Of a stretch of 64,000 bases of DNA, positions 1 through 64,000 are shown in pieces (position 1 is the first letter of the stretch; every line of letters starts with the position of its first letter). The stretch is from Agroathelia rolfsii (taxonomy: Eukaryota > Basidiomycota > Agaricomycetes > Amylocorticiales > Amylocorticiaceae). The translations under genes were made by a program, and so were the position numbers. The stretch spans positions 2,542,001 to 2,606,000 of the forward strand of contig JABRWF010000006.1 of assembly GCA_018343915.1 (NCBI GenBank), read 5' to 3'. The notes beneath the pieces are model-generated. The model did not search any database. It was given only the letters and a program-made list of their open reading frames with translations, and was not told the origin of the DNA.

Positions 1-81
1 ACTGAAAGGTGGTGCTACTGCTTTGAGAGGGCCAGGTGCGTCAATTTAATAGTCGTTTGAATACTGCTTTCGAAGGCTGAG

Positions 82-1505
82 GCTGCAGACCCTGCCTAGG
101 CCTTCTGGAATCGGTATCAACGTATCGACATGCTCTGGGTTTCTATGCAGCTTTTTGCGTATCAGCCAGATTTCAACAAGGCGACGCAGAATTGGCCACG
201 AGAGGACTTCCTGGGTTATATCCAGCACTTCATGATATCATTTCTCAGTATCCATCGCTAGCGGTTAGCATTGTCGATGCTTCGACACCATCTGCTCAGT
301 TTGTCCGGCTGCCTTTCATCGACCTGCGACGTGTGGTCCACACCACGAAGCTTCCGCCAAATGTAGACGAGGCGACGCGCTCGCGCATCTTGAACGAGAC
401 AATTCAGGCGCGCCTTTCCACACGATTCAGTGACCTTGGAACACTGCCATTATGGCGCCTGGTCGTCTTCCAGCCGGATCCGGTTGACAAGGATCAAAGT
501 GTCGATGTAACCCTTTTCGTTCACCATGGCATCACGGATGGCACGGGTGCAGTCATCGTTATTCAGGCGCTTCGAGACGCACTCAGTACGCACACTCAAG
601 AAAGTGGCCAAGGTGAAGAAGTCAAGCATATCTTTACCCCTTCGGCGACGTTAGACCTTCTACCACCTCTGGAGAGCTTACATCCTCTACCCGTCTCTTG
701 GACTTCCCTCCTACACGCTGTCTGGCGCGGTTTCTTCCCCGCCTCGCGCGATGGCTTATGGACCGGTCAACCTATAACGCGCCCAAACGACTGCCTTGAA
801 AGTCGGCATACTTTCCGTATCATACCCACGGCACAGGTGTCCCGCCTGCTGGCTGCGTGTCGCACGCACGGAACGACGCTGACGCCATTGCTTGAAGTGC
901 TCTCTGCACGCTCTTTGTTCGCCGTTCTTCCCAGCACCGGAGAGGACGCGGCTAAGACGCTGAAGGGTGCTACGCCTATCAACCTACGTGCCTTTATGGC
1001 TCCCGAGCACAAAAATGCCGTAGGCGTTTTCATTGCCTCGAGTGAATGTCTTTTTTCACGTGATGAGGTACAAGATGATGCATGGGCAGAGGCCAGCCGA
1101 GCTGGGAGGTCTTTGACGCATACGTTGGATGACATAAAGCAGAACAGGCACGTCAACACTGGTATGTACCGATATGCCGGCGATATCCGTGCTTTCCTCG
1201 AGAAACCGATCGGTCAGCCGAGGGAGATATCGTTTGAGGTTAGCAATGCGGGAGCGATTAACGGTCGAGGAGATTTACAGAAGGAGCAGCGGGGTACACC
1301 ATCGTGGCGGATATCACGCCTGATGTTTTCACAGGGTGGAGCAGTTGTCGGCGCTGCGGTGCAATTCAACGTTTCTTCTGTTCGCGATGGGCCATTGACA
1401 ATCTCGGCCGGTTGGCAGAAAGGAATCGTGGAAGATACGGTGGTGGAAGCCGCAATGGATAGGTTGGTGTCTGCCATAAGTGATGTGTGTTCGGGAAGTG
1501 TCTAG
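82..1505 (+). CDS. Alcohol acetyltransferase-like protein, 5' end missing
   Basis: The product should transfer an acetyl group from acetyl-CoA to an alcohol or similar acceptor (AATase family of the condensation/BAHD-like fold). The sequence shows the catalytic HHxxxDG motif as HHGITDG about 111 residues after the TTG at 192. It also shows a typical family N-terminal stretch (LLESVSTYRHALGF, near 103-144) lying upstream of any in-frame ATG. An in-frame TGA at 78-80 means this exon begins at about 81-89, probably after an intron starting GTGCGT at 36; the first exon is partial or outside the window. Stop TAG is at 1503-1505. The visible part is about 470 codons, close to full family length. 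Two decayed copies lie downstream (7741-8165 and 12640-13200), so this is the surviving member of a duplicated gene. The exact substrate cannot be told. Confidence 0.8.
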
Positions 1506-1942
1506 AAGTGGTCTATGTATGTTCATATTGTTTGCTCGAATATAGAGTACAGACTGCTATAGAGAGTATAGGCGTACTAGTGGATATCATTGGAACTAAT
1601 GAGGGGTTGTTCTAAATTTGCTTTATGATTACCGCATCGATTACGAGTTGGCATTGATTCAGTGGTGAGTGGGTTCATAACTCGGCATAGTCCAATCGTC
1701 TGTTTGAGCAGTACCATTACCATTGCTGTTCAACCATCACGTGCATGACACATTGTGCATTATGATCTTATACTTGATGTGCCGCTCCTTGACCAGATGA
1801 CTTCAAGTTAGATCCGAGTAAGGGTTTTTAAATTATGGCTCAAGTAGCTTGGATAACTTTGAACAAGGACTTGGGGTGCTGCAGTGGTGTAGATGTAATC
1901 GCTATCATCCTATATTAGTATACCAGTATTACGCTGATAGCC
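1506..1942. other. Intergenic, part of duplicated module
   Basis: No gene is seen. The stretch from about 1600 to 1830 resembles 13255-13540 and, less clearly, 8340-8520 (shared pieces such as GGGGTTGTTCTAA and CAAGTT(A/G)GATCCGA). It is therefore the downstream flank of the acetyltransferase plus the upstream flank of an S9 peptidase copy, inherited in the tandem duplication. Confidence 0.6.
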
Positions 1943-3308
1943 ATGCCTCTAAAGAAAGCTCCCTACGGCACCTAGACCTCTCCCAGTGGATGACATCGGA
2001 TGCCATCGTGCAGAAAGTACACGTTTCATGAATCCCTCGATGAATGTTTCATCTCAATGGCTTGGATGATTATAACAGTTGATAAGTATCGAGGATATCA
2101 TCATTGATCCGGTCACAAAGGAAATATATCACATCATCGAGGGCACCGCAAGTGGCGCATATAAACTGGTAAACACGAGAACTGGCGATTACATTACTAC
2201 TGAGAGATGAGTCGAATGTCAGGTCGGGCGCACACGAGTATGGTGGTGGCAAGTATATTAATGCTCATAAACATACATCCAGTAATCTGATTCACAAATA
2301 CACGGGTGCTACCAGACTAGAACACGAAGTTTTCTACTTTTCTAGCTAGCCCCGCTTATTCTGTAGTCATGGGCAAGATTGAGACGATTACCCCCAGTTA
2401 GCACAGTCTGCCGTGCCACAATAGCGCTCGCACAGATTCACATAATCATAAACTTTCAATTTTAACGATATAAAATAGGAAACTAGCCTTACCGCTACTC
2501 TGCATTTGCTATTCACCCTACTCAGCGCAATCTGATCGTGGCCATTGTGGAATATCATACAATAGATGAGTCTTCAAGCTTCAAGTGTAGTAAACATGCT
2601 CGCCATGATCGACACAAACACCAATAATGATGCGTCACGGCTAACCATCCTCATCCTGACGACGGGTGCCGATTTCTTCATGAACCCGACTTCTCGCTAG
2701 ATGGCAAATACTTATCCTTGCATCAGTGGTATGTATAAGCGCAATGCATCCACTTATTATGCACAAAAGCAAATGCTCAACAGCCATGAACCTAAATTTT
2801 GGAACCCCAGTATTTGAGAAGTCCAGACTAACTCGTTTATGTTATAACAATTGATGAAGAATTTGACAACTCTGGATGGCTCATTGCCAATGCGTTATGG
2901 CGTGTTATAAATGTGAAAGACTAATGAAACATGGGACTATCGTGGCGGACGTACTTTGCTTTATACCGTGAACATCAACTTGAGCAAGTTGACGGAACTT
3001 GAATCAACCTAGGCCGACATTGACCACTTGCGACGTGTCTATAACAACTGCTTCGTCTTTCTTGGCAGTATAGCAGATGAACCTCCTTGTATTGCCCGAG
3101 GAGAACTACCCTCTATGTCCGAGGGCGGCTACATGGTGACATTTGAAATGATCGAACACAGCATGTGTATGAATTGGTACTTCGGCATTATCATGCCCGA
3201 GCCTGAACCTTGAGACTAAATACTAGAGTATGACCGCTCCATATACTAGTAGTTCTTTACCTTCCAAAAAACCCGGGATATAGGATGAATTACCACCATG
3301 CATGCTCT
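1943..3308 (+). pseudogene. S9 peptidase copy A, decayed and truncated
   Basis: This is a broken relative of the three intact S9 peptidase genes downstream. It opens with ATG at 1943 and the family start M-P-L-K-K-A-P-Y-G-T, followed at once by TAG where the others have Trp (TGG) and then a frame loss. Recognisable pieces of exons 2, 3, 4 and 5 follow in order, with many stops and deletions. Similarity fades near 3308, in the part that matches the end of the beta-propeller domain. The whole C-terminal hydrolase domain (oxyanion HGG, GGSSGG serine, Asp, His) is absent, so it cannot be a peptidase. Nothing suggests it is still a gene. Confidence 0.85.
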
Positions 3309-4403
3309 AAGTTTGGATTTTACCTAGCCGTTTTGCATTTAATACCTAGAGTTGCTATATTCTCTCCCAAGTTCAAGGTGTCAGGGTGTCAGCTTTAGTT
3401 TGAATGCCAACTCGGAACAAACCAGACAGTGGGCTCGTGCTCTGGCTTTTAAGTTTTTTCTCCCCCCAAGTTTGGCCACTAGCAGGAAAGAGTGGGGATC
3501 TTACGTCAATCGTAAGACATAATATTTTCGGGGTGTGCCGATACACTAGAAGCATTCGCACTTCCTTCGGGAAACCGGTTAGCCAGGCGGGAAAGATCTT
3601 GTATGTATGGGGTAAACTTAATACATATAAGAGCAATACCGAGACGTCGGATGATCTCATCTCTCGGAAGAAGTGCATATTTGCCGCCATGGGGTCAAGT
3701 TGCAGCTCCGATGCAACTTTTCTGCTACTTTCATTGAATGTTCGATGACGCGATGACGCATCAGTATTGCATAAATGATGTATGATACATTAGTATTATT
3801 GCCTTATTATGTCGTCCCATGATCATATATTTAATTGAATGCGGGGAACAGGATGTCCTATGGCGTCGCAGGTGATGCATATACTCGCGGATCTCCAGAG
3901 TTTCCGTAGATCACGTGGTAGCCACACTCAGCTGCCCACGTCTTCAGCACACCAAAACGCATAGTTGAAAAATATAGAGCTGTGCTTCTACTCAGCAAGC
4001 CCAGGAAATTTCTGTCTGGCATGAAACTTGAAGGGTGATAATAAACGTGAAGGATGTGAGTGGCTAAGTGTAGCCACTACGTAATTCACACGGAAACTTT
4101 TGTGATCCGCGAGTGTATACGAGTCGGTGACTCCATACATACCGCATACCAATATGTATTGAAAGCCATGTGGTAACTATGAGGAAACCCGAGCCTGCAA
4201 CCCTCGTGATGTCTCGAGATGACTTCCAAGCCAGACGTGATCGACCATGCATGATCCAGACGGTAAACGCTGAGCGCTGGGCGCTTGGCCACTGGGCCCT
4301 ATGGGGCCATACTTATACCTCTTGAAAAGGGACTCTGCACGCTTGCAGTGGTGCTCAGGATAGTTTCGGTTGGAATCCTCTCCCATTGGTATGACCAGCA
4401 GCC
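3309..4403. other. Intergenic, no gene recognised
   Basis: Short open frames occur on both strands but none resembles a known protein or matches the paralogues. The last 100 bases carry weak similarity to the upstream flanks of the other S9 copies (an AAGGGACTCTGCACGCTTGC-like segment before the ATG). No acetyltransferase relic could be recognised here, unlike in the gaps before copies C and D. Confidence 0.5.
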
Positions 4404-6896
4404 ATGTCTCCCAGGAAAGCTCCCTACGGCACCTGGATCTCCCACATCAACTCCGACGCTGTCACGCGGAAGGTATGCATGTTACTTGACGAGGGCATAG
4501 GTGCAAATGCAGCTCTCATTGACTTGGGCAATTATCACAGTCAACAACTATTAGCGATATCATCGTCGATCCTGTCACAAAGGAAATTTATCATATCGAA
4601 GGAACCACAAGCGGCGCGCATAAGCTCGTGAAAACAATAACGGGCGAGAACGTCGTAGCTGGGGATAGATGGAATGTCCGGTCTGGAGTTCACAAATACG
4701 GCGGTGGTGAGTGGACATACAGTATATACACGTTTAGCAACCTGATTTTTTATTGTCCTCGCACATATGCAGGTGCGGCCAAGGTAGAAGACGACGTGTT
4801 CTACTTTTCTAACTACTCTGGCCCCGCTTATTCTATGGTTAAGAACAACGGCAGACCAAAAAGGATTACACCCAGTTAGTACTTGTCCCATGTCACATCC
4901 ACTTTCACGTGGGCCTATGCAGACATCATGTCCTGATGACATATAATAGAAACTAGGAAATACCGCTTCTCTGCATTCGCTATCCACCCTACTCAGCGCA
5001 ATCTGGTTGTGGCCATCATGGAAGACCATACGAATGACGACCCCACTCATGTAGTGAACATGCTTGTTGTGATCGATGCGAATGCAAATGGTGACGCGTC
5101 CTGTCTAACTAAGCTGATACATGGCGCCGATTTCTACTCCAACCCAAGCTTCTCGCCAGACGGCAAATACTTGGCTTGGCACCAGTGGTATGTACCGAAG
5201 CATATATCCGATGCCTTCATGCGATCCTAAAAGTGCTTTCAATCTTATGAATCGCCCCTGATAATAGGAACCATCCAAATATGCCCTGGGAAGGAGCCTT
5301 GTTCTGCATCCAGCAAATCAAAATCGACGCGAAAGGCAAGATCCAACTAGGCTCCATGAGTAGCCGCATCGGCATTCCCGGCGAGGTCAACACTCTCTCA
5401 GGAGGTTGGATCGACGCAGAAATGGCAACATTCAATAGTGACGAGTCTGGATTTTGGAATCCCTATATCTGGGATGCACAAAAGAATAAGGACCGCCCCG
5501 TCCATGATATCGCGGTTGACGAAGACTTTGATAAGCCTGCATGGCTCATTGACAACCCCTCGTGGTGCGTTCTGAATGTCAAAGATTCAGATATCATGAG
5601 GCTATCATATGCCTATCGTCGTGGACGCACTGTGCTATATGCCCTGGACGTCAGGTCGGGCAAGTTGACGGAACTCGAATCTCCTTACGTTGACATAGAT
5701 CACTTGCGTCGTGTCAACAATAATCATTTCGTCTTTCTCGGCAGTCTAGCAGATGCCCATCCTCATATCGCCCGGGGAAAAGTGTGTCCGACCCTCGACG
5801 GTGGCTACACGGTGACATTTGAAGTGCTCAAATATACTGTGTGTGAGAACCGATGCCCCAGAAATCTCATATCAATGCCCGAGCCCGAGCCTTGGAAACT
5901 CAATACTAGAGTATGGCCAATCTACGTGGTCCTCTACTGTCCAAAAAACCCGGGATACGAAGGCTCGAGCATCAAGGGTGAACTGCCACCATGCATCGTA
6001 AACGTACATGATGGCCCGGCCCGTATGGAGAATCAGAGTCTGAGCTGGGAGAAGCAATATTTTACCAGCCGTGGCTTTGCCTGGTACGCTTTCTTCATCC
6101 AGTGGTTCACGAAAGAAATTGAATTAATAATTACATAATAATAGGCTGGATGTGAATTGTCGTGGATCTCCTGGCTTTGGGCGTAAATATATGCAACGCC
6201 ATGCCGGCCAATTGGGAATTGCTGGAGTGGCGGACTGCATTAACGCTATGATGGATCCACAGCTCTCCTCCAAAATTGACACCGAGCGTGCCGTTATCCG
6301 TGCCAAGTCCTCGGGAGGCTTTACGGCGCTGGCAGCCGTTGCCAATGCGCCAAACCCAGTGGATCTGAAAGTGTTCAAAGCTGCAACTTCGTACTATGGT
6401 ATTTCCAATCTTGAGTTATTAGCCCAGAGTAAGCACAAGCACAATTGTCTTTCTGCGAGAGATAAGATTCTAAAGCTTTTTATATTTTCCTTTTGTAAAA
6501 AAAAAAAAAGTGCACTGGCATAAATTTGAGAGTCACTATCTGGAAAGGCTTTTAGGCGGTACATATAGGGAAATACCTGGAGTTTATCGGGGCAGATCCC
6601 CCGTGAACCATGCAGATAGGATTGTAACACCACTTCTAGTGAGTGGAAATTGTCAAACCCTTTTACTGTCAAAGCTAACGATTGCTCCTGTTTGGTAGCT
6701 CCTACAAGGAGAACTTGACGAGGTTTCGCCCCCGGGTCAGGCCCAAAAGATGCGCGATACTATCAAGGGCAATAGAAGGATCTGTAAACTCAAGTATTAT
6801 GAAGGGGAGGGACATGGTTTTGCTAATGAGGAAAACCAAAAGGACGCTTTGGAAGAAGAGTTGCATTGGTACAAAAAGATGCTCAGACTTCAATAA
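4404..6896 (+). CDS. S9 family serine peptidase, copy B
   Basis: Predicted prolyl-oligopeptidase/acylaminoacyl-peptidase-type enzyme: an N-terminal beta-propeller and a C-terminal alpha/beta-hydrolase, probably cytosolic because no signal peptide is visible. I read eight exons: 4404-4472, 4541-4706, 4773-4874, 4950-5187, 5268-6083, 6145-6428, 6511-6638 and 6699-6896, giving 666 residues. All junctions are GT..AG and match copies C and D in phase. Candidate triad: Ser519, Asp608, His640 (GEGHGF). Two family motifs are altered: the oxyanion HGG is HDG (439-441) and GGSSGG is AKSSGG. Exon 7 has a 2-codon insertion at its start, next to a poly-A tract that ends the intron. It is probably translated, but activity or specificity may have changed. 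Confidence 0.85.
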
Positions 6897-7740
6897 AATT
6901 GCGATCTGGCGGTCTTCTTTGGGGATTAGCTATGTCAACTTTCCAGTTTCCGACTCGGAGGTCCGATGCCATTGTAATTGTATCACGCAAAACCTTTTTA
7001 GAACTATGCAATCACATCAGCAAAGTTACATACGGATTTTTGTACTTTACATCAGTAGCCTTGACTTATAAAATGTTCAGAATAATTGCTTGCACTCTAG
7101 CACACGTGCTCTGAAGGAGAGCAAAATACGTATTCAGAATGCAAAATGGGCTTTGCAGCATCAAGCGAGCTGGCTCCACAAGACGGCTTGTGCGTGGTGA
7201 GTCCGGGGAATGCGTAGACGGGTACATACGCAAAGGCGGATGTGTGCAAACGTGTGGGTATGTTCAATACAAAACGCAGACCAATTTGAATGAATATAGC
7301 CTGCGCGGCGCATACTAGTAAGAACTGAAGGGAGCATGATCGCCATATCTAGCGGAGTCCTGCCGCCGATGTAATGGCACTATGGGACTGATGATTTGGG
7401 AAGTCCGGGGGAACTATGTTCATGCCGGTGTCCATGAGTACGTACGAGGCGAAGCGTGAGTACACTTGAACGACAAAGGCCGAGAAACCAAGCTCAGGGT
7501 GAATCGAAATCGGATGCAGGAAGCCGGCCAAGTTGACCGCTTGCTTGTTTTTGACAGAAAATGCAGGCCGACGACTCGGAGGTAAAGAAGAGAAAAAAGT
7601 TGAGTGAACTTCAAATTCAACTCGAACCCAGTCTGTTCCGAAGTCCGAGTCAGTTGCTAGTGCTCCCTTGAAGAAGCGAAGCACTAAATTTCCCTATTGC
7701 ACCTTTCATACAGGACCATCCTGATGACATGATTGCTTAA
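6897..7740. other. Intergenic, no gene recognised
   Basis: The 3' flank of S9 copy B and about 700 further bases. Open frames are short and overlap each other on both strands. I see no coding similarity until the acetyltransferase relic starts near 7741. Confidence 0.5.
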
Positions 7741-8165
7741 GATCTTTACCGCCCGCTCTTTCTGGTTTGTTCTTCGAACTTCTTCATAGCTCTCGTCAGG
7801 GTGATACGTCAATCAAGCTACGTGCTTTCATGGCCTCCGAGTACGACAATGTTATGAGCGCATTCATCAACGCGAGCCAGTGTCTTCAAGACCGAACAAA
7901 CAGATCAACGCTGGTATGTGCAGGTATGCTAGCGGTATTTGTGCTTTGCTTGGAAAGCCGATTGGACAGGAGAGGAACGATTTGTTCGAGGTCAGTGTGT
8001 GATCTAGGGTCCTGTAAGAAAGTACCAAAAAGGAATAACTGAATTGTAAGTGAAGGGGCGTGCCTTAACTTACAATTCAGTAGGGACTTTCTTAGTGTGA
8101 TCCGAGCGCAATTGATGGTAGAAGAGACTCACCGATGTAGCAGCAGTGGCATCGAAAATATAATT
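7741..8165 (+). pseudogene. Alcohol acetyltransferase relic, module 3
   Basis: Short blocks match the C-terminal half of the acetyltransferase at 82-1505. These are a KLRAFMASEYDNVMSAFINAS segment (NLRAFMAPEHKNAVGVFIAS in the intact gene), a TGGTATGT..GGTATGC..AGCGGTATTTGTGCTTT block matching the region near 1160-1215, and a final block near 8107-8160 that matches relic 3. Frames are broken, the N-terminal HHxxxDG half is missing, and a roughly 100-bp hairpin interrupts it at 8005-8105. It supports the idea that acetyltransferase and peptidase were duplicated together. Confidence 0.7.
8005..8105. repeat. Short hairpin-forming inverted repeat
   Basis: ACTGAATTGTAAGT and its exact reverse complement ACTTACAATTCAGT face each other across about 19 bases, with a looser outer match (GTAAGAAAGTAC against GACTTTCTTA). 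It interrupts the acetyltransferase relic, so it may be a tiny foldback insertion. No target-site duplication was found. Confidence 0.5.
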
Positions 8166-8506
8166 GTAGAGGCCCAGGAGAATGTGGGGGTGTATACTAA
8201 TCTGGTGTATCATCTGGAAGTGACCTATATGGTGTTCATCGTGGCGTAAAGATAATGGAATGGAATCGACGTGGGTCTGATTCGTATTAGTGACTGTGAA
8301 ACTGACCATACGATGTGATATCGATTGCCAATGATTCGATCACCGATGGCCTGATAATTTTGACAATCCCCATAAGTATAGACCATTACCATCGCCAGTC
8401 ATCATGTGTCCAGTCCATTAACTAGATGGGCGGCCAGAAGTTTACAACAATTTATAGCGGTACGTATGATATATTGTTTGCTGATCAGATGATTCCATAC
8501 TGGATC

Positions 8507-8632
8507 CGAATAGGCACGTTCGAAGATGTGATCAAGTCAAGATACGTATATAACAGGGACTCGGAGTGCTTAGAGTACCAGTAATATCAAGATAATCTGA
8601 ATCACTATCCGTAGTCCTAGCCTACAGAAACT
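8507..8632 (+). promoter_or_regulatory. Conserved upstream region with TATA-like box, copy C
   Basis: The segment TGGATCCGAATA..GTTCGAAGAT..ATCAA is shared with the region upstream of copy D (13520-13560) and in part with copy A. A TATATAA lies at 8547-8553, about 80 bases before the ATG of copy C, at nearly the same distance as in copy D. The bases from 8166 to 8506 hold no recognised gene. Confidence 0.5.
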
Positions 8633-11102
8633 ATGTCTCCCAAGAGAGCCCCCTACGGCACTTGGACCTCTCCCATCACTTCGGATGCCATCGTCCAGAA
8701 AGCGAGTATTCTCCATCCGAGCACAGAAATAAAAGCCTAATTCTCGTTGACTTGGACGATTGTCATAGTCGACAAGTATCGGAGACATCATTGTCGACCC
8801 AGTCACGAAGAAAATATATCACATCGAAGGTACCGCGAGTGGCGCATATAAACTTGTCAACACGAGAACTAGCGAGGACATCGTGGCTGGGGATGAGTGG
8901 AATGTCAGATCTGGTGTACAAGAATATGGCGGTGGTGAGTAAATCTATGCTCACAGACGTACACCCAGTCGGCTAATTCAGTGATTTTTTATCGTCCTCA
9001 CACACTTATAGGTGCTGCTGTCGTGGAAGATGATGTATTTTACTTTTCCAACTACTCTGGTCCTGCCTATTCCGTGATCAAGGGCAAGATCGAAAGAATT
9101 ACACCTGGTCAGTCCTTTGTTATGTGTTCCTACCCATCTTAGTTCCTAATGATGCAAAATAGAAAACAAACCATACCGCTTCTCTGCGTTTGCTATTCAC
9201 CCCACTCATCGTAACCTGATTGTTGCTATCATGGAAGATCATACGATCGACAAGCCTGCTGATGTCGTGAACACGCTCGTCGTGATTGACACACACGCCA
9301 AGGATGATGAGTCCCGATTGACCACACTGCAGAAGGGCGCAGATTTCTACATTAATCCGAGCTTCTCGCCAGATGGCAAACATTTGGCCTGGCATCAGTG
9401 GTATGTACATACACGCACACCCAGTAATTTCACGGGGCTCTATGGCCATGAATCCCTTCTCATGACTCGGAGTCAACAGGAACCACCCTGATATGCCTTG
9501 GGAAGGCGGCCTGTTCATCATCCAGGAGATTAAAATCAACGCGGGAGGCAAGATTCACCTCGGCCCTAAACGATCCGAGGTCGGTTGCCCTGGAAAGATC
9601 AGCGTGCAATCCGGAGGTTGGGTAGACGCCGAAACAGCTTCTTTCAACAACGATGAATCAGGATTCTGGAATCCTTGGATCTGGCACGCAAAGACAAGCA
9701 CGTTCCGCCCCGTCCTTGATACGCCAATCAAGCAAGACTTTGACAAGCCTGCGTGGACCATCGACGATGCTTCCTGGTGCGTTCTGAACGCCAAAGAACA
9801 CACGAGACTATCATACGCCTATCGCGACGGACGCACTGTGTTGTATGTTGTGAACCTCAAATCGGGAACACTCACAGAGGTCCCATCTCCATATATCGAC
9901 ATCGACCACTTGCGTCGCGTCGACGACGCCCATTTCGTCTTTCTGGGCAGTTTGGCAGACGCGCCTTCTCATATTGCTCTCGGCAAAGTGTCCTCTACAT
10001 CTAATGGCTACACGGTCACATTTGAAGTGCTCAAATCTACTACGGACGACAACCTGTACCCCAAGTCGATTATATCAGAGCCTGATCCTAAGACGCTCAT
10101 CATTGATGGGCAACCACTCTACGTGGTGCTCTATCATCCAAAGAATCCGGACTACGAAGGTTCGAGCATTCAGGGCGAACTTCCACCGTGTGTTGTGGGT
10201 GTCCACGGCGGCCCTACGTCGATGACAAACCAGGGATTGAGCTGGGAGAAGCAGTATTATACGAGTCGCGGTTTTGCCTGGTGTGCTTCCTTCATTCGAT
10301 AATATATGAGCAATCGGTCTATTCTTGCTAACAAAAAGGCAATGATGACAGGCTGGATGTCAACTATCGTGGGTCCTCTGGCTTTGGACGTGAATACATT
10401 CAACGTCTTGCCCGCAACTGGGGAATTGTTGACGTAACAGACTGCATTGACGCTGTAACCCATCTGTCCTCCGACATCGACGTCAAGCGCGCTACTATTC
10501 GTGGCGGATCCTCAGGAGGCTACACAACGCTAGCAGTGCTTGCTAATGCACCTGACCCAGGTCAGAAGCTGTTCGCCGCAGGAGCGTCGTATTACGGCAT
10601 TTCCAATCTTGTTTTATTGGCTGAGGATAGTAAGTACATGTGCAACAGTATTTCTGTAAAAGATGCATTCTAAGCCCCTAACCCCTCCCTCTCCCCCTTT
10701 TTTTCAAAAAAAAAAAAGCGCATAAGTTCGAGAGCCATTATATGGAGAAGCTTTTGGGTGGTAAATACGACGAGATCCCGGATGTTTATGAGCAGAGATC
10801 CCCCGTGAATAATGCGGGTAGGATTGTATCTCCTCTTCTAGTGAGCCAGGCGTATTACTAGTAGTTGCACCCGTATAGAAGCTGACAACTCTGGGACCTA
10901 ATAGATCCTCCAAGGGACTGAGGACAAGGTCGTACCTCCGGAACAGGCTCAGAAGATCTACGAGGCTGTCCAACACAACCAAGGTATTTGCGAGATCAAG
11001 TATTATGAAGGGGAGGGACACGGTTTCCGCAAGGCGGAGAACCTAAAGGACGCGCTTGATAGGGAGTTAGCTTGGTACAAAAAGATCTTCCAACTTCAAT
11101 GA
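8633..11102 (+). CDS. S9 family serine peptidase, copy C
   Basis: Prolyl-oligopeptidase/acylaminoacyl-peptidase-type enzyme of 655 residues, with an N-terminal propeller and a C-terminal alpha/beta-hydrolase. Exons: 8633-8701, 8769-8934, 9012-9107, 9163-9400, 9480-10280, 10352-10629, 10719-10840 and 10905-11102. All family motifs are present: oxyanion HGG (432-434), GGSSGG with Ser510, TEDKVVPP with Asp597, and GEGHGF with His629. There is no signal peptide or membrane segment, so a cytosolic enzyme trimming short or acylated peptides is likely; the true substrate is unknown. The first intron begins GC (AAA|GCGAGT) instead of GT; it is either a functional GC-AG intron or a recent donor mutation. 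Intron 6 ends in a run of about 12 A before the AG. It sits in tandem between copies B and D. Confidence 0.88.
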
Positions 11103-12639
11103 ACTCGAAATTTGGTCATCTATTTCTATTAGTAATAGTTGCATCTACCTCATTGATATTGTCATTAATATTAACATTGTATTATTATGCTTGATGCTGT
11201 ATTTGCTCACCTTGTGCGCTTTTAGTCATGCGAATTGTTGGCAGTCGACCAGCTCAATGGTGATCTGTGCGGAGAATATCCATTGCATGCAATAAATATC
11301 GAAAAAAAATAAGGATTAATTAACGAAACTTGGATGAGTTTGAACGTTTGAGCTCTTACTGCATGTGCCTACAACTGGCAGTCCAAATATTCGTCAATAC
11401 CGATACTCCACCTGACAGGGCTCCACGTCCACTGCTCATATATCCAGGCGCTAGTGTTCAAGATGGGGTATATGTGCATGGTTTAAAAGACACAAGTAAA
11501 AGGATGTACTACGTAGTAGTACTTTTCCGCCTCTTATCTTCCACGTCATGATATTCGCCCATATATACTACTAGTATGGATTCTTCATGTGCCAGTGTTA
11601 TACGCCAATTCGTGGTTGTATACCTTTTTTAAAAATCGAGAAAACGAGTTAGAAAAATAAGAAAACAGTAAAATAGCGTGTGTATTATGCGATACAGATC
11701 TATCAATAGAAGAGGTAAAGTCTTTATAGCCGTTGTATGCATTGCTAGTCCAACTCGACTTGAGGTCTCAGGCTCAGCCTGGTGATCGTGCTTCGTGACT
11801 CTCTACCACCGTCTCGTCCACCATTACCCTCTTGTTCTCTTGCCTGTTTCCCTTTCACCTCTTTGTAGATATTTTTCCGAGCCTTACTGCTCATCGTTAT
11901 TAATGTCTCTGTCTTCAAAGTTCAGTTGACCGCCGTCGAAGCTTGTTTGTCTGGGCCTTCTATCCTACTTTCTCATACCAGGTCCGAGCCGTCCCTTTAC
12001 GCCCAGTCCTCGCCTTCGAGTCCTTATATAAACCTATTATACTGCTAGTATCGGGGTCTGTTGGTCTCTGCTTCATTCTCATGGCATCAAGCTTGCTTGT
12101 ACGACGTATGCATTGCCTAGCTAACCTCTATACCTTGCCCACGTGGCCTCTGTCTGACTTGGTGATACCTTCTACTAACAACTAGCGAATCTGTGAGCTA
12201 CACATAAATCCTGGATCACCTCCGCCCTTGTCAGGCGACCGAAATAACCTCATTTGACGTGCATCAGCCCTACGTACTGATCGCGATACCCTTTTGAATG
12301 TCAATGAGTAGCCCATATCACTAAAGCCGTCCTGCTCACTGGCAATACATGTAACTCGGAAGCATCGATTCTACCTATTGAGCTCATTTTAACGTATCTC
12401 AATCAATCTCAGACTTCCTTCCCATATTCCCTACTGAAAGGCCTCATGATATATACCTAGATCCATACCGCGGGTGTGGGAATGCCGTTCATCTCTAGCA
12501 CAATGTATCACTTGTCCATTTGGATGCTAGTATTTCAATTATTCGCTTTTACTACCCTACCCAACATATATGGCACACCAACACTTTCTGACCGCCGACA
12601 GTTACACAGCACAATATTGGCCCCATTATCCGTGTTTCC
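11103..12639. other. Long intergenic region, no gene recognised
   Basis: About 1.5 kb between S9 copy C and the third acetyltransferase relic. A pyrimidine-rich stretch (about 11760-12250) contains open frames, but their translations are low-complexity and match nothing I know. No splice-consistent gene model was found. Confidence 0.5.
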
Positions 12640-13200
12640 ATCACCCTTTGTTCGTCGACACACTTTTCGGCGGTGATGGTTCAACCAAGACCTTGAAAGA
12701 TACCACCGTAACGACCCATTAACCTATATGCTATCACGTCCCCCCCCCCCCCCCGAGTACGACACTGTAATTTGAATGCTTCTTGCGTCAGACAACTATA
12801 TTCCCGTGTCATCAGGCTCAAGATGAGCTCTAAACAGAAGGCATCCGAGCTGGGAGCTCATTGAAACACATAATCGACTCTGCAGAACAGACATGTTACT
12901 GGCACATATCGTTACGATTTGTGCTTTCCTACGAAATCCAGTCTGCTACTCCGATGGTGTTGTCATTTGAGGATCAGAATCGAGATCGATGGTGTGAATG
13001 CGATTGACGGTAGACAAGAATCGCCGATGTAACAGTAGTTGCCGGCGCCGCCGTGCAATTCAGGGTCTCTTCTGTTTATGGCGAGGATGGCGGCCTCGAC
13101 CAGCTGGTGGAATGGAAGGGAATGATGGAAGACACAACTATGGAACTATGGAAGCCGTGGGTTTTTGTCTACTATAGATGATGTGTCTTCGAGAAGACTG
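12640..13200 (+). pseudogene. Alcohol acetyltransferase relic, module 4
   Basis: A second decayed copy of the C-terminal half of the acetyltransferase. A TTTGTTCGTCGAC..CCTTGAAAG block matches the intact gene near 917-965, and GAGTACGACACTG matches relic 2 at 7841. A block near 13020-13160 translates to V-V-A-G-A-A-V-Q-F-R-V-S-S-V, like VVGAAVQFNVSSV in the intact gene. Stops and frame changes are frequent, and a 15-base C run (12740-12754) lies exactly where the relic should read CCTCCGAGTACG. It cannot encode an enzyme. Confidence 0.7.
12740..12754. repeat. Poly-C run of 15 bases
   Basis: Uninterrupted C homopolymer inside the acetyltransferase relic. In the related relic the same site has only a few C, so it is an expansion or a sequencing/assembly artefact. 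Confidence 0.9.
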
Positions 13201-13499
13201 GAAGTGGTTCATGTGATATTCATATTGTTGAATATTGGACTGTATAAGTATCATCTAACAATGGTCATGGGGTTGTTCTAAGCTTGCATTATGACCATAG
13301 TGCCGATCGCAATTTGGCATTTATTTGGTCACGTATGGACTTTATAATTCGGCACCGGTTTGATCGTCTGTAAGATTGTTTGTGTGTGCGTCAGGAGTAT
13401 CATTACCTGGCCGCCCAGGCGTCATGTGTGTAATATACTACGAGTTAGCTGAATGACCGATACGTAATAGTGTATAGCAGCGTTATCTGATGGATTGTC

Positions 13500-13667
13500 C
13501 CTTAACTAAATGATTTCAAGTTGGATCCGAATAAGCAGGTTCGAAGATTCAATCAATTTAGATACTTGTACTCATATAAACAGAGACTTCAGATGCTTAC
13601 AGTCGGTCGTGTTGAGACAACTTGAATTGCTATCTCCCTACATTGATACACAACTACGCTGACAGTC
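13500..13667 (+). promoter_or_regulatory. Conserved upstream region with TATA box, copy D
   Basis: The region shares blocks with the upstream flanks of copies A and C. TATAAA at 13575-13580 lies 88 bases before the ATG of copy D. Its conservation between paralogues and fixed distance suggest a core promoter. Bases 13201-13499 are the 3' flank of the relic and resemble 1506-1740; no gene is seen there. Confidence 0.5.
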
Positions 13668-16148
13668 ATGTCCCTCAAGAAAGCCCCCTACGGCACCTGG
13701 ATCTCTCCAATCACATCTGATGCTATCGCGCAGAAAGTATGGATCTTACAGCCCTTTCTATTGTTTCCTCGATGAATGCATAGTACGAACGCAGTTCTAA
13801 TTGACTCGGGAAATAATTACAGTCGATAAGCATCAGCGATATCATCGTTGATCCAGTCACGAAGAAAATTTATCATATTGAAGCTACAGAAAGCGGTACA
13901 TATAAGCTTGTAAACACCAAAAATAATGAGGACATTGTTGCCGGGGATGGGTGGGATGTCAGGTCTGGCGTACAAGAGTATGGCGGTGGTGAATAAAATC
14001 TGTGCTCGTAAACATGCATTTGGCAAGCTAATTAGAGGCTCTTTTACCCCCTCCACACGTACAGGTGCTGCCATAGCAAAAGATGGCAAATTCTACTTTT
14101 CAAACTACCCTGGTCCCGCCTATTCCGTGATTGAGGGAAAAATAGAGAGAATCACGCCTGGTTAGTGCCTTGTCATATATCATTCTTACATAACTTGAAG
14201 TCCTTACAAACCTTGTATCCTGATGATGGCAATAGAAAACAAGCCTTACCGCTACTCTGCGTTTGCAATCCATCCCACTCATTGCAATCTGATTGTGGCT
14301 ATCATGGAAGATCATACGATCGACAAGCCTGCTGATGTCGTAAACACGCTTGTCGTGATCGATACGAATGCCAAGGATGACGAGTCGCGACTCACCACGC
14401 TATTAAAGGGTGCGGACTTCTACATGAACCCGAGCTTCTCGCCAGATGGCAAACACCTGGCCTGGCATCAATGGTATGTACATGTATATCCAATCTTCTC
14501 ACTCCGTCGTAGAAGTACCCTCCTCATGACTTGTTCCCCATAATAGGGACCATCCTGATATGCCCTGGGAGGGCGGCTTGTTTTGTATTCAAGAGATTAC
14601 AATCAATGCACAAGGAAAGATTCAATTAGGGTCGAAAAAGTCCTGTGTCGGCAGCCCCGGACAGGTTAGCGCGCAATCTGGAGGCTGGGTAGACGCCAAC
14701 ACAACATCTTTCAACAATGACGAATCCGGATTCTGGAACCCCTGGGCTTGGGACTCAAAGACGGACACGTTCAGGCCGGTTCTTGGTCAACCGGTGAAGG
14801 AGGATTTTGACAAGCCTGCATGGACCATCGATGACGCCTCCTGGTGCGTCCTGAATGCCAAAGAGCATACAACGATATCCTACTCCTACCGCGGCGGACG
14901 CACTGTGCTGTATGTTGTGAACATCAAGTTGGGCAAGTTGACAGAAATCAAATCGTCTCCTTACGTCGACATCGACTATCTACGTCGCGTCGACGATACC
15001 CATTTCGTCTTTCTAGGTAGTCTGTCAGACGCGCCTTCTCACATCGCTCTCGGCAAAGTGTCCTCTACATCTAATGGTTATGCGGTCACATTCGAAGTGC
15101 TCAAGTCTACGATGGATGACAATCTGTACCCCAAGACAATAAGATCAGAACCCGAATCCAAGACACTTACCATCGACGGGCAGTCACTCTATGTGGTGCT
15201 CTATCATCCCAAGAATCCGGACTATGAAGGCTCGAGCATTGAGGGTGAGCTTCCGCCGTGTGTTGTGGGTGTCCACGGCGGTCCGACGTCGATGACGGAT
15301 CAGGGATTGAGTTGGGAGAAGCAGTATTATACGAGCCGTGGCTTTGCCTGGTGCGCTTGTTTCATCCAACAATCCATTGTCACTAATGGAGAGGTGATAT
15401 TTGATACTCCGATAGGCTGGATGTAAACTATCGCGGATCTTCTGGCTTTGGTCGTGAATACATCCAACGCCTGGCAGGAAAATGGGGAATCGTGGATGTG
15501 GCAGACTGCATCAGCGCTGTGCAACATCTCTCCTCAGATATCGACATCAAGCGCTCTGCTATCCGTGGAGGATCCTCGGGAGGCTATACCGCGTTGGCAG
15601 CTATTGCTAATGCGCCCGACCCAGGTCAAAAGCTGTTCGCCGCTGCGGCGTCGTATTACGGCATTTCCAATCTTGTGTTGTTAGCCAAGGATAGTGAGTA
15701 TATGTGCAATCATCTTTCTATAAGAGGTGGATTATAAACCCATTTTTCTTTTTCTTTTTTAGCGCACAAATTTGAGAGTCATTATATGGAAAAGCTTTTA
15801 GGTGGGACGTACGAGCAAATACCCAAGGTTTATGAGGAAAGATCTCCTGTCAACAATGCGAACAGGATTGTATCGCCACTCTTGGTAAGCAAAAAGCAGT
15901 GAACACAATCTCGTCAAAGCTGACAACTTTCTCTACTGGGGTAGCTCCTGCAAGGAACTGCAGACAAGGTTGTACCTCCAGAACAGGCCGTTAAGATCAC
16001 GGATGACATCCAGCGCAATCGTGGAGACTGTCAGCTTAAATTTTATGAGGGAGAGGGCCATCATTTCCGTCAGGCAAATAATCAGATGGATGCGTTGGAT
16101 AGGGAATTGTATTGGTATAAGCTATACTTCAAGCTTCGAAAGCCCTAA
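13668..16148 (+). CDS. S9 family serine peptidase, copy D
   Basis: Third intact tandem copy, 658 residues, same fold and likely activity class as copies B and C. Exons: 13668-13736, 13823-13988, 14065-14160, 14236-14473, 14547-15350, 15416-15693, 15763-15884 and 15945-16148. The first four exons have the same lengths as in copy C (69, 166, 96, 238). Motifs: HGG at 433-435, GGSSGG with Ser511, TADKVVPP with Asp598, and His630 in GEGHHF, where the usual Gly after His is a second His. The C-terminus ends in KLRKP, longer than in B and C. Intron 6 ends with a normal pyrimidine tract, unlike B and C. It is very close to copy C, indicating a fairly recent duplication. Confidence 0.88.
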
Positions 16149-16560
16149 CTCCGACTATTTTCAAGGAGCAATTATATTCACCTTTCAGCTCTTGAAGTTT
16201 ATGTACTATTACTATGCTCTCAATTCCGAAACTACTGCTCTATGTGTCGTTAGTTTTGTATACATTGTTGAAATCAAAGGCTATGATGTTGATCTGCATT
16301 CAGAAAACCCAGTATTATATGTAAGTTAGCACCTCTTATAGGATAGATGAGTATCAGGGCTGCAATAGGATGCACTATCAATGCACGAGTGCAAACCCTT
16401 ATTTCGCCTAATTTTTGTTGCCACAGCGACATCATCGGCCCCAGAGCCCGTGTGAAACGGATTAATCACGCTCGGTTCTATGCACTTCGGTCGATGACTG
16501 GAGTTGGACCATGGAGCATAGAGTCTGAAGCTTTGAAGAGCTTGAAGAGTGACTACCATC
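16149..16560. other. Intergenic between peptidase D and first transporter
   Basis: AT-rich 3' flank of copy D, then the upstream region of the MFS gene. No gene or clear promoter element is identified beyond the ATG context GACTACCATCATG, which is shared in part with the second MFS gene. Confidence 0.5.
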
Positions 16561-18301
16561 ATGTCGGCGCCGTTCAGAGCTTCTTCAACTGTGCTGGACT
16601 ATGCGAGGCCATCTGCATTCAGACGGCTCATGACAGCGTCTACGAGCAGTTCACGCAGCCCATCGAACGTGGATGTCCAGGACTCAGACGCAACCGGTCA
16701 AAGTGAAGTCGACCCTGACTTCAAGCTTCCCAAGCTCTCTTCTCTCGTCACAGTTCTGTTTTCAAACGTCTTGTACCAGGTGAGTCTGCTGTCTTATTAT
16801 TTGTTCATCTAGAGTATTAATGTAGCCATCCAAAAATTTCTAGTTAACCTTCTTCATCATTGTGTCCTCGTCTGATCTGTTCGTCTCGTCTCGTCTCTCT
16901 CAATCCCAAACTGATATGTATAAGAAAAGCTGGTTAAACGAAATCATCTTCCCCACAACAGCTATGCAAAGTACTTGGGAGGCACATCGACCTTTTCCGG
17001 TCTTGTCATTGGTATCCCAACTGCCATTTCTGCACTGGCCCTAACACCATTTGTTAAATTGGATAAGGGTATGTTTTTACTACCTCAAAGCCCTTCTGCT
17101 ATATGCTGATTATTGGTGCATACTTTTTAACTACCAGGTCAGTACAGAGGACCCATGTTTGTTGGCATCATCGCCGCAATACTAGGAAATATGTTCTACG
17201 CTCTGGCTTATCGTGTGAACAACCTTTACCTTATCTTGCTTGGCCGTATGGTTTGTGGTATTGCATTCACCAATTTCATGTACAACAAGCGATACTGCAG
17301 CGATCCGCGCATCGTGGGTGTCAGACGTCGTACACAACTGGCCAGCTGGTTAGTCATTGGCCAAGGAATTGGTTTCAGTGCCGGCCCTTTTCTGGGCGGT
17401 TTGCTCTACAAAATCGGTTTCCCCAACGACGTCTTCAACGGATATACCAGTCCTGGGTGGCTCATGGTCGTTCTTTGGATCATTTTCCTGGCCATTTCAG
17501 TCTTTACTCTTGAAGACGTCCCTCCTCCGGCCCCAGCAGTCCAGAGAGGAGGCTCAATTGAACTCCGTCCGGTAGATCAACCACCAACGGCGCCTCTCCA
17601 GAGCCCCCTTCCTAGTCCTGCTATACCGAATCCCATTTTCCGCATGACGCCTGGCCAGTGGGGTGTTATCGCCTGCATGTGCTGGCACGCATTCACGTGT
17701 TTCTTCATCCTCGGTGGCTGGGAAGCCAACATCCCTGTCTTCACTGGTGCTACTGCACCATTCCACTACTCACCGTTCGCTGCCGGAAACTTTATTGCGC
17801 TGGGAGGTGTGGCATCCTTCCCATTTCTCTTTCTTAACGTGTTCTTTGCACGCAGGATGCAAGATCGGCACATCCTCGCTGCAGGCTCTGCGCTTGGGCT
17901 TTCTGGACTTCTGATCACACTTGCAACACTCAAGACGGACACAGTCAGCTTTGGTAGCTTGTTCATCGGCTGGTTCCTCATCGCAGTCGGGTTCAACCTC
18001 GCCAGCACAGTCACCATGAGTCTTCTATCGAAACAACTTCCAGGTAATTGGAATCTGCGTAACTCAATAGTATGTACAATTTCCTCCCTAATTTGTATGA
18101 CTACGAGTGCGATGATGTACCTTGTTTTGCCAGATGATCCAATGTAGTAACTATACCGGTCGTGTGCTTGGGGCTGTTTGGGGCGGTTCGGGTGTTCGGG
18201 TGGGGATGATGAATTATGTAGGCGTTCAGATTGCAGTCGTTGGTATAGGTGCTTTGATGTACCTCACACTGTGGAGGCAACTAAAGACGAAGACGGGATA
18301 A
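16561..18301 (+). CDS. MFS transporter, tandem copy 1
   Basis: Predicted 12-helix major facilitator superfamily protein of 486 residues, acting in a membrane as a proton-coupled carrier; substrate unknown. Exons: 16561-16779, 16844-16878 (only 35 nt), 16962-17068, 17138-18069 and 18134-18301. The N-terminal 60 residues are hydrophilic and Ser-rich. Helices then follow, including YAKYLGGTSTFSGLVIGIP, LGRMVCGIAFTNF with the nearby NKRYCSDPRIVGVRRRTQ loop, and GQGIGFSAGPFLGGLLYKIGF, all hallmark-like MFS segments. A central Pro/Thr-rich loop (residues about 260-300) separates the halves. The micro-exon is defined by comparison with copy 2 and has a GTTCGT donor. The neighbouring peptidases and acetyltransferase suggest export or uptake of a related product, but this is inference. 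Confidence 0.85.
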
Positions 18302-19302
18302 GCCGGGAGTCTTAGGCAGTTCCAACGCGGATATTAGGTCATTGATTCTTCCTTATGATATTTACTGTACATATTATTATGCTATTTCGCTTAGATTTTG
18401 GGTCATCTAAGGTAACTATAGTACTCAAGATTGCTTTCAATATATATGTTTCAGTTGTGTACTCGGCATGAAGCAGATGAAATTGGAACCCATTACTGTA
18501 GCAGTAAGATAGTTTGTCGGCCGAAATAATCGACTTAGATGGATTATCGGCCGTGGTTGGTGTGGTCTTGTTTGTAATCACCCCGTCACCGCCTCTTACC
18601 TTGTTTCTATCCGAGACCCGTCTAGATACCACTAGGCTCTGTATTCGCGCCACTATCACTATGTCGTGAAAATGCGATCCAAGGTTTTTTTTCTTCATCG
18701 CCACCGGAATGAAAGAGGAAAAAAATGGATAGAATACAACTGGCAGATCCGAGGTGAACCTTCTGGGTAGACCGGTCCGTCGTTGCTATCATCGTGCACG
18801 TCATGATTCTGAGATAGACTTGAAGTATCTAAATACCACTTTTCAGGCTCCTGGTTATAGAGCTTATCATCCATCCTATCATACTAGGCGCACCACGACA
18901 TTTGCGGATGTGGCTGGCTAAGTGATTACTGGATCCAATATAAACTCTGGAATCAACAGCTGGAATACACTAATACTCAAATAAAACAATACTTGTTAGA
19001 TAGGACTTTATTGCGTTACGTAAGTACATGAATGTCAAGTGCCTTGGATGATTTCTAGCCTGAGGCGGTGCATAATTTTTTCCCCTGGCGATCCACTCAC
19101 AATTCAATGTAAAGTTTCTGTCACGATCATCATACCAAATTTCACAGCACTATTGTCCTACCGGCAGTGTTCCGTCCAAATCCTTAAAGTATACATGATG
19201 ACACACTATTATATACATATATCTTGGTGAACGCATCACCATGACTCATCATGTTATATACTCCGGCTAGAGATGCAAAGCTGAGTAGTGGCCACCACTA
19301 CC
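18302..19302. other. Intergenic between the two MFS genes
   Basis: One kb without a recognisable gene. Open frames are short, AT-rich and unlike known proteins. It should hold the terminator of transporter copy 1 and the promoter of copy 2. Confidence 0.5.
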
Positions 19303-21027
19303 ATGTCACCGACGTTTAGAACCTCCTCAACTGTGTTGGAGTATGCGGAGTCATCCAAGATCGGACGCCTTGCATCCGCATTTAGTTCACGCACGCCCGT
19401 TAGCGACGTGAATATCCAGAATGTGTTTGATCAGAGCGAACCTAGCGATATCGACCCAGACTTCAGGCTTCCGAAACGATCCTCTCTTGTTACAGTTCTG
19501 TTTGCAAATGTGCTCTATCAGGTGAGTTGATCATTTACGATTTATTGTGCTTCTGAACTTATAGATATGCATAAACGCTATAATTGTTAGACAACCTTCT
19601 TCATAATTGTATCTTCGTCAGATCTGTTCGTCTCTTCTTTCCGCACTTACGAACGTAAGCGTTAGCTAATTTCCTTATGATAGCTATGCAAAGCACTTGG
19701 GGGGCACATCAACCTTCTCGGGTCTTGTAATTGGTATACCTACCGCTATCTCTAGTTTGGTATTGATACCATTAATTAAACTTGATAGAGGTAGGTGTTT
19801 CTGACTTTTTCGAAAGGCTTACATAGCATCACGCTTATTTTCAATGCTTTTCAATACCATATCAGGACAATATCGAATACCCATGACTGCAGGCATAATT
19901 TCCGCAATACTAGGAAATTCGTTCTACGCCCTTGCCTATCGTGCAAACAATCTTTACCTTATCTTGGTCGGTCGCATGGTGAATGGTGTTGGATTCGCGA
20001 ACTTCATGTACAACAAGCGGTACTGTAGTGACCCACGCCTTGTTGGCGTTAGGCGCCGTACCCAAATCGCCGGTTGGTTAGTTGTCGGTCAAGGAATAGG
20101 CTTCAGTGCTGGTCCCTTCTTTGGCGGCTTGCTTTACAAAGTTGGCTTCTCGAACAACGTATTCAATGGATATTCTAGTCTCGGATGGGTCATGGCTTTC
20201 ATCTGGGTTGTGTTTCTCATAATTTCCATCTTTTCTTTCGAAGACGTTCCCCGGCCCGCCCCTATGGCTTCGAGGCAAGTGTCGGTCGAGCTGCGTTCCG
20301 TTGAGGAACCAACAACAGCACCTCTTCGGAGCCCCTTGCCTAGTATTGACTTGCCTGAACCCATCTTCCGCATGACACCTGGTCAGTGCGGCGTTATCGC
20401 ATGTATGTGCTGGCAAGCATTTACATGTTTCTTCATCCTTGGCGCCTGGGAAGCCAACATCCCCGTCTTTACCGGTGCTACCGCACCATTCCATTACTCG
20501 CCTTTCGCCGCGGGAAACTTTATTGCGCTAGGAGGTGTTGCATCCTTCCCTATCCTTTTCCTCAACGTGATATTTGCCAGTAGGACACAGGATCGGCACA
20601 TTCTCGCTACGGGAACCGGGCTCGGCCTGGCAGGCCTTTTGATTGCAATAGCGACGCTCAAGGCTGGCATGGTTAACTTTGCAAGCTTCTTCATCTGTTG
20701 GTTCCTTGTCGCTCTTGGATTTAACCTCGCCAGCACAGTCACTATGAGCCTACTATCAAAGCAACTACCTGGGAATTGGAATCTGCGGAACTCAATGGTA
20801 AGAAACAGTCTTTCTTAAGGTCATAAATATTTTTTTGGTCTTACATATTGTTTTTGTAGATGATTCAATATAGCAATAATGCTGGTCGTGTGCTTGGTGC
20901 CGTCTGGGGCAGTTCAGGCGTTAAAGTGGGTATGATGAATTATATTGGCATTCAGATCGCCGTTGTCGGTATTGGTGCCCTCATGTACCTCACATTGTGG
21001 AGGCAGCTGAAAACAAAGACAGGGTAG
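19303..21027 (+). CDS. MFS transporter, tandem copy 2
   Basis: Paralogue of the gene at 16561-18301 with the same length (486 residues) and the same exon sizes (219, 35, 107, 932 and 168 nt). Exons: 19303-19521, 19591-19625, 19684-19790, 19866-20797 and 20860-21027. ATG at 19303 is chosen because it aligns with copy 1; GTG at 19288 is in frame but not a credible start. Key segments are conserved: YAKHLGGTSTFSGLVIGIP, NKRYCSDPRLVGVRRRTQ, GQGIGFSAGPFFGGLLYKVGF, and the C-terminal MMNYIGIQIAVVGIGALMYL helix. It reads intact, so both transporters are probably used. It ends only about 90 bases from the stop of the opposing 7TM gene. Confidence 0.87.
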
Positions 21028-21118
21028 AGGAGAACTAACAGGAGCATAAATTCGGAGGTTGTATTGTTTGTTAATTGTGGACAGAGTTATTCGATGAAAT
21101 TCAAGGCCTTTCTTTTCA

Positions 21119-22548
21119 CTACACAGTAGCATATGCCAGCCCTTGCCCATTTTCTTCTCTATTTAGAACGTTTAATCTGAAACTCATGCGATAAAGGCTT
21201 CTTGAATGGTCAATATCTATATTACTGCTCAGGCTTGATCGGTTTGGATTTCTAGAATACTGATATATCCTAGAAAGCATGCCATTACTGTTCGGTGATC
21301 GATCAACTCCACTCCAAGCAACACGAATATTGAGGAGAGTGAATGTTATCGCCTGTATGAGATTTATACTGAGTAAATCCAGGAGAAAGATAAGGTGGTG
21401 GCGGGGGACTTACAATAACTTGAGTTATCTAGAAGTTGGAAACGAGTTACGTTTTTCCATGAGTCCTAAAGTAAGAACAGAAAAGTACTTACCACTCCAA
21501 CCAGTATGAATTCACCTTGTGATTTTGCAATGACCAAACAAATCTGGAAAACGAGACATCCAGTGTATACAGCTCCTGATTCGATAGTAAAGACGGCTAG
21601 AGACATCAACCCGTTCCTGATTTGCCGCTGTTCACTATTGCAGTGTGATACACAATTCGAATGGGAACTTATCCACCACAATCGTCCAGCAATAAGACCT
21701 ATTTAGGGTATTATCAGGAATGCTTTGATTACAGCCCGAGATTTGCCTCGCTTACATGTACCATTTATATTAGTAAACAATGTCATTATGAAAAACCACA
21801 GACCGAGAACGGAGATAAGTTTCGGGCTATTCCCCCGTGGTGAGACATGGTGGAATAAGACCGCAGCCCCAACACCTGGAAACCGCAAGTTGGGTCTTGT
21901 GTCCAATTTACATGATTAAACCAGTTTAACCTACCTATATTAGCCAAGAAATTGATAAGCAGTGTAACAAATATCTTGGAGTTACCATCCCAGGTAACAT
22001 AAACACGGAAGAGCTAGATAGTCCGATTTAGATACAGTTCAAACATTAGGTGGAGGGTGATAATTCACGTACAATCAGAGCATCCCCAATGTACGTCTGC
22101 AAACCAAAAGCTATCATCATCACGACATATAAAGCGTCGTTGTTCTCGACAACCCCTGCTAAAGCATATTCGACATTGATAGGCGCATTATATGTGCCCC
22201 ATCCTAGGGCACTACCAGTAGCTATCACGGCGGCTGTAACATGCTATGAAAAGTGGCAGGTTACCTGCTTGCGTAAACCCCTCGAGACTAGCTTGAGACA
22301 CTACCATTGTTGAAAATAGGAGCATCATAATGGATATAACGGTATAAATAACCTTGACTTTTTTGTTTTCATGTTTCTGAAGGACATAAATTGATATAGC
22401 AAATATTATCAAGAAAGCACCTGTTCAATGAAATTCAAGCTGTTATTTAAACTCGTTCTTAAAAGTGACTGGTAGCTGTACCGTACAACAGTAGGTCAAG
22501 GGGTAGGGTAAGCAAAACAGCAGTACCGAGACTGAGTGGACCAGCCAT
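21119..22548 (-). CDS. Seven-helix fungal membrane protein, copy 1
   Basis: A multi-exon gene read by comparison with its neighbour at 23612-24985. It starts M-A-G-P-L-S-L-G at 22548. Hydrophobic segments then follow: AFLIIFAISIYVLQKHENKK, IYTVISIMMLLFSTM, a GSALGWG loop, VVMMIAFGLQTYIGDALI, LFRVYVTWDG, IFVTLLINFLANIGVGAA, LGLWFFIMTLFTNIN, and SLAVFTIESGAVYTGCLVFQICLV. The C-terminal tail is hydrophilic (LLNIRVAWSGVDRSPNS) and ends at TAG 21119-21121. The QTYIGDALI..YRxYVVW pattern is typical of a large family of uncharacterised 7TM proteins in Agaricomycetes. Function is unknown; a receptor-like role is often guessed from topology only. Exact exon ends are approximate. Confidence 0.7.
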
Positions 22549-23611
22549 TTGTCTTAGAGATTCCACCATTCATAAAGAAGTGGGACTACTTATGCTCGAC
22601 CCAATAGTCTTCACGGAAATGGGATCATAATCACTATGGAAAGAGTTGTCATGGCGGCTACACTTGATACTGATAATATGATATGTTTTGAAAATGATGG
22701 AAGGGCATCACTTCAAAGTAGGTAACCCACATCGTAATCTTGTTCTGATCAGTATTCAGATCAAACCGTAGATAGATAAACACGAACAATAATTTGTATT
22801 CATTAGTAAAGATATCAGTATTTATAATTTACACTAAGTACATACGACGCTGCTATGTCTTATGTGGGTTCCCCAGCAAAGTCTGAGCAATCACCACAAA
22901 TACTAGGTCTGCCTATAGAGACCGGCCAAAATCTGTGTATTGCTTGGCCGGTCATGACACAATATTACAAGGGAAACATACAAAGGTGTTAGAATGGGCA
23001 ATCTACGCCTCGATGGGAGTGACGAAGTCACAGTCACGCGGAGCGTGACTATAGTACATGTAGCTACGGATTTTTGTAGCAGCTACTTCATTCTTTTGTC
23101 CGCGTACCGCGTCCAAGTACAAAGACAAGCGTAATATTATCTTGCTTTTATCTTGTTACTGGTTGGCTCGCTTTTCTCACAAAAGGTGGTGCCTATAATT
23201 TTCAAGTTAGGCCCGCTCTGTCACTTTTCCACTGCAGGAGTTCAAATTCATCATATGATATTACGGCGGGTTGGGCGTGCTCTAAATTTAAGTATGCTAT
23301 GATGGAGCAACAGGGCCGTATGATCACAAAATCATTCAACATGGAGAGTGTGACGAACGGTGATGGATCAGCGATGGATTGCTTGCTTGGTGACACTAGT
23401 ACTGGTATAAAGTCCGAACAATGTGTCCAGGTGTAATTAGCCGAAAAAAAACAAAATAGGGCTCACTAGCAGGTCATGGTGCCGGGTGACCTAGCGACGG
23501 GATTTATTATTCGCGAGAGATTTAACTTGGGTCATCAAGTCAATATTGATTGTAAGTAATGTAATTTGCTGATAAATTATCCATAATAACTACTCAATGT
23601 AAATCAACAGA
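22549..23611. other. Intergenic between the two 7TM genes
   Basis: AT-rich, no gene recognised. A perfect 8-bp stem (AGTCACGC GGA GCGTGACT) lies near 23029-23050. The segment upstream of 22548 should hold the promoter of 7TM copy 1. Confidence 0.5.
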
Positions 23612-24985
23612 TTACAATACAGAATCGATGGGTTCAAGATCTTTGGCGTTATTTGATTTGATAATGATGGCCGTAGGTTGCCGAGGTCCTAGGTGTTGGC
23701 CTCTTTCAGCAAGAGTAAGTATCCTCAATGTGCGCGATCTATTGATTCCATTCCAACCAACGCGCATGTTTAGGAGAGTAAACGTATTTGCCTAGGTTAA
23801 ACGCATTATTCGTGGATCTAGAAAAGTAGCATTATGGAAGGACTCTAGAGAGTGTAGTAAGCTTACGATAACTTGAGTCAACTAGCAAAATATTAGATCC
23901 ATTTCCAAGACCAACCTAAGTGCAAAAGGAGCTGCTCACCACGCCAAGAAGAACGTACTGGCCAGGAGACTTTAAAACAACTAGACAGATCATGATAGCA
24001 AGGCAAGCAGAATATACAATCCCTGATTCAATGACAACAATAGCAAAAGACATTAAACTTTTACTAGTATGGTTATTATGGTAACCTGGCAACTTGCGAC
24101 TTGAGCTAGAGCCTATCCACCACAGACGCACAGCAATAAGAGCTGGAGCAAGATCAACCAGTGTCGTATAAATTATAGCACCATATCAAAACAACTCACC
24201 TGTGCAACTTAGATTGGTCAAAAATGTTATCAAGAGGAATAATAAGCCAGTAAGAGAGATCCGTTGTGTTGGACCCAATTCGTTCTGTGAGACTTCATAC
24301 ATATGCCCTTTGAGAGCAGCAACTCCAACACCTAAGAATATATTAGTATCATGATCCCATTTCCATTGCCAATCGCGGTAACAGACCGATATTAGCCAGG
24401 AAGAAAATAGAGATTGCTATGAAGATCTTAAAGTTACCCTTCCAGACAACATAAAGACGGTATAGCTGCCAGTGAAGATATTGCTTGTTGACACAGGACT
24501 TGATGTCATGCAACAGGAACACATACTATCAGAGCGTCTCCAATATACGTTTGGGCCCCATATATTAATTCAAATGCGGTAAACCGAAAGCTACTTTCCC
24601 GGACAACATCCGTTAAAGAGCTTTGGACATAGATGGGAGCATCATCTGAACCATATCCTAACGCGCTGCCAACGGATATTAAATTGATAAAAACATACTG
24701 AAATCAAAACTAAGAGTCTTGACCCATTCGACCATACGCAAGAGACCTACCAGTGTAGATAAAATGAACATAATGATTGATATGATCGTGTATGTGATTC
24801 TGACTTTTTTATTTTCGTGCTTTTGAAGGATATAGATGGAGGCGGGAAGTAATACAAGCAAAATGCCTTGAAAATGCATTAGTCATTTGGCCCAGAGGTT
24901 GCTGTAGCAAGAGAATTAACCAAGTCACACCATATAATGCCAGCTCAAAAGGCACGGTAAGCAACACGGCGACGCCAATATTCAT
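23612..24985 (-). CDS. Seven-helix fungal membrane protein, copy 2
   Basis: Paralogue of the gene at 21119-22548, same order of helices. These include GILLVLLPASIYILQKHENKK, ITYTIISIIMFILSTL, the GSALGYG loop, LIYGAQTYIGDALI, LYRLYVVWKGNFKIFIAISIFFLANI, LLFLLITFLTNLSC, ALIAVRLWWIGSSSS, and SFAIVVIESGIVYSACLAIMICLVV. A hydrophilic tail follows, ending IDSVL and TAA (23612-23614). The ATG of copy 1 aligns here to an ATC-containing segment (TTTATCGGCTGG), so I place the start at the next in-frame ATG (24985), about five codons further in. If that start is weak the gene may be impaired. Introns are short and in matching places. Function is unknown. Confidence 0.68.
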
Positions 24986-25874
24986 CTGACCAGCCGATAA
25001 ATAAAGGGAGGGATGAAACTCTCTCTATACAAGGGGCCAATCATTTATATTTATATTGATAGTAATAGTCTGGGAATTATCATATCAGTATATTTCAGCA
25101 ATGCGGTGCTGATGGAATTGAGGGGCACATAGAATGTGAATCAGAAAAATCTACAAAACATGGTTGTATAGAACCGAAATGAGTGGTTACAATATGATTA
25201 AGTCGAATGAACACATGCCTCATTGCAACTACTCAGATGCAATCAATCAGAGGTGCTATGGTCTTTGAATCATTCCTAGACACGGTACTTGATGATGTAC
25301 TGAAGCAGCCAAGTTACCAACTGAGCAGATAGATTGGCTATCATGGGGCAGAGCCAAACGGATACCTTGAAAATGTTAGCAAAAAAACGAGAATTCAGCA
25401 TTCAATTATACCAGTGTACGGCTAAAGCCATGGGTTTACGCAAGGTTTACGCTAAGATTTTCCATTTAACTTCTTCGCCTATTTGATCCTATGATTCGCT
25501 TTTTAAGTTGAGCATCCTTGCAGTTTTGGCCCCGAAGTATTAAAGCAAGTCCAAATCATGGTATTGTGGATGCTATCATGATATTAACATCATGATATCC
25601 ATGGTGCGGACAAGGGGCCATATCCAGGACTTAGATTGAAGGGTGTTAGGTCAGCACTGAGATTTGATCCGTCATGATCGTTCGTTGTATGCTGGATGGT
25701 GATAAAAAACAAGAGATAGCTCCGGATTGGGAATTCTACACGTACTACGCCGTGCTACCCGATGTTGAGCTCAGCAGATACACTGTATTGCTTTTTTCCT
25801 TCTGCCATGTATATATCACCTGTGACGCGCGTAGGTCACTATAGGCATTTCAAAAAAGGAGATTCGACAAAACC
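24986..25874. other. Intergenic, AT-rich, no gene
   Basis: No coding sequence recognised. A small palindrome (TATCATGAT ATTAAC ATCATGATA) lies near 25573-25600. It separates the 7TM pair from the tRNA gene. Confidence 0.5.
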
Positions 25875-25960
25875 TTCGGATACGGGGAATCGAACCCCGA
25901 GCTGCCGCGATCAGACTCCCAAGTGAGAGGCGGCAATGTTAGCCGTTACACCATATCCGA
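25875..25960 (-). tRNA. tRNA-Glu(CTC) with a short intron
   Basis: The minus strand folds as a tRNA. The acceptor stem is TCGGATA/TATCCGA with discriminator A, the D arm is in TGGTGTAACGGCTAACA, the anticodon stem is GCCGC/GCGGC, and the T arm is CGGGGTTCGATTCCCCG with a good B box. The anticodon loop CTCTCAC gives anticodon CTC, which reads GAG (Glu). Between it and the 3' side of the stem are about 14 extra bases starting CTTGGGAG, the normal place (after position 37) for a nuclear tRNA intron. Confidence 0.92.
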
Positions 25961-26049
25961 TTTACCATCTGTCCGTTAATATACACTTATATCGACAATA
26001 CCGCCGGAACTGAGCGATCCACCAGACTTATGCGTTGCCTACACTACTA

Positions 26050-26700
26050 TAATATCCCTTACGGTGGTCTCGGAGTGGCTGAGTCGTGGAGAGTCACACA
26101 TGATCACAGGCTCATTGTTCAAGAAGCGTGACTGAGCCAATCTTGGAGGATTCGACTCTTGTGCTTCAATCTTAGCATCCTCAGCATCAGCTCGGTTATT
26201 TACGCGTACATTTGCTTTTTTAAGGCATTGGAAACTCCATTACTTGGTTTGAAAGACTCAGATCGGAGAAAATTATGGACTCATGCATTGTTTGTTTTGT
26301 TGAGTCTCCGAGACAAAACGACACGGCCACCCACAGCCACTCCGAGATACTTGTAACGGATCGAGACCCTTCGGAGTGAGGCTGACCGGTTGGGTGATAT
26401 GACGCCTGTCACGTCGTTTTCAATATTTCTTATTTCTTCAATTTCTTGGTATTAGCTTACGACAGGTTTCCATTCCACAAGGAATATGTTTACATTCTTC
26501 AGTTGATTTTCTTACATCCGCATGCTCGTGATTTTTATCTTAGGATAGGTATAAACATGGACCATGTATGTAGTCGAGTAGGACAGGCAATCGACATTTT
26601 ATACCAGTTCTCTCTCTCTTGTAATTTGTCTCTAGTGACGTCCCTGGTCGGACGTGACAATACTGCACAGCCATCTTCGAGACCACCGTAAGGGATATTA
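26050..26700. mobile_element. Non-autonomous element with terminal inverted repeats and Pol III-like boxes
   Basis: The sequence ATATCCCTTACGGTGGTCTCG at 26052 is repeated in exact reverse complement ending at 26698, and each end abuts TA (26050-26051 and 26699-26700). That gives a 647-bp element with 21-bp terminal repeats and a TA target duplication, as expected for a Tc1/mariner-type MITE. Inside, TGGCTGAGTCG (26076-26086) and GGATTCGACTC (26148-26158) look like tRNA A and B boxes at tRNA-like spacing, and an inner inverted repeat (CTCGGAGTGGCTG against CAGCCACTCCGAG, near 26335) is present. No transposase is encoded. It lies just downstream of the UbiB gene. Confidence 0.75.
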
Positions 26701-26795
26701 CATTACTATTATCACAGTTTTACAGTAACAAAGTTGTCTATACTTATCTAAAATTGAGCGAATAAATAAATGCCCTAAAATAAAATGTAAGGTGT

Positions 26796-29123
26796 TCATC
26801 CTTCGAATACACCAGGCGCAACATCAACGCCCATGGTTGTCTTAGCCATCATCCTTGCTTGCCTCTCGAGTTCATCCTCAAACCCTTCGGTTTTGTATCC
26901 AAACAATCCACCGAGATATTGTCGCACTTTGCTCGCCCAGAAGATCACGTCTAGCCCAAAAAGGCTCGCGCGGAAGATAAGATAGTAGTAATATTCCCTG
27001 GTACGTTCGGCCAAGGCGAGGTTTGGTGCGGTGGCCAACGATCGAGAGGCCCATACACCAGTAATTTTGATACGGTTCACAGGCGAGCCCAGAGATTGGT
27101 TGTTGCCTAGAAAAACAATGCAATATCAATACAGCACACAATCACCAAGAACGCAAAATCATAAACACACCTTGTACCATGCGTATATTCCTACCCAAAA
27201 ACAACAATGCCTTGGGCAGCCTGTCCGTATCGATCAAGAATGTCTTGAGCTTCGCTTTCATGCGAACACTCTGCTCATACTGCGACAACTCCGAGAAGTC
27301 CGCTTCGGATTTATCTTTATTCAAGGGACCTTTATTTTTCTTGAATCGTACTGGACGCATGAGCGTTGAGCTAGCAAACAAGTCTGGGGCACCTATTCCC
27401 CAATCCTTGGTGATGCTTTCGATGGTACCGACATCAGTGCTAAGGAGGGCCTTCCAAAGCATGGCATATTGACGTCTAACCCTATCGTCCACGTGCACAT
27501 ATAGGCCATGATCGAGAAGCACAAGTTGTGGTGCACCAGCCTTGGTCGGATGTGGGCGAATTAGTATATTACCCGGGTGTGGGTCACAATCTGAATGGGC
27601 CGTTAGCAACACATACAGAAGTGCAGGCGGGCTATAAAGTGCACGTACGTACCCAGCCCCAGCTGAACATCTGTGCGCTGAAGAGCTCGACCATTACGTT
27701 CATCAACCCCTTTACGCCTCCCTTCAACGCCTGTCCAGGGTAGCCTGGTGCAAGTGGTCCACCCTTGGCTTCAGCAATAGGGGACTTTTCGCCCATGAGC
27801 TGTTTCACGGCTTCACGATCACTAAATCGCACGCCATCGATCCACTCCGCAGTCATAATTCTCTTTGTTGTGAGGTCGTGATACACACGGGGAATATACA
27901 CGCGCTGGGAAAGACTGGGCTCGTTGGCGACGAGTAAGGAGGTTCGAGCGGCATTGCTCGCTTCTCGCTCAAAGTCGAGTTCTTGACGCAAGTGGTCGGT
28001 AATGAAATCTGTGGATCTTATTGAGACGCTGTGCCTCATGCAAACACAAGATATAGACGAACCAACAGCAAAGTAGACAGGTAGATCAAAAACCCAGTTT
28101 TCAAACATCCACATCACGACGCTATAGATCCGGGGTGCATATATGATCAGAAATTATTGGCGCAAAGTAGAGACGGATGAGCCTCACCGATAAATTCCCA
28201 AATCCCATTCAACCTGCTTCGTCACCGCCGGCTTCTGCACCTTGACTGCGACCCGCTCGCCTGTCCCCTTTAGCTTTGCCCGGTGGACCTGAGCAATGCT
28301 AGCACTAGCCACGGCCTGCTCCTCGAATTCGTCAAATATCTCCTCAGGTCGCTTGCCAAATTCCTTCTCGAAGACGGCTACAACATCTGAGTATGGCACT
28401 TGTGGAGCGTCGTCGAAGAGTCTCGCGAATTTGACTTGCATAGGTTTGGGAAGGAGGCCCGCATTGGCGCCTATAGCTTGGCCTGTACGTGGGAATCAAA
28501 TGATTAATCAAGGTTGTTTCCATCATCAGACACAAGTTGGGAAACTGTACCAATTTTAATGTACAGTCCACCATTTTTAGTGAATAAGTCGTATAAGCGT
28601 TCTGCAACACGTTCGTGAAGCTCGGGTATTTTTTCACTCTTCTCTGGGGTAAAATTGAGCTTGTAATCAAGCGTTATAGCGGCGCACTACAAAGGGGCAT
28701 ATACAAGTCAGTACAAAATCTCGAATCAAAAGCTGCCATGACTAAGCAAATGAGAGACAGCGTCCCAAAGAGTATGGTGTATGCTTGCCCAAGTCGCATT
28801 AACGACTGAAATGACAGGCAGCAGACTAACGAAGAACCTTCAAACTGATGACTCACAGCCCACAATGTTCTCAGGTTCCTCCCAATGGCTGAGGCGTTGA
28901 GATATCTATCAAAGGCGTAAATGCCACTAGCACCGAGAGCTACATAGGCCAGTCTCCTAGTATATCTTTCTGCTCTTCCAGGCCGGGCTCCACCAGCAGT
29001 ATAACTAGCATTTCGTATGCTGTTGAATGCAGACTGGACTGTTGGCTGTGTGCGAAAGGGTGATATCGTGCGATGCAAGAGGGTACCAGGATGTACGCGA
29101 GAAAAGATGAGTCTAGTAGCCAT
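26796..29123 (-). CDS. ABC1/UbiB-family atypical kinase, mitochondrial
   Basis: 615-residue protein of the ABC1/ADCK/UbiB family, which acts at mitochondrial membranes in coenzyme Q or lipid homeostasis. Exons (minus): 29123-28857, 28686-28551, 28482-28188, 28121-28063, 28008-27649, 27590-27171 and 27106-26796; all phases agree. The N-terminus is Arg/Ser-rich without acids (mitochondrial presequence) followed by a probable membrane helix (YVALGASGIYAFDRYL). Family motifs: KxGQ as KIGQAIGANAG, the Ala-rich AVASASIAQVHRA loop, VAVKVQKP with the ATP-site Lys, ELDFEREASNA, and the nucleotide/metal site HCDPHPGN followed by LLDHGLY in place of DFG. The motif pattern resembles yeast Mcp2/Cqd2 and human ADCK1 more than Coq8, but I cannot confirm the subgroup. 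HCDP depends on choosing the second of two overlapping GTACGT donors at 27648. Confidence 0.92.
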
Positions 29124-29446
29124 TTAGAATAGTAGTGGTTTGGGTATAAGCAAAGGTTATAAGCACATAAGATAGTTGTCTATAAGATAGAACCGGACGA
29201 GAGTTGGACGAGGTAATTTCTGACGCAGTGGTCCTTATAGCAGATCGACCGGCTATATGCGGCAGTGGATCGTGACGCGTGTGGGTCCGGCTTAACTCAT
29301 TCCGCTTAGTATAGCGCTTACGCCGAGTAGCGACGCGTCTCTTGCACTCAAGGGACATCACAAAAATTGGTATGATCCAATCCATATGACAAATGATAAT
29401 TTACAACTACAGAATCCTCTAATGTGTTCAACAAAATAACCCATTA
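29124..29446. other. Short intergenic region, promoter of UbiB gene
   Basis: 323 bases between the stop of the Mid1-like gene and the start of the UbiB gene, both minus-strand. It must hold the UbiB promoter. No distinct element is recognised. Confidence 0.5.
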
Positions 29447-30952
29447 TTAACTACCATTGCACCACACATTACCCCACCGGTCCTGCCAGCCGCCCGTAGA
29501 TCCTTGACCCAAGACACCTAAAACACCGCTGTCGATATATCCAACCCCATAGCTCATGTTTGCATTATACTTGGGTATGGGACATGCAAAGCCCAAAAAG
29601 TTTGGACATGCACGGTCTGCAGCATTGCAGGTCTCGAGGCATGGCAAGAGCGGTGCATATGAAATATTCGCATCCGTGAGATTTGGGTTGCGGTTGTCTG
29701 CGGAGGAGGTGACCATTGGTCCGAGGGCTGAGAAGACCTGCTGCCCAGTATTTTGCGAAATGACAGGTGTACTCGAGGGTGTTTGTTCTCCACAGCGTGT
29801 GAATGAGATAGAGCAGAGCCATTTGCGATAGGCAGTTTGGCAGTCGGCGCATGTTTGTACAGGTGAGTAAATATCTCGTCCACAGGCAAATGTACCCAAT
29901 ACGGTGGTGAAGTTGGTGAGGTATTCCAATAAGAGGGATGATGGGCCTGATGGTACGTTGGTTGCATTGTATGCTAGATAAGGGAAATCCGGCTCTGGTA
30001 ATGGAACAGCGTATGAAACTGAAGGGCAATAGGGGAGGGAATGTACGAGAGGGCAAGAAAATTGTGCTAATTAAGTTGTTAGAGCTCGCCGGGATCTCGA
30101 AAACGTGGATCGAACATACCTGATTTAGTAACGAAGTATGCTGCTGAAGTCATTATCGTATTGTCTTGGATAATGTATGTGGTGTAGTTCGTGGATGGCG
30201 TCAGGCCGTCGACTAGCCATTGACTTCTCCATCCATCGTCGCTCCCTTTAAGCCACATATCCTGGCTAATAATGTTTCCTACTTGACCGGATGCATTTCT
30301 CACAGCACACGCTGTTTGCGGCAAGGAAGCGAGATTCTCTGATGTCGGCGCGATCAGAATAGTATAACTGGGGGCATCTGTTGGCGCGTCTGGCTTTGAG
30401 AGATTCGCGGCAGGGAACGTGTAATTTGGGAAGCTTGGTGCTGTAGTCTCTGCGGCCTGCGCAAATATGGGCGAGAATAGTAGGGCTTGGTTGGATGTAG
30501 AATCCCCAAACCACATCGTATCATCTAGAAGCCGATGCGTTGGGCCTTCCGGGTACCATTAATGCTTCATGATCGTGGATAGAAGAATAAGTAATCCTAC
30601 CATTATTCGATATTCCAATTTCAAACGAGTTTGAACCGATGTTTTCGACTTTGAGCATTCCTCCAGAAGGGGCTGGGCCAGTCCAATTCCCAAAGCCCTG
30701 CCAGAGAACTATCTCAGTAGCATCTGTCGTATCATTTGCCACGTAAAACTGCGGTAAGGAGGTTGTCGAAGCACAAAGAGCAACCGAGACGCTCAGTGAA
30801 TTGGAGGACGGCAACGAAAATAGTGTCGGCGAGCTAGAACCAGAGAACGATGAAAGCGAATTTAGTGCTAATGCATGTCCTGACGTTGTCTGGGCATAGA
30901 TGCTTGCTGGAGGGAGAAGGAGACTGGACAGGTACAAGAGCGCTGAAGCCAT
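29447..30952 (-). CDS. MID1: Mid1-type stretch-activated calcium channel subunit
   Basis: Plasma-membrane or ER regulatory subunit that works with the Cch1 channel in high-affinity calcium uptake. Three exons, 30952-30601, 30545-30120 and 30066-29447, give 465 residues. A signal peptide (ALLYLSSLLLPPASIYAQ) opens the protein, followed by a Ser/Thr-rich extracellular part with several N-glycosylation sites. The GDSTSNQALLFSP segment and SAQFSCPLVHSLPYCPSVSYAVPLP follow, then the family's C-terminal Cys-rich domain: CGRDIYSPVQTCADCQTAYR, KWLCSISFTRCG, LPCLETCNAADRACPNFLGF and ACP. The first intron (30600-30546) is needed to join two frames and restores the conserved ISNNGPTHRLLDD segment. Stop TAA is at 29447-29449. 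Confidence 0.88.
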
Positions 30953-31456
30953 TGGAAGGAGCTCATCAATGCATGGTTTTATTGCAGCCGTACACACGGA
31001 TACAAACTGTAACGGATGTGACCGATAATCACAGAAATGAACTGGCTGAATAATCATGGGACATCTGGCTGAGCTGGGGTAACATGTTCCCATGTTAGGA
31101 CCTTTGTAAGCTAGACAAAATGGGATGGATAGTCTAATCGGTTGTGCGTGGTGCAATTCCCGCATGTTCGATTTTAGCCTAAGCGTTACACAAACATTAT
31201 TGCCATTTTCGAAAATAGATGGCGCAACGCATCGACGAAAGAAAATTTGGCAACCTAACCTCCGTTCATGATTGCGGCCCACACTTTGAGTCACGCGCAA
31301 TGCACTCGATACTGGCTGTATTCACAAAAAAGAAAAAGAAAAAAAAATCTATATGTATTTCTTCGCATTTGAAGGGGCTAGTGCCTCATACAATTCTTGT
31401 CTTGTGATTTGAAGTTTGATAACTCGGTCTTTATCACTCAGGTCGGCCTAAAGTTG
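30953..31456. other. Intergenic upstream of Mid1-like gene
   Basis: No gene recognised. An A-rich stretch (31326-31349) is the only notable feature. The promoter of the Mid1-like gene should be near 30953-31150. Confidence 0.5.
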
Positions 31457-31783
31457 CTAAGAGTCCATCGGCACCCATCTGTGGGTGAGCTCTTGCTTAC
31501 TTATTTTTGGGAGTAATTTGTATGCTTTCTGCCAAGGAGGCACGACGCCGGCATTAAGCGGTGTCTTTGGCGTGCGCGTCAGGCGGCTTGCGCGCCTCTC
31601 TCCGGAACTGCCAGCACCCTCCGGCTGGCTCTCGCTTTTCAATGCACTCACCTTGAGCTCGAAATGCCAGAATATGCTTGAAGATTTACTCTGTGTGGTG
31701 AGGTATTTATGATGCCATTCCCTGTGCACAAATCTGGGTACTGCTGCTGCTGCTGTTTTTGCGCCTGGTATCAACGCTACCAT
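31457..31783 (-). other. Unrecognised 108-codon open frame
   Basis: A GC-richer open frame in an otherwise AT-rich area. The translation is basic and Ser/Arg/Pro-rich, without a motif I recognise, and it overlaps the start of the tandem repeat at 31735. It could be chance, a repeat-derived frame, or a small gene; I do not assign a function. Confidence 0.2.
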
Positions 31784-32125
31784 GGCCGCATTCCTACATT
31801 ATTCCCAGGCGTGTGCCCATGGTATTCTACATGATGGCTACACTTACCGTTCCCGCCCATGCATTTATTGCTGGGCTTTTGCTGCTGCTGTTGAGTGTGT
31901 GCCTGGTATTTGATACCAAGGCTACATTGCCGTTTTCTGTCCACGCATTTATTGCCAGGATTTGCTCCCGCCAAACGTGCGCCTGGAATTTAATACCATG
32001 GCTACATTACTTTTTCCTGCCCATGCATTTATTGCTGTGATTTGCTGCTGCTGAGCGTGTGCCTGGGTTTCATACCATGGCCACACTGCCGTTTTTTGCC
32101 CGTGCCTCTGCACTTGGGTTTTGTT
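31735..32125. repeat. Degenerate tandem repeat, about 80-85 bp unit, 4-5 copies
   Basis: A unit containing GTGTGCCTGG..ATACCATGGCTACATTGCCG, then CCCATGCATTTATTGCTGGGATTTGCTGCTGCTG, recurs from about 31764, 31810, 31895, 31977 and 32056. Copies differ by substitutions and small indels; the first and last are partial. A short (TGC)n run is part of each unit. No coding role is evident. Confidence 0.8.
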
Positions 32126-32964
32126 GCAATTTGTTTTGCACCTAACAAGAGGGCATCATAGCTATAGGCTAATTCACACCTCATGCCCATATGAATTGAG
32201 ATAATGCTATGGCTGTCTCATAACCATGATAGGCTAGTAGTAACCACCATCTAAGGATTGCATCTCCTAGATGTTGTGGGGATCGATGCTCGCATGATGC
32301 GTCGATGCACTCTTATACTACGGGAAGCGCTGCTCACCTCTCTCCCCACAGGTTTCTATCTAGCCGGGGCTTGAAAAGTGTGAAGCGCTTTTCCCCCATT
32401 CACCACCGCCGCTACTCTGCATACAAGCCAGCCAGCTCATCAAGCAATGCCAAAGAACACGAAACTAAGTAAAATTCTTCAAGGACCTAAAGGTTAGGGT
32501 TGCATGCAGCTTTTAATGTAAATTGAACTTCAGCCAAGTATACTAGTATAAATAGTTGCATAGGAAGAACTATAACCATGCATTATGCTGTGGAGTCATA
32601 TACAAATAATCCTGCATTTAATTATTACTATGATTTATACTGCCATGCTAATGTAAAAATTTCAGCGAGGTGATTTCTAGGGCGTTGTGCAAAGTGTAGG
32701 CTCTCTTGGTAACTTTCAATGGCTTCCTCTTTGTTCCCTTAATGTACACTGACGATATATACCGCCAGGCCTTATCAAAATGTTGAAGAGCTGAAAGATG
32801 GTTAATCGCAGACAACAGTAGACAACACGAGTAGATTTTTCGTTTATCGTAGTACGGGGTGGTACACAGTCAAACAAATACAGAATCAGATTATTGTTAG
32901 AGACCCAAAAATTTACATCTGCCGGGTAAAGTACAATCTAATCATCCGCTGCGTTGAACACATA
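32126..32964. other. Intergenic, no gene recognised
   Basis: Sequence between the tandem repeat and the palindromic element. No protein similarity, splice-consistent frame or RNA gene could be seen on either strand. Confidence 0.5.
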
Positions 32965-33682
32965 CAGTCACCACCAAAAGTCTGTCACGCGGGCTTTCAC
33001 CACAATTTTTCTCATATTTCACCCACTTCTACACTGTTTGTCTTCAAATAAAAATTCATGCAGTATATTATAAGCATCCCTTGTAAGCCCGAAGTATTAT
33101 AATAGAGAAAAATACTATAGTTGGCAATTGGTGTGCAAATCAATGATTATTCATGAAAAATGGCAAAACCCAGCTCAGTAAATACAACATATTTTAAGAT
33201 TCTGATATTTTTCTCTGAAAATAGACCTAAGAAAAAAAAAAGGTTTGTGTAAGTTGAGTAGCTGGATAATAAGTTAGAAATTCCACAAGTTGGCTGTTTT
33301 GATAGTGTTTTAGTAGCACTTTCCAAGTTCCCTATTAAAATAGCCAACTTGTGGAATTTCTAGCTCATCATCCAGCTACTCAACTTACACAAACTTTTTT
33401 GATTTTGATTTTTCTTAGGTCTATTTTCAGAGAAAAATATCAGAATTTTAAAATATATTGTATTTACTGAGCTGGGTTTTGCTATTTTTTTATGAATAAT
33501 CATTGATTTACACACCAATGGCCAACCATAGTAATTTTCTCTATTATAATACTTTGGGCTTATAAGGGATGCTTATAATATACTGCATGAATTTTTATTT
33601 AAAGACAAACAGTATAGAAGTAGGTGAAATATAAGAAAAATTACGGTGAAAGCCTATGTAACAAACTTTTAGTGGTGTTAAG
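32965..33682. mobile_element. Long palindromic foldback element
   Basis: Two arms of about 340 bp are near-perfect reverse complements around a spacer of roughly 27 bases (33305-33331). For example, CAAATAAAAATTCATGCAGT at 33046 matches its complement near 33590, and AGTTGAGTAGCTGGAT at 33253 its complement near 33373. Differences between the arms are mostly transitions. The outer ends (CAGTCACCACCAAAAGT left, ACTTTTAGTGGTG right) recall Tc1/mariner-type termini and a TA abuts the left end, but the right boundary is uncertain. It encodes no protein, so it is a non-autonomous foldback/MITE-like element. Confidence 0.75.
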
Positions 33683-33711
33683 TCTTAGATGGATGGTGTC
33701 ACAACTATAGT

Positions 33712-33975
33712 TATACCATGCCATAGACACTATAGTATTTATTCATGTTTAATAAGTATACATTCAGGTTTACCAAGTATACACCTATGATCTTTCAGTA
33801 TATACTTAGAATAACCATGGAATTACTCAGGTATTTAATATTATTATTATCAAGCTATAAATCATGGTATAGAGGCTATGATATATAGTATCTCACAGTA
33901 TATTACTTATAAGTCATAGTATATTATAGCAAACTATAGTTTATTATTTGATTATAGCTTAGTTCTAAGCCTAAG
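33712..33975 (+). repeat. Fragment of LTR family 3
   Basis: TGTCACAACTATAGTTATACCATG onward matches, in reverse complement, the terminal 260 bases of the LTRs ending at 52059, 55172 and 56911 (shared TTCATGTTTA..TAAGTATACA, and CTAAGCCTAAG at the inner end). The rest of the LTR is missing, so this is a truncated copy. Confidence 0.65.
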
Positions 33976-34463
33976 GTGTCAAGAGTACACCTGACTCTTA
34001 TCACCAAAACTCAACCAAAGCTCATAGTAACCCCTCAAAGGTACAGGGTAGACAGTAAGGCCTTTTTTACACTTCCCAGAGCTTGGGATGCAGGGGTGTA
34101 TACTTCTCTATGCCCTGTCTCTACTATCATGCAAACTCAAGCTCTTCTATCACCAGGCTTTACTCTAAGTGTGAATACTTTCAAGCAAGGTCTATAGTTG
34201 AGTTACAAGCTATCTTGTATATGTAAATAGGGGTTGAAGTATCTTAACCCTAGCTAACTAGGCATATAGCTTTGTTGGGTGAGTACACTGAGCATAATGT
34301 TGTTGTGTATACAGCAAATGCAAATAGTCACCACTAATGGGCTGGCCCTGTCTTATGTATGCTTATAGAGATAGCACAAAGTACACCTCAACTACAAGTA
34401 GCACTGAGCTAACTTGTAACCCTCTGGCACAGAGCCCAAGGGATTTATAGGGGAGGGGAGAGG
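33976..34463. other. Unassigned sequence before Gypsy-1
   Basis: About 490 bases with no recognised gene. It may be the inner part of the truncated LTR-3 element at its left, but I found no matching copy in the window. It ends at the GGGAG target duplication of Gypsy-1. Confidence 0.4.
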
Positions 34464-34468
34464 GGGAG

Positions 34469-35069
34469 TGTCACGACCCCCTCCGCGCACAAGTGGCTCC
34501 CACTCCGACATTTCCCACATGTCCCCACTCACCCTCACCTACTATTATCCAACAACTAAAGACACCTCTCCGGCTCCCAACTTCCACTCTCCGCCCTCCG
34601 CGATTTGGGCGTTGGAACTAGCAACCCCTTGCTTGGCACCCAACTAAAGTCCCGGAGTCTTTTCCTCTTCTCATGTATCCTGTTTTCCCATCATTTTCCC
34701 CACACGTTCTGGTACCCTTGTTCACATAGATAGTTTCGGCCTATTCGCGCCCCGTATTCCGTTTCCCACTCTCCGTCTCACTTCATTTCTATTCCTCTTG
34801 GTATCCTCCTGCTACTATAGTATTTATACCGACCTAGCATGTACCTAGCTACCTCAGTTCGGAAATCAACTTAGTTCCCCTTCTCCTGTCTGACTCCTGT
34901 CCCGGACCACAACTAGGCAAGGGCCTGACACATACATCTTGGCCAAGTCCGGTCACCCCTCTCTTTTCCTATCCACTCTCCCATCTCTACTCCTGTTTAC
35001 TCTGTCTCCGCTTCTGTTCTGCTCCGCCCCTTCCCTTTTCTGCTATCCCTGTCTGTCCGAGACTTAACA
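34469..35069 (+). repeat. Gypsy-1 5' LTR (601 bp)
   Basis: Begins TGTCACGACC and ends GACTTAACA. It matches 49421-51033 (minus the nested insertion) and the copy split across 54389-58351. A pyrimidine-rich interior with TATTTATACC near 34825 could hold the element's promoter. Confidence 0.9.
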
Positions 35070-35109
35070 GTATTTCCGAACTCCAACTTGTCTAGTTGCA
35101 CCACATGAC

Positions 35110-36342
35110 GAGCTGACCTCACAATGCCAATGGGCGTTTCCTACCATCTGATACCAACCAACTCTTCACAGGGTTTGAAGGAACGGTAGGAGCATTTTCC
35201 GCCGCCCCCTTGGCTACCACCCCTCTTGACTCCGTCTCCACGGCCGCTATAGGCCACCGCTCCTCCCAAGGACAACCTGTCCCCGAAGAATACCTTGACA
35301 ACTTCCAGGATGCCAATGATATTAACCAACATCTAAGGGATCTCAAAAATGAGAATAGTAAAAACCCCCTGAAGTATGCCCCTATTGCCCAATCAGCCCC
35401 TGGCCTCTCCCAAGACAATGCATTCTTTGACCGCCTTATGCAAACCTTTGCCTCCACTATTAACAATGTCCATGCAGCCCCGCCAGCTGGGTCAGAATCC
35501 CGTGGGTCAAAAATACTATCCCCAGAAAAATTTGATGGAGAACACCTAGAGAAACTCCGTACATTCTTCCTGCAGGGACAACTCCACTTCCGCAATCATC
35601 CCCGCAATTTTCCAAATAACATAAAGAAGGTTACATTCATGATTATCCATCTAGAGGGTACTGCCCTAGACTGGTTTAAACCCCACCTCAGCAATTCCAT
35701 TCCAGGTTACAAACCCGCCTGGCTCAACTCCTACCCCGCCTTCTAGCAGGAGCTCCACTTAAACTTCGGTTTACTCTGCCCTGCAGAGGAGGCAGAAGTA
35801 GCTCTCGAGGCCTTGGTGATAAAGAGCAACCAGCACATCTAACTCTACATGGTACAGTTCAACCGCTAGGCAGCACTAGCTCAGTGGGGGGATCGCGCCC
35901 TTACCCGCCGCTTCTATGCTGGACTCCCAAATCGACTTAAAGACACGTTGTACAGCCTCCTCAGTGGAAAACCCAATACCCTTGCCGAACTCTGACTATA
36001 AGCCATGATGCTAGACGCTCACTACTGGGAACGTAAAGCGGAACTTGCCCAATCCCTAACAGTCCCTGGCAATACACCTAGCTCCGCTGGGATAAAAGTC
36101 ACATTCCCTCGCACTCCTGCCTCCGCTACTAGGAGTAACTCCACCTGCTTCTTTGCCAAGCCCGTTGCCTCACCATCGCCTATCCCACAGTCAATCCCCG
36201 GGATTGGCCTAGACAGAAAGCTCACAGCCGATGAGCACCAACAGAGAATTTTGAACAACCTCTGCCTCTTTTGTGGTATTGCAGGTCATGCAGTCAGGGA
36301 CTACCGTAAATGTGCCTCTGTCATGAATGCACGCGCTGCAAG
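35110..36342 (+). pseudogene. Gypsy-1 gag, interrupted
   Basis: Capsid-type Gag read from about 35110 (no clear in-frame ATG; 35210 is a TTG). Visible parts are a ILSPEKFDGEHLEKLRTFF segment, the capsid-like HLEGTALDWFKPHL, and a zinc knuckle CLFCGIAGHAVRDYRKC near 36264-36313. In-frame stops at 35744 (TAG), near 35840, near 35867 and near 35990 all sit where a Gln or Arg codon could have changed by C to T. Gypsy-2 is inserted at 36343, so the frame continues only after 43427. It cannot make a normal Gag. Confidence 0.8.
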
Positions 36343-37198
36343 TGTCAAGGCTCACGCTCTTGACTATCTAAACAATAGAGGTGACCCCTACTCACACCAC
36401 AAACAGAGCAATGTACCGCTACTAGGTCCCAAAGATGTACTCCAAGTCTAGAAGACTTTCCACCAAAGGCTACTGTTGGCTAATGACTTGTTACTGCTTG
36501 CTTAGTAAAGAAGGGAGTGCTAAACACTCTGAGATGCTTAGATTCTTTCTTAGAGGGTAATAACTCTAAGTCACACTTTGCCCTGATTTATTAAGGGACT
36601 TGATATAGAGAGGGGGAGGTAGGTAATACAGCCTGTTCTATGGCTTGCTTAGGTCCTTATACAACCCCTAGGCTGACAAGGCACAAAGGGAGGGCAAGGG
36701 TGAGAGGGCTAGGACAATGAGCCTGAAGGCAAATGTATTAGTAAATAGTAAAGAGAGATGTACATGCTTATTTACTCACCTGAAGGCAAAAGGTCGAAGC
36801 TAAGGCCTTCAGGGAGTGTTACAGGGTCCTTATATAAGTTTCAGGGGTGGTCTGTGCACTTCTGAATGGTCTGTGCACAGAGACAGAAATAGAAAGGAAT
36901 GCTAAACATAGTACAAATGGATGACTGAGCATGATGGTGCAATCATTGCATCATCAGCTGATTGATCAAGAGTCTAGACTTGGAATGAACTAGAAGGGTC
37001 TAGACTCTGTTTACTAATAGGTACTGGTACAAAGGTATAATGATGGCCGGTCATATAACTAAGTACTCTGTAACCAATTGTCCTAGGCGGTCTATTATGA
37101 ATAAATAATGTGTAGAAAGTCCAAGAAAAATTGTAAAAATACAAGAAAAATACAGGAAAATAAAAAAAAATTAGGAGAGTCTGGGTGTACCCATGACA
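36343..37198 (-). repeat. Gypsy-2 3' LTR (856 bp)
   Basis: Pairs with 42566-43421. Solo copies of the same length occur at 45420-46275, 55658-56513 and 61705-62560. Confidence 0.92.
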
Positions 37199-37209
37199 TT
37201 ACCCCCCTT
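37199..37209 (-). other. Gypsy-2 polypurine tract
   Basis: On the minus strand AGAAGGGGGGTAATG lies directly before the 3' LTR and just after the pol stop (37212-37210). This is the expected plus-strand primer site for an LTR retrotransposon. Confidence 0.7.
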
Positions 37210-40200
37210 CTAAGGAGCATTTCCCCAAAACCGCCTATGTCCAATGCACCATGAGCCAGTAATAGATCTTTCTACTTGTGTTAGGTTCTCTACTGTCCTA
37301 AATGGAAGACTACCAAATGTAGTTGCTGAGATTCTTCTAGGAGCACTTGGATTTTCTCGATAAAACTGGGTAATCAGTCTTTTTGCATGTATATCTTGTG
37401 CAAATTCCCAGCTATCTTCTCCTGGATATCCCTTGTACTCTACTAAGAACTAGAGTTTCTTCCATCTTCCATGTAGTCGAGCATCCTTAATGTGTGACAC
37501 TTCCCATTCCTCTTCTCCTTCTACCTCTACTGGTGGTGGCTCTTCTGGGGTTCTACCTGGAATCTCGCTTTCCTGGTATGGTTGTAGAAGGTTTACATGG
37601 AAGACATTGTGTACATGCCAATTTTTTGGGATATTAATTTCATAGTTTAATTCCCCAATTCTTTTGACTACCTTATAGGGGCCTAGCTTTTTAGGGCTAA
37701 GTTTCCTACTTGGTTGTTTAGCAAACTTGATATTTCGTGCATCTAGCCATACTCTAGCTCCTGGTTCTAACTGGGGGAAACTTTTCTTTTTCTGATCATA
37801 GTACTGTTTCATAGTTTCCGCTGTTTTAGCTAGAGCTGCTTGAGCTTCTAGTTGGACCTCTTTTAGGTTACCTAACCAGTCTTGTGCTCCTATAGTCTTA
37901 GGCTGAGGCTGAGGGAGAATCTCCATTTCTGGCACAAACCCATAGTTGAGTTCAAAGGGTGTAAACCCTGTTGCTATACTCTGTCTTTGGTTTAATGCAA
38001 ATTCTGCCACCTCTAGGTTTTCTGCCCAATTGGTCTGCCTTTGGTTAGAGTAAATTCGTAAATAGGTTTCAATTTCTTGATTTAGCCTTTCTGTCTATCC
38101 ATCACTTTGTGGATGATAAGCAGTGGACAAGGCTGTTTTGATGCCTAATTTACAATGAATCTCTTTCATAACCTGGCTTGCAAATTAGGGGCCTCTATCT
38201 GTAGTCCAGACCTTAGGAACACCATGGAGTTTAAACACATGCTTTAGATATAATCCTGCTACCTCTACTACAGTCACTGCTTCAACAGTTGGGATTAGGT
38301 GACACATCTTTGTGAGTTTGTCTACAATCACTAGGATAGAGTCAAATTCTCCTGACTTGGGTAGTTTTACAATCATATCAGCTGTCACATGTTCCCAGGG
38401 TTTCTGCGGAGCGGGCAGTGGTTGAAGTAAACCAGGGGGTGGTTGGCGTGAACTCTTATTTGCAATACACTGGGGGCATGTGGTTACATATTCATTAATG
38501 AATTTAGTCATGCTTGGCCACCAATAATTGCGTGATACTAGTTCTAAGGTTTTATGTTTCCCTGGATGTCCTGCAGCTGGCGCATCATGGAATTTCTTTA
38601 CAATTTCTGCACACAGTTGGGTATCCTTTGGTACATAAACCTTTCCCCGGTATAGAACTAGGCCTTCTTCTTGGTTCCACTCCTCAATTCCATTTCGGAG
38701 CTTTACTGGCCCTAGATCTTTTAGCACCTGAAGAGCTTCTGCTACTTCTGGTTCTGGATTTGCTTTTCTGATCTGGGTTAGAAGACCTTTTTCTCCTTCA
38801 ACTGTAACATGTCCCCTTCTTCCAGCATTGATACGAAATAGGTGTGGGTTTAGTACAATTTACGCCTTATTGTCTTCTGCATTATCTTTATGGAAGTCAG
38901 GGCGGCGGGAGAGGGCATCAGCTCTACCATTATCACTTCCTTTCTTGTAGTGAATGAGGAAGTTGTATTCAGATAGGAATAATGACCATCTTGCTTGTCG
39001 TCTAGTCAGATCCTTAGATGTTTTCCAGTATTCTAAGTTTTTATGATCTGACCAGATTTCAAATGGTTCCTCTGTTCCTATTAGATAGTGCCTCCACTCC
39101 TTGAGCGCTCTAATAATTGCTAGCATTTCCTTATCCCAGATCTCATAGTTTTGCTCTGCTGGATTAAGAGATTGAGATAGATATGCGATAGGGTGCCAGC
39201 TACTATTGTCCTGCATTTGAAAGATTACTGCCCCAGTGGCAAAGTTGGAGGAGTCTGTTTCAACCCTAGTTTTTCTTTTTGGGTCAAACATTGCCAATAC
39301 TGGTGCAGAAACAAATGCATTCCTTAGCGCATCAAAGGAGTTTTGCTCCTCTTTAGTCCATTGCCATGCTACATTGCCTGTTAACCGATCTAGAGGTTTG
39401 CACAGGTCACCAAACCCCTTTATAAACCAACGGTAATAGTTGGCTAATCCCCTAAACTGTCTAATTTCTTTGACTGTCTTAGGGATTGGCTAGTCCTTAA
39501 TAGCTTGCACCTTTTCAGGCATCATGCGGATGGAATTATAACCAATTATTAGTCCTAGGAATTCGACTTGGTTTGCATTGAATTTACATTTCTCTGCATT
39601 CACATACAAGTCGTTTTCTTTCAAGCACCGCAGCACTTCTAGGACTAGCTCAGAGTGTTTCTTCTGAGTGTTTGATGCAATTAGAATATCATCAATATAA
39701 ACAAAGACTTTTCCTAATGCAATCAAATTGGCTAGAATCTCATCCATCATGCGCTGAAATGTGGCTGGTGCATTTGTTAAGCCAAAGGTCATTACTGTAG
39801 GTTCAAACAGTCCTAGAGGCGTCACAAAAGCCGCTTTGTACTCATCTCCTTCTTGGATCCGGACATTGTTATATCTCCATCTAAGATCTAGCTTAGTGAA
39901 GATTTTACTTCCACTTAGCTTATCTATAATTGTGCTAATAAGGGGGAGGGGGTAACTATCCTTCACCGTGATATCATTGAGTTTGCGATAGTCTTGTACT
40001 GGTCGTAGTACTCCAGATTTCTTTGGAATAAAGAAAAAGGGGGAGCTCATAGGGCTTTCAGATTTTCTAAGATAACCCTTGGTAAGATTTTCCCTAATGT
40101 ATTCATTCAAAGAATTCCTTTCCTTGACTGCAAGTAGATATACCTTAGATCTGCCTATAGATGCCCCTTCCTTTAGGATTATTTTGTGATCCCAAGGTTT

Positions 40201-40784
40201 CCGTGTAGGCATCCTAGTAGACTCCTCTTTTGAAAAGACTTGTTTATATAGGAGGTACTCTGTTGGTATTTCCACTGCATCCAAGACCTTTGCAGCATGT
40301 ATATGTTCCTTCCTCAACTCTACTGTTGCCTCCTTCCAGTCAATCTCAGGATTCTCTACTCTTAGCCAGTCTATCCCCAAGATAACATCTTCCTCTCCAA
40401 TATCAACTACACTCATATGTATCTCTTGCTCTACTCCTCCTGTCACCAAACTAACTATAATATACTCTGTAATTTTACCAATTTTGTTTGAGGAATTATC
40501 AATATTGTACAAAGGAATTGGTTGGGGAAGCGATTTTTTTGGGATTTGATTTTTATGTACAAAGTGTTTATTTACAAAAGTAGAAAAAGCGCCAGAATCA
40601 ATCATTGCAAGAGTATCAATAGAAAAGGACTGTCCACGTAATTCAATAGGTACGTGTAAATGTTGGGTATTTACCCCTAGTATAGAAGCAGAAATAGAAA
40701 AAGAAGAAACATCAGAAAATGGTACATAGTATTCAGTATTCTGTTCTTTTGGCTCCTGGGTTTTGGCCTTAACCTGGGAGCCTT
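37210..40784 (-). pseudogene. Gypsy-2 pol: protease, RT, RNase H, integrase, chromodomain
   Basis: Domains in order on the minus strand: aspartic protease (MIDSGAFSTFV near 40605; VILGIDWL), reverse transcriptase (LRPVQDYRKLND, FVYIDDILIAS near 39700), RNase H (TDSSNFATGAVIF, near 39260), integrase zinc site (HPGKH..CPQC near 38560-38470), catalytic core (VIVDKLTK, WTTDRGP, AYHPQSDG..TERLNQE), and a C-terminal chromodomain (VEYKGYPGEDSWE) ending at 37210. Stops at about 39491 (TAG for Trp), 38862, 38184, near 38083 and 37452 break the frame, each explicable by one transition. The frame is open right back to the gag stop, in the -1 frame relative to gag. It is not functional as it stands but only a few changes from intact. 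Confidence 0.88.
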
Positions 40785-42071
40785 TTAAAAACCTGCTAAT
40801 GCAAGTTGGTCGCGCATCTGCGTAATTTGCTCCTCATATGCTTCAAATCTTGTCATAAGGTCCCCTATAGATAGTGTTGTACTTGCTGCTACTTGTTGAG
40901 GCACTGGAGTTGTAGTCAAAGTAGTAGGTACATTAGGGGCGCTTGAAGTGGATGCTGCAACCCTAGCTGGATTCCTAGCTGGACGAGGAGGTGGGGCTTG
41001 TTTCCAGGGTCTAGTTCCTGGTGCTCTTCTGACTTTAGGACTTGTACAATCTGCTTGTACATAGCCAAACTGCTGGCAGTTAAAGCATTGCACCTGGCTC
41101 ATAGGGGTAGTTCCTGGGGTAGGAATCCCTGGGTTTATAGATCCTGGGCTTGGGTTGGAGCTTGTAGTAGCTGCTACTGTGGTGCTTATCGAGGAAGGTC
41201 CTTTTCCTTGGTTTTGAGACTTTGGATTCCAAACCCCCATCTCCTTAAGTGCACGTTCTGCTTCTCCTGCATTTTCTACGGCACTCTGAAAGGTTACCAT
41301 TGATCCCTTCCACCCTATCATTAGGTTCCTAATCCGCCAGTTCAGTCCAGCACAGTAGCGAATGCGCATATCCCCTTTTTCTAGCTCTACTGTATATGCT
41401 AACTTTGTGAACCAAGCTGTATAGTCCCTAATAGAGTGTATCCCTTGCCGGAAGTTCTGGATCTTTGTTAGGGCATCTGCCTTGTAGTCAAAGTTGCCAT
41501 ATGCAGCGACAAACTCCTCATATAATTCAGTAATTCCAAAATCTGGGTTTCCAGGCTTCTCTGCTTCTATAATTTCAGGAATGAAGTGAGCTGCCCAGTC
41601 TGCTGCAGATCCAGTTAGACAGCAAATAAACTGCTTGGCCTCACTCTGAGGGTCTCCATACAATTCTTCATTGTCTGACATCCATAGCTTCCAGTCACGG
41701 AAGAAGGTCCGGAATTTGCGTGCATCCCCATCATATTTCTCTGGCCTTGTTACGACCTCTTTAGGTTTGGGGGGACTAGGAGTATACCACTCCTCAATTT
41801 CCTTGTCTTCTCCTGTCTTGGACTTCTTTGTAGTAAAGTGGATTTTTTGTCCACTAGCAAAGCGTGTCATATCTGCATGCTGATCCTGCATGCCACCTAT
41901 CATTTTGAGGATATCTGCTTAACCTAGAGCTAGAAGCTCCATAGTCCGAGATAACCAAGAAATAGCTCCCTCTAAGGTTGCAGGGGCTCCTGAAGTGCCC
42001 CCAACTCCTTCAAGTTTGCCTTCCTCTATTTCCTCTTTGCGTTTTCCATGACGTGATGGGGCTCTAGACAT
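40785..42071 (-). pseudogene. Gypsy-2 gag
   Basis: Starts M-S-R-A-P-S-R at 42071 and is broken by one TAA near 41920 (CAA to TAA likely); an open frame then runs from 41903 to 40785. It shows a capsid-like core (RPEKYDGDARKFRTFFRDW, CCLTGSAADWAAHF, FRQGIHSIRDYTAWF). The zinc knuckle CFNCQQFGYVQADC has Tyr where the metal-binding His should be (CAT/CAC to TAT/TAC). A C-terminal coiled region follows. Gag is probably inactive because of the stop and the knuckle change. Confidence 0.85.
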
Positions 42072-42565
42072 GATTGGATGTAGTGTTGGAGAGGAAGGGA
42101 GTGATTGGTGATCCTATGTGTGATAGTGGAGCTATAGCTCAACACTGTATAAATCCTTTGGTCTTCTTCTTCCTAAGGCTGCAAGCGGACAGCCTTCTGG
42201 TAGTGTAGTAAAGATACTATCTACAAAAGCTCCTTATTTGTCAAAGCAGTTATACTCCCTTGTGAGGAGTCCCTAGAAGCAGCTGACTAACTCAGCAGTA
42301 ACGCCTTTGGGTAACAGCCCACAATTTCCCAGGAATGTACTGGTACTTTTGCAGCTATGCCTTAACAGGTTGAAAGGACGTAATTAAGGTCCCCAATTGC
42401 TTCTGCTAACAGTTCAATGACAAATAAGGCTCACAAGTGAAAGGTATAGTACTTGTATCTACAAAATCTTTTCCTTGCTTGTGCTGACTTGTAAGTGATT
42501 TATTTCTTACACAATCTTGGAGCTAAGGCTCTACAAGACTGGATCAGGTGTCAGCTTCGACCTGA

Positions 42566-43421
42566 TGTCAAGGCTCACACTCTTGACTATCTAAACAACA
42601 GAGGTGACCCCTACTCACACCACAAACAGAGCAATGTACCGCTACTAGGTCCCAAAGGTGTACTCCAAGTCTAGAAGACTTTCCACCAAAGGCTACTATT
42701 GGCTAATGACTTATTACTGCTTGCTTAGTAAAGAAGGGAGTGCTAAACACTCTGAGATGCTTAGATTCTTTCTTAGAGGGTAATAACTCTAAGTCACACT
42801 TTGCCCTGATTTATTAAGGGACTTGATATAGAGAGGGGGAGGCAGGCAATACAGCCTGTTCTATGGCTTGCTTAGGTCCTTATACAACCCCTAGGCTGAC
42901 AAGGCACAAAGGGAGGGCAAGGGTGAGAGGGCTAGGACAATGAGCCTGAAGGCAAATGTATTAGTAAATAGTAAAGAGAGATGTACATGCTTATTTACTC
43001 ACCTAAAGGCAAAAGGTCGAAGCTAAGGCCTTCAGGGAGTGTTACAGGGTCCTTATATAAGTTTCAGGGGTGGTCTGTGCACTTCTGAATGGTCTGTGCA
43101 CAGAGACAGAAATAGAAAGGAATGCTAAACATAGTACAAATGGATGACTAAGCATGATAGTGCAATCATTGCATCATCAGCTGATTGATCAAGAGTCTAG
43201 ACTTGGAATGAACTAGAAGGGTCTAGACTCTGTTTACTAATAGGTACTGGTACAAAGGTATAATGATGGCCGGTCATATAACTAAGTACTCTGTAACCAA
43301 TTGTCCTAGGCGGTCTATTATGAATAAATAATGTGTAGAAAGTCCAAGAAAAATTGTAAAAATACAAGAAAAATACAGGAAAATAAAGAAAAATTAGGAG
43401 AGTCTGGATGTACCCATGACA
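42566..43421 (-). repeat. Gypsy-2 5' LTR (856 bp)
   Basis: Partner of 36343-37198. Next to it, at 42541-42565, GGTGTCAGCTTCGACCTGA contains a short self-complementary pair (CAGGT..ACCTG) where the primer binding site should lie; I could not match it to a tRNA. Confidence 0.9.
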
Positions 43422-43426
43422 GCAAG

Positions 43427-46400
43427 GGTCGATGAGGCAAGTGATGATGGATCTGAACAAGCAAAACAGTGAGCAGCCCTCAAGACCCCGTACAGGTTGA
43501 GGGCTGCGCAATTCCACCACATACCCCCGTTATCATGAATTTACAGGCTTCCACCATAGAGCCGTCAAAATCCCTTGTCCTTTCATGTACTTCACCTTCC
43601 ATCTCTGATGACTCCGTACCTTTCAGCATCTTTGTAGACTCCGGCTCCTCCCACAGTTTTGTCGATTCATCCCTTATCAAATCCTTACCTACTACTTCTG
43701 TTCCTCCTGTAATACTCTGCCTTTTTGACGGAAGCTCTGCCAATACAATCACTGAGTCCATCTACCTCCTAGTCCGCTTTCCGTCTGGTAGCCAACATCA
43801 AATCTTGTTCTACGTCACTCCACTAGATCCATCTTGCTCTGCTGTCCTTGGTTACGATTGGCTAGCCCTGCACAATCCAATGATTGATTGGGCTAAAAAC
43901 CACATCTCGTTCAACCCCCAGACAGTTAAAGGTGGAAATCCAACCACCTTGTCAACCCCCTCAGCTCCGGCTAACTCTCCGTCATCATCAGCCTCTTTGC
44001 AGCCTCTATCTGCATCTACATATCCGTCTCCGCCCGCATCTGCGTATCCGTCTCCACCTGCATCTGCGCCTCCATCTCCGTCCCAGCCCCCGGCTATTCC
44101 AATATCCCTTGTAGGGGTAGCCACCTTCCTCCGCGCCTGCCGTACTAACTCCACCCCCATATACGCTTTAGACGTCCTGCCCAGTATGTCTAGTTGAGCG
44201 GCAACTGCTACCATGCCTGCCAATATGTCTTTACTCCCTATAGAATACCACGACTTTGTGGATATTTTCAGTGAAACAAAATCCAAGACACTGGCGCCTC
44301 ACCGCCCCTACGACCTCCGCATCGACCTGGAAGAGGGCTTGTCTCCACCCCTAGGACCCATATACTCCCTCTCTCCACCAGAACTTGAAGCCCTCCGCAC
44401 CTTCATAGACGAGAACCTCCGCTCAGGATTTATCCGCCCCTTGACCTCCACCTATGGCACTCCCATTCTGTTTGTAAAGAAAAAAGATGGTTCCCTCCGC
44501 CTGTGCATTGACTTTTGGGGACTGAACCGTATCTTGAAGAAGGACAGGTACCCGCTTCCGCTAATCTCCAACCTGTTGGATGCACCTTAGAAGGCTTGCC
44601 TTTACACCAAAATTGACCTATGCCACGCATACCACCTCGTCCGTATTGTAGAAGGTGACAAGTGGAAAACAGTCTTCCGAACCCGCTACGGCTCATTTGA
44701 ATGGAGGGTTATGCCGTTTGGACTCACAAATGCCCCAGCCGCCTTCCAGCATTTTATGAATGACATCTTCTCTGACCTCCTCGACGTCTGCGTGGTGGTA
44801 TACCTGGACGACATCCTTATATATTCTGATGAACCAAGTCAGCATACTGCGCAAGTCCGCGAGGTTCTCCGGAGACTCCGCAAGCACGGTCTATATGGCC
44901 ACGCTGACAAGTGCCTGTTTGGCGTTGATACTGTGGAGTACCTGGGGTACATTCTGTCTCTAGATGGCCTAACAATGGACAAATCCAAAATCCAGGCAAT
45001 TTAGGACTGGCCCAAACCACGCAAGGTAAAAGATATTTAGTCCTTCCTGGGCTTTGCAAACTTCTACCGGTGGTTCAGTCACAATTACTCCAAGATTGTC
45101 ATCCCACTAACCTGCCTGACCCGAAAAGATACTCCGTGGAACTTTGACAACAAATACCGCTCCGCATTCACCAAGCTGAAGGAGGCGTTCGTCTCCGCTC
45201 CAATCCTCACGCACTGGGCCCCGGATCAACAGCTCATAGTGGAAACAGATGCCTCCAACTATGCCATTGCCGGAATCCTCTCTATCACTTACCCTGACGG
45301 TGAAATCTGCCCAATTGCATTCTACTCCTGCTCCTTGTCAACCACAGAACTCAACTACAATACGCATGATAAGGAACTCCTGGTGATTTTCGAAGCATTC
45401 CGGATGTGGAGGCACTACCTGTCAAGGTTCACGCTCTTGACTATCTAAACAACAGAGGTGACCCCTACTCACACCACAAACAGAATAATGTACCGCTACT
45501 AGGTCCCAAAGGTGTACTCCAAGTCTAGAAGACTTTCCACCAAAGGCTACTGTTGGCTAATGACTTTTTACTGCTTGCTTAGTAAAGAAGGGAGTGCTAA
45601 ACACTCTGAGACACTTAGATTCTTTCTTAGAGGGTAATAACCCTAAGTCACACTTTGCCCTGATTTATTAAGGGACTTGATATAGAGAGGGGGAGGCAGG
45701 CAATACAGCCTGTTCTATGGCTTGCTTAGGTCCTTATACAACCCCTAGGCTGACGAGGCACAAAGGGAGGGCAAGGGTGAGAGGGCTAGGACGATGAACC
45801 TGAAGGTAAATGTATTAGTAAATAGTAAAGAGAGATATACATGCTTATTTACTCACCTGAAGGCAAAAGGTCAAAGCTAAGGCCTTTAGGGAGTGTTACA
45901 GGGTCCTTATATAAGTTTCAGGGGTGGTCTGTGCACTTCTGAATGGTCTGTGCACAGAGACAGAAATAGAAAGGAATGCTAAACATAGTACAAATAGATG
46001 ACTGAGCATGATGGTGCAATCATTGCATCATCAGCTGATTGATCAAGAGTCTAGACTTGGAATGAACTAGAAGGGTCTAGACTCTGTTTACTAATAGGTA
46101 CTGGTACAAAGGTATAATGATGGCCGGTCATATAACTAAGTACTCTGTAACCAATTATCCTAGGCAGTCTATTATAAATAAATAATGTGTAGAAAGTCCA
46201 AGAAAAATCATAAAAATACAAGAAAAATACAGGAAAATAAAGAAAAATTAGGAGAGTCTGGGTGTACCCATGACACTACCTTGAAGGCGCCTCCCTTCCG
46301 ATTGATGTGGTCACAGATCACAAAAACCTAGTCTACTTTTTCACCACTAAGCTGCTGACTTGTCGCCAGGCCCACTGGTCAGAATTCCTCTCTACCTTCT

Positions 46401-48082
46401 ACCTTGTCATTTGATTCCGCCTAGGACGCTTAGGAGAGAAACCCAACTCCTTCACTAGACAATGAGACGTCTACCCAAAAGGGAGAGATAGTGGCTACAC
46501 CAGCATCAACCCCCATAACCTCCGACCCGTCTTCACCTCCAAGCAGATCTCCGCATCCCTCCAAGCCACTGTACTGAAGGAGCCTGCACTTTAAGCCTCC
46601 GAACTTTTTGACCTAGAGAGCATCCACAATGATATCTGAGCTGCACTCTCTCAGGACCTAGTTGCACTCCAGTACCAGTCCACAACTTCACTAGATGCAC
46701 GTTGGACAAAGTCCAAGGAGCTTCTGTTTTACGATGGTCGCATCTATGTCCCCGACACCAACAACCTCCGGCTCTGCATCCTTTGACTCAAGCATGACTA
46801 CCCTACAGCAGGCCACTTTGGGCAGAACAAGACCTTCCAGCTAGTTTGGCATAAGTATACCTGGCCAGGGCTCCGCAAATTTGTCAAGGAGTACTACAAC
46901 ACCTGCGTTACATGCAAACATGGGAAGGCGGTCTGACACAAACTCTATGGCCTACTCCGCCAGCTCCCGATTCCAGAACAACTATGGAGCTCCATTTCTA
47001 TGGACTTCATTGAGCAGCTGCCACCCTTTACGGGCTACACTGCTATCCTTATTGTAGTTGACCACCTCTCTAAGCAAGGGATCTTCATTTCAACTCACAA
47101 TACCATTACTTCCCAGGACCTTGCCCGACTCTTTGTCACATACGTATTCTCAAAGCACGGAGTTCCAACACATGTTACCTCCAACCGTGGATTAGAATTT
47201 GTCTCCCACTTCTTCCGCTCTCTGGGGACCCTCCTGGATATGAAGCTCCACTTTATGTCAGGCTACCACCCCGAGGGCGATGGACAGACAGAATGAGTCA
47301 ACCAGACACTAGAACAGTACCTCCGCATATACTGTAACTATCAATAGGATAACTGGTCCGAGCTGCTTCCAATGGTGGAATTTGCATATAACAATGCCCC
47401 AAGCAAGTCCACCGGGGTATCTCCGTTCTTTGCCAACAAAGGCTACAACCCCTCCACCATCTCCGTTTACCCGGAACAAGACATCACCTCCGTCCGCGCC
47501 CTCGAGTTCGCAGTCGACCTGGATAGCCTCTACCAGGAGCTCCGTACCCAGCTCTCCGCCGCTCAGCGCCGATACCAGGCTCCGGCAGACAAGAAACGCC
47601 TCCCAGCCCCCAACTTCAAAGTTGGCCAGTAAGTATTCGTCTGCGCAAAGTTTTTCCACACCACTCGTCCATCCAAGAAGCTTTCTGATAAGTACCTAGG
47701 GCCCTACGAGATCATAGCATAAGCCAGGTTATCCTCCTTTACTCTCCGCCTCCCCAATTCCATGCGCTCGGTGCACCCAGTCTTTCACGTTTCCCAGCTC
47801 AAGTCTGCTCCACCAAACACTATCCCAAATCGCACACAACCTCCGCCACCTTTGGTGGAAGTTAACGGAGAGGTGGAGTACAAGATCTCCAAAATCCTAG
47901 ACTCTAAGATTGACAAGCGCCGCCATTGCAAGTTGATGTACCAAGTGCAATGGGCGGGTTATGAAGGAACTCCGGACGAAGAAGACTGGCTACCTGCAAC
48001 TGAACTTGCACATGCACAGGAGCTCGTCTCTGACTTCCACTCTCAATACCCCATCAAGCCAGGCCCCCTGGACAAGATCTAA
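43427..48082 (+). pseudogene. Gypsy-1 pol with chromodomain, interrupted
   Basis: Continuation of Gypsy-1 after Gypsy-2. Domains: aspartic protease (VDSGSSHSFVD near 43634; VLGYDWL), a Ser/Pro-rich linker with a short CATCTGCGTATCCGTCTC-type repeat (44005-44080), reverse transcriptase ([31 protein letters not shown] near 44800), and RNase H (VETDASNYAIAG near 45240). RNase H is cut by a solo LTR at 45420-46275. Integrase (MDFIEQLP, VVDHLSK, SNRGLEFVS) and a C-terminal chromodomain (YQVQWAGYEGTPDEEDWLP, near 47938) follow, with stop TAA at 48080. Stops occur at 44588, 45002, 45038, 47294, 47345 and 47630. The second catalytic Asp of integrase is Asn (AAC at 47183-47185). Dead copy. Confidence 0.88.
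45420..46275. mobile_element. Solo Gypsy-2 LTR in Gypsy-1 RNase H
   Basis: 856 bp, TGTCAAGG..CATGACA, same orientation as the LTR at 36343. Target duplication CTACC at 45415-45419 and 46276-46280. Removing it and one CTACC restores the RNase H reading (WRHYL then [16 protein letters not shown]). Confidence 0.93.
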
Positions 48083-48260
48083 TTCCCCTCTCCACTCCTT
48101 CTGGCTCTGCACTTTTGCACCCTTTTTCTGATTTCCATTTCTTTTACTTTTATTCATTCCTACTTTCCATATTCTTTTACTTTTTTCATTCTGACTTTCA
48201 AAAAAGAAAAATAAAATAAAACAAAAAGAAAAAAATTATTATCAACTACTGTACATATAA

Positions 48261-49250
48261 TTAATCTTCCCCGTCCTCCAACTCCTCTGTTAGGTCCTCC
48301 GCTGCTCCACCCTCAGTCGCATCAATCTCTGCTGCCGCCTCATCATCGTCCACTGCTGCACCCACTTTGTCCCTTTTCTCTACTGTGGGTATGGCCGCGT
48401 AACCCCCCCTCCGCTCCTCCGCATCAACCAACCTCTCTAGCAACTGTACCAACAGCCCGGAGCAGTTCTCCAGAACCCTCCGGCTAGCTACGGCCTCCCT
48501 TAATAAGGCCTGCTGGACGGAGACAAGCTCCGCCAATCCCGGGACCTCCGCCCGCCTGCGTATCTGCTGGCAACTACTCCCCTCCGCAGCCTCCGCCACC
48601 TCCGACACCTCTGCCCTCGCCTTCTCCTTGGTTCGCATGCCCGTGGTCTGCAATGACGCGTCGTCATCCATCTGGCATACCTTATGCCTTTTGCGGCATG
48701 GCTGGCATGACCGCCGCGACCCCTCCACGTACCACATGCACGTGACACCCCTCCTCCAACAGGTCTGATACGTCCACCCCTGTATAACAACATTAGTCGC
48801 AAGTCACCAAGGGGAGGAGTAACGTACCGGCACCTCCCTGACTGCAGTACCTGCAGCCTCTATAACCCCGACTACTCGACGATGCTTGGCGGAAGGCGCC
48901 TCTGGCACCTCCACATCGGACCCCTCCGACACCCTCTGCAGTTGTCAAACGCGTTCCTTGCGCTCGCGCTCGTACTGCTCCCTAGCCTCCGCATGCGCAC
49001 GCTGCTGACGCTCCTCCCACTTGCGCATCTCCCTCTCCTCACGCTCAAGCCACTTGCGCTCCTCCTGCTGGCGCTGCTTGCATGCTTCCTGCTTGCGTCT
49101 CTCCCTCTCTTTGCGCGCCTTCCGCTCCATTTCCTCACGCTCCTTCCTCTTGCGCTCCTCACGTTTGTGCTGTTCTTTCTGCTGCCTTGCAGCCGCTAGT
49201 TGGGCCTCTAGGACCACGATATTGGCATCAAGCTCATAAAGGGAAGACAT
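48261..49250 (-). pseudogene. Antisense coiled-coil/Cys-cluster gene carried by Gypsy-1
   Basis: A minus-strand gene between the pol stop (48082) and the 3' LTR (49421). ATG at 49250 opens a strongly charged coiled coil (about residues 15-100, runs of Glu, Arg, Lys, Gln), broken near 48945 by TGA where CGA would keep the frame. An intron of about 49 nt (GTACGTTACT..ATACAG, around 48829-48781) then joins to an exon reading YQTCWRRGVTCMWYVEGSRR and SCQPCRKRHKVCQ, followed by an Ala/Glu-rich acidic tail ending GED and TAA at 48261. The Cys pattern (CxxC..RG..C, then CxxCRxxxxxC, with the first Cys now Tyr) resembles Cys-rich DNA-binding-like proteins common in Agaricomycetes. Role unknown; the present copy is probably broken by the TGA and the Cys to Tyr change. 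Confidence 0.65.
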
Positions 49251-49407
49251 TGGCAAGTGAAGCTAGTAGGTGGTGGTAGTGGTGGTGGTGTGGTAATAAG
49301 AGTTGGTTGTTGATGACCCTGCACACATACGCAAACATAGACCTACACGAACTATTTTTGTACTCTGACACTAATACAGCCACTAGTCCTTCGAAGGCTC
49401 AGGACCT

Positions 49408-49420
49408 AAAAGGGGGACAC
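49408..49420 (+). other. Gypsy-1 polypurine tract
   Basis: AAAAGGGGGACAC lies immediately before the 3' LTR, the expected plus-strand primer site. Confidence 0.75.
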
Positions 49421-51033
49421 TGTCACGACCCCCTCCACGTACAAGTGGCTCCCACTCCAACATTTCTAACATGTCCCCACTCACCCTTGCCCACTACCAT
49501 CCAACAACCAAAGACACCTCTCTGGCTCCCAACTTCCACTCTCCGCCCTCCGTGATTTGAGTATCGGAACCAGCGACCCCTTGCTCGGCGCCCGACCGGA
49601 GTCCCGGAGTCTTTTCCTCTTCTCACATATCCTGTTTTCCCATTATTTTCCCTACACGTTCTGGTACCCTTGTTCACATAGATAGTTTCGGCCCATTCAC
49701 ACCCCGTATTTCGTTTCCCACTCTCTGTCTCACTTCATTTCTATTTCTCTTGGTATCCTCCTGCTACTATAGTATTTATACCGACCTAGCATGTACCTAG
49801 CTACCTTAGTTCAGAAATCAACTTAGTTCCCCTTCTCCTGTCTGACTCCTGTCCCGGACCGTAACTAGGTAAGGGCCTGACACATACGTCTTGGCCAAGT
49901 CCGATCACCCCTCTCCTTTCCTATCCACTCTCCCATCTCTACTCCTGTTCACTCTGTCTCCGCTTCTATTCTGCTCCGCCCCTTCCCTTTTCTGCTATCC
50001 CCGTCTGTTGAAAGATTGAATATTTACAAGCTTCATATCTTTCCAATAATTCCAATGAATACTTCAAATAATCATCTAACATCATGTCATACATGATTAT
50101 TTATTTCATGATTTTACAACCGTTCATTGTTGAGATATTAACAATTCTTTACATGCATATATTCTTTTATTTAATATTTTCAATATTTCATTATATCTAA
50201 TCTTATCAAAGATAAGATTATCATATCAGAAGTCACTTGACTTTATCATTTATGAATATCTTTTTCATAAATATTAAACAATTCCATTTAAATATTCATT
50301 TCTAAATAATTATTGTGAATATTACTAATTGATTTTTCACGCCCTAGATCCTTGCTTATAAATCACCAAAATATTTACTAAGCAAGTTCATAATATTAGT
50401 AATATTTATAAAATATTACTAATACAGATCTAATAATAGGATATTGAGATCAATAGACATTTTACTTACTAATACTATACAAATTACTTACTAAGCACAC
50501 AGATTGCTTACCAAGCATATTATTCAGCAAATAGGAATATTACTAAGCTGATTTATAAGCTGATTTGTAAGCAACCCTTCTTACTAAGCGGATTAGATAA
50601 GCACAGGATTGGCTTACTAATCTTGTAGAAATTAGAATATTTTGTATTATATAAGCACCAGCAAATTCAGCTGGAAATGACAAGTTATTTCACTCGAAAA
50701 TAGTGAGTTAAATAGTCTACAAGACTAGCTCCTAGAGTACTAACTTCACCCTAGACTTACAAAGTCTACAAGACAAGACAACAAGCCTTTCCTAAAGGGA
50801 AACAAGTAGGTAGTCTCAAAGGGACACCGGCTACAGTCTTATCTTAGGTGTAACAAAGTTACTAATCGCTTTCACAAATAGGTTTTATTGCCTTTAAACC
50901 TATAACCCAATAGGCCATTAACTTTTCAAACAAGTAAGTTAGTTGTCTTTTAAATAGGTAACTAGTAGATTACAAGTAGTCTACATTACACCATTACCAC
51001 TAACTTTTAACACCGTCTGTCCAAGACTTAACA
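49421..51033 (+). repeat. Gypsy-1 3' LTR, split by another LTR
   Basis: 49421-50005 and 51018-51033 together match the 5' LTR. The break at CCGTC/TGTCC is caused by the LTR at 50006-51012, whose target duplication is CCGTC. Confidence 0.9.
50006..51012. mobile_element. Solo LTR (copia-like, 1007 bp) in the Gypsy-1 3' LTR
   Basis: Begins TGTTGAAAGATTGAATA and ends CTTTTAACA. The target duplication CCGTC is at 50001-50005 and 51013-51017. Its start and internal blocks (for example TAGTCTACAAGACTAGCTCC) resemble the Copia LTRs at 52168-53054 and 56938-57825, but the sequence is a distinct subfamily. Confidence 0.85.
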
Positions 51034-51188
51034 GGGAGACAGGCTTGGTTAGTATAAAAGTTAAGTAGACTGAAGACAAAGATTTTATTATGTTAGTTAT
51101 TACTTAATACATGGCACTACTTGTGCTTACCTAAAGATGAAGAGAACAAATCTAGGTCTTCAGGTAGATGTTGTAACTGTACAGAACA

Positions 51189-52059
51189 TGTCACAGGTCT
51201 ATAGCAATAAACAATAATACTATGAATAATACTATAAATACTATGAACACTGTAAATAGTTTCTATAGAATTATTAGTAAAATTTTATGACTTTTTTAGC
51301 CTAGTCCAAGGCTGGAGGTGATGCTCTCAGGGTTTCCAACCCTGAGGTTAACTATGGAATGGTGAACTATGACTTATAATAGCTTTGACTATAACTTGGG
51401 CTTACAGGAAATAATACAGAGGCAAGGAAATATTCTTAGAGCTAGTAGTGGCTTGTGAGGGGACTTTAGACAAGGGAAAAGACAATAGAATTGACAAAAG
51501 AGGTCTGTGAGATGGGGGACATCTCTTAGACCTTAGTAACTTAAATACATGGTTTGTATACTATTGTTCTCTTACTTTGGTACGCTTTCCTAGCTTCTAA
51601 TCCTTACTAATAATCTAGTATTACTCCTAAAATTCTCCTTGATTGTTCCAGTGATCAGTAGCATATACTGTAGTCCCTTTGTACCTATGATAGTGCCTGA
51701 AGATGAGAGATTGCAAAGTTACGCTCTTTTTGTGATATGACATGTCACATGTCACAACCAGCATAGCAATGGCAGCAAGGGAGCGGAAATACAGGTATGC
51801 CTCTTTCTAAGCCTAAGGCTTAGAACTGAGCTATGATAAAATAGCGACTATAGCTTACTATGATATACTATGACTTATAACTAGTGTACTATAAAGTATA
51901 ATATGCTATGGCTTTTATATGGCTTGATATAATCTCTAAGAAATCCTTTGATACCTGCATGGTAATTCTAGATATTTGCTTAGTAAACCTGAGTGTATAC
52001 TTGGTAAACATGAATAAATGCTATAATAACTATGACATGGTACAACTAGGGTTGTGACA
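51189..52059. mobile_element. LTR family 3, solo copy (871 bp)
   Basis: Begins TGTCACAGGTCTATAG and ends GGTTGTGACA. Flanks are GAACA (left) and GAACG (right), a target duplication with one transition. It contains an internal ATGACATGTCACATGTCACAACC block. No coding sequence. The 150 bases before it and the 108 after it hold no recognised gene. Confidence 0.75.
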
Positions 52060-52167
52060 GAACGCCCTAGTAGCTGTGCCAAAGATGTGACAAGGGAAAT
52101 TGGAGTGGAGCTCCAATTATTTAGTAGGAGATTAAAATACAGTATATATACAAGGTAGTAATATATT

Positions 52168-53054
52168 TATTAAACTATGGTAGTTCTTGGTTGTATAGTG
52201 TGGCTATATGCTAGCTCACAAGTTACCTGTTATGAAGCAAACACTTACTTTTAAGAAAAGTGCAGGCTTTGGATTGTTTTCTAAGATTAGGCAAGGTTTC
52301 CTAGCTAGGGAGCAATTAGTAACTTTGCTATACTTAAGATAAAATTGTAGCCAGTGTCCCTTTGAGACTACCTACTTATTTTCCCTTGGGAAAGGCTTGT
52401 TCTCTTATCTTGTAGACTTGGTAAGTCTAGGGTGAAGTTAGTACCCTAGGAGCTAGTCTTGTAGACTATTTAACTCACTATTTTTGAGTGAAATAACTTA
52501 TATTTTACAGCTAATTTAGCTAGGGTTTATATACTACAAAATATTCTAATTTCTGAAGGATTTGTAAGCAATGTCTTTGCTTAAGTAATCTGCTTAGTAA
52601 GCAAAGAGCATAAGGTTTATGCTGACAAATCTGCTCTGTAAGCTAAGTATAGTATTTATAAGCAAATTAAATATTTGAATGAATAGGAAAGTGATATTAG
52701 TAATATATCTCAAATATTACTAATGTCTTTGAAGGTGATTACTAATTTATTTGTGTGATTTATAAGCTGATTTATAATCACAATCATGTATTAGTAAGTA
52801 AAGTGAATTGTTTAAATAAAAGATATTTAAAATGAATATTTAAATGATTTTAAGAAATGAATATTAAAATATGAATATATTTCGGAAATATTCAGAATAA
52901 AGTAAATGAATAATTGCTTTATATCTCCACAACTAATGGTTGTAAATTCTTGAAATAAATAACAGTGATAGATGAGATATAAACTAATTTATTGAAGTGT
53001 TCATTGGAATATTTAGAAAGATTGGATGTATTGAAATATACATATCTTTCAACA
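52168..53054 (-). repeat. Copia 3' LTR (887 bp)
   Basis: On the minus strand it starts TGTTGAAAGATATG at 53054, directly after the Copia RNase H gene and a purine-rich TTAAGTGGGAG. It ends near 52168, where the copy at 56938-57825 also ends. The terminal CA is TA in both, consistent with a transition or with this family's own end. Confidence 0.85.
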
Positions 53055-53089
53055 CTCCCACTTAATGAATGCTTCATTAGTGTATTGGG

Positions 53090-54383
53090 TTATTTGTTTG
53101 ATTTGATCCATCTAAAATCATTAGTTAATCCAGTAAGGTTTGTGAAATAGCTATGCTTAGTTTCAGCTAAGGCTTTGGTCAATACATCTGCTAATTGTTG
53201 ATTAGTGTTGATGTATTCTAGTTTAGCAGCTTTATTTTGAATAGCTTCTCTAATAAAGTGATATCTTACTTTGATGTGCTTTGTTCCTCTTCCTCCATGT
53301 TTGGGGTTATTTGCTAGACTAATTGCATCTTGATTATCTGTATAGATTATTGTTGGGTCAGATATATCTTCACCTATGTCATTAAGTAGTTTCCTTAGCC
53401 AATAGACTTGTTTTGCTGTTTCTGTGAGTGCCATATATTCTGCTTCTACACTAGATAGTAATGTAGTATGCTGCCTCCTGGCTGACCAAGATGTAGCACC
53501 TTTACACATCATTGTAATATATTCTGTAGTTGATTTTTGGTCATCTAAGTCTATTGCCTAATTGGCATCTGAGTATACTGTGAGTTGTTTAGTATATTGG
53601 CCTTGGTATACAATGGCTTTGTCCGGGGTTTTGGATAGGTATTGGAATATATGATTTACTGCTGTGAAGTGCTCTTTTCCAGGATTTTTGCTGTACTTTG
53701 CACATTTGTTGACAGCAAATGTTATGTCTAGTCTAGTGATAATTGTTAGAAATGTCAGAGAACCAATCATACTTTTGTAGTATGTTTTATTGGTTTCTGT
53801 TGCTTGGCTAGGTGATGCTTTGAGTTGGATACTTGCTGACATTGGTGTAGCATATCCTTTTAAGTGTTCCTTATGGAATCTTTTAAGGATACCTATACAG
53901 TAATCTTTTTGGTCAATAGAAAGTATTTTAAGCTTTCTACTCCTGGTAATATTTATGCCTAGGAAAGATTTAGCTGGTCCAAGATCTTTCATTTTATATT
54001 TTTTCATGAGTTGGGTTTTTATATCTTGGATTTGCTTTTTATTTTTTCTCATGAGGAGTAAATCATCAACATATAGAATGAGAATGATCTTATTATTTGG
54101 ATCTTCCACTCATTGATGGTTTATGTATATTCCTGCATCAGAGTGTATTCTTTTGAATTTCATCTCTTCAAGTATAGAGTGAATTTCAAAATTCCATTGT
54201 CTTCTAGCCTGTTTTAAGCCATAGAGTGATTTATTTAGTTGATAGACTTGATTTTCTTTTCCTTTTACTGCAAATCCTGTAGGTTGTTCCATAAAAATTT
54301 CATAGTCAAGTTTACCATAAAGGTAGGCAGTTGTGATGTCCATCTGGTCAATTTCCCAATTATAATATGCAGCAGTGGCTAAT
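53090..54383 (-). pseudogene. Copia pol, C-terminal part (RT and RNase H)
   Basis: Reverse transcriptase from YNWEIDQMDITTAYLYGKLD (near 54355) through KSLYGLKQARRQW and LILYVDDLLLM (near 54070), then the RNase H part with SSVEAEYMALTETAKQVYWL, YTDNQDAISLAN and the ADVLTKAL end, finishing at 53090. Stops at 54108-54110 and near 53556 (AAT TAG GCA, probably CAG before) break it. The N-terminal part of RT continues at 58357 after the nested LTR. Confidence 0.88.
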
Positions 54384-54463
54384 AAAACTATCACAACCCC
54401 CTCCATGCATAAGTGGCTTCCACTTCAATATTTCCAATATGTCCCCTGTCACAGGTCTATAAC

Positions 54464-55172
54464 TGTCACAGGTCTATGAACAGAGTGTACTAGATAAAGG
54501 TAGATATGTGCTTAGAAAAGGAAGAGAGTATAGGGTCAGGAATTAACCATGCAATAACTAGGGTCAATCCAGACCCTAATAAGACTGCAGGGAGCGATGA
54601 GGAACTATAGAGCAAAGGTGAAATTGACGAAAGAGGTCTGTAAGATGAGGAACATCTCTTAGACCTTAGTAACTTAAATACATGGTTGTATGCTATTGTT
54701 ATCTACTTTGGTACGCTCTCCTGGGTCCTAACTCTTACTAAATGATCCATTAATTGTCCTAAGTTCCTCCTTGATTGTTCCATAGTCCAGCAGCATATGC
54801 TACAGTTCCTGTGTACCTATGATAGTGCCTGAAGATAGGAAATTGTAAAGTTACGCTCTTTTGTGTGACGTGACGCGTGACATGTCACAACCAACGCGGC
54901 AGTAACAGCAAGGGAGCGGAAACATAGGTATACCTCCTTCTAAGCCTAAGGCTCAGATCTAAGCTATAACAAAATAGCTACTATGATTTACTATGATATA
55001 CTGTGACTTATACTATAAAATATAATGTTTTATAGGACCTATAGCATGACTTATTGCTTGAAATAGTAAATAATAAATACCTAAATAGCTGTATGGTAAA
55101 CCTGAATATATGCATGGTAAGCATTAATAAATGCTATAGTGTCTATAACATGGTATAGTTAGGGTTGTGACA
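54464..55172. mobile_element. LTR family 3 inserted in its own kind (709 bp)
   Basis: TGTCACAGGTCTATGAAC..GGTTGTGACA, with target duplication ATAAC at 54459-54463 and 55173-55177. It sits 17 bases inside another LTR-3. Confidence 0.78.
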
Positions 55173-55657
55173 ATAACTATAAAATGTATTTATAACTGTA
55201 ACTGTAACTTGATATAAAGAAAGTGGTACAATGGACACTTAGGAGCGTGACTAATACTATCCCTGACTTAGGGATACAATAGCTATAGTAACTATAGTCT
55301 TAGAATAATGGAATATAATAGGAGGAGTCTAAATAGTAAGGGGTTAACACCCAATACTACTTAGACTTGTAAGGACAATTAAAACACTTAGCAAATATTA
55401 TTTAAGGCTAGCAAGGACTTGGAGGAGGCTTTAGATAGTGAGAAAACAATGATAGAATTGACAAAAGAGGTCTATGAAATGGGGAACATCTCTTAGACCC
55501 TAAAGGTTTAAATACATAATAGTATACTATTGTTCTCTATATTGGTACACTTTCCTAGTCTCTAACTCTTACTAAATAATCCAATATAACTCCTAGGATC
55601 TTCCTTGATCCAGTGATTATCATGATGTGTTGTAGTTTCTGTGTAACTATGATAGTG

Positions 55658-56513
55658 TGTCATGGGTACACCCAGACTCTCCTAATCTTTCTTTATTTTC
55701 CCGTATTTTTCTTGTATTTTTACAATTTTTCTTGGACTTTCTAAACATTATTTATTCATAATAGACAGCCTAGAACAATTGGTTATAGAGTACTTAGTTA
55801 TATGACCGGCCATCATTATACCTTTGTACCAGTACCTATTAGTAAACAAAGTCTAGACCCTTCTAGTTCCTTCCAAGTCTAGACTCTTGATCAATCAGCT
55901 GATGATGCAATGATTGCACCATCATGCTCAGTTATCCATTTGTACTATGTTTAGCATTCCTTTCTATTTCTATCTCTATGCACAGACCATTCAGAAGTGC
56001 ACAGACCACCCCTAAAACTTATATAAGGACCCTGTAACACTCCCTGAAGGCCTTAGCTTCAACCTTCTGCCTTCAGGTGAGTAAATAAGCATGTACATCT
56101 CTCTTTACCATTTACTAATATATCTGCCTTCAGGCTCATTATCCTAGCTCTCTCACCCTTGCCCTCCCTTTGTGCCTCATCAGCCTAGGGGTTGTATAAG
56201 GACCTAAGCAAGCCATAGAACAGGCTGTATTGCCTGCCTCCCCCTCTCTATATCAAGTCCCTTAATAAATCAGGGCAAAGTGTGACTTAGGGTTGTTACT
56301 CTCTAAGAAAGAATCTAAGCATCTCAGAGTGTTTAGCACTCCCTTCTTTACTAAGCAAGCAGTAAAAAGTCATTAGCCAATAGTAGCCTTTGGTGGAAAG
56401 TCTTCTAGACTTGGAGTACACCTTTGGGACCTAGTAGCAGTACATTGTTCTGTTTGTAGTGTAAGTAGGGGTCACCTCTGTTGTTTAGATAGTCAAGAGT
56501 ATGAGCCTTGACA
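55658..56513. mobile_element. Solo Gypsy-2 LTR (856 bp), reverse orientation
   Basis: TGTCATGGGTACACCC..GAGCCTTGACA, the reverse complement of the LTR at 36343. Target duplication TAGTG at 55653-55657 and 56514-56518. Confidence 0.92.
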
Positions 56514-56937
56514 TAGTGCCTAAAGATAGGAAATGCAGAGTTATGCTCTTTTGCGTGATGTGACATGTGATATGTCACAACCAGTGCAATAGTGAAAGGG
56601 AGCGGAAATAATGGTATACCTCTTTCTAAGCCTAAGACTTAGAACTAAGCTATGACTAAATAATAGACTATGGTTCAACTATGGTATACTATGACTTATA
56701 GGTAATATAATATAGTGTATATTGTATTACAGTGTTTATGGCATGATTTGTAGTTTTATGTAATAAATATTAAATACCTGAGTAATTGCATGATTGTTTT
56801 AAGTCTATACTAAATGAACCTAGGTATATGCTTGGTAAACCTAAATATATGCTTGGTAAACATAAATAAATGCTATTATGTCTATGGCATGGTACTACTG
56901 AGGTTGTAACAGTCCCCACTCACCCTTGCCCACTACT

Positions 56938-57825
56938 TGTTGAAAGATATGTATATTTCAATACATCTAATCTTTCTAAATATTCCAATGAACACTTCAA
57001 TAAATCAGTTTATATCTTATCTATCACTATTATTTATTTCAAGAATTTACAACCATTAGTTGTGGAGATATAAAGCAATCATTCATTCACTTTATTCTGA
57101 ATATTTCCAAAATATATTCATATTTTAATATTCATTTCTTAAAATCATTTAAATATTCATTTTAAATATCTTTTGTTTAAACAATTCACTTTACTTACTA
57201 ATACATGATTGTGATTATAAATCAGCTTATAAATCACACAAATAAATTAGTAATCACCTTCAAAGACATTAGTAATATTTGAGATATATTACTAATATCA
57301 CTTTCCTATTCATTCAAATATTCAATTTGCTTATAAATACTATACTTAGCTTACAGAGCGGATTTATCAGCATAAACCTTACGCTCTTTACTTACCAAGC
57401 AGATTACTTAAGCAAAGACATTGCTTACAAATCCTTCAGAAATTAGAATATTTTGTAGTATATAAACTATAGCTAAATCAGCTGTAAAATATAAGTTATT
57501 TCACTTGAAAAATAGTGAGTTAAATAGTCTACAAGACTAGCTCCAAGAGTACTAACTTCACCCCAGACTTACAAAGTCTACAAGACAAGATTAGAAGCCA
57601 TTTCCTTAAGGAAATAAAGTAGGTAGTCTCAAAGGGACACTAGCTATAATCTTATCTTAAGTATAGCAAAGTTACTAATCGCTTCCTACCTAGGAAACCT
57701 TGCCTAATCTTAGGAACAAACCCAAGCCTGCACTTTTCTAACAAGTAAGTATTTGCTTCATAACAGGTAACTTGTGAGCTAGCATATAGCCACACTATAC
57801 AACTGAGAACTACTATAGTTCAATA
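56938..57825. mobile_element. Solo Copia LTR in the Gypsy-1 LTR (888 bp)
   Basis: Starts TGTTGAAAGATATG and matches, in reverse complement, the Copia LTR at 52168-53054. Target duplication CTACT at 56933-56937 and 57826-57830. Confidence 0.88.
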
Positions 57826-58356
57826 CTACTATCCAACAACTAAAGACACCTCTCTAGCTCCCAACTTCCACTCTCCACCCTCCACAATTTAGGTATTGGA
57901 ACCAGCAACCCCTTGCTTGGTGCCCAATCAGAGTCCCAGAGTCTTTTCCTCTTCTCATGTATCCTGTTTTCCCATTATTTTCCCCATATATTCTGGTACC
58001 CTTATTCACATAGATAGTTTTGGCCTATTTGCACCCTGTATTCCATTTCCCACTCTCTATCTCACTTTATTTCTATTCTTCTTGGTATCCTCCTGCTACT
58101 ATAGTATTTATACCAACCTAGCATATACCTAGCTACCTTAGTTCAGAAATCAACTTAGTTCCCTTTCTCCTGTCTAACTCCTGTCTTAGACTACAACTGG
58201 GCAAGGGCCTGATATATACATCTTAGCCAAGTCCAGTCACCCCTCTCCTTTCCTATCCACTCTCCCATCTCTACTCCTGTTCACTCTGTCTCTACTTCCG
58301 TTCTACTCTACCCTTTCCTGTCTACTATCTCTGTCTGTTTAAGACTTAACAAAAAC

Positions 58357-60480
58357 CCTAAATACTTTATATCTTGCAACTGGTGACCAAGTGTCATCAA
58401 AGGTATCATCTGTCTATAGATCTCCTCTAGCAACATATCTAGCTTTATATCATCCATCTGATTTAATAGTTAAGACCTATTTTCCTTTAAGGATAGTTTT
58501 ATCTTTAGGTCTTTTTACCAAATCATAAACATCTCTTGACTTTAATGAATCCATTTTACTCTGCATGGCTTCTTCCTACTTAATATAGTCTGGGGAATCC
58601 ATAGCTTGTTTATAGGTTCTAGGGATGTTTTGAATGTCTATAGCTAATGTTAGTAGATGATTGATTGTTGGTTGTACTGGTTCAACTTATAGAGAAGTCT
58701 TTTCATAGTCCTTATATCTTGGGTTAGGCCTAGTTTCTCTTCTAGGGCACCTAGATGTTTCTGCAGGATTTTTATTAGATTCTCCTATTGGTTGGTTAAA
58801 TACTCTAGTTTGGTATTCCTCTGAGAATTCTTCTAATGGACCAAATCTTCCATATTTGAATTTTCCAAAAGCATCTGAGATACTTTCTCCTCTATATGGA
58901 CTTGATTGGTTTTCTTGTTCTTCTATTTCTGTATCTTTCAATTCTTCAAGATATAAGAGATCTTTATTGTAATTGGTAGAGATAGGGTTTGTTATATTCC
59001 CTATGTCTATATATTCTTGTGTTTCTAAGGTTCTAGGATAAAGGATTTTTTTAGAAGCAGTTTCAGAATTAGATATATCTTCTTCACTTTCATGAGGTAG
59101 CATATATCTAGTCTGTTTCTTGTTTTTTATAGGAAAGATGTGTTCATCAAATTTCATATTGAATGAATCCCAAGATTTTCCAGTAATTGGATCATATAAT
59201 GTTCAACCTTTGGATCCTTCTGGATATCCTATGAATATTGCTTTTCTAGCTTTATCTGAGAGTTTGTTAATCCTTCCTTCCTTTGGTATAGTCATTCATG
59301 CTTGATATCCAAAAATCTGTATTCTAGAAACATTTGGTTGTTTTCTATACCAAGATTGATATGGTATTTTCCAATTCTGAATCCTTGTTGGGGTACAGTT
59401 ATAGATGTATAAGGCTGCTTCCATGGATGCTTTCCAAAAACCATCTTTTATTCCAGCATGTTTTCTCATGGTTTTAGCTTTTTCATAAATAGTTCTTTGA
59501 ACTCTTTCAGCTCTACCATTTTGCTAATGTGTATATGGAATAGATGTTTCACAAGCAATTCCTGATTGATTAAGATATGCTTGGAATTCTTTAGACATGA
59601 ATTCTCCTCCTCTATCAGATCTGAATGTACATAGTTTCCTTTCAGATTGTCTTTCTAACTAGTTTACATATTTCTTAAATGCTTCAAGGACTTGGTCTTT
59701 AGATGATAAGAAATACATTGTACAATATGAAGTAGCATCATCTAGGAAGACTACAGCATATTTAATGTTACTTCTTATAGCATTTATTGGTAATGTGTAA
59801 ACATCTGAGTAAACTATATCATTTGGATGCATTGCATGGTCTAGAGATAGAGGGTAAGATGCTCTAATTGATTTTGCTTTTGCATATCCTTCACAAGTTT
59901 CTTCAGTAGTAGCTCCAATATTACTTGGTCCACCTACTGTACTTGATGGTATATGCAAAATTGCATCTCTATTTGTATAAGCAAATCTTTGGTGTATTAG
60001 ATTATATGGTATTTCATCTTTATTGAGTAGAGACATGGCATATTTGCTTTGAGTAATTTTTCCTCTAAGCTCAAAATTGTTATTTTGATTGATATATGTG
60101 CTTAGCATCTTTTTCTTATTGATGATTAATTCCATGATCTTTCCAGATTGTCTGATTACCCAATATCCATTTGTTTTTTAGGATATTTGTTGAGGTGAGA
60201 GTAATCTTTCTTTGGTGTCCGGAATATATTTCATATTTAAGATATCTAGAATATGTATCTTTCCACTGGAATCAATATATTTGATTTTGACAGTACCTAT
60301 TCCTTTAATAGGGAGTTTAGTACCATCAGATATTATTGTATATTTGATTTTATTTTCTGGGAAAATTTTATACAAAAAGAAATCTTTGATATTAAAGGTT
60401 GAGTAGTAACTAGTTCCAGAATCAACAAAATAATGGAATTCATCCTCTTGAACTTTTTCAGATTAATACATAGACTAGGA
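58357..60480 (-). pseudogene. Copia pol, N-terminal part (protease, integrase, start of RT)
   Basis: Minus-strand order: protease (FVDSGTSYYS near 60420), a GAG-pre-integrase region with NLIHQRFAYTNRDAIL and the zinc-site-like CEGYAKAKS, integrase core (VYSDVYTLPI, AVVFLDDATSYC, FRSDRGGEFMS near 59610, NGRAERVQRTIYEKAKTMR), and an acidic linker (59157-58687). The beginning of RT (ARYVARGDL..TDDTFDDTWSPVARYK) follows, just before the nested LTR. Stops at 59657, near 59524, near 59295, near 59205 and several in 58357-58690 break it; most fit Gln or Trp codons changed by one transition. Confidence 0.85.
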
Positions 60481-61704
60481 TTTGGTAATGTCTAAGTTTA
60501 AAAAGTCGTCCTCTTGATAATCATCATTTGATTGGTTTGTTTTAGATTTTCCCTTTTGAGGTTTCTTTCCTTTGTTAGGACAATTTGGGGGTTTCCAATT
60601 ATCCATATGTTCAGCTTCAGTGTGTTTGACATATTTTCCACACTTTTTGTAATAATTTTTATTACTTTGCTATTGCTGATTGTGGGTTTTGCCTTGGCCT
60701 TTGAATTTTTTTTTTGAATTTTTGCTGGCCTTTAGACATGTGGGATTAACTATGAGTTTTTCCTATATAAAGAGATTCCCTTATAGTTTGTTCTTGTTGG
60801 AGTTCTCTACGGACTAAGTTAATTGTAGCTTTTTCATATCCTTCCACTGCTCTGAGAATGCTTCCCCAGATCATTCTATATGTGTCTAGTAGAATTTCTC
60901 CAATACAAAATATAAAATCTTTTTCACCAATTGATAATCCTATGGCATTTACTCTGGTTTGGATCTCTTGCATTTTGGAAATTTGTGTAGCCATTGATTT
61001 TTTCATTTTAATCCTGTATAAGTAGAATTCAGTATGGTATCTTTGACCTTCTGCTAGTCTTTGAGCTTTAGCGGCTTCAAATATCTTTTTCCACATTTTA
61101 GATGCTGTTTCTTCAGTCATTAAAATGTTTGCCTAAGTTTTATTTACACATCCTCCAAGTAAACCTTTAGCACAATCATCTGCTTGATCCCATGCATTTG
61201 CAAGAATAACTTTCTTTTCTTCTCCCCAAGATATACCAGCTACTGAGGCTAGTTCTTATGGTAAGACTTCTACAATACCTAAGGTAGGTCTTTCAAGTGG
61301 TGTTAGATTGTCTTTTGGTAAACCTTTGGAGTACATTGGCCATATGCACAATGACTTGGCTAGAAAATAGAATTTGACTGAGAACTTTGCCCAATTTGAT
61401 CCATTAAAGACTGGGAATCCGGATAGTATATCTTTAATTAGGAGTTCTCCCATTTTTAGATAAATTCCCAAGATATAAAGTTATCTTAAATGGGGTATAG
61501 ATATATGCTATAGTTTTCAATAGCTTTATCTATGTTACTTGTAAGATATTCCTGGTGGTTTCATTCTAGGAATTCCTCAAAGTCTTTAAGGTTTAGACCT
61601 AGATGTATGCTATCCCAATATCCTGAATTATAGAGATAGATTATGTCATCTAATCTCTCTATATCTGTAAGACTAACTTTATCTTCAATTTCCTCCAGTG
61701 TAAA
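60481..61704 (-). pseudogene. Copia gag
   Basis: Gag of the copia type: FNGSNWAKFSVKFYFLAKSL (near 61410), WDQADDCAKGLL, then an open frame 61120-60746 with SMATQISKMQEIQTRVNAIG. A degraded zinc knuckle (YYKKCGKYVKH, near 60650, first Cys apparently lost) and a Lys-rich tail follow. The frame continues upstream of 61471 through TFTLEEIEDKVSLTDIERLD to the solo LTR at 61705 and resumes beyond 62560. Several stops are present. Confidence 0.75.
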
Positions 61705-62560
61705 TGTTATAGGTACACCCAGACTCTCCTAATCTTTCTTTATTTTCCCGTATTTTTCTTGTATTTTTATGATTTTTCTTGGACTTTCTACACATTATTT
61801 ATTCATAATAGACAGCCTAGAACAATTGGTTATGGAGTACTTAGTTATATGACCGGCCATCATTATACCTTTGTACCAGTACCTATTAGTAAACAGAGTC
61901 TAGACCCTTCTAGTTCCTTCCAAGTCTAGACTTTTGATCAATCAGCTGATGATGCAATGATTGCACTATCATGCTCAGTCATCTATTTGTACTATGTTTA
62001 GCATTCCTTTCTATTTCTATCTCTATGCACAGACCATTCAGAAGTGCATAGACCACCCCTAAAACTTATATAAGGACCCTGTAACACTCCCTGAAGGCCT
62101 TAGCTTCAACCTTCTGCCTTCAGGTGAGTAAATAAGTATGTACATCTCTCTTTACCATTTATTAATATATCTGCCTTCAGGCTCATTGTCCTAGCCCTCT
62201 CACCCTTGCCCTCCCTTTGTGCCTCGTCAGCCTAGGGGTTGTATAAGGACCTAAGTAAGCCATAGAACAGGCTGTATTGCCTGCCTCCCCCTCTCTATAT
62301 TAAGTCCCTTAATAAATCAGGGCAAAGTGTGACTTAGGGTTGTTACTCTCTAAGAAAGAATCTAAGCATCTCAGAGTGTTTAGCACTCCCTTCTTTACTA
62401 AGCAAGCAGTAACAAGTCATTAGCCAATAGTAGCCTTTGGTGGAAAGTCTTCTAGACTTGGAGTACACCTTTGGGACCTAGTAGCAGTATATTATTCTGT
62501 TTGTGGTGTGAGTAGGGGTCACCTCTATTGTTTAGATAGTCAAGAGCGTGAGCCTTGACA
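61705..62560. mobile_element. Solo Gypsy-2 LTR in Copia gag, older copy
   Basis: 856 bp; begins TGTTATAGGTACACC, where other copies have TGTCATGGGTACACC (C to T and G to A), and ends GAGCCTTGACA. Flanks GTAAA (61700-61704) and ATAAA (62561-62565) are a target duplication with one transition. Removing it joins the gag frame. Confidence 0.88.
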
Positions 62561-63060
62561 ATAAAGTATGGTATACTCCAATTGTGAGGTGTTGGAGTGA
62601 TCTTAATAAGATACTTTATATGGTTTTGAGAGTTTTCTCTTACTTCTTCATCTGGAAATGTAAAGGGTTTGACTTTGTCAAATCTTCCAAATATTCTTGC
62701 AAGAATTATTCTTTCTGCATAGAGAGTGAAGAATTTGTTCTGGAAATCCTGACTGACTTTTTCCCAATTATATTTGGTACTGTCAAATAGGAATTTCTTT
62801 ATTTCTAGGTATAACTCTGGGTTGCTGGATGGTGTAGGGAAATCTTTGTGCTATATTTCCCAACAAGATTTAAGGGTGATATATCCTTTTCTTTGAGATT
62901 TCTTTCTATTCCTCTTTGCTAAGTATTTAAGTAAAGTTTTACTTAATTTCTTAGGAGGAGTAGTTTCTTCAAACTCAAGTGAGATTTGAGTCTAAGGTGT
63001 TTCTTTACCTGTAGAGCTGTGGTGATATTGTGTTTTCTCTGATGCCAATATTTTGCCTGT
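62561..63060 (-). pseudogene. Copia gag, 5' continuation
   Basis: On the minus strand one frame reads KKLSKTLLKYLAKRNRKK, then LYLEIKKFLFDSTKYNWEKV, FTLYAERIILARIFGRFD and PTPHNWSIPYF up to the solo LTR, where it joins TLEEIEDKV at 61700. Two stops (near 62999 and 62850) interrupt it. It belongs to the same polyprotein as the gag downstream, which makes this gag unusually long at its N-terminus, or marks a separate upstream protein. Confidence 0.55.
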
Positions 63061-63429
63061 TCTTGAGTTTATAATATACCTGAAGAATTCTTAGTATGAA
63101 AATAAAAATCCTTAGTAGACTTATGTTGGGCTTATTGAAAATCAAAGAATCACAAATACAATATTTGATTTTTGTGGTAGCTAAGACTTGGCTACTTTCA
63201 CAAAAGTACAGTTGTAGAGAATTCAAAAATAAGTGAAAAAATCGAAGCAAAGAAACTTGAGATGGCAGATGTTAGGTTGTATAAAAATTCAAGGCTTAAG
63301 ACAAAAATATAAAAGAAGAGATAGAGGCTGAAGCGTAAAGATTTTTCTAGTACTAGTAGAACTTGTAGTACTAAAAGTATAAAGCTTCTAATAAGGGGTG
63401 AACCTGTTACTTATAAGCCTTCTACCACC

Positions 63430-64000
63430 TCTGTGAGATGTTCCAGTTTGGTTTTCTAGGATTTTCCTAGTCTAGGCCTTGAATTGATCCTTGAATTCCT
63501 TAAGCTCACCAGTGTACTTCTTGTTGAAATCTCTCTGGTAGTAATCAATCTCAAAGAGTCTACCTGCCTGGTAATTGATCAAACAATGAATCTCCTTTCT
63601 TTCTTCTTCTGCCTTTGCAGCTACTCCTTTCTGGATCTCCTGGTTCCAATCTAGAGAGTATGAAAGTCCTTGTAATTCCTTGGTAAGGTCTTCTAGGGAG
63701 CTTTTGTACCAAGAAAGTTAAGCTGATTGGTGCTTGACTGTTGCTTCAAGAACATTTACAGTCTTGAGTGCAAATTGAAGAAGGGATTTTTGTTTAACTA
63801 AAGCTTGGTTAGCTTATTTAGTTGTTTGTAGAGTGTGGTAATTAAATACCTTGTATGGATGACAATGAGTTTGTAACCTTAGGAGTGATTTCTTCCTTTG
63901 CCCAGTTGTTGAGCTCTCTATTACCTACTGACCAGGGTGTGTATAGTCTGGACTGACTAGATCCCCAGGTTTCTGTATTGTCAATGTTGAACTCAGGTAA
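63430..64000 (-). pseudogene. Coiled-coil protein upstream of Copia gag, partial
   Basis: A minus-strand frame with few stops reads LVKQKSLLQFALKTVNVLEA, YKSSLEDLTKELQGLSYSLD, AAKAEEERKEIHCLINYQAG and FEIDYYQRDFNKKYTGELKE, ending near a basic GGRRLISNR. It is helical and heptad-like. It runs to the window edge, so its start is not seen. It may be the N-terminal part of the element's Gag or an extra ORF. The gap 63061-63429 has no convincing frame. Confidence 0.4.

Follow-up and report, generated by a model that had tools for sequence, protein, structure and literature searches.

An antisense, intron-bearing gene for a putative zinc-cluster protein in a lineage of fungal chromoviruses

Why would a chromovirus carry an intron-bearing gene on its antisense strand, between pol and the 3' LTR? 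The question is raised by a locus of Agroathelia rolfsii within the 64,000-nucleotide stretch of DNA analyzed here (the window; contig C6, 2542001-2606000), which was compared with its own genome (37.67 Mb searched, 8 contigs). An earlier note, made from the letters of the window, had described such a gene in a gap of about 1.3 kb, encoding a charged coiled coil, Cys motifs and an acidic tail, and had suggested that a DNA-binding-like product could guide integration, regulate the element or counter silencing. Our splice model and LTR mapping agree with it on the strand, the coordinates, the gap and the intron, and the chromodomain at the end of pol bears out the chromovirus context (Table 1).

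Table 1. Features of the host chromovirus and its antisense gene in the window
Feature	Position	Strand	Evidence or remark
5' LTR	34469..35069	+	starts TGTCACGACC...; end read by eye
Nested Gypsy element, reverse-oriented	36343..43421	-	857-bp LTRs 36343-37200 and 42565-43421; repeat families
Protease part of host element pol	43469..44197	+	Pfam RVP_2, 22.2 bits (cut-off 20.3)
Reverse transcriptase fragment of pol	44711..45004	+	Pfam RVT_1, E 6.5e-22
Solo LTR within pol	45420..46276	+	direct repeat family D1, shared with the nested element's LTRs
Integrase core fragment of pol	47000..47296	+	Pfam rve, 25.8 bits, under cut-off 32.6
C-terminus of pol with chromodomain	47762..48082	+	Pfam Chromo, 34.9 bits (cut-off 25.1), E 1.5e-8
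Antisense gene, exon 2	48261..48779	-	Zn2Cys6-like cluster, helical segment, acidic tail
Predicted intron, 48 nt	48780..48827	-	GTACGT...CTAAT...CAG; directly 5' of the Cys-cluster exon
Antisense gene, exon 1	48828..49250	-	splice model; charged coiled-coil-like part and basic patch
PPT-adjacent conserved block	49386..49408	-	TAGGTCCTGAGCC-N-GAAGGAC; between gene ATG and LTR
Polypurine tract (PPT)	49408..49418	+	AAAAGGGGGAC; direct reading; adjoins LTR start
3' LTR	49421..50006	+	similarity to 5' LTR stops at about 50006, where another repeat starts

The host element is a Ty3/Gypsy retrotransposon that extends from 34469 to the end of its 3' LTR and has the paired LTRs and PPT expected of a chromovirus. 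Its LTRs are 92.2% identical (588 aligned bases, 46 mismatches, no gaps). The element nested within it carries a gag at 40785-41903 on the minus strand (Pfam Retrotrans_gag). The 857-bp LTR family of that insertion occurs five times in the window (36343-37200, 42565-43421, 45420-46276, 55658-56514 and 61703-62560), in both orientations and at approximately 95-98% identity, reflecting recent bursts of nested insertion. Elsewhere in the window, nested inverted repeats at 32969-33677 (I10, I14 and I15; arms of 74-192 nt, a 26-nt center) form a long palindrome or foldback element, and three to four similar stretches that look like coding sequence are scattered over positions 2474-15710 (they include several of the repeat families D6-D14); by resemblance, they are perhaps tandem S9-peptidase-like paralogues.

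The antisense gene lies between the pol stop at 48082 and the start of the 3' LTR at 49421. From an ATG at 49250 to a stop at 48263-48261, its two exons form a single frame of 313 codons plus the stop. The encoded protein has the architecture that had been claimed for it, with a charged N-terminal half, Cys motifs and an acidic tail, and also contains basic patches (KRRR and KRRK). Two features were overlooked in the earlier reading. A TGA lies among the 313 codons, in exon 1 at 48947-48945, and Tyr replaces the first cysteine of the cluster (TYQTC), where two sister copies, L002 and L003, have CQTC. Because of this stop and this substitution, the copy in the window is a decayed member of its family, and the case for a gene is carried by its relatives. 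A scan of the upstream region for promoters and terminators gave no match, but it used bacterial models, which are uninformative for a fungus.

A DNA search of the genome with the window gene found at least 11 places, itself included, of which 8 are on C6; a protein search found 14, three of them weak. In the window's own subfamily (A), L002, L003 and L017 are free of in-frame stops, whereas the other aligned copies have 1-13. A second subfamily (B) is represented by a sister element, L053, whose pol is open over 1260 amino acids and encodes reverse transcriptase, RNase H, integrase and a chromodomain, with protease, reverse transcriptase, RNase H and integrase in that order. Its gag is split into two adjacent ORFs, and only 253 bp of its 5' LTR pair with the 3' LTR. 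The antisense gene of L053 is open over 345 codons with a predicted 47-nt intron, which falls before the same codon as in A (VP|GRTC in A, IP|GRVC in B). The A and B proteins are 39-40% identical (BLASTP E 7e-19 in one two-sequence comparison). Since their chromodomains are 82% identical, pol changes more slowly than the antisense protein.

The distribution of the gene was examined through a chromodomain search in which 150 of 341 candidates were scored and 30 loci (L023-L052) were returned; each was inspected over approximately 1.4-1.5 kb downstream of pol. Homologues were called by tblastn with the A, B and C proteins as queries (E 0.01 or better). Of the 19 closest chromovirus loci (58-100% identity), 16 have one behind pol in antisense orientation, and the same queries gave no such match after pol in the 11 more distant loci (47-48% identity). 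L030 (C1:426975) is a B-like element in which pol and the PPT block are approximately 0.25 kb apart, a distance that leaves it without the antisense gene; it is probably a deletion derivative and offers a gene-less counterpart against which targeting or spread can be compared. L034 retains a short DNA remnant of a C-type end. At L035, a B-type gene in the expected orientation lies approximately 9.5 kb away, and we infer that insertions separate it from its pol. We read it as an accessory gene of a single fungal chromovirus lineage.

Could the frames nonetheless be fortuitous, or the region noncoding antisense DNA? The stretch is GC-rich, and long frames arise in it readily: 23 of 300 dinucleotide shuffles matched the 180-codon frame of the window, equal-composition shuffles reached the length of exon 1 in 67 of 300 cases for L003 and in 43 of 300 for L053, and other frames of L053 are also long. 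Open frames by themselves are weak evidence in such DNA. On the other side stand the 322-codon frame of L070, a copy of a further lineage (C', below), which was attained in just 3 of 300 shuffles, and the conserved Cys spacing. The sister copies, the common intron site, the similarity of the A and B proteins and the low dN/dS place the gene beyond chance, and the dN/dS values already make fortuitous frames unlikely; we regard that explanation as extremely improbable.

The selection data are as follows. Between the open A copies L002 and L017, dN/dS is 0.27 over 304 codons without stops (0.35 for transversions only). The other five frames give 0.35-1.47 for all differences and 0.54-2.58 for transversions, the lowest value coming from the frame that shares its third positions with the gene. 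The remaining A pairs, most of which include decayed copies, range from 0.26 to 1.00. B pairs with decayed copies range from 0.57 to 0.78, with transversion-only values of 1.36-5.52, and do not support constraint. Among eight C' copies, two free of stops and six with 1-6 stops, all 28 pairs fall between 0.18 and 0.42 (0.15-0.90 for transversions), and the value for L065 and L070, the two without stops, is 0.20 over 290 codons. The antisense gene is therefore under purifying selection between open copies. The earlier note had held that sister elements lacking the ORF, or a lack of purifying selection on it, would speak against the gene; as homologues occur in most sisters, L030 being the exception, and dN/dS is below 1 between open copies, neither is the rule.

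The same comparisons bear on the idea that the gene is a transduced host gene without function for the element. In favor of it, the protein matches no Pfam family above its cut-off. The gene nevertheless occupies the same place and orientation in three subfamilies with divergent pol (A, B and C, the last interrupted), and its dN/dS lies well below 1 between open A copies, whereas transduced genes elsewhere occur in one or a few copies (PMC11963269). A passenger is an unlikely explanation.

Decay of the copies raises a further alternative, that the protein or the antisense transcript counters silencing by interfering with DNA methylation or RIP-like mutation of the elements. Recent copies within the A group L001-L008 show almost no differences other than transitions: L001 and L005 differ by 116 transitions and no transversions, with 54 of the transitions at plain CpG and another 24 at pairs in which neither base agrees. 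This bias is RIP-like or methylation-driven decay, and it speaks for the alternative. Its rapid evolution would also fit, the dN/dS of 0.27 for the gene contrasting with a chromodomain value of 0.05 in these elements (pairs L024-L037 and L025-L037; few changes, 18 synonymous and 4 not). However, relaxed constraint would also explain fast change, and the gene-bearing copies are heavily mutated anyway. We consider a counter-silencing role rather doubtful and place it third, after regulation of the element and targeting.

Two further groups of sequences, C and C', extend the family. A probe of 46 residues, taken from the antisense strand of L039, matched 22 places of C or C' type, its source included, several of them near contig ends. 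In L038, L039 and L040, C-type pieces follow pol in antisense orientation, and all three are interrupted. The C' loci (L062-L070 and L074), a remote paralogue family, are distributed over C1, C8 and other contigs of the same genome. Several of the 22 places encode the same architecture: an N-terminus beginning MAPRNN and a charged coil, then a predicted intron that immediately precedes ACDTC, the cluster and an acidic tail. In L070 the frame also continues through the intron, which is thus a prediction only. Profiles of the A and B proteins and of C' align with 94.9% probability (E 4.8e-8) over 55 columns, the cluster among them. The C' loci share units and LTR-like ends, and a peptide lies upstream on the gene's own strand (38 matches). 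We do not count the C' genes as proof of the antisense arrangement.

The C' copies are also the main reason to consider a separate mobile unit, one that carries a zinc-cluster gene and inserted beside pol without being a chromovirus component. They lie in repeat-rich DNA, and no match to B pol was found within approximately 700 bp 3' of the gene at L062-L069 or within 8.3 kb at L074. In A and B, by contrast, the gene sits exactly between the pol stop and the PPT, the block next to the PPT is conserved between the two subfamilies, and no ends of an inserted unit are seen. An independent unit is accordingly quite improbable, and we retain the reading of the gene as a chromovirus accessory gene.

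What kind of protein does it encode? Copies of A and B share the six-Cys spacing CX2CX6CX10CX2CX6C, and C' has CX2CX6CX9CX2CX6C, so the loop measures 10 residues in the former and 9 in the latter. Fungal Zn2Cys6 domains (PF00172) have the consensus CX2CX6CX5-12CX2CX6-8C. This spacing is found in L002 and L003 (A), in L053, L032 and L022 (B) and in L070 (C'); for A and B, that makes five distinct copies with all six cysteines among loci L001-L057. L017 has Tyr in place of the fourth Cys. The Pfam Zn_clus profile (PF00172) scores 11.4 bits for A and 12.5 bits for B, under its gathering score of 21, and for that reason we call the cluster Zn2Cys6-like. The two halves of the profile align to the A and B proteins in swapped order, and the C' protein had no Zn_clus match in a Pfam search at E 1. 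A fold comparison (VIA-align) yielded weak matches, its rows filled by the fungal Zn2Cys6 transcription-factor family. The "DNA-binding-like" label of the earlier note fits the spacing and these weak fold matches; binding itself stays putative. Together, the charged coil, the basic patches and the Cys cluster suggest a dimeric nuclear DNA binder.

Relatives outside the genome are few. Residues 101-240 of the protein encoded in the window, searched with X at the stop, found none among 1569 candidates from a protein database (5.8 billion entries). A profile of the four open copies, with 7983 candidates scored, retrieved one credible relative, P0001, from a JGI metagenome (E 1.9e-27, 49% identity over 46% of the query). 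P0001 resembles an unspliced exon 1, as it continues 11 residues past EVP, the point of the intron donor in A, and then ends. Two other hits of this profile were bacterial-looking and low-scoring and were rejected. An exon-2 profile had no relative in the protein database, and none was found among 600 pattern matches in viral contigs or in plasmids; a PDB sequence search with exon 2 gave nothing at E 1.

The protein can also be placed beside known zinc-cluster factors. It resembles GAL4, PUT3 and PPR1 (PF00172) in its Cys spacing. Unlike them, it has a sub-cut-off Pfam score, apparently swapped half-motifs and a coiled coil N-terminal to the cluster, and its gene resides on a retrotransposon. 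That order of coil and cluster recurs in PacX of Aspergillus nidulans, a nuclear protein with an N-terminal coiled coil and a later Zn binuclear cluster (PMC4832277). PacX, however, is a 661-residue host protein with homologues in Leotiomyceta, and its cluster is typical, with the coil 221 residues ahead of the first Cys (PMC4832277), whereas the gene described here is element-borne.

A closer parallel in arrangement is HBZ, which is spliced and encodes a leucine-zipper protein that, to our knowledge, lacks a Zn cluster. No sequence relation to HBZ is claimed. HBZ is an antisense gene of HTLV-1 whose protein is nuclear (PMC11963269), as is predicted for the product here. The same source describes ORFs in antisense orientation, located between pol and 3' LTR, in the plant elements Retand, Grande and RIRE2 (PMC11963269), so that the remark in the earlier note that it knew of no named system of this kind is not supported. 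As in Retand, the extra ORF is antisense, at the same position in the element and kept across families, and the Retand protein is likewise proposed to be a DNA-binding regulator of its element (PMC11963269). The differences are several. Retand elements are non-chromovirus plant elements, whereas the window element has a chromodomain; their pol-to-3' LTR region measures 2.9-6.6 kb as compared to approximately 1.3 kb here; their ORFs mostly carry a TRP28 domain (PF04195) in place of a Cys cluster; and the main text of that paper (PMC11963269) never uses the word "intron", while our gene has a predicted one. TRP28 was absent from the Pfam results for the exons in the window (E 1) and for the L002 and L053 proteins (E 10). 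Antisense genes at such a position in LTR elements are therefore already known, and the protein here is of a different kind. For fungi, no antisense gene of an LTR element was recognized by title and abstract among the papers listed in searches of the open-licence PMC literature. Novikova et al. (2010) mark an "add. ORF" of unknown function in fungal Gypsy elements, partly basidiomycete chromoviruses (Figure 3 legend; PMC2864245). The available text of that paper gives no strand, intron or Cys motif for it, and some of these ORFs may be the same kind of gene as ours. The accessible part of a study of bdelloid LTR elements with captured ORFs contains no antisense case (PMC5408684).

A candidate site for the protein lies next to the PPT. 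The conserved block there (Table 1) contains the inverted repeat GTCCT-N11-AGGAC and is present in copies of both A and B. It has seven exact matches in the genome, whereas a reversed control pattern has none. Five of the seven are in gene-bearing copies (the window, L002, L003, L017 and L053); the two remaining ones lie, by coordinates, near L041/L020 and near L022. The block may serve in plus-strand priming, antisense transcription or protein binding.

These observations allow us to propose how the gene might work. An intron antisense to the genomic RNA is not spliceable from it and persists through reverse transcription, as in intron-marked elements. The intron would thus be kept through each transposition cycle, and the gene would be read from an antisense transcript of its own. 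Transcription would probably start from a promoter in the approximately 170 bp that separate the ATG from the 3' LTR, or in that LTR, and the transcript would be spliced once. The charged coiled coil would let the protein dimerize or oligomerize, KRRR and KRRK would bring it into the nucleus, and the Zn2Cys6-like cluster would bind DNA, with the PPT-adjacent inverted repeat or the LTR as candidate sites. Once bound, the protein could regulate the element's transcription in the sense or the antisense direction, or tether pre-integration complexes to selected sites. Our tentative, preferred reading, which falls somewhat short of even confidence, is a singly spliced antisense accessory gene of chromoviruses whose most likely product is a nuclear DNA-binding protein that acts as a dimer, either as a regulator or as a targeting factor that tethers pre-integration complexes.

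We place regulation of the element first and targeting second. As a purely targeting factor or chromatin tether, the protein would bind host DNA or chromatin and steer integration beside the chromodomain of pol. Its DNA-binding-like motif would suit this role, and the location on C6 of most of the copies found by the DNA search could reflect it. However, segmental duplication or persistence in heterochromatin could explain that skew equally well, and the chromodomain, whose targeting function is established for other chromoviruses, already offers targeting; such a role is possible but doubtful. Of comparable standing is a more speculative view, in which a regulator like those of HBZ and Retand evolved in fungal chromoviruses from a Zn2Cys6-type protein with swapped half-clusters. 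It would belong to an ancient family across LTR lineages (A, B, C and perhaps C'), recognize the PPT-adjacent inverted repeat as a switch between transcription and integration, and bear an intron as the mark of a gene that never passed via its own mRNA.

The antisense accessory genes known in LTR elements come mostly from plants and retroviruses. Fungal chromoviruses with a conserved antisense gene that bears an intron would add an independent case in genetically tractable organisms, and with a candidate DNA-binding protein encoded beside a conserved candidate site, the role of antisense genes would become directly testable.
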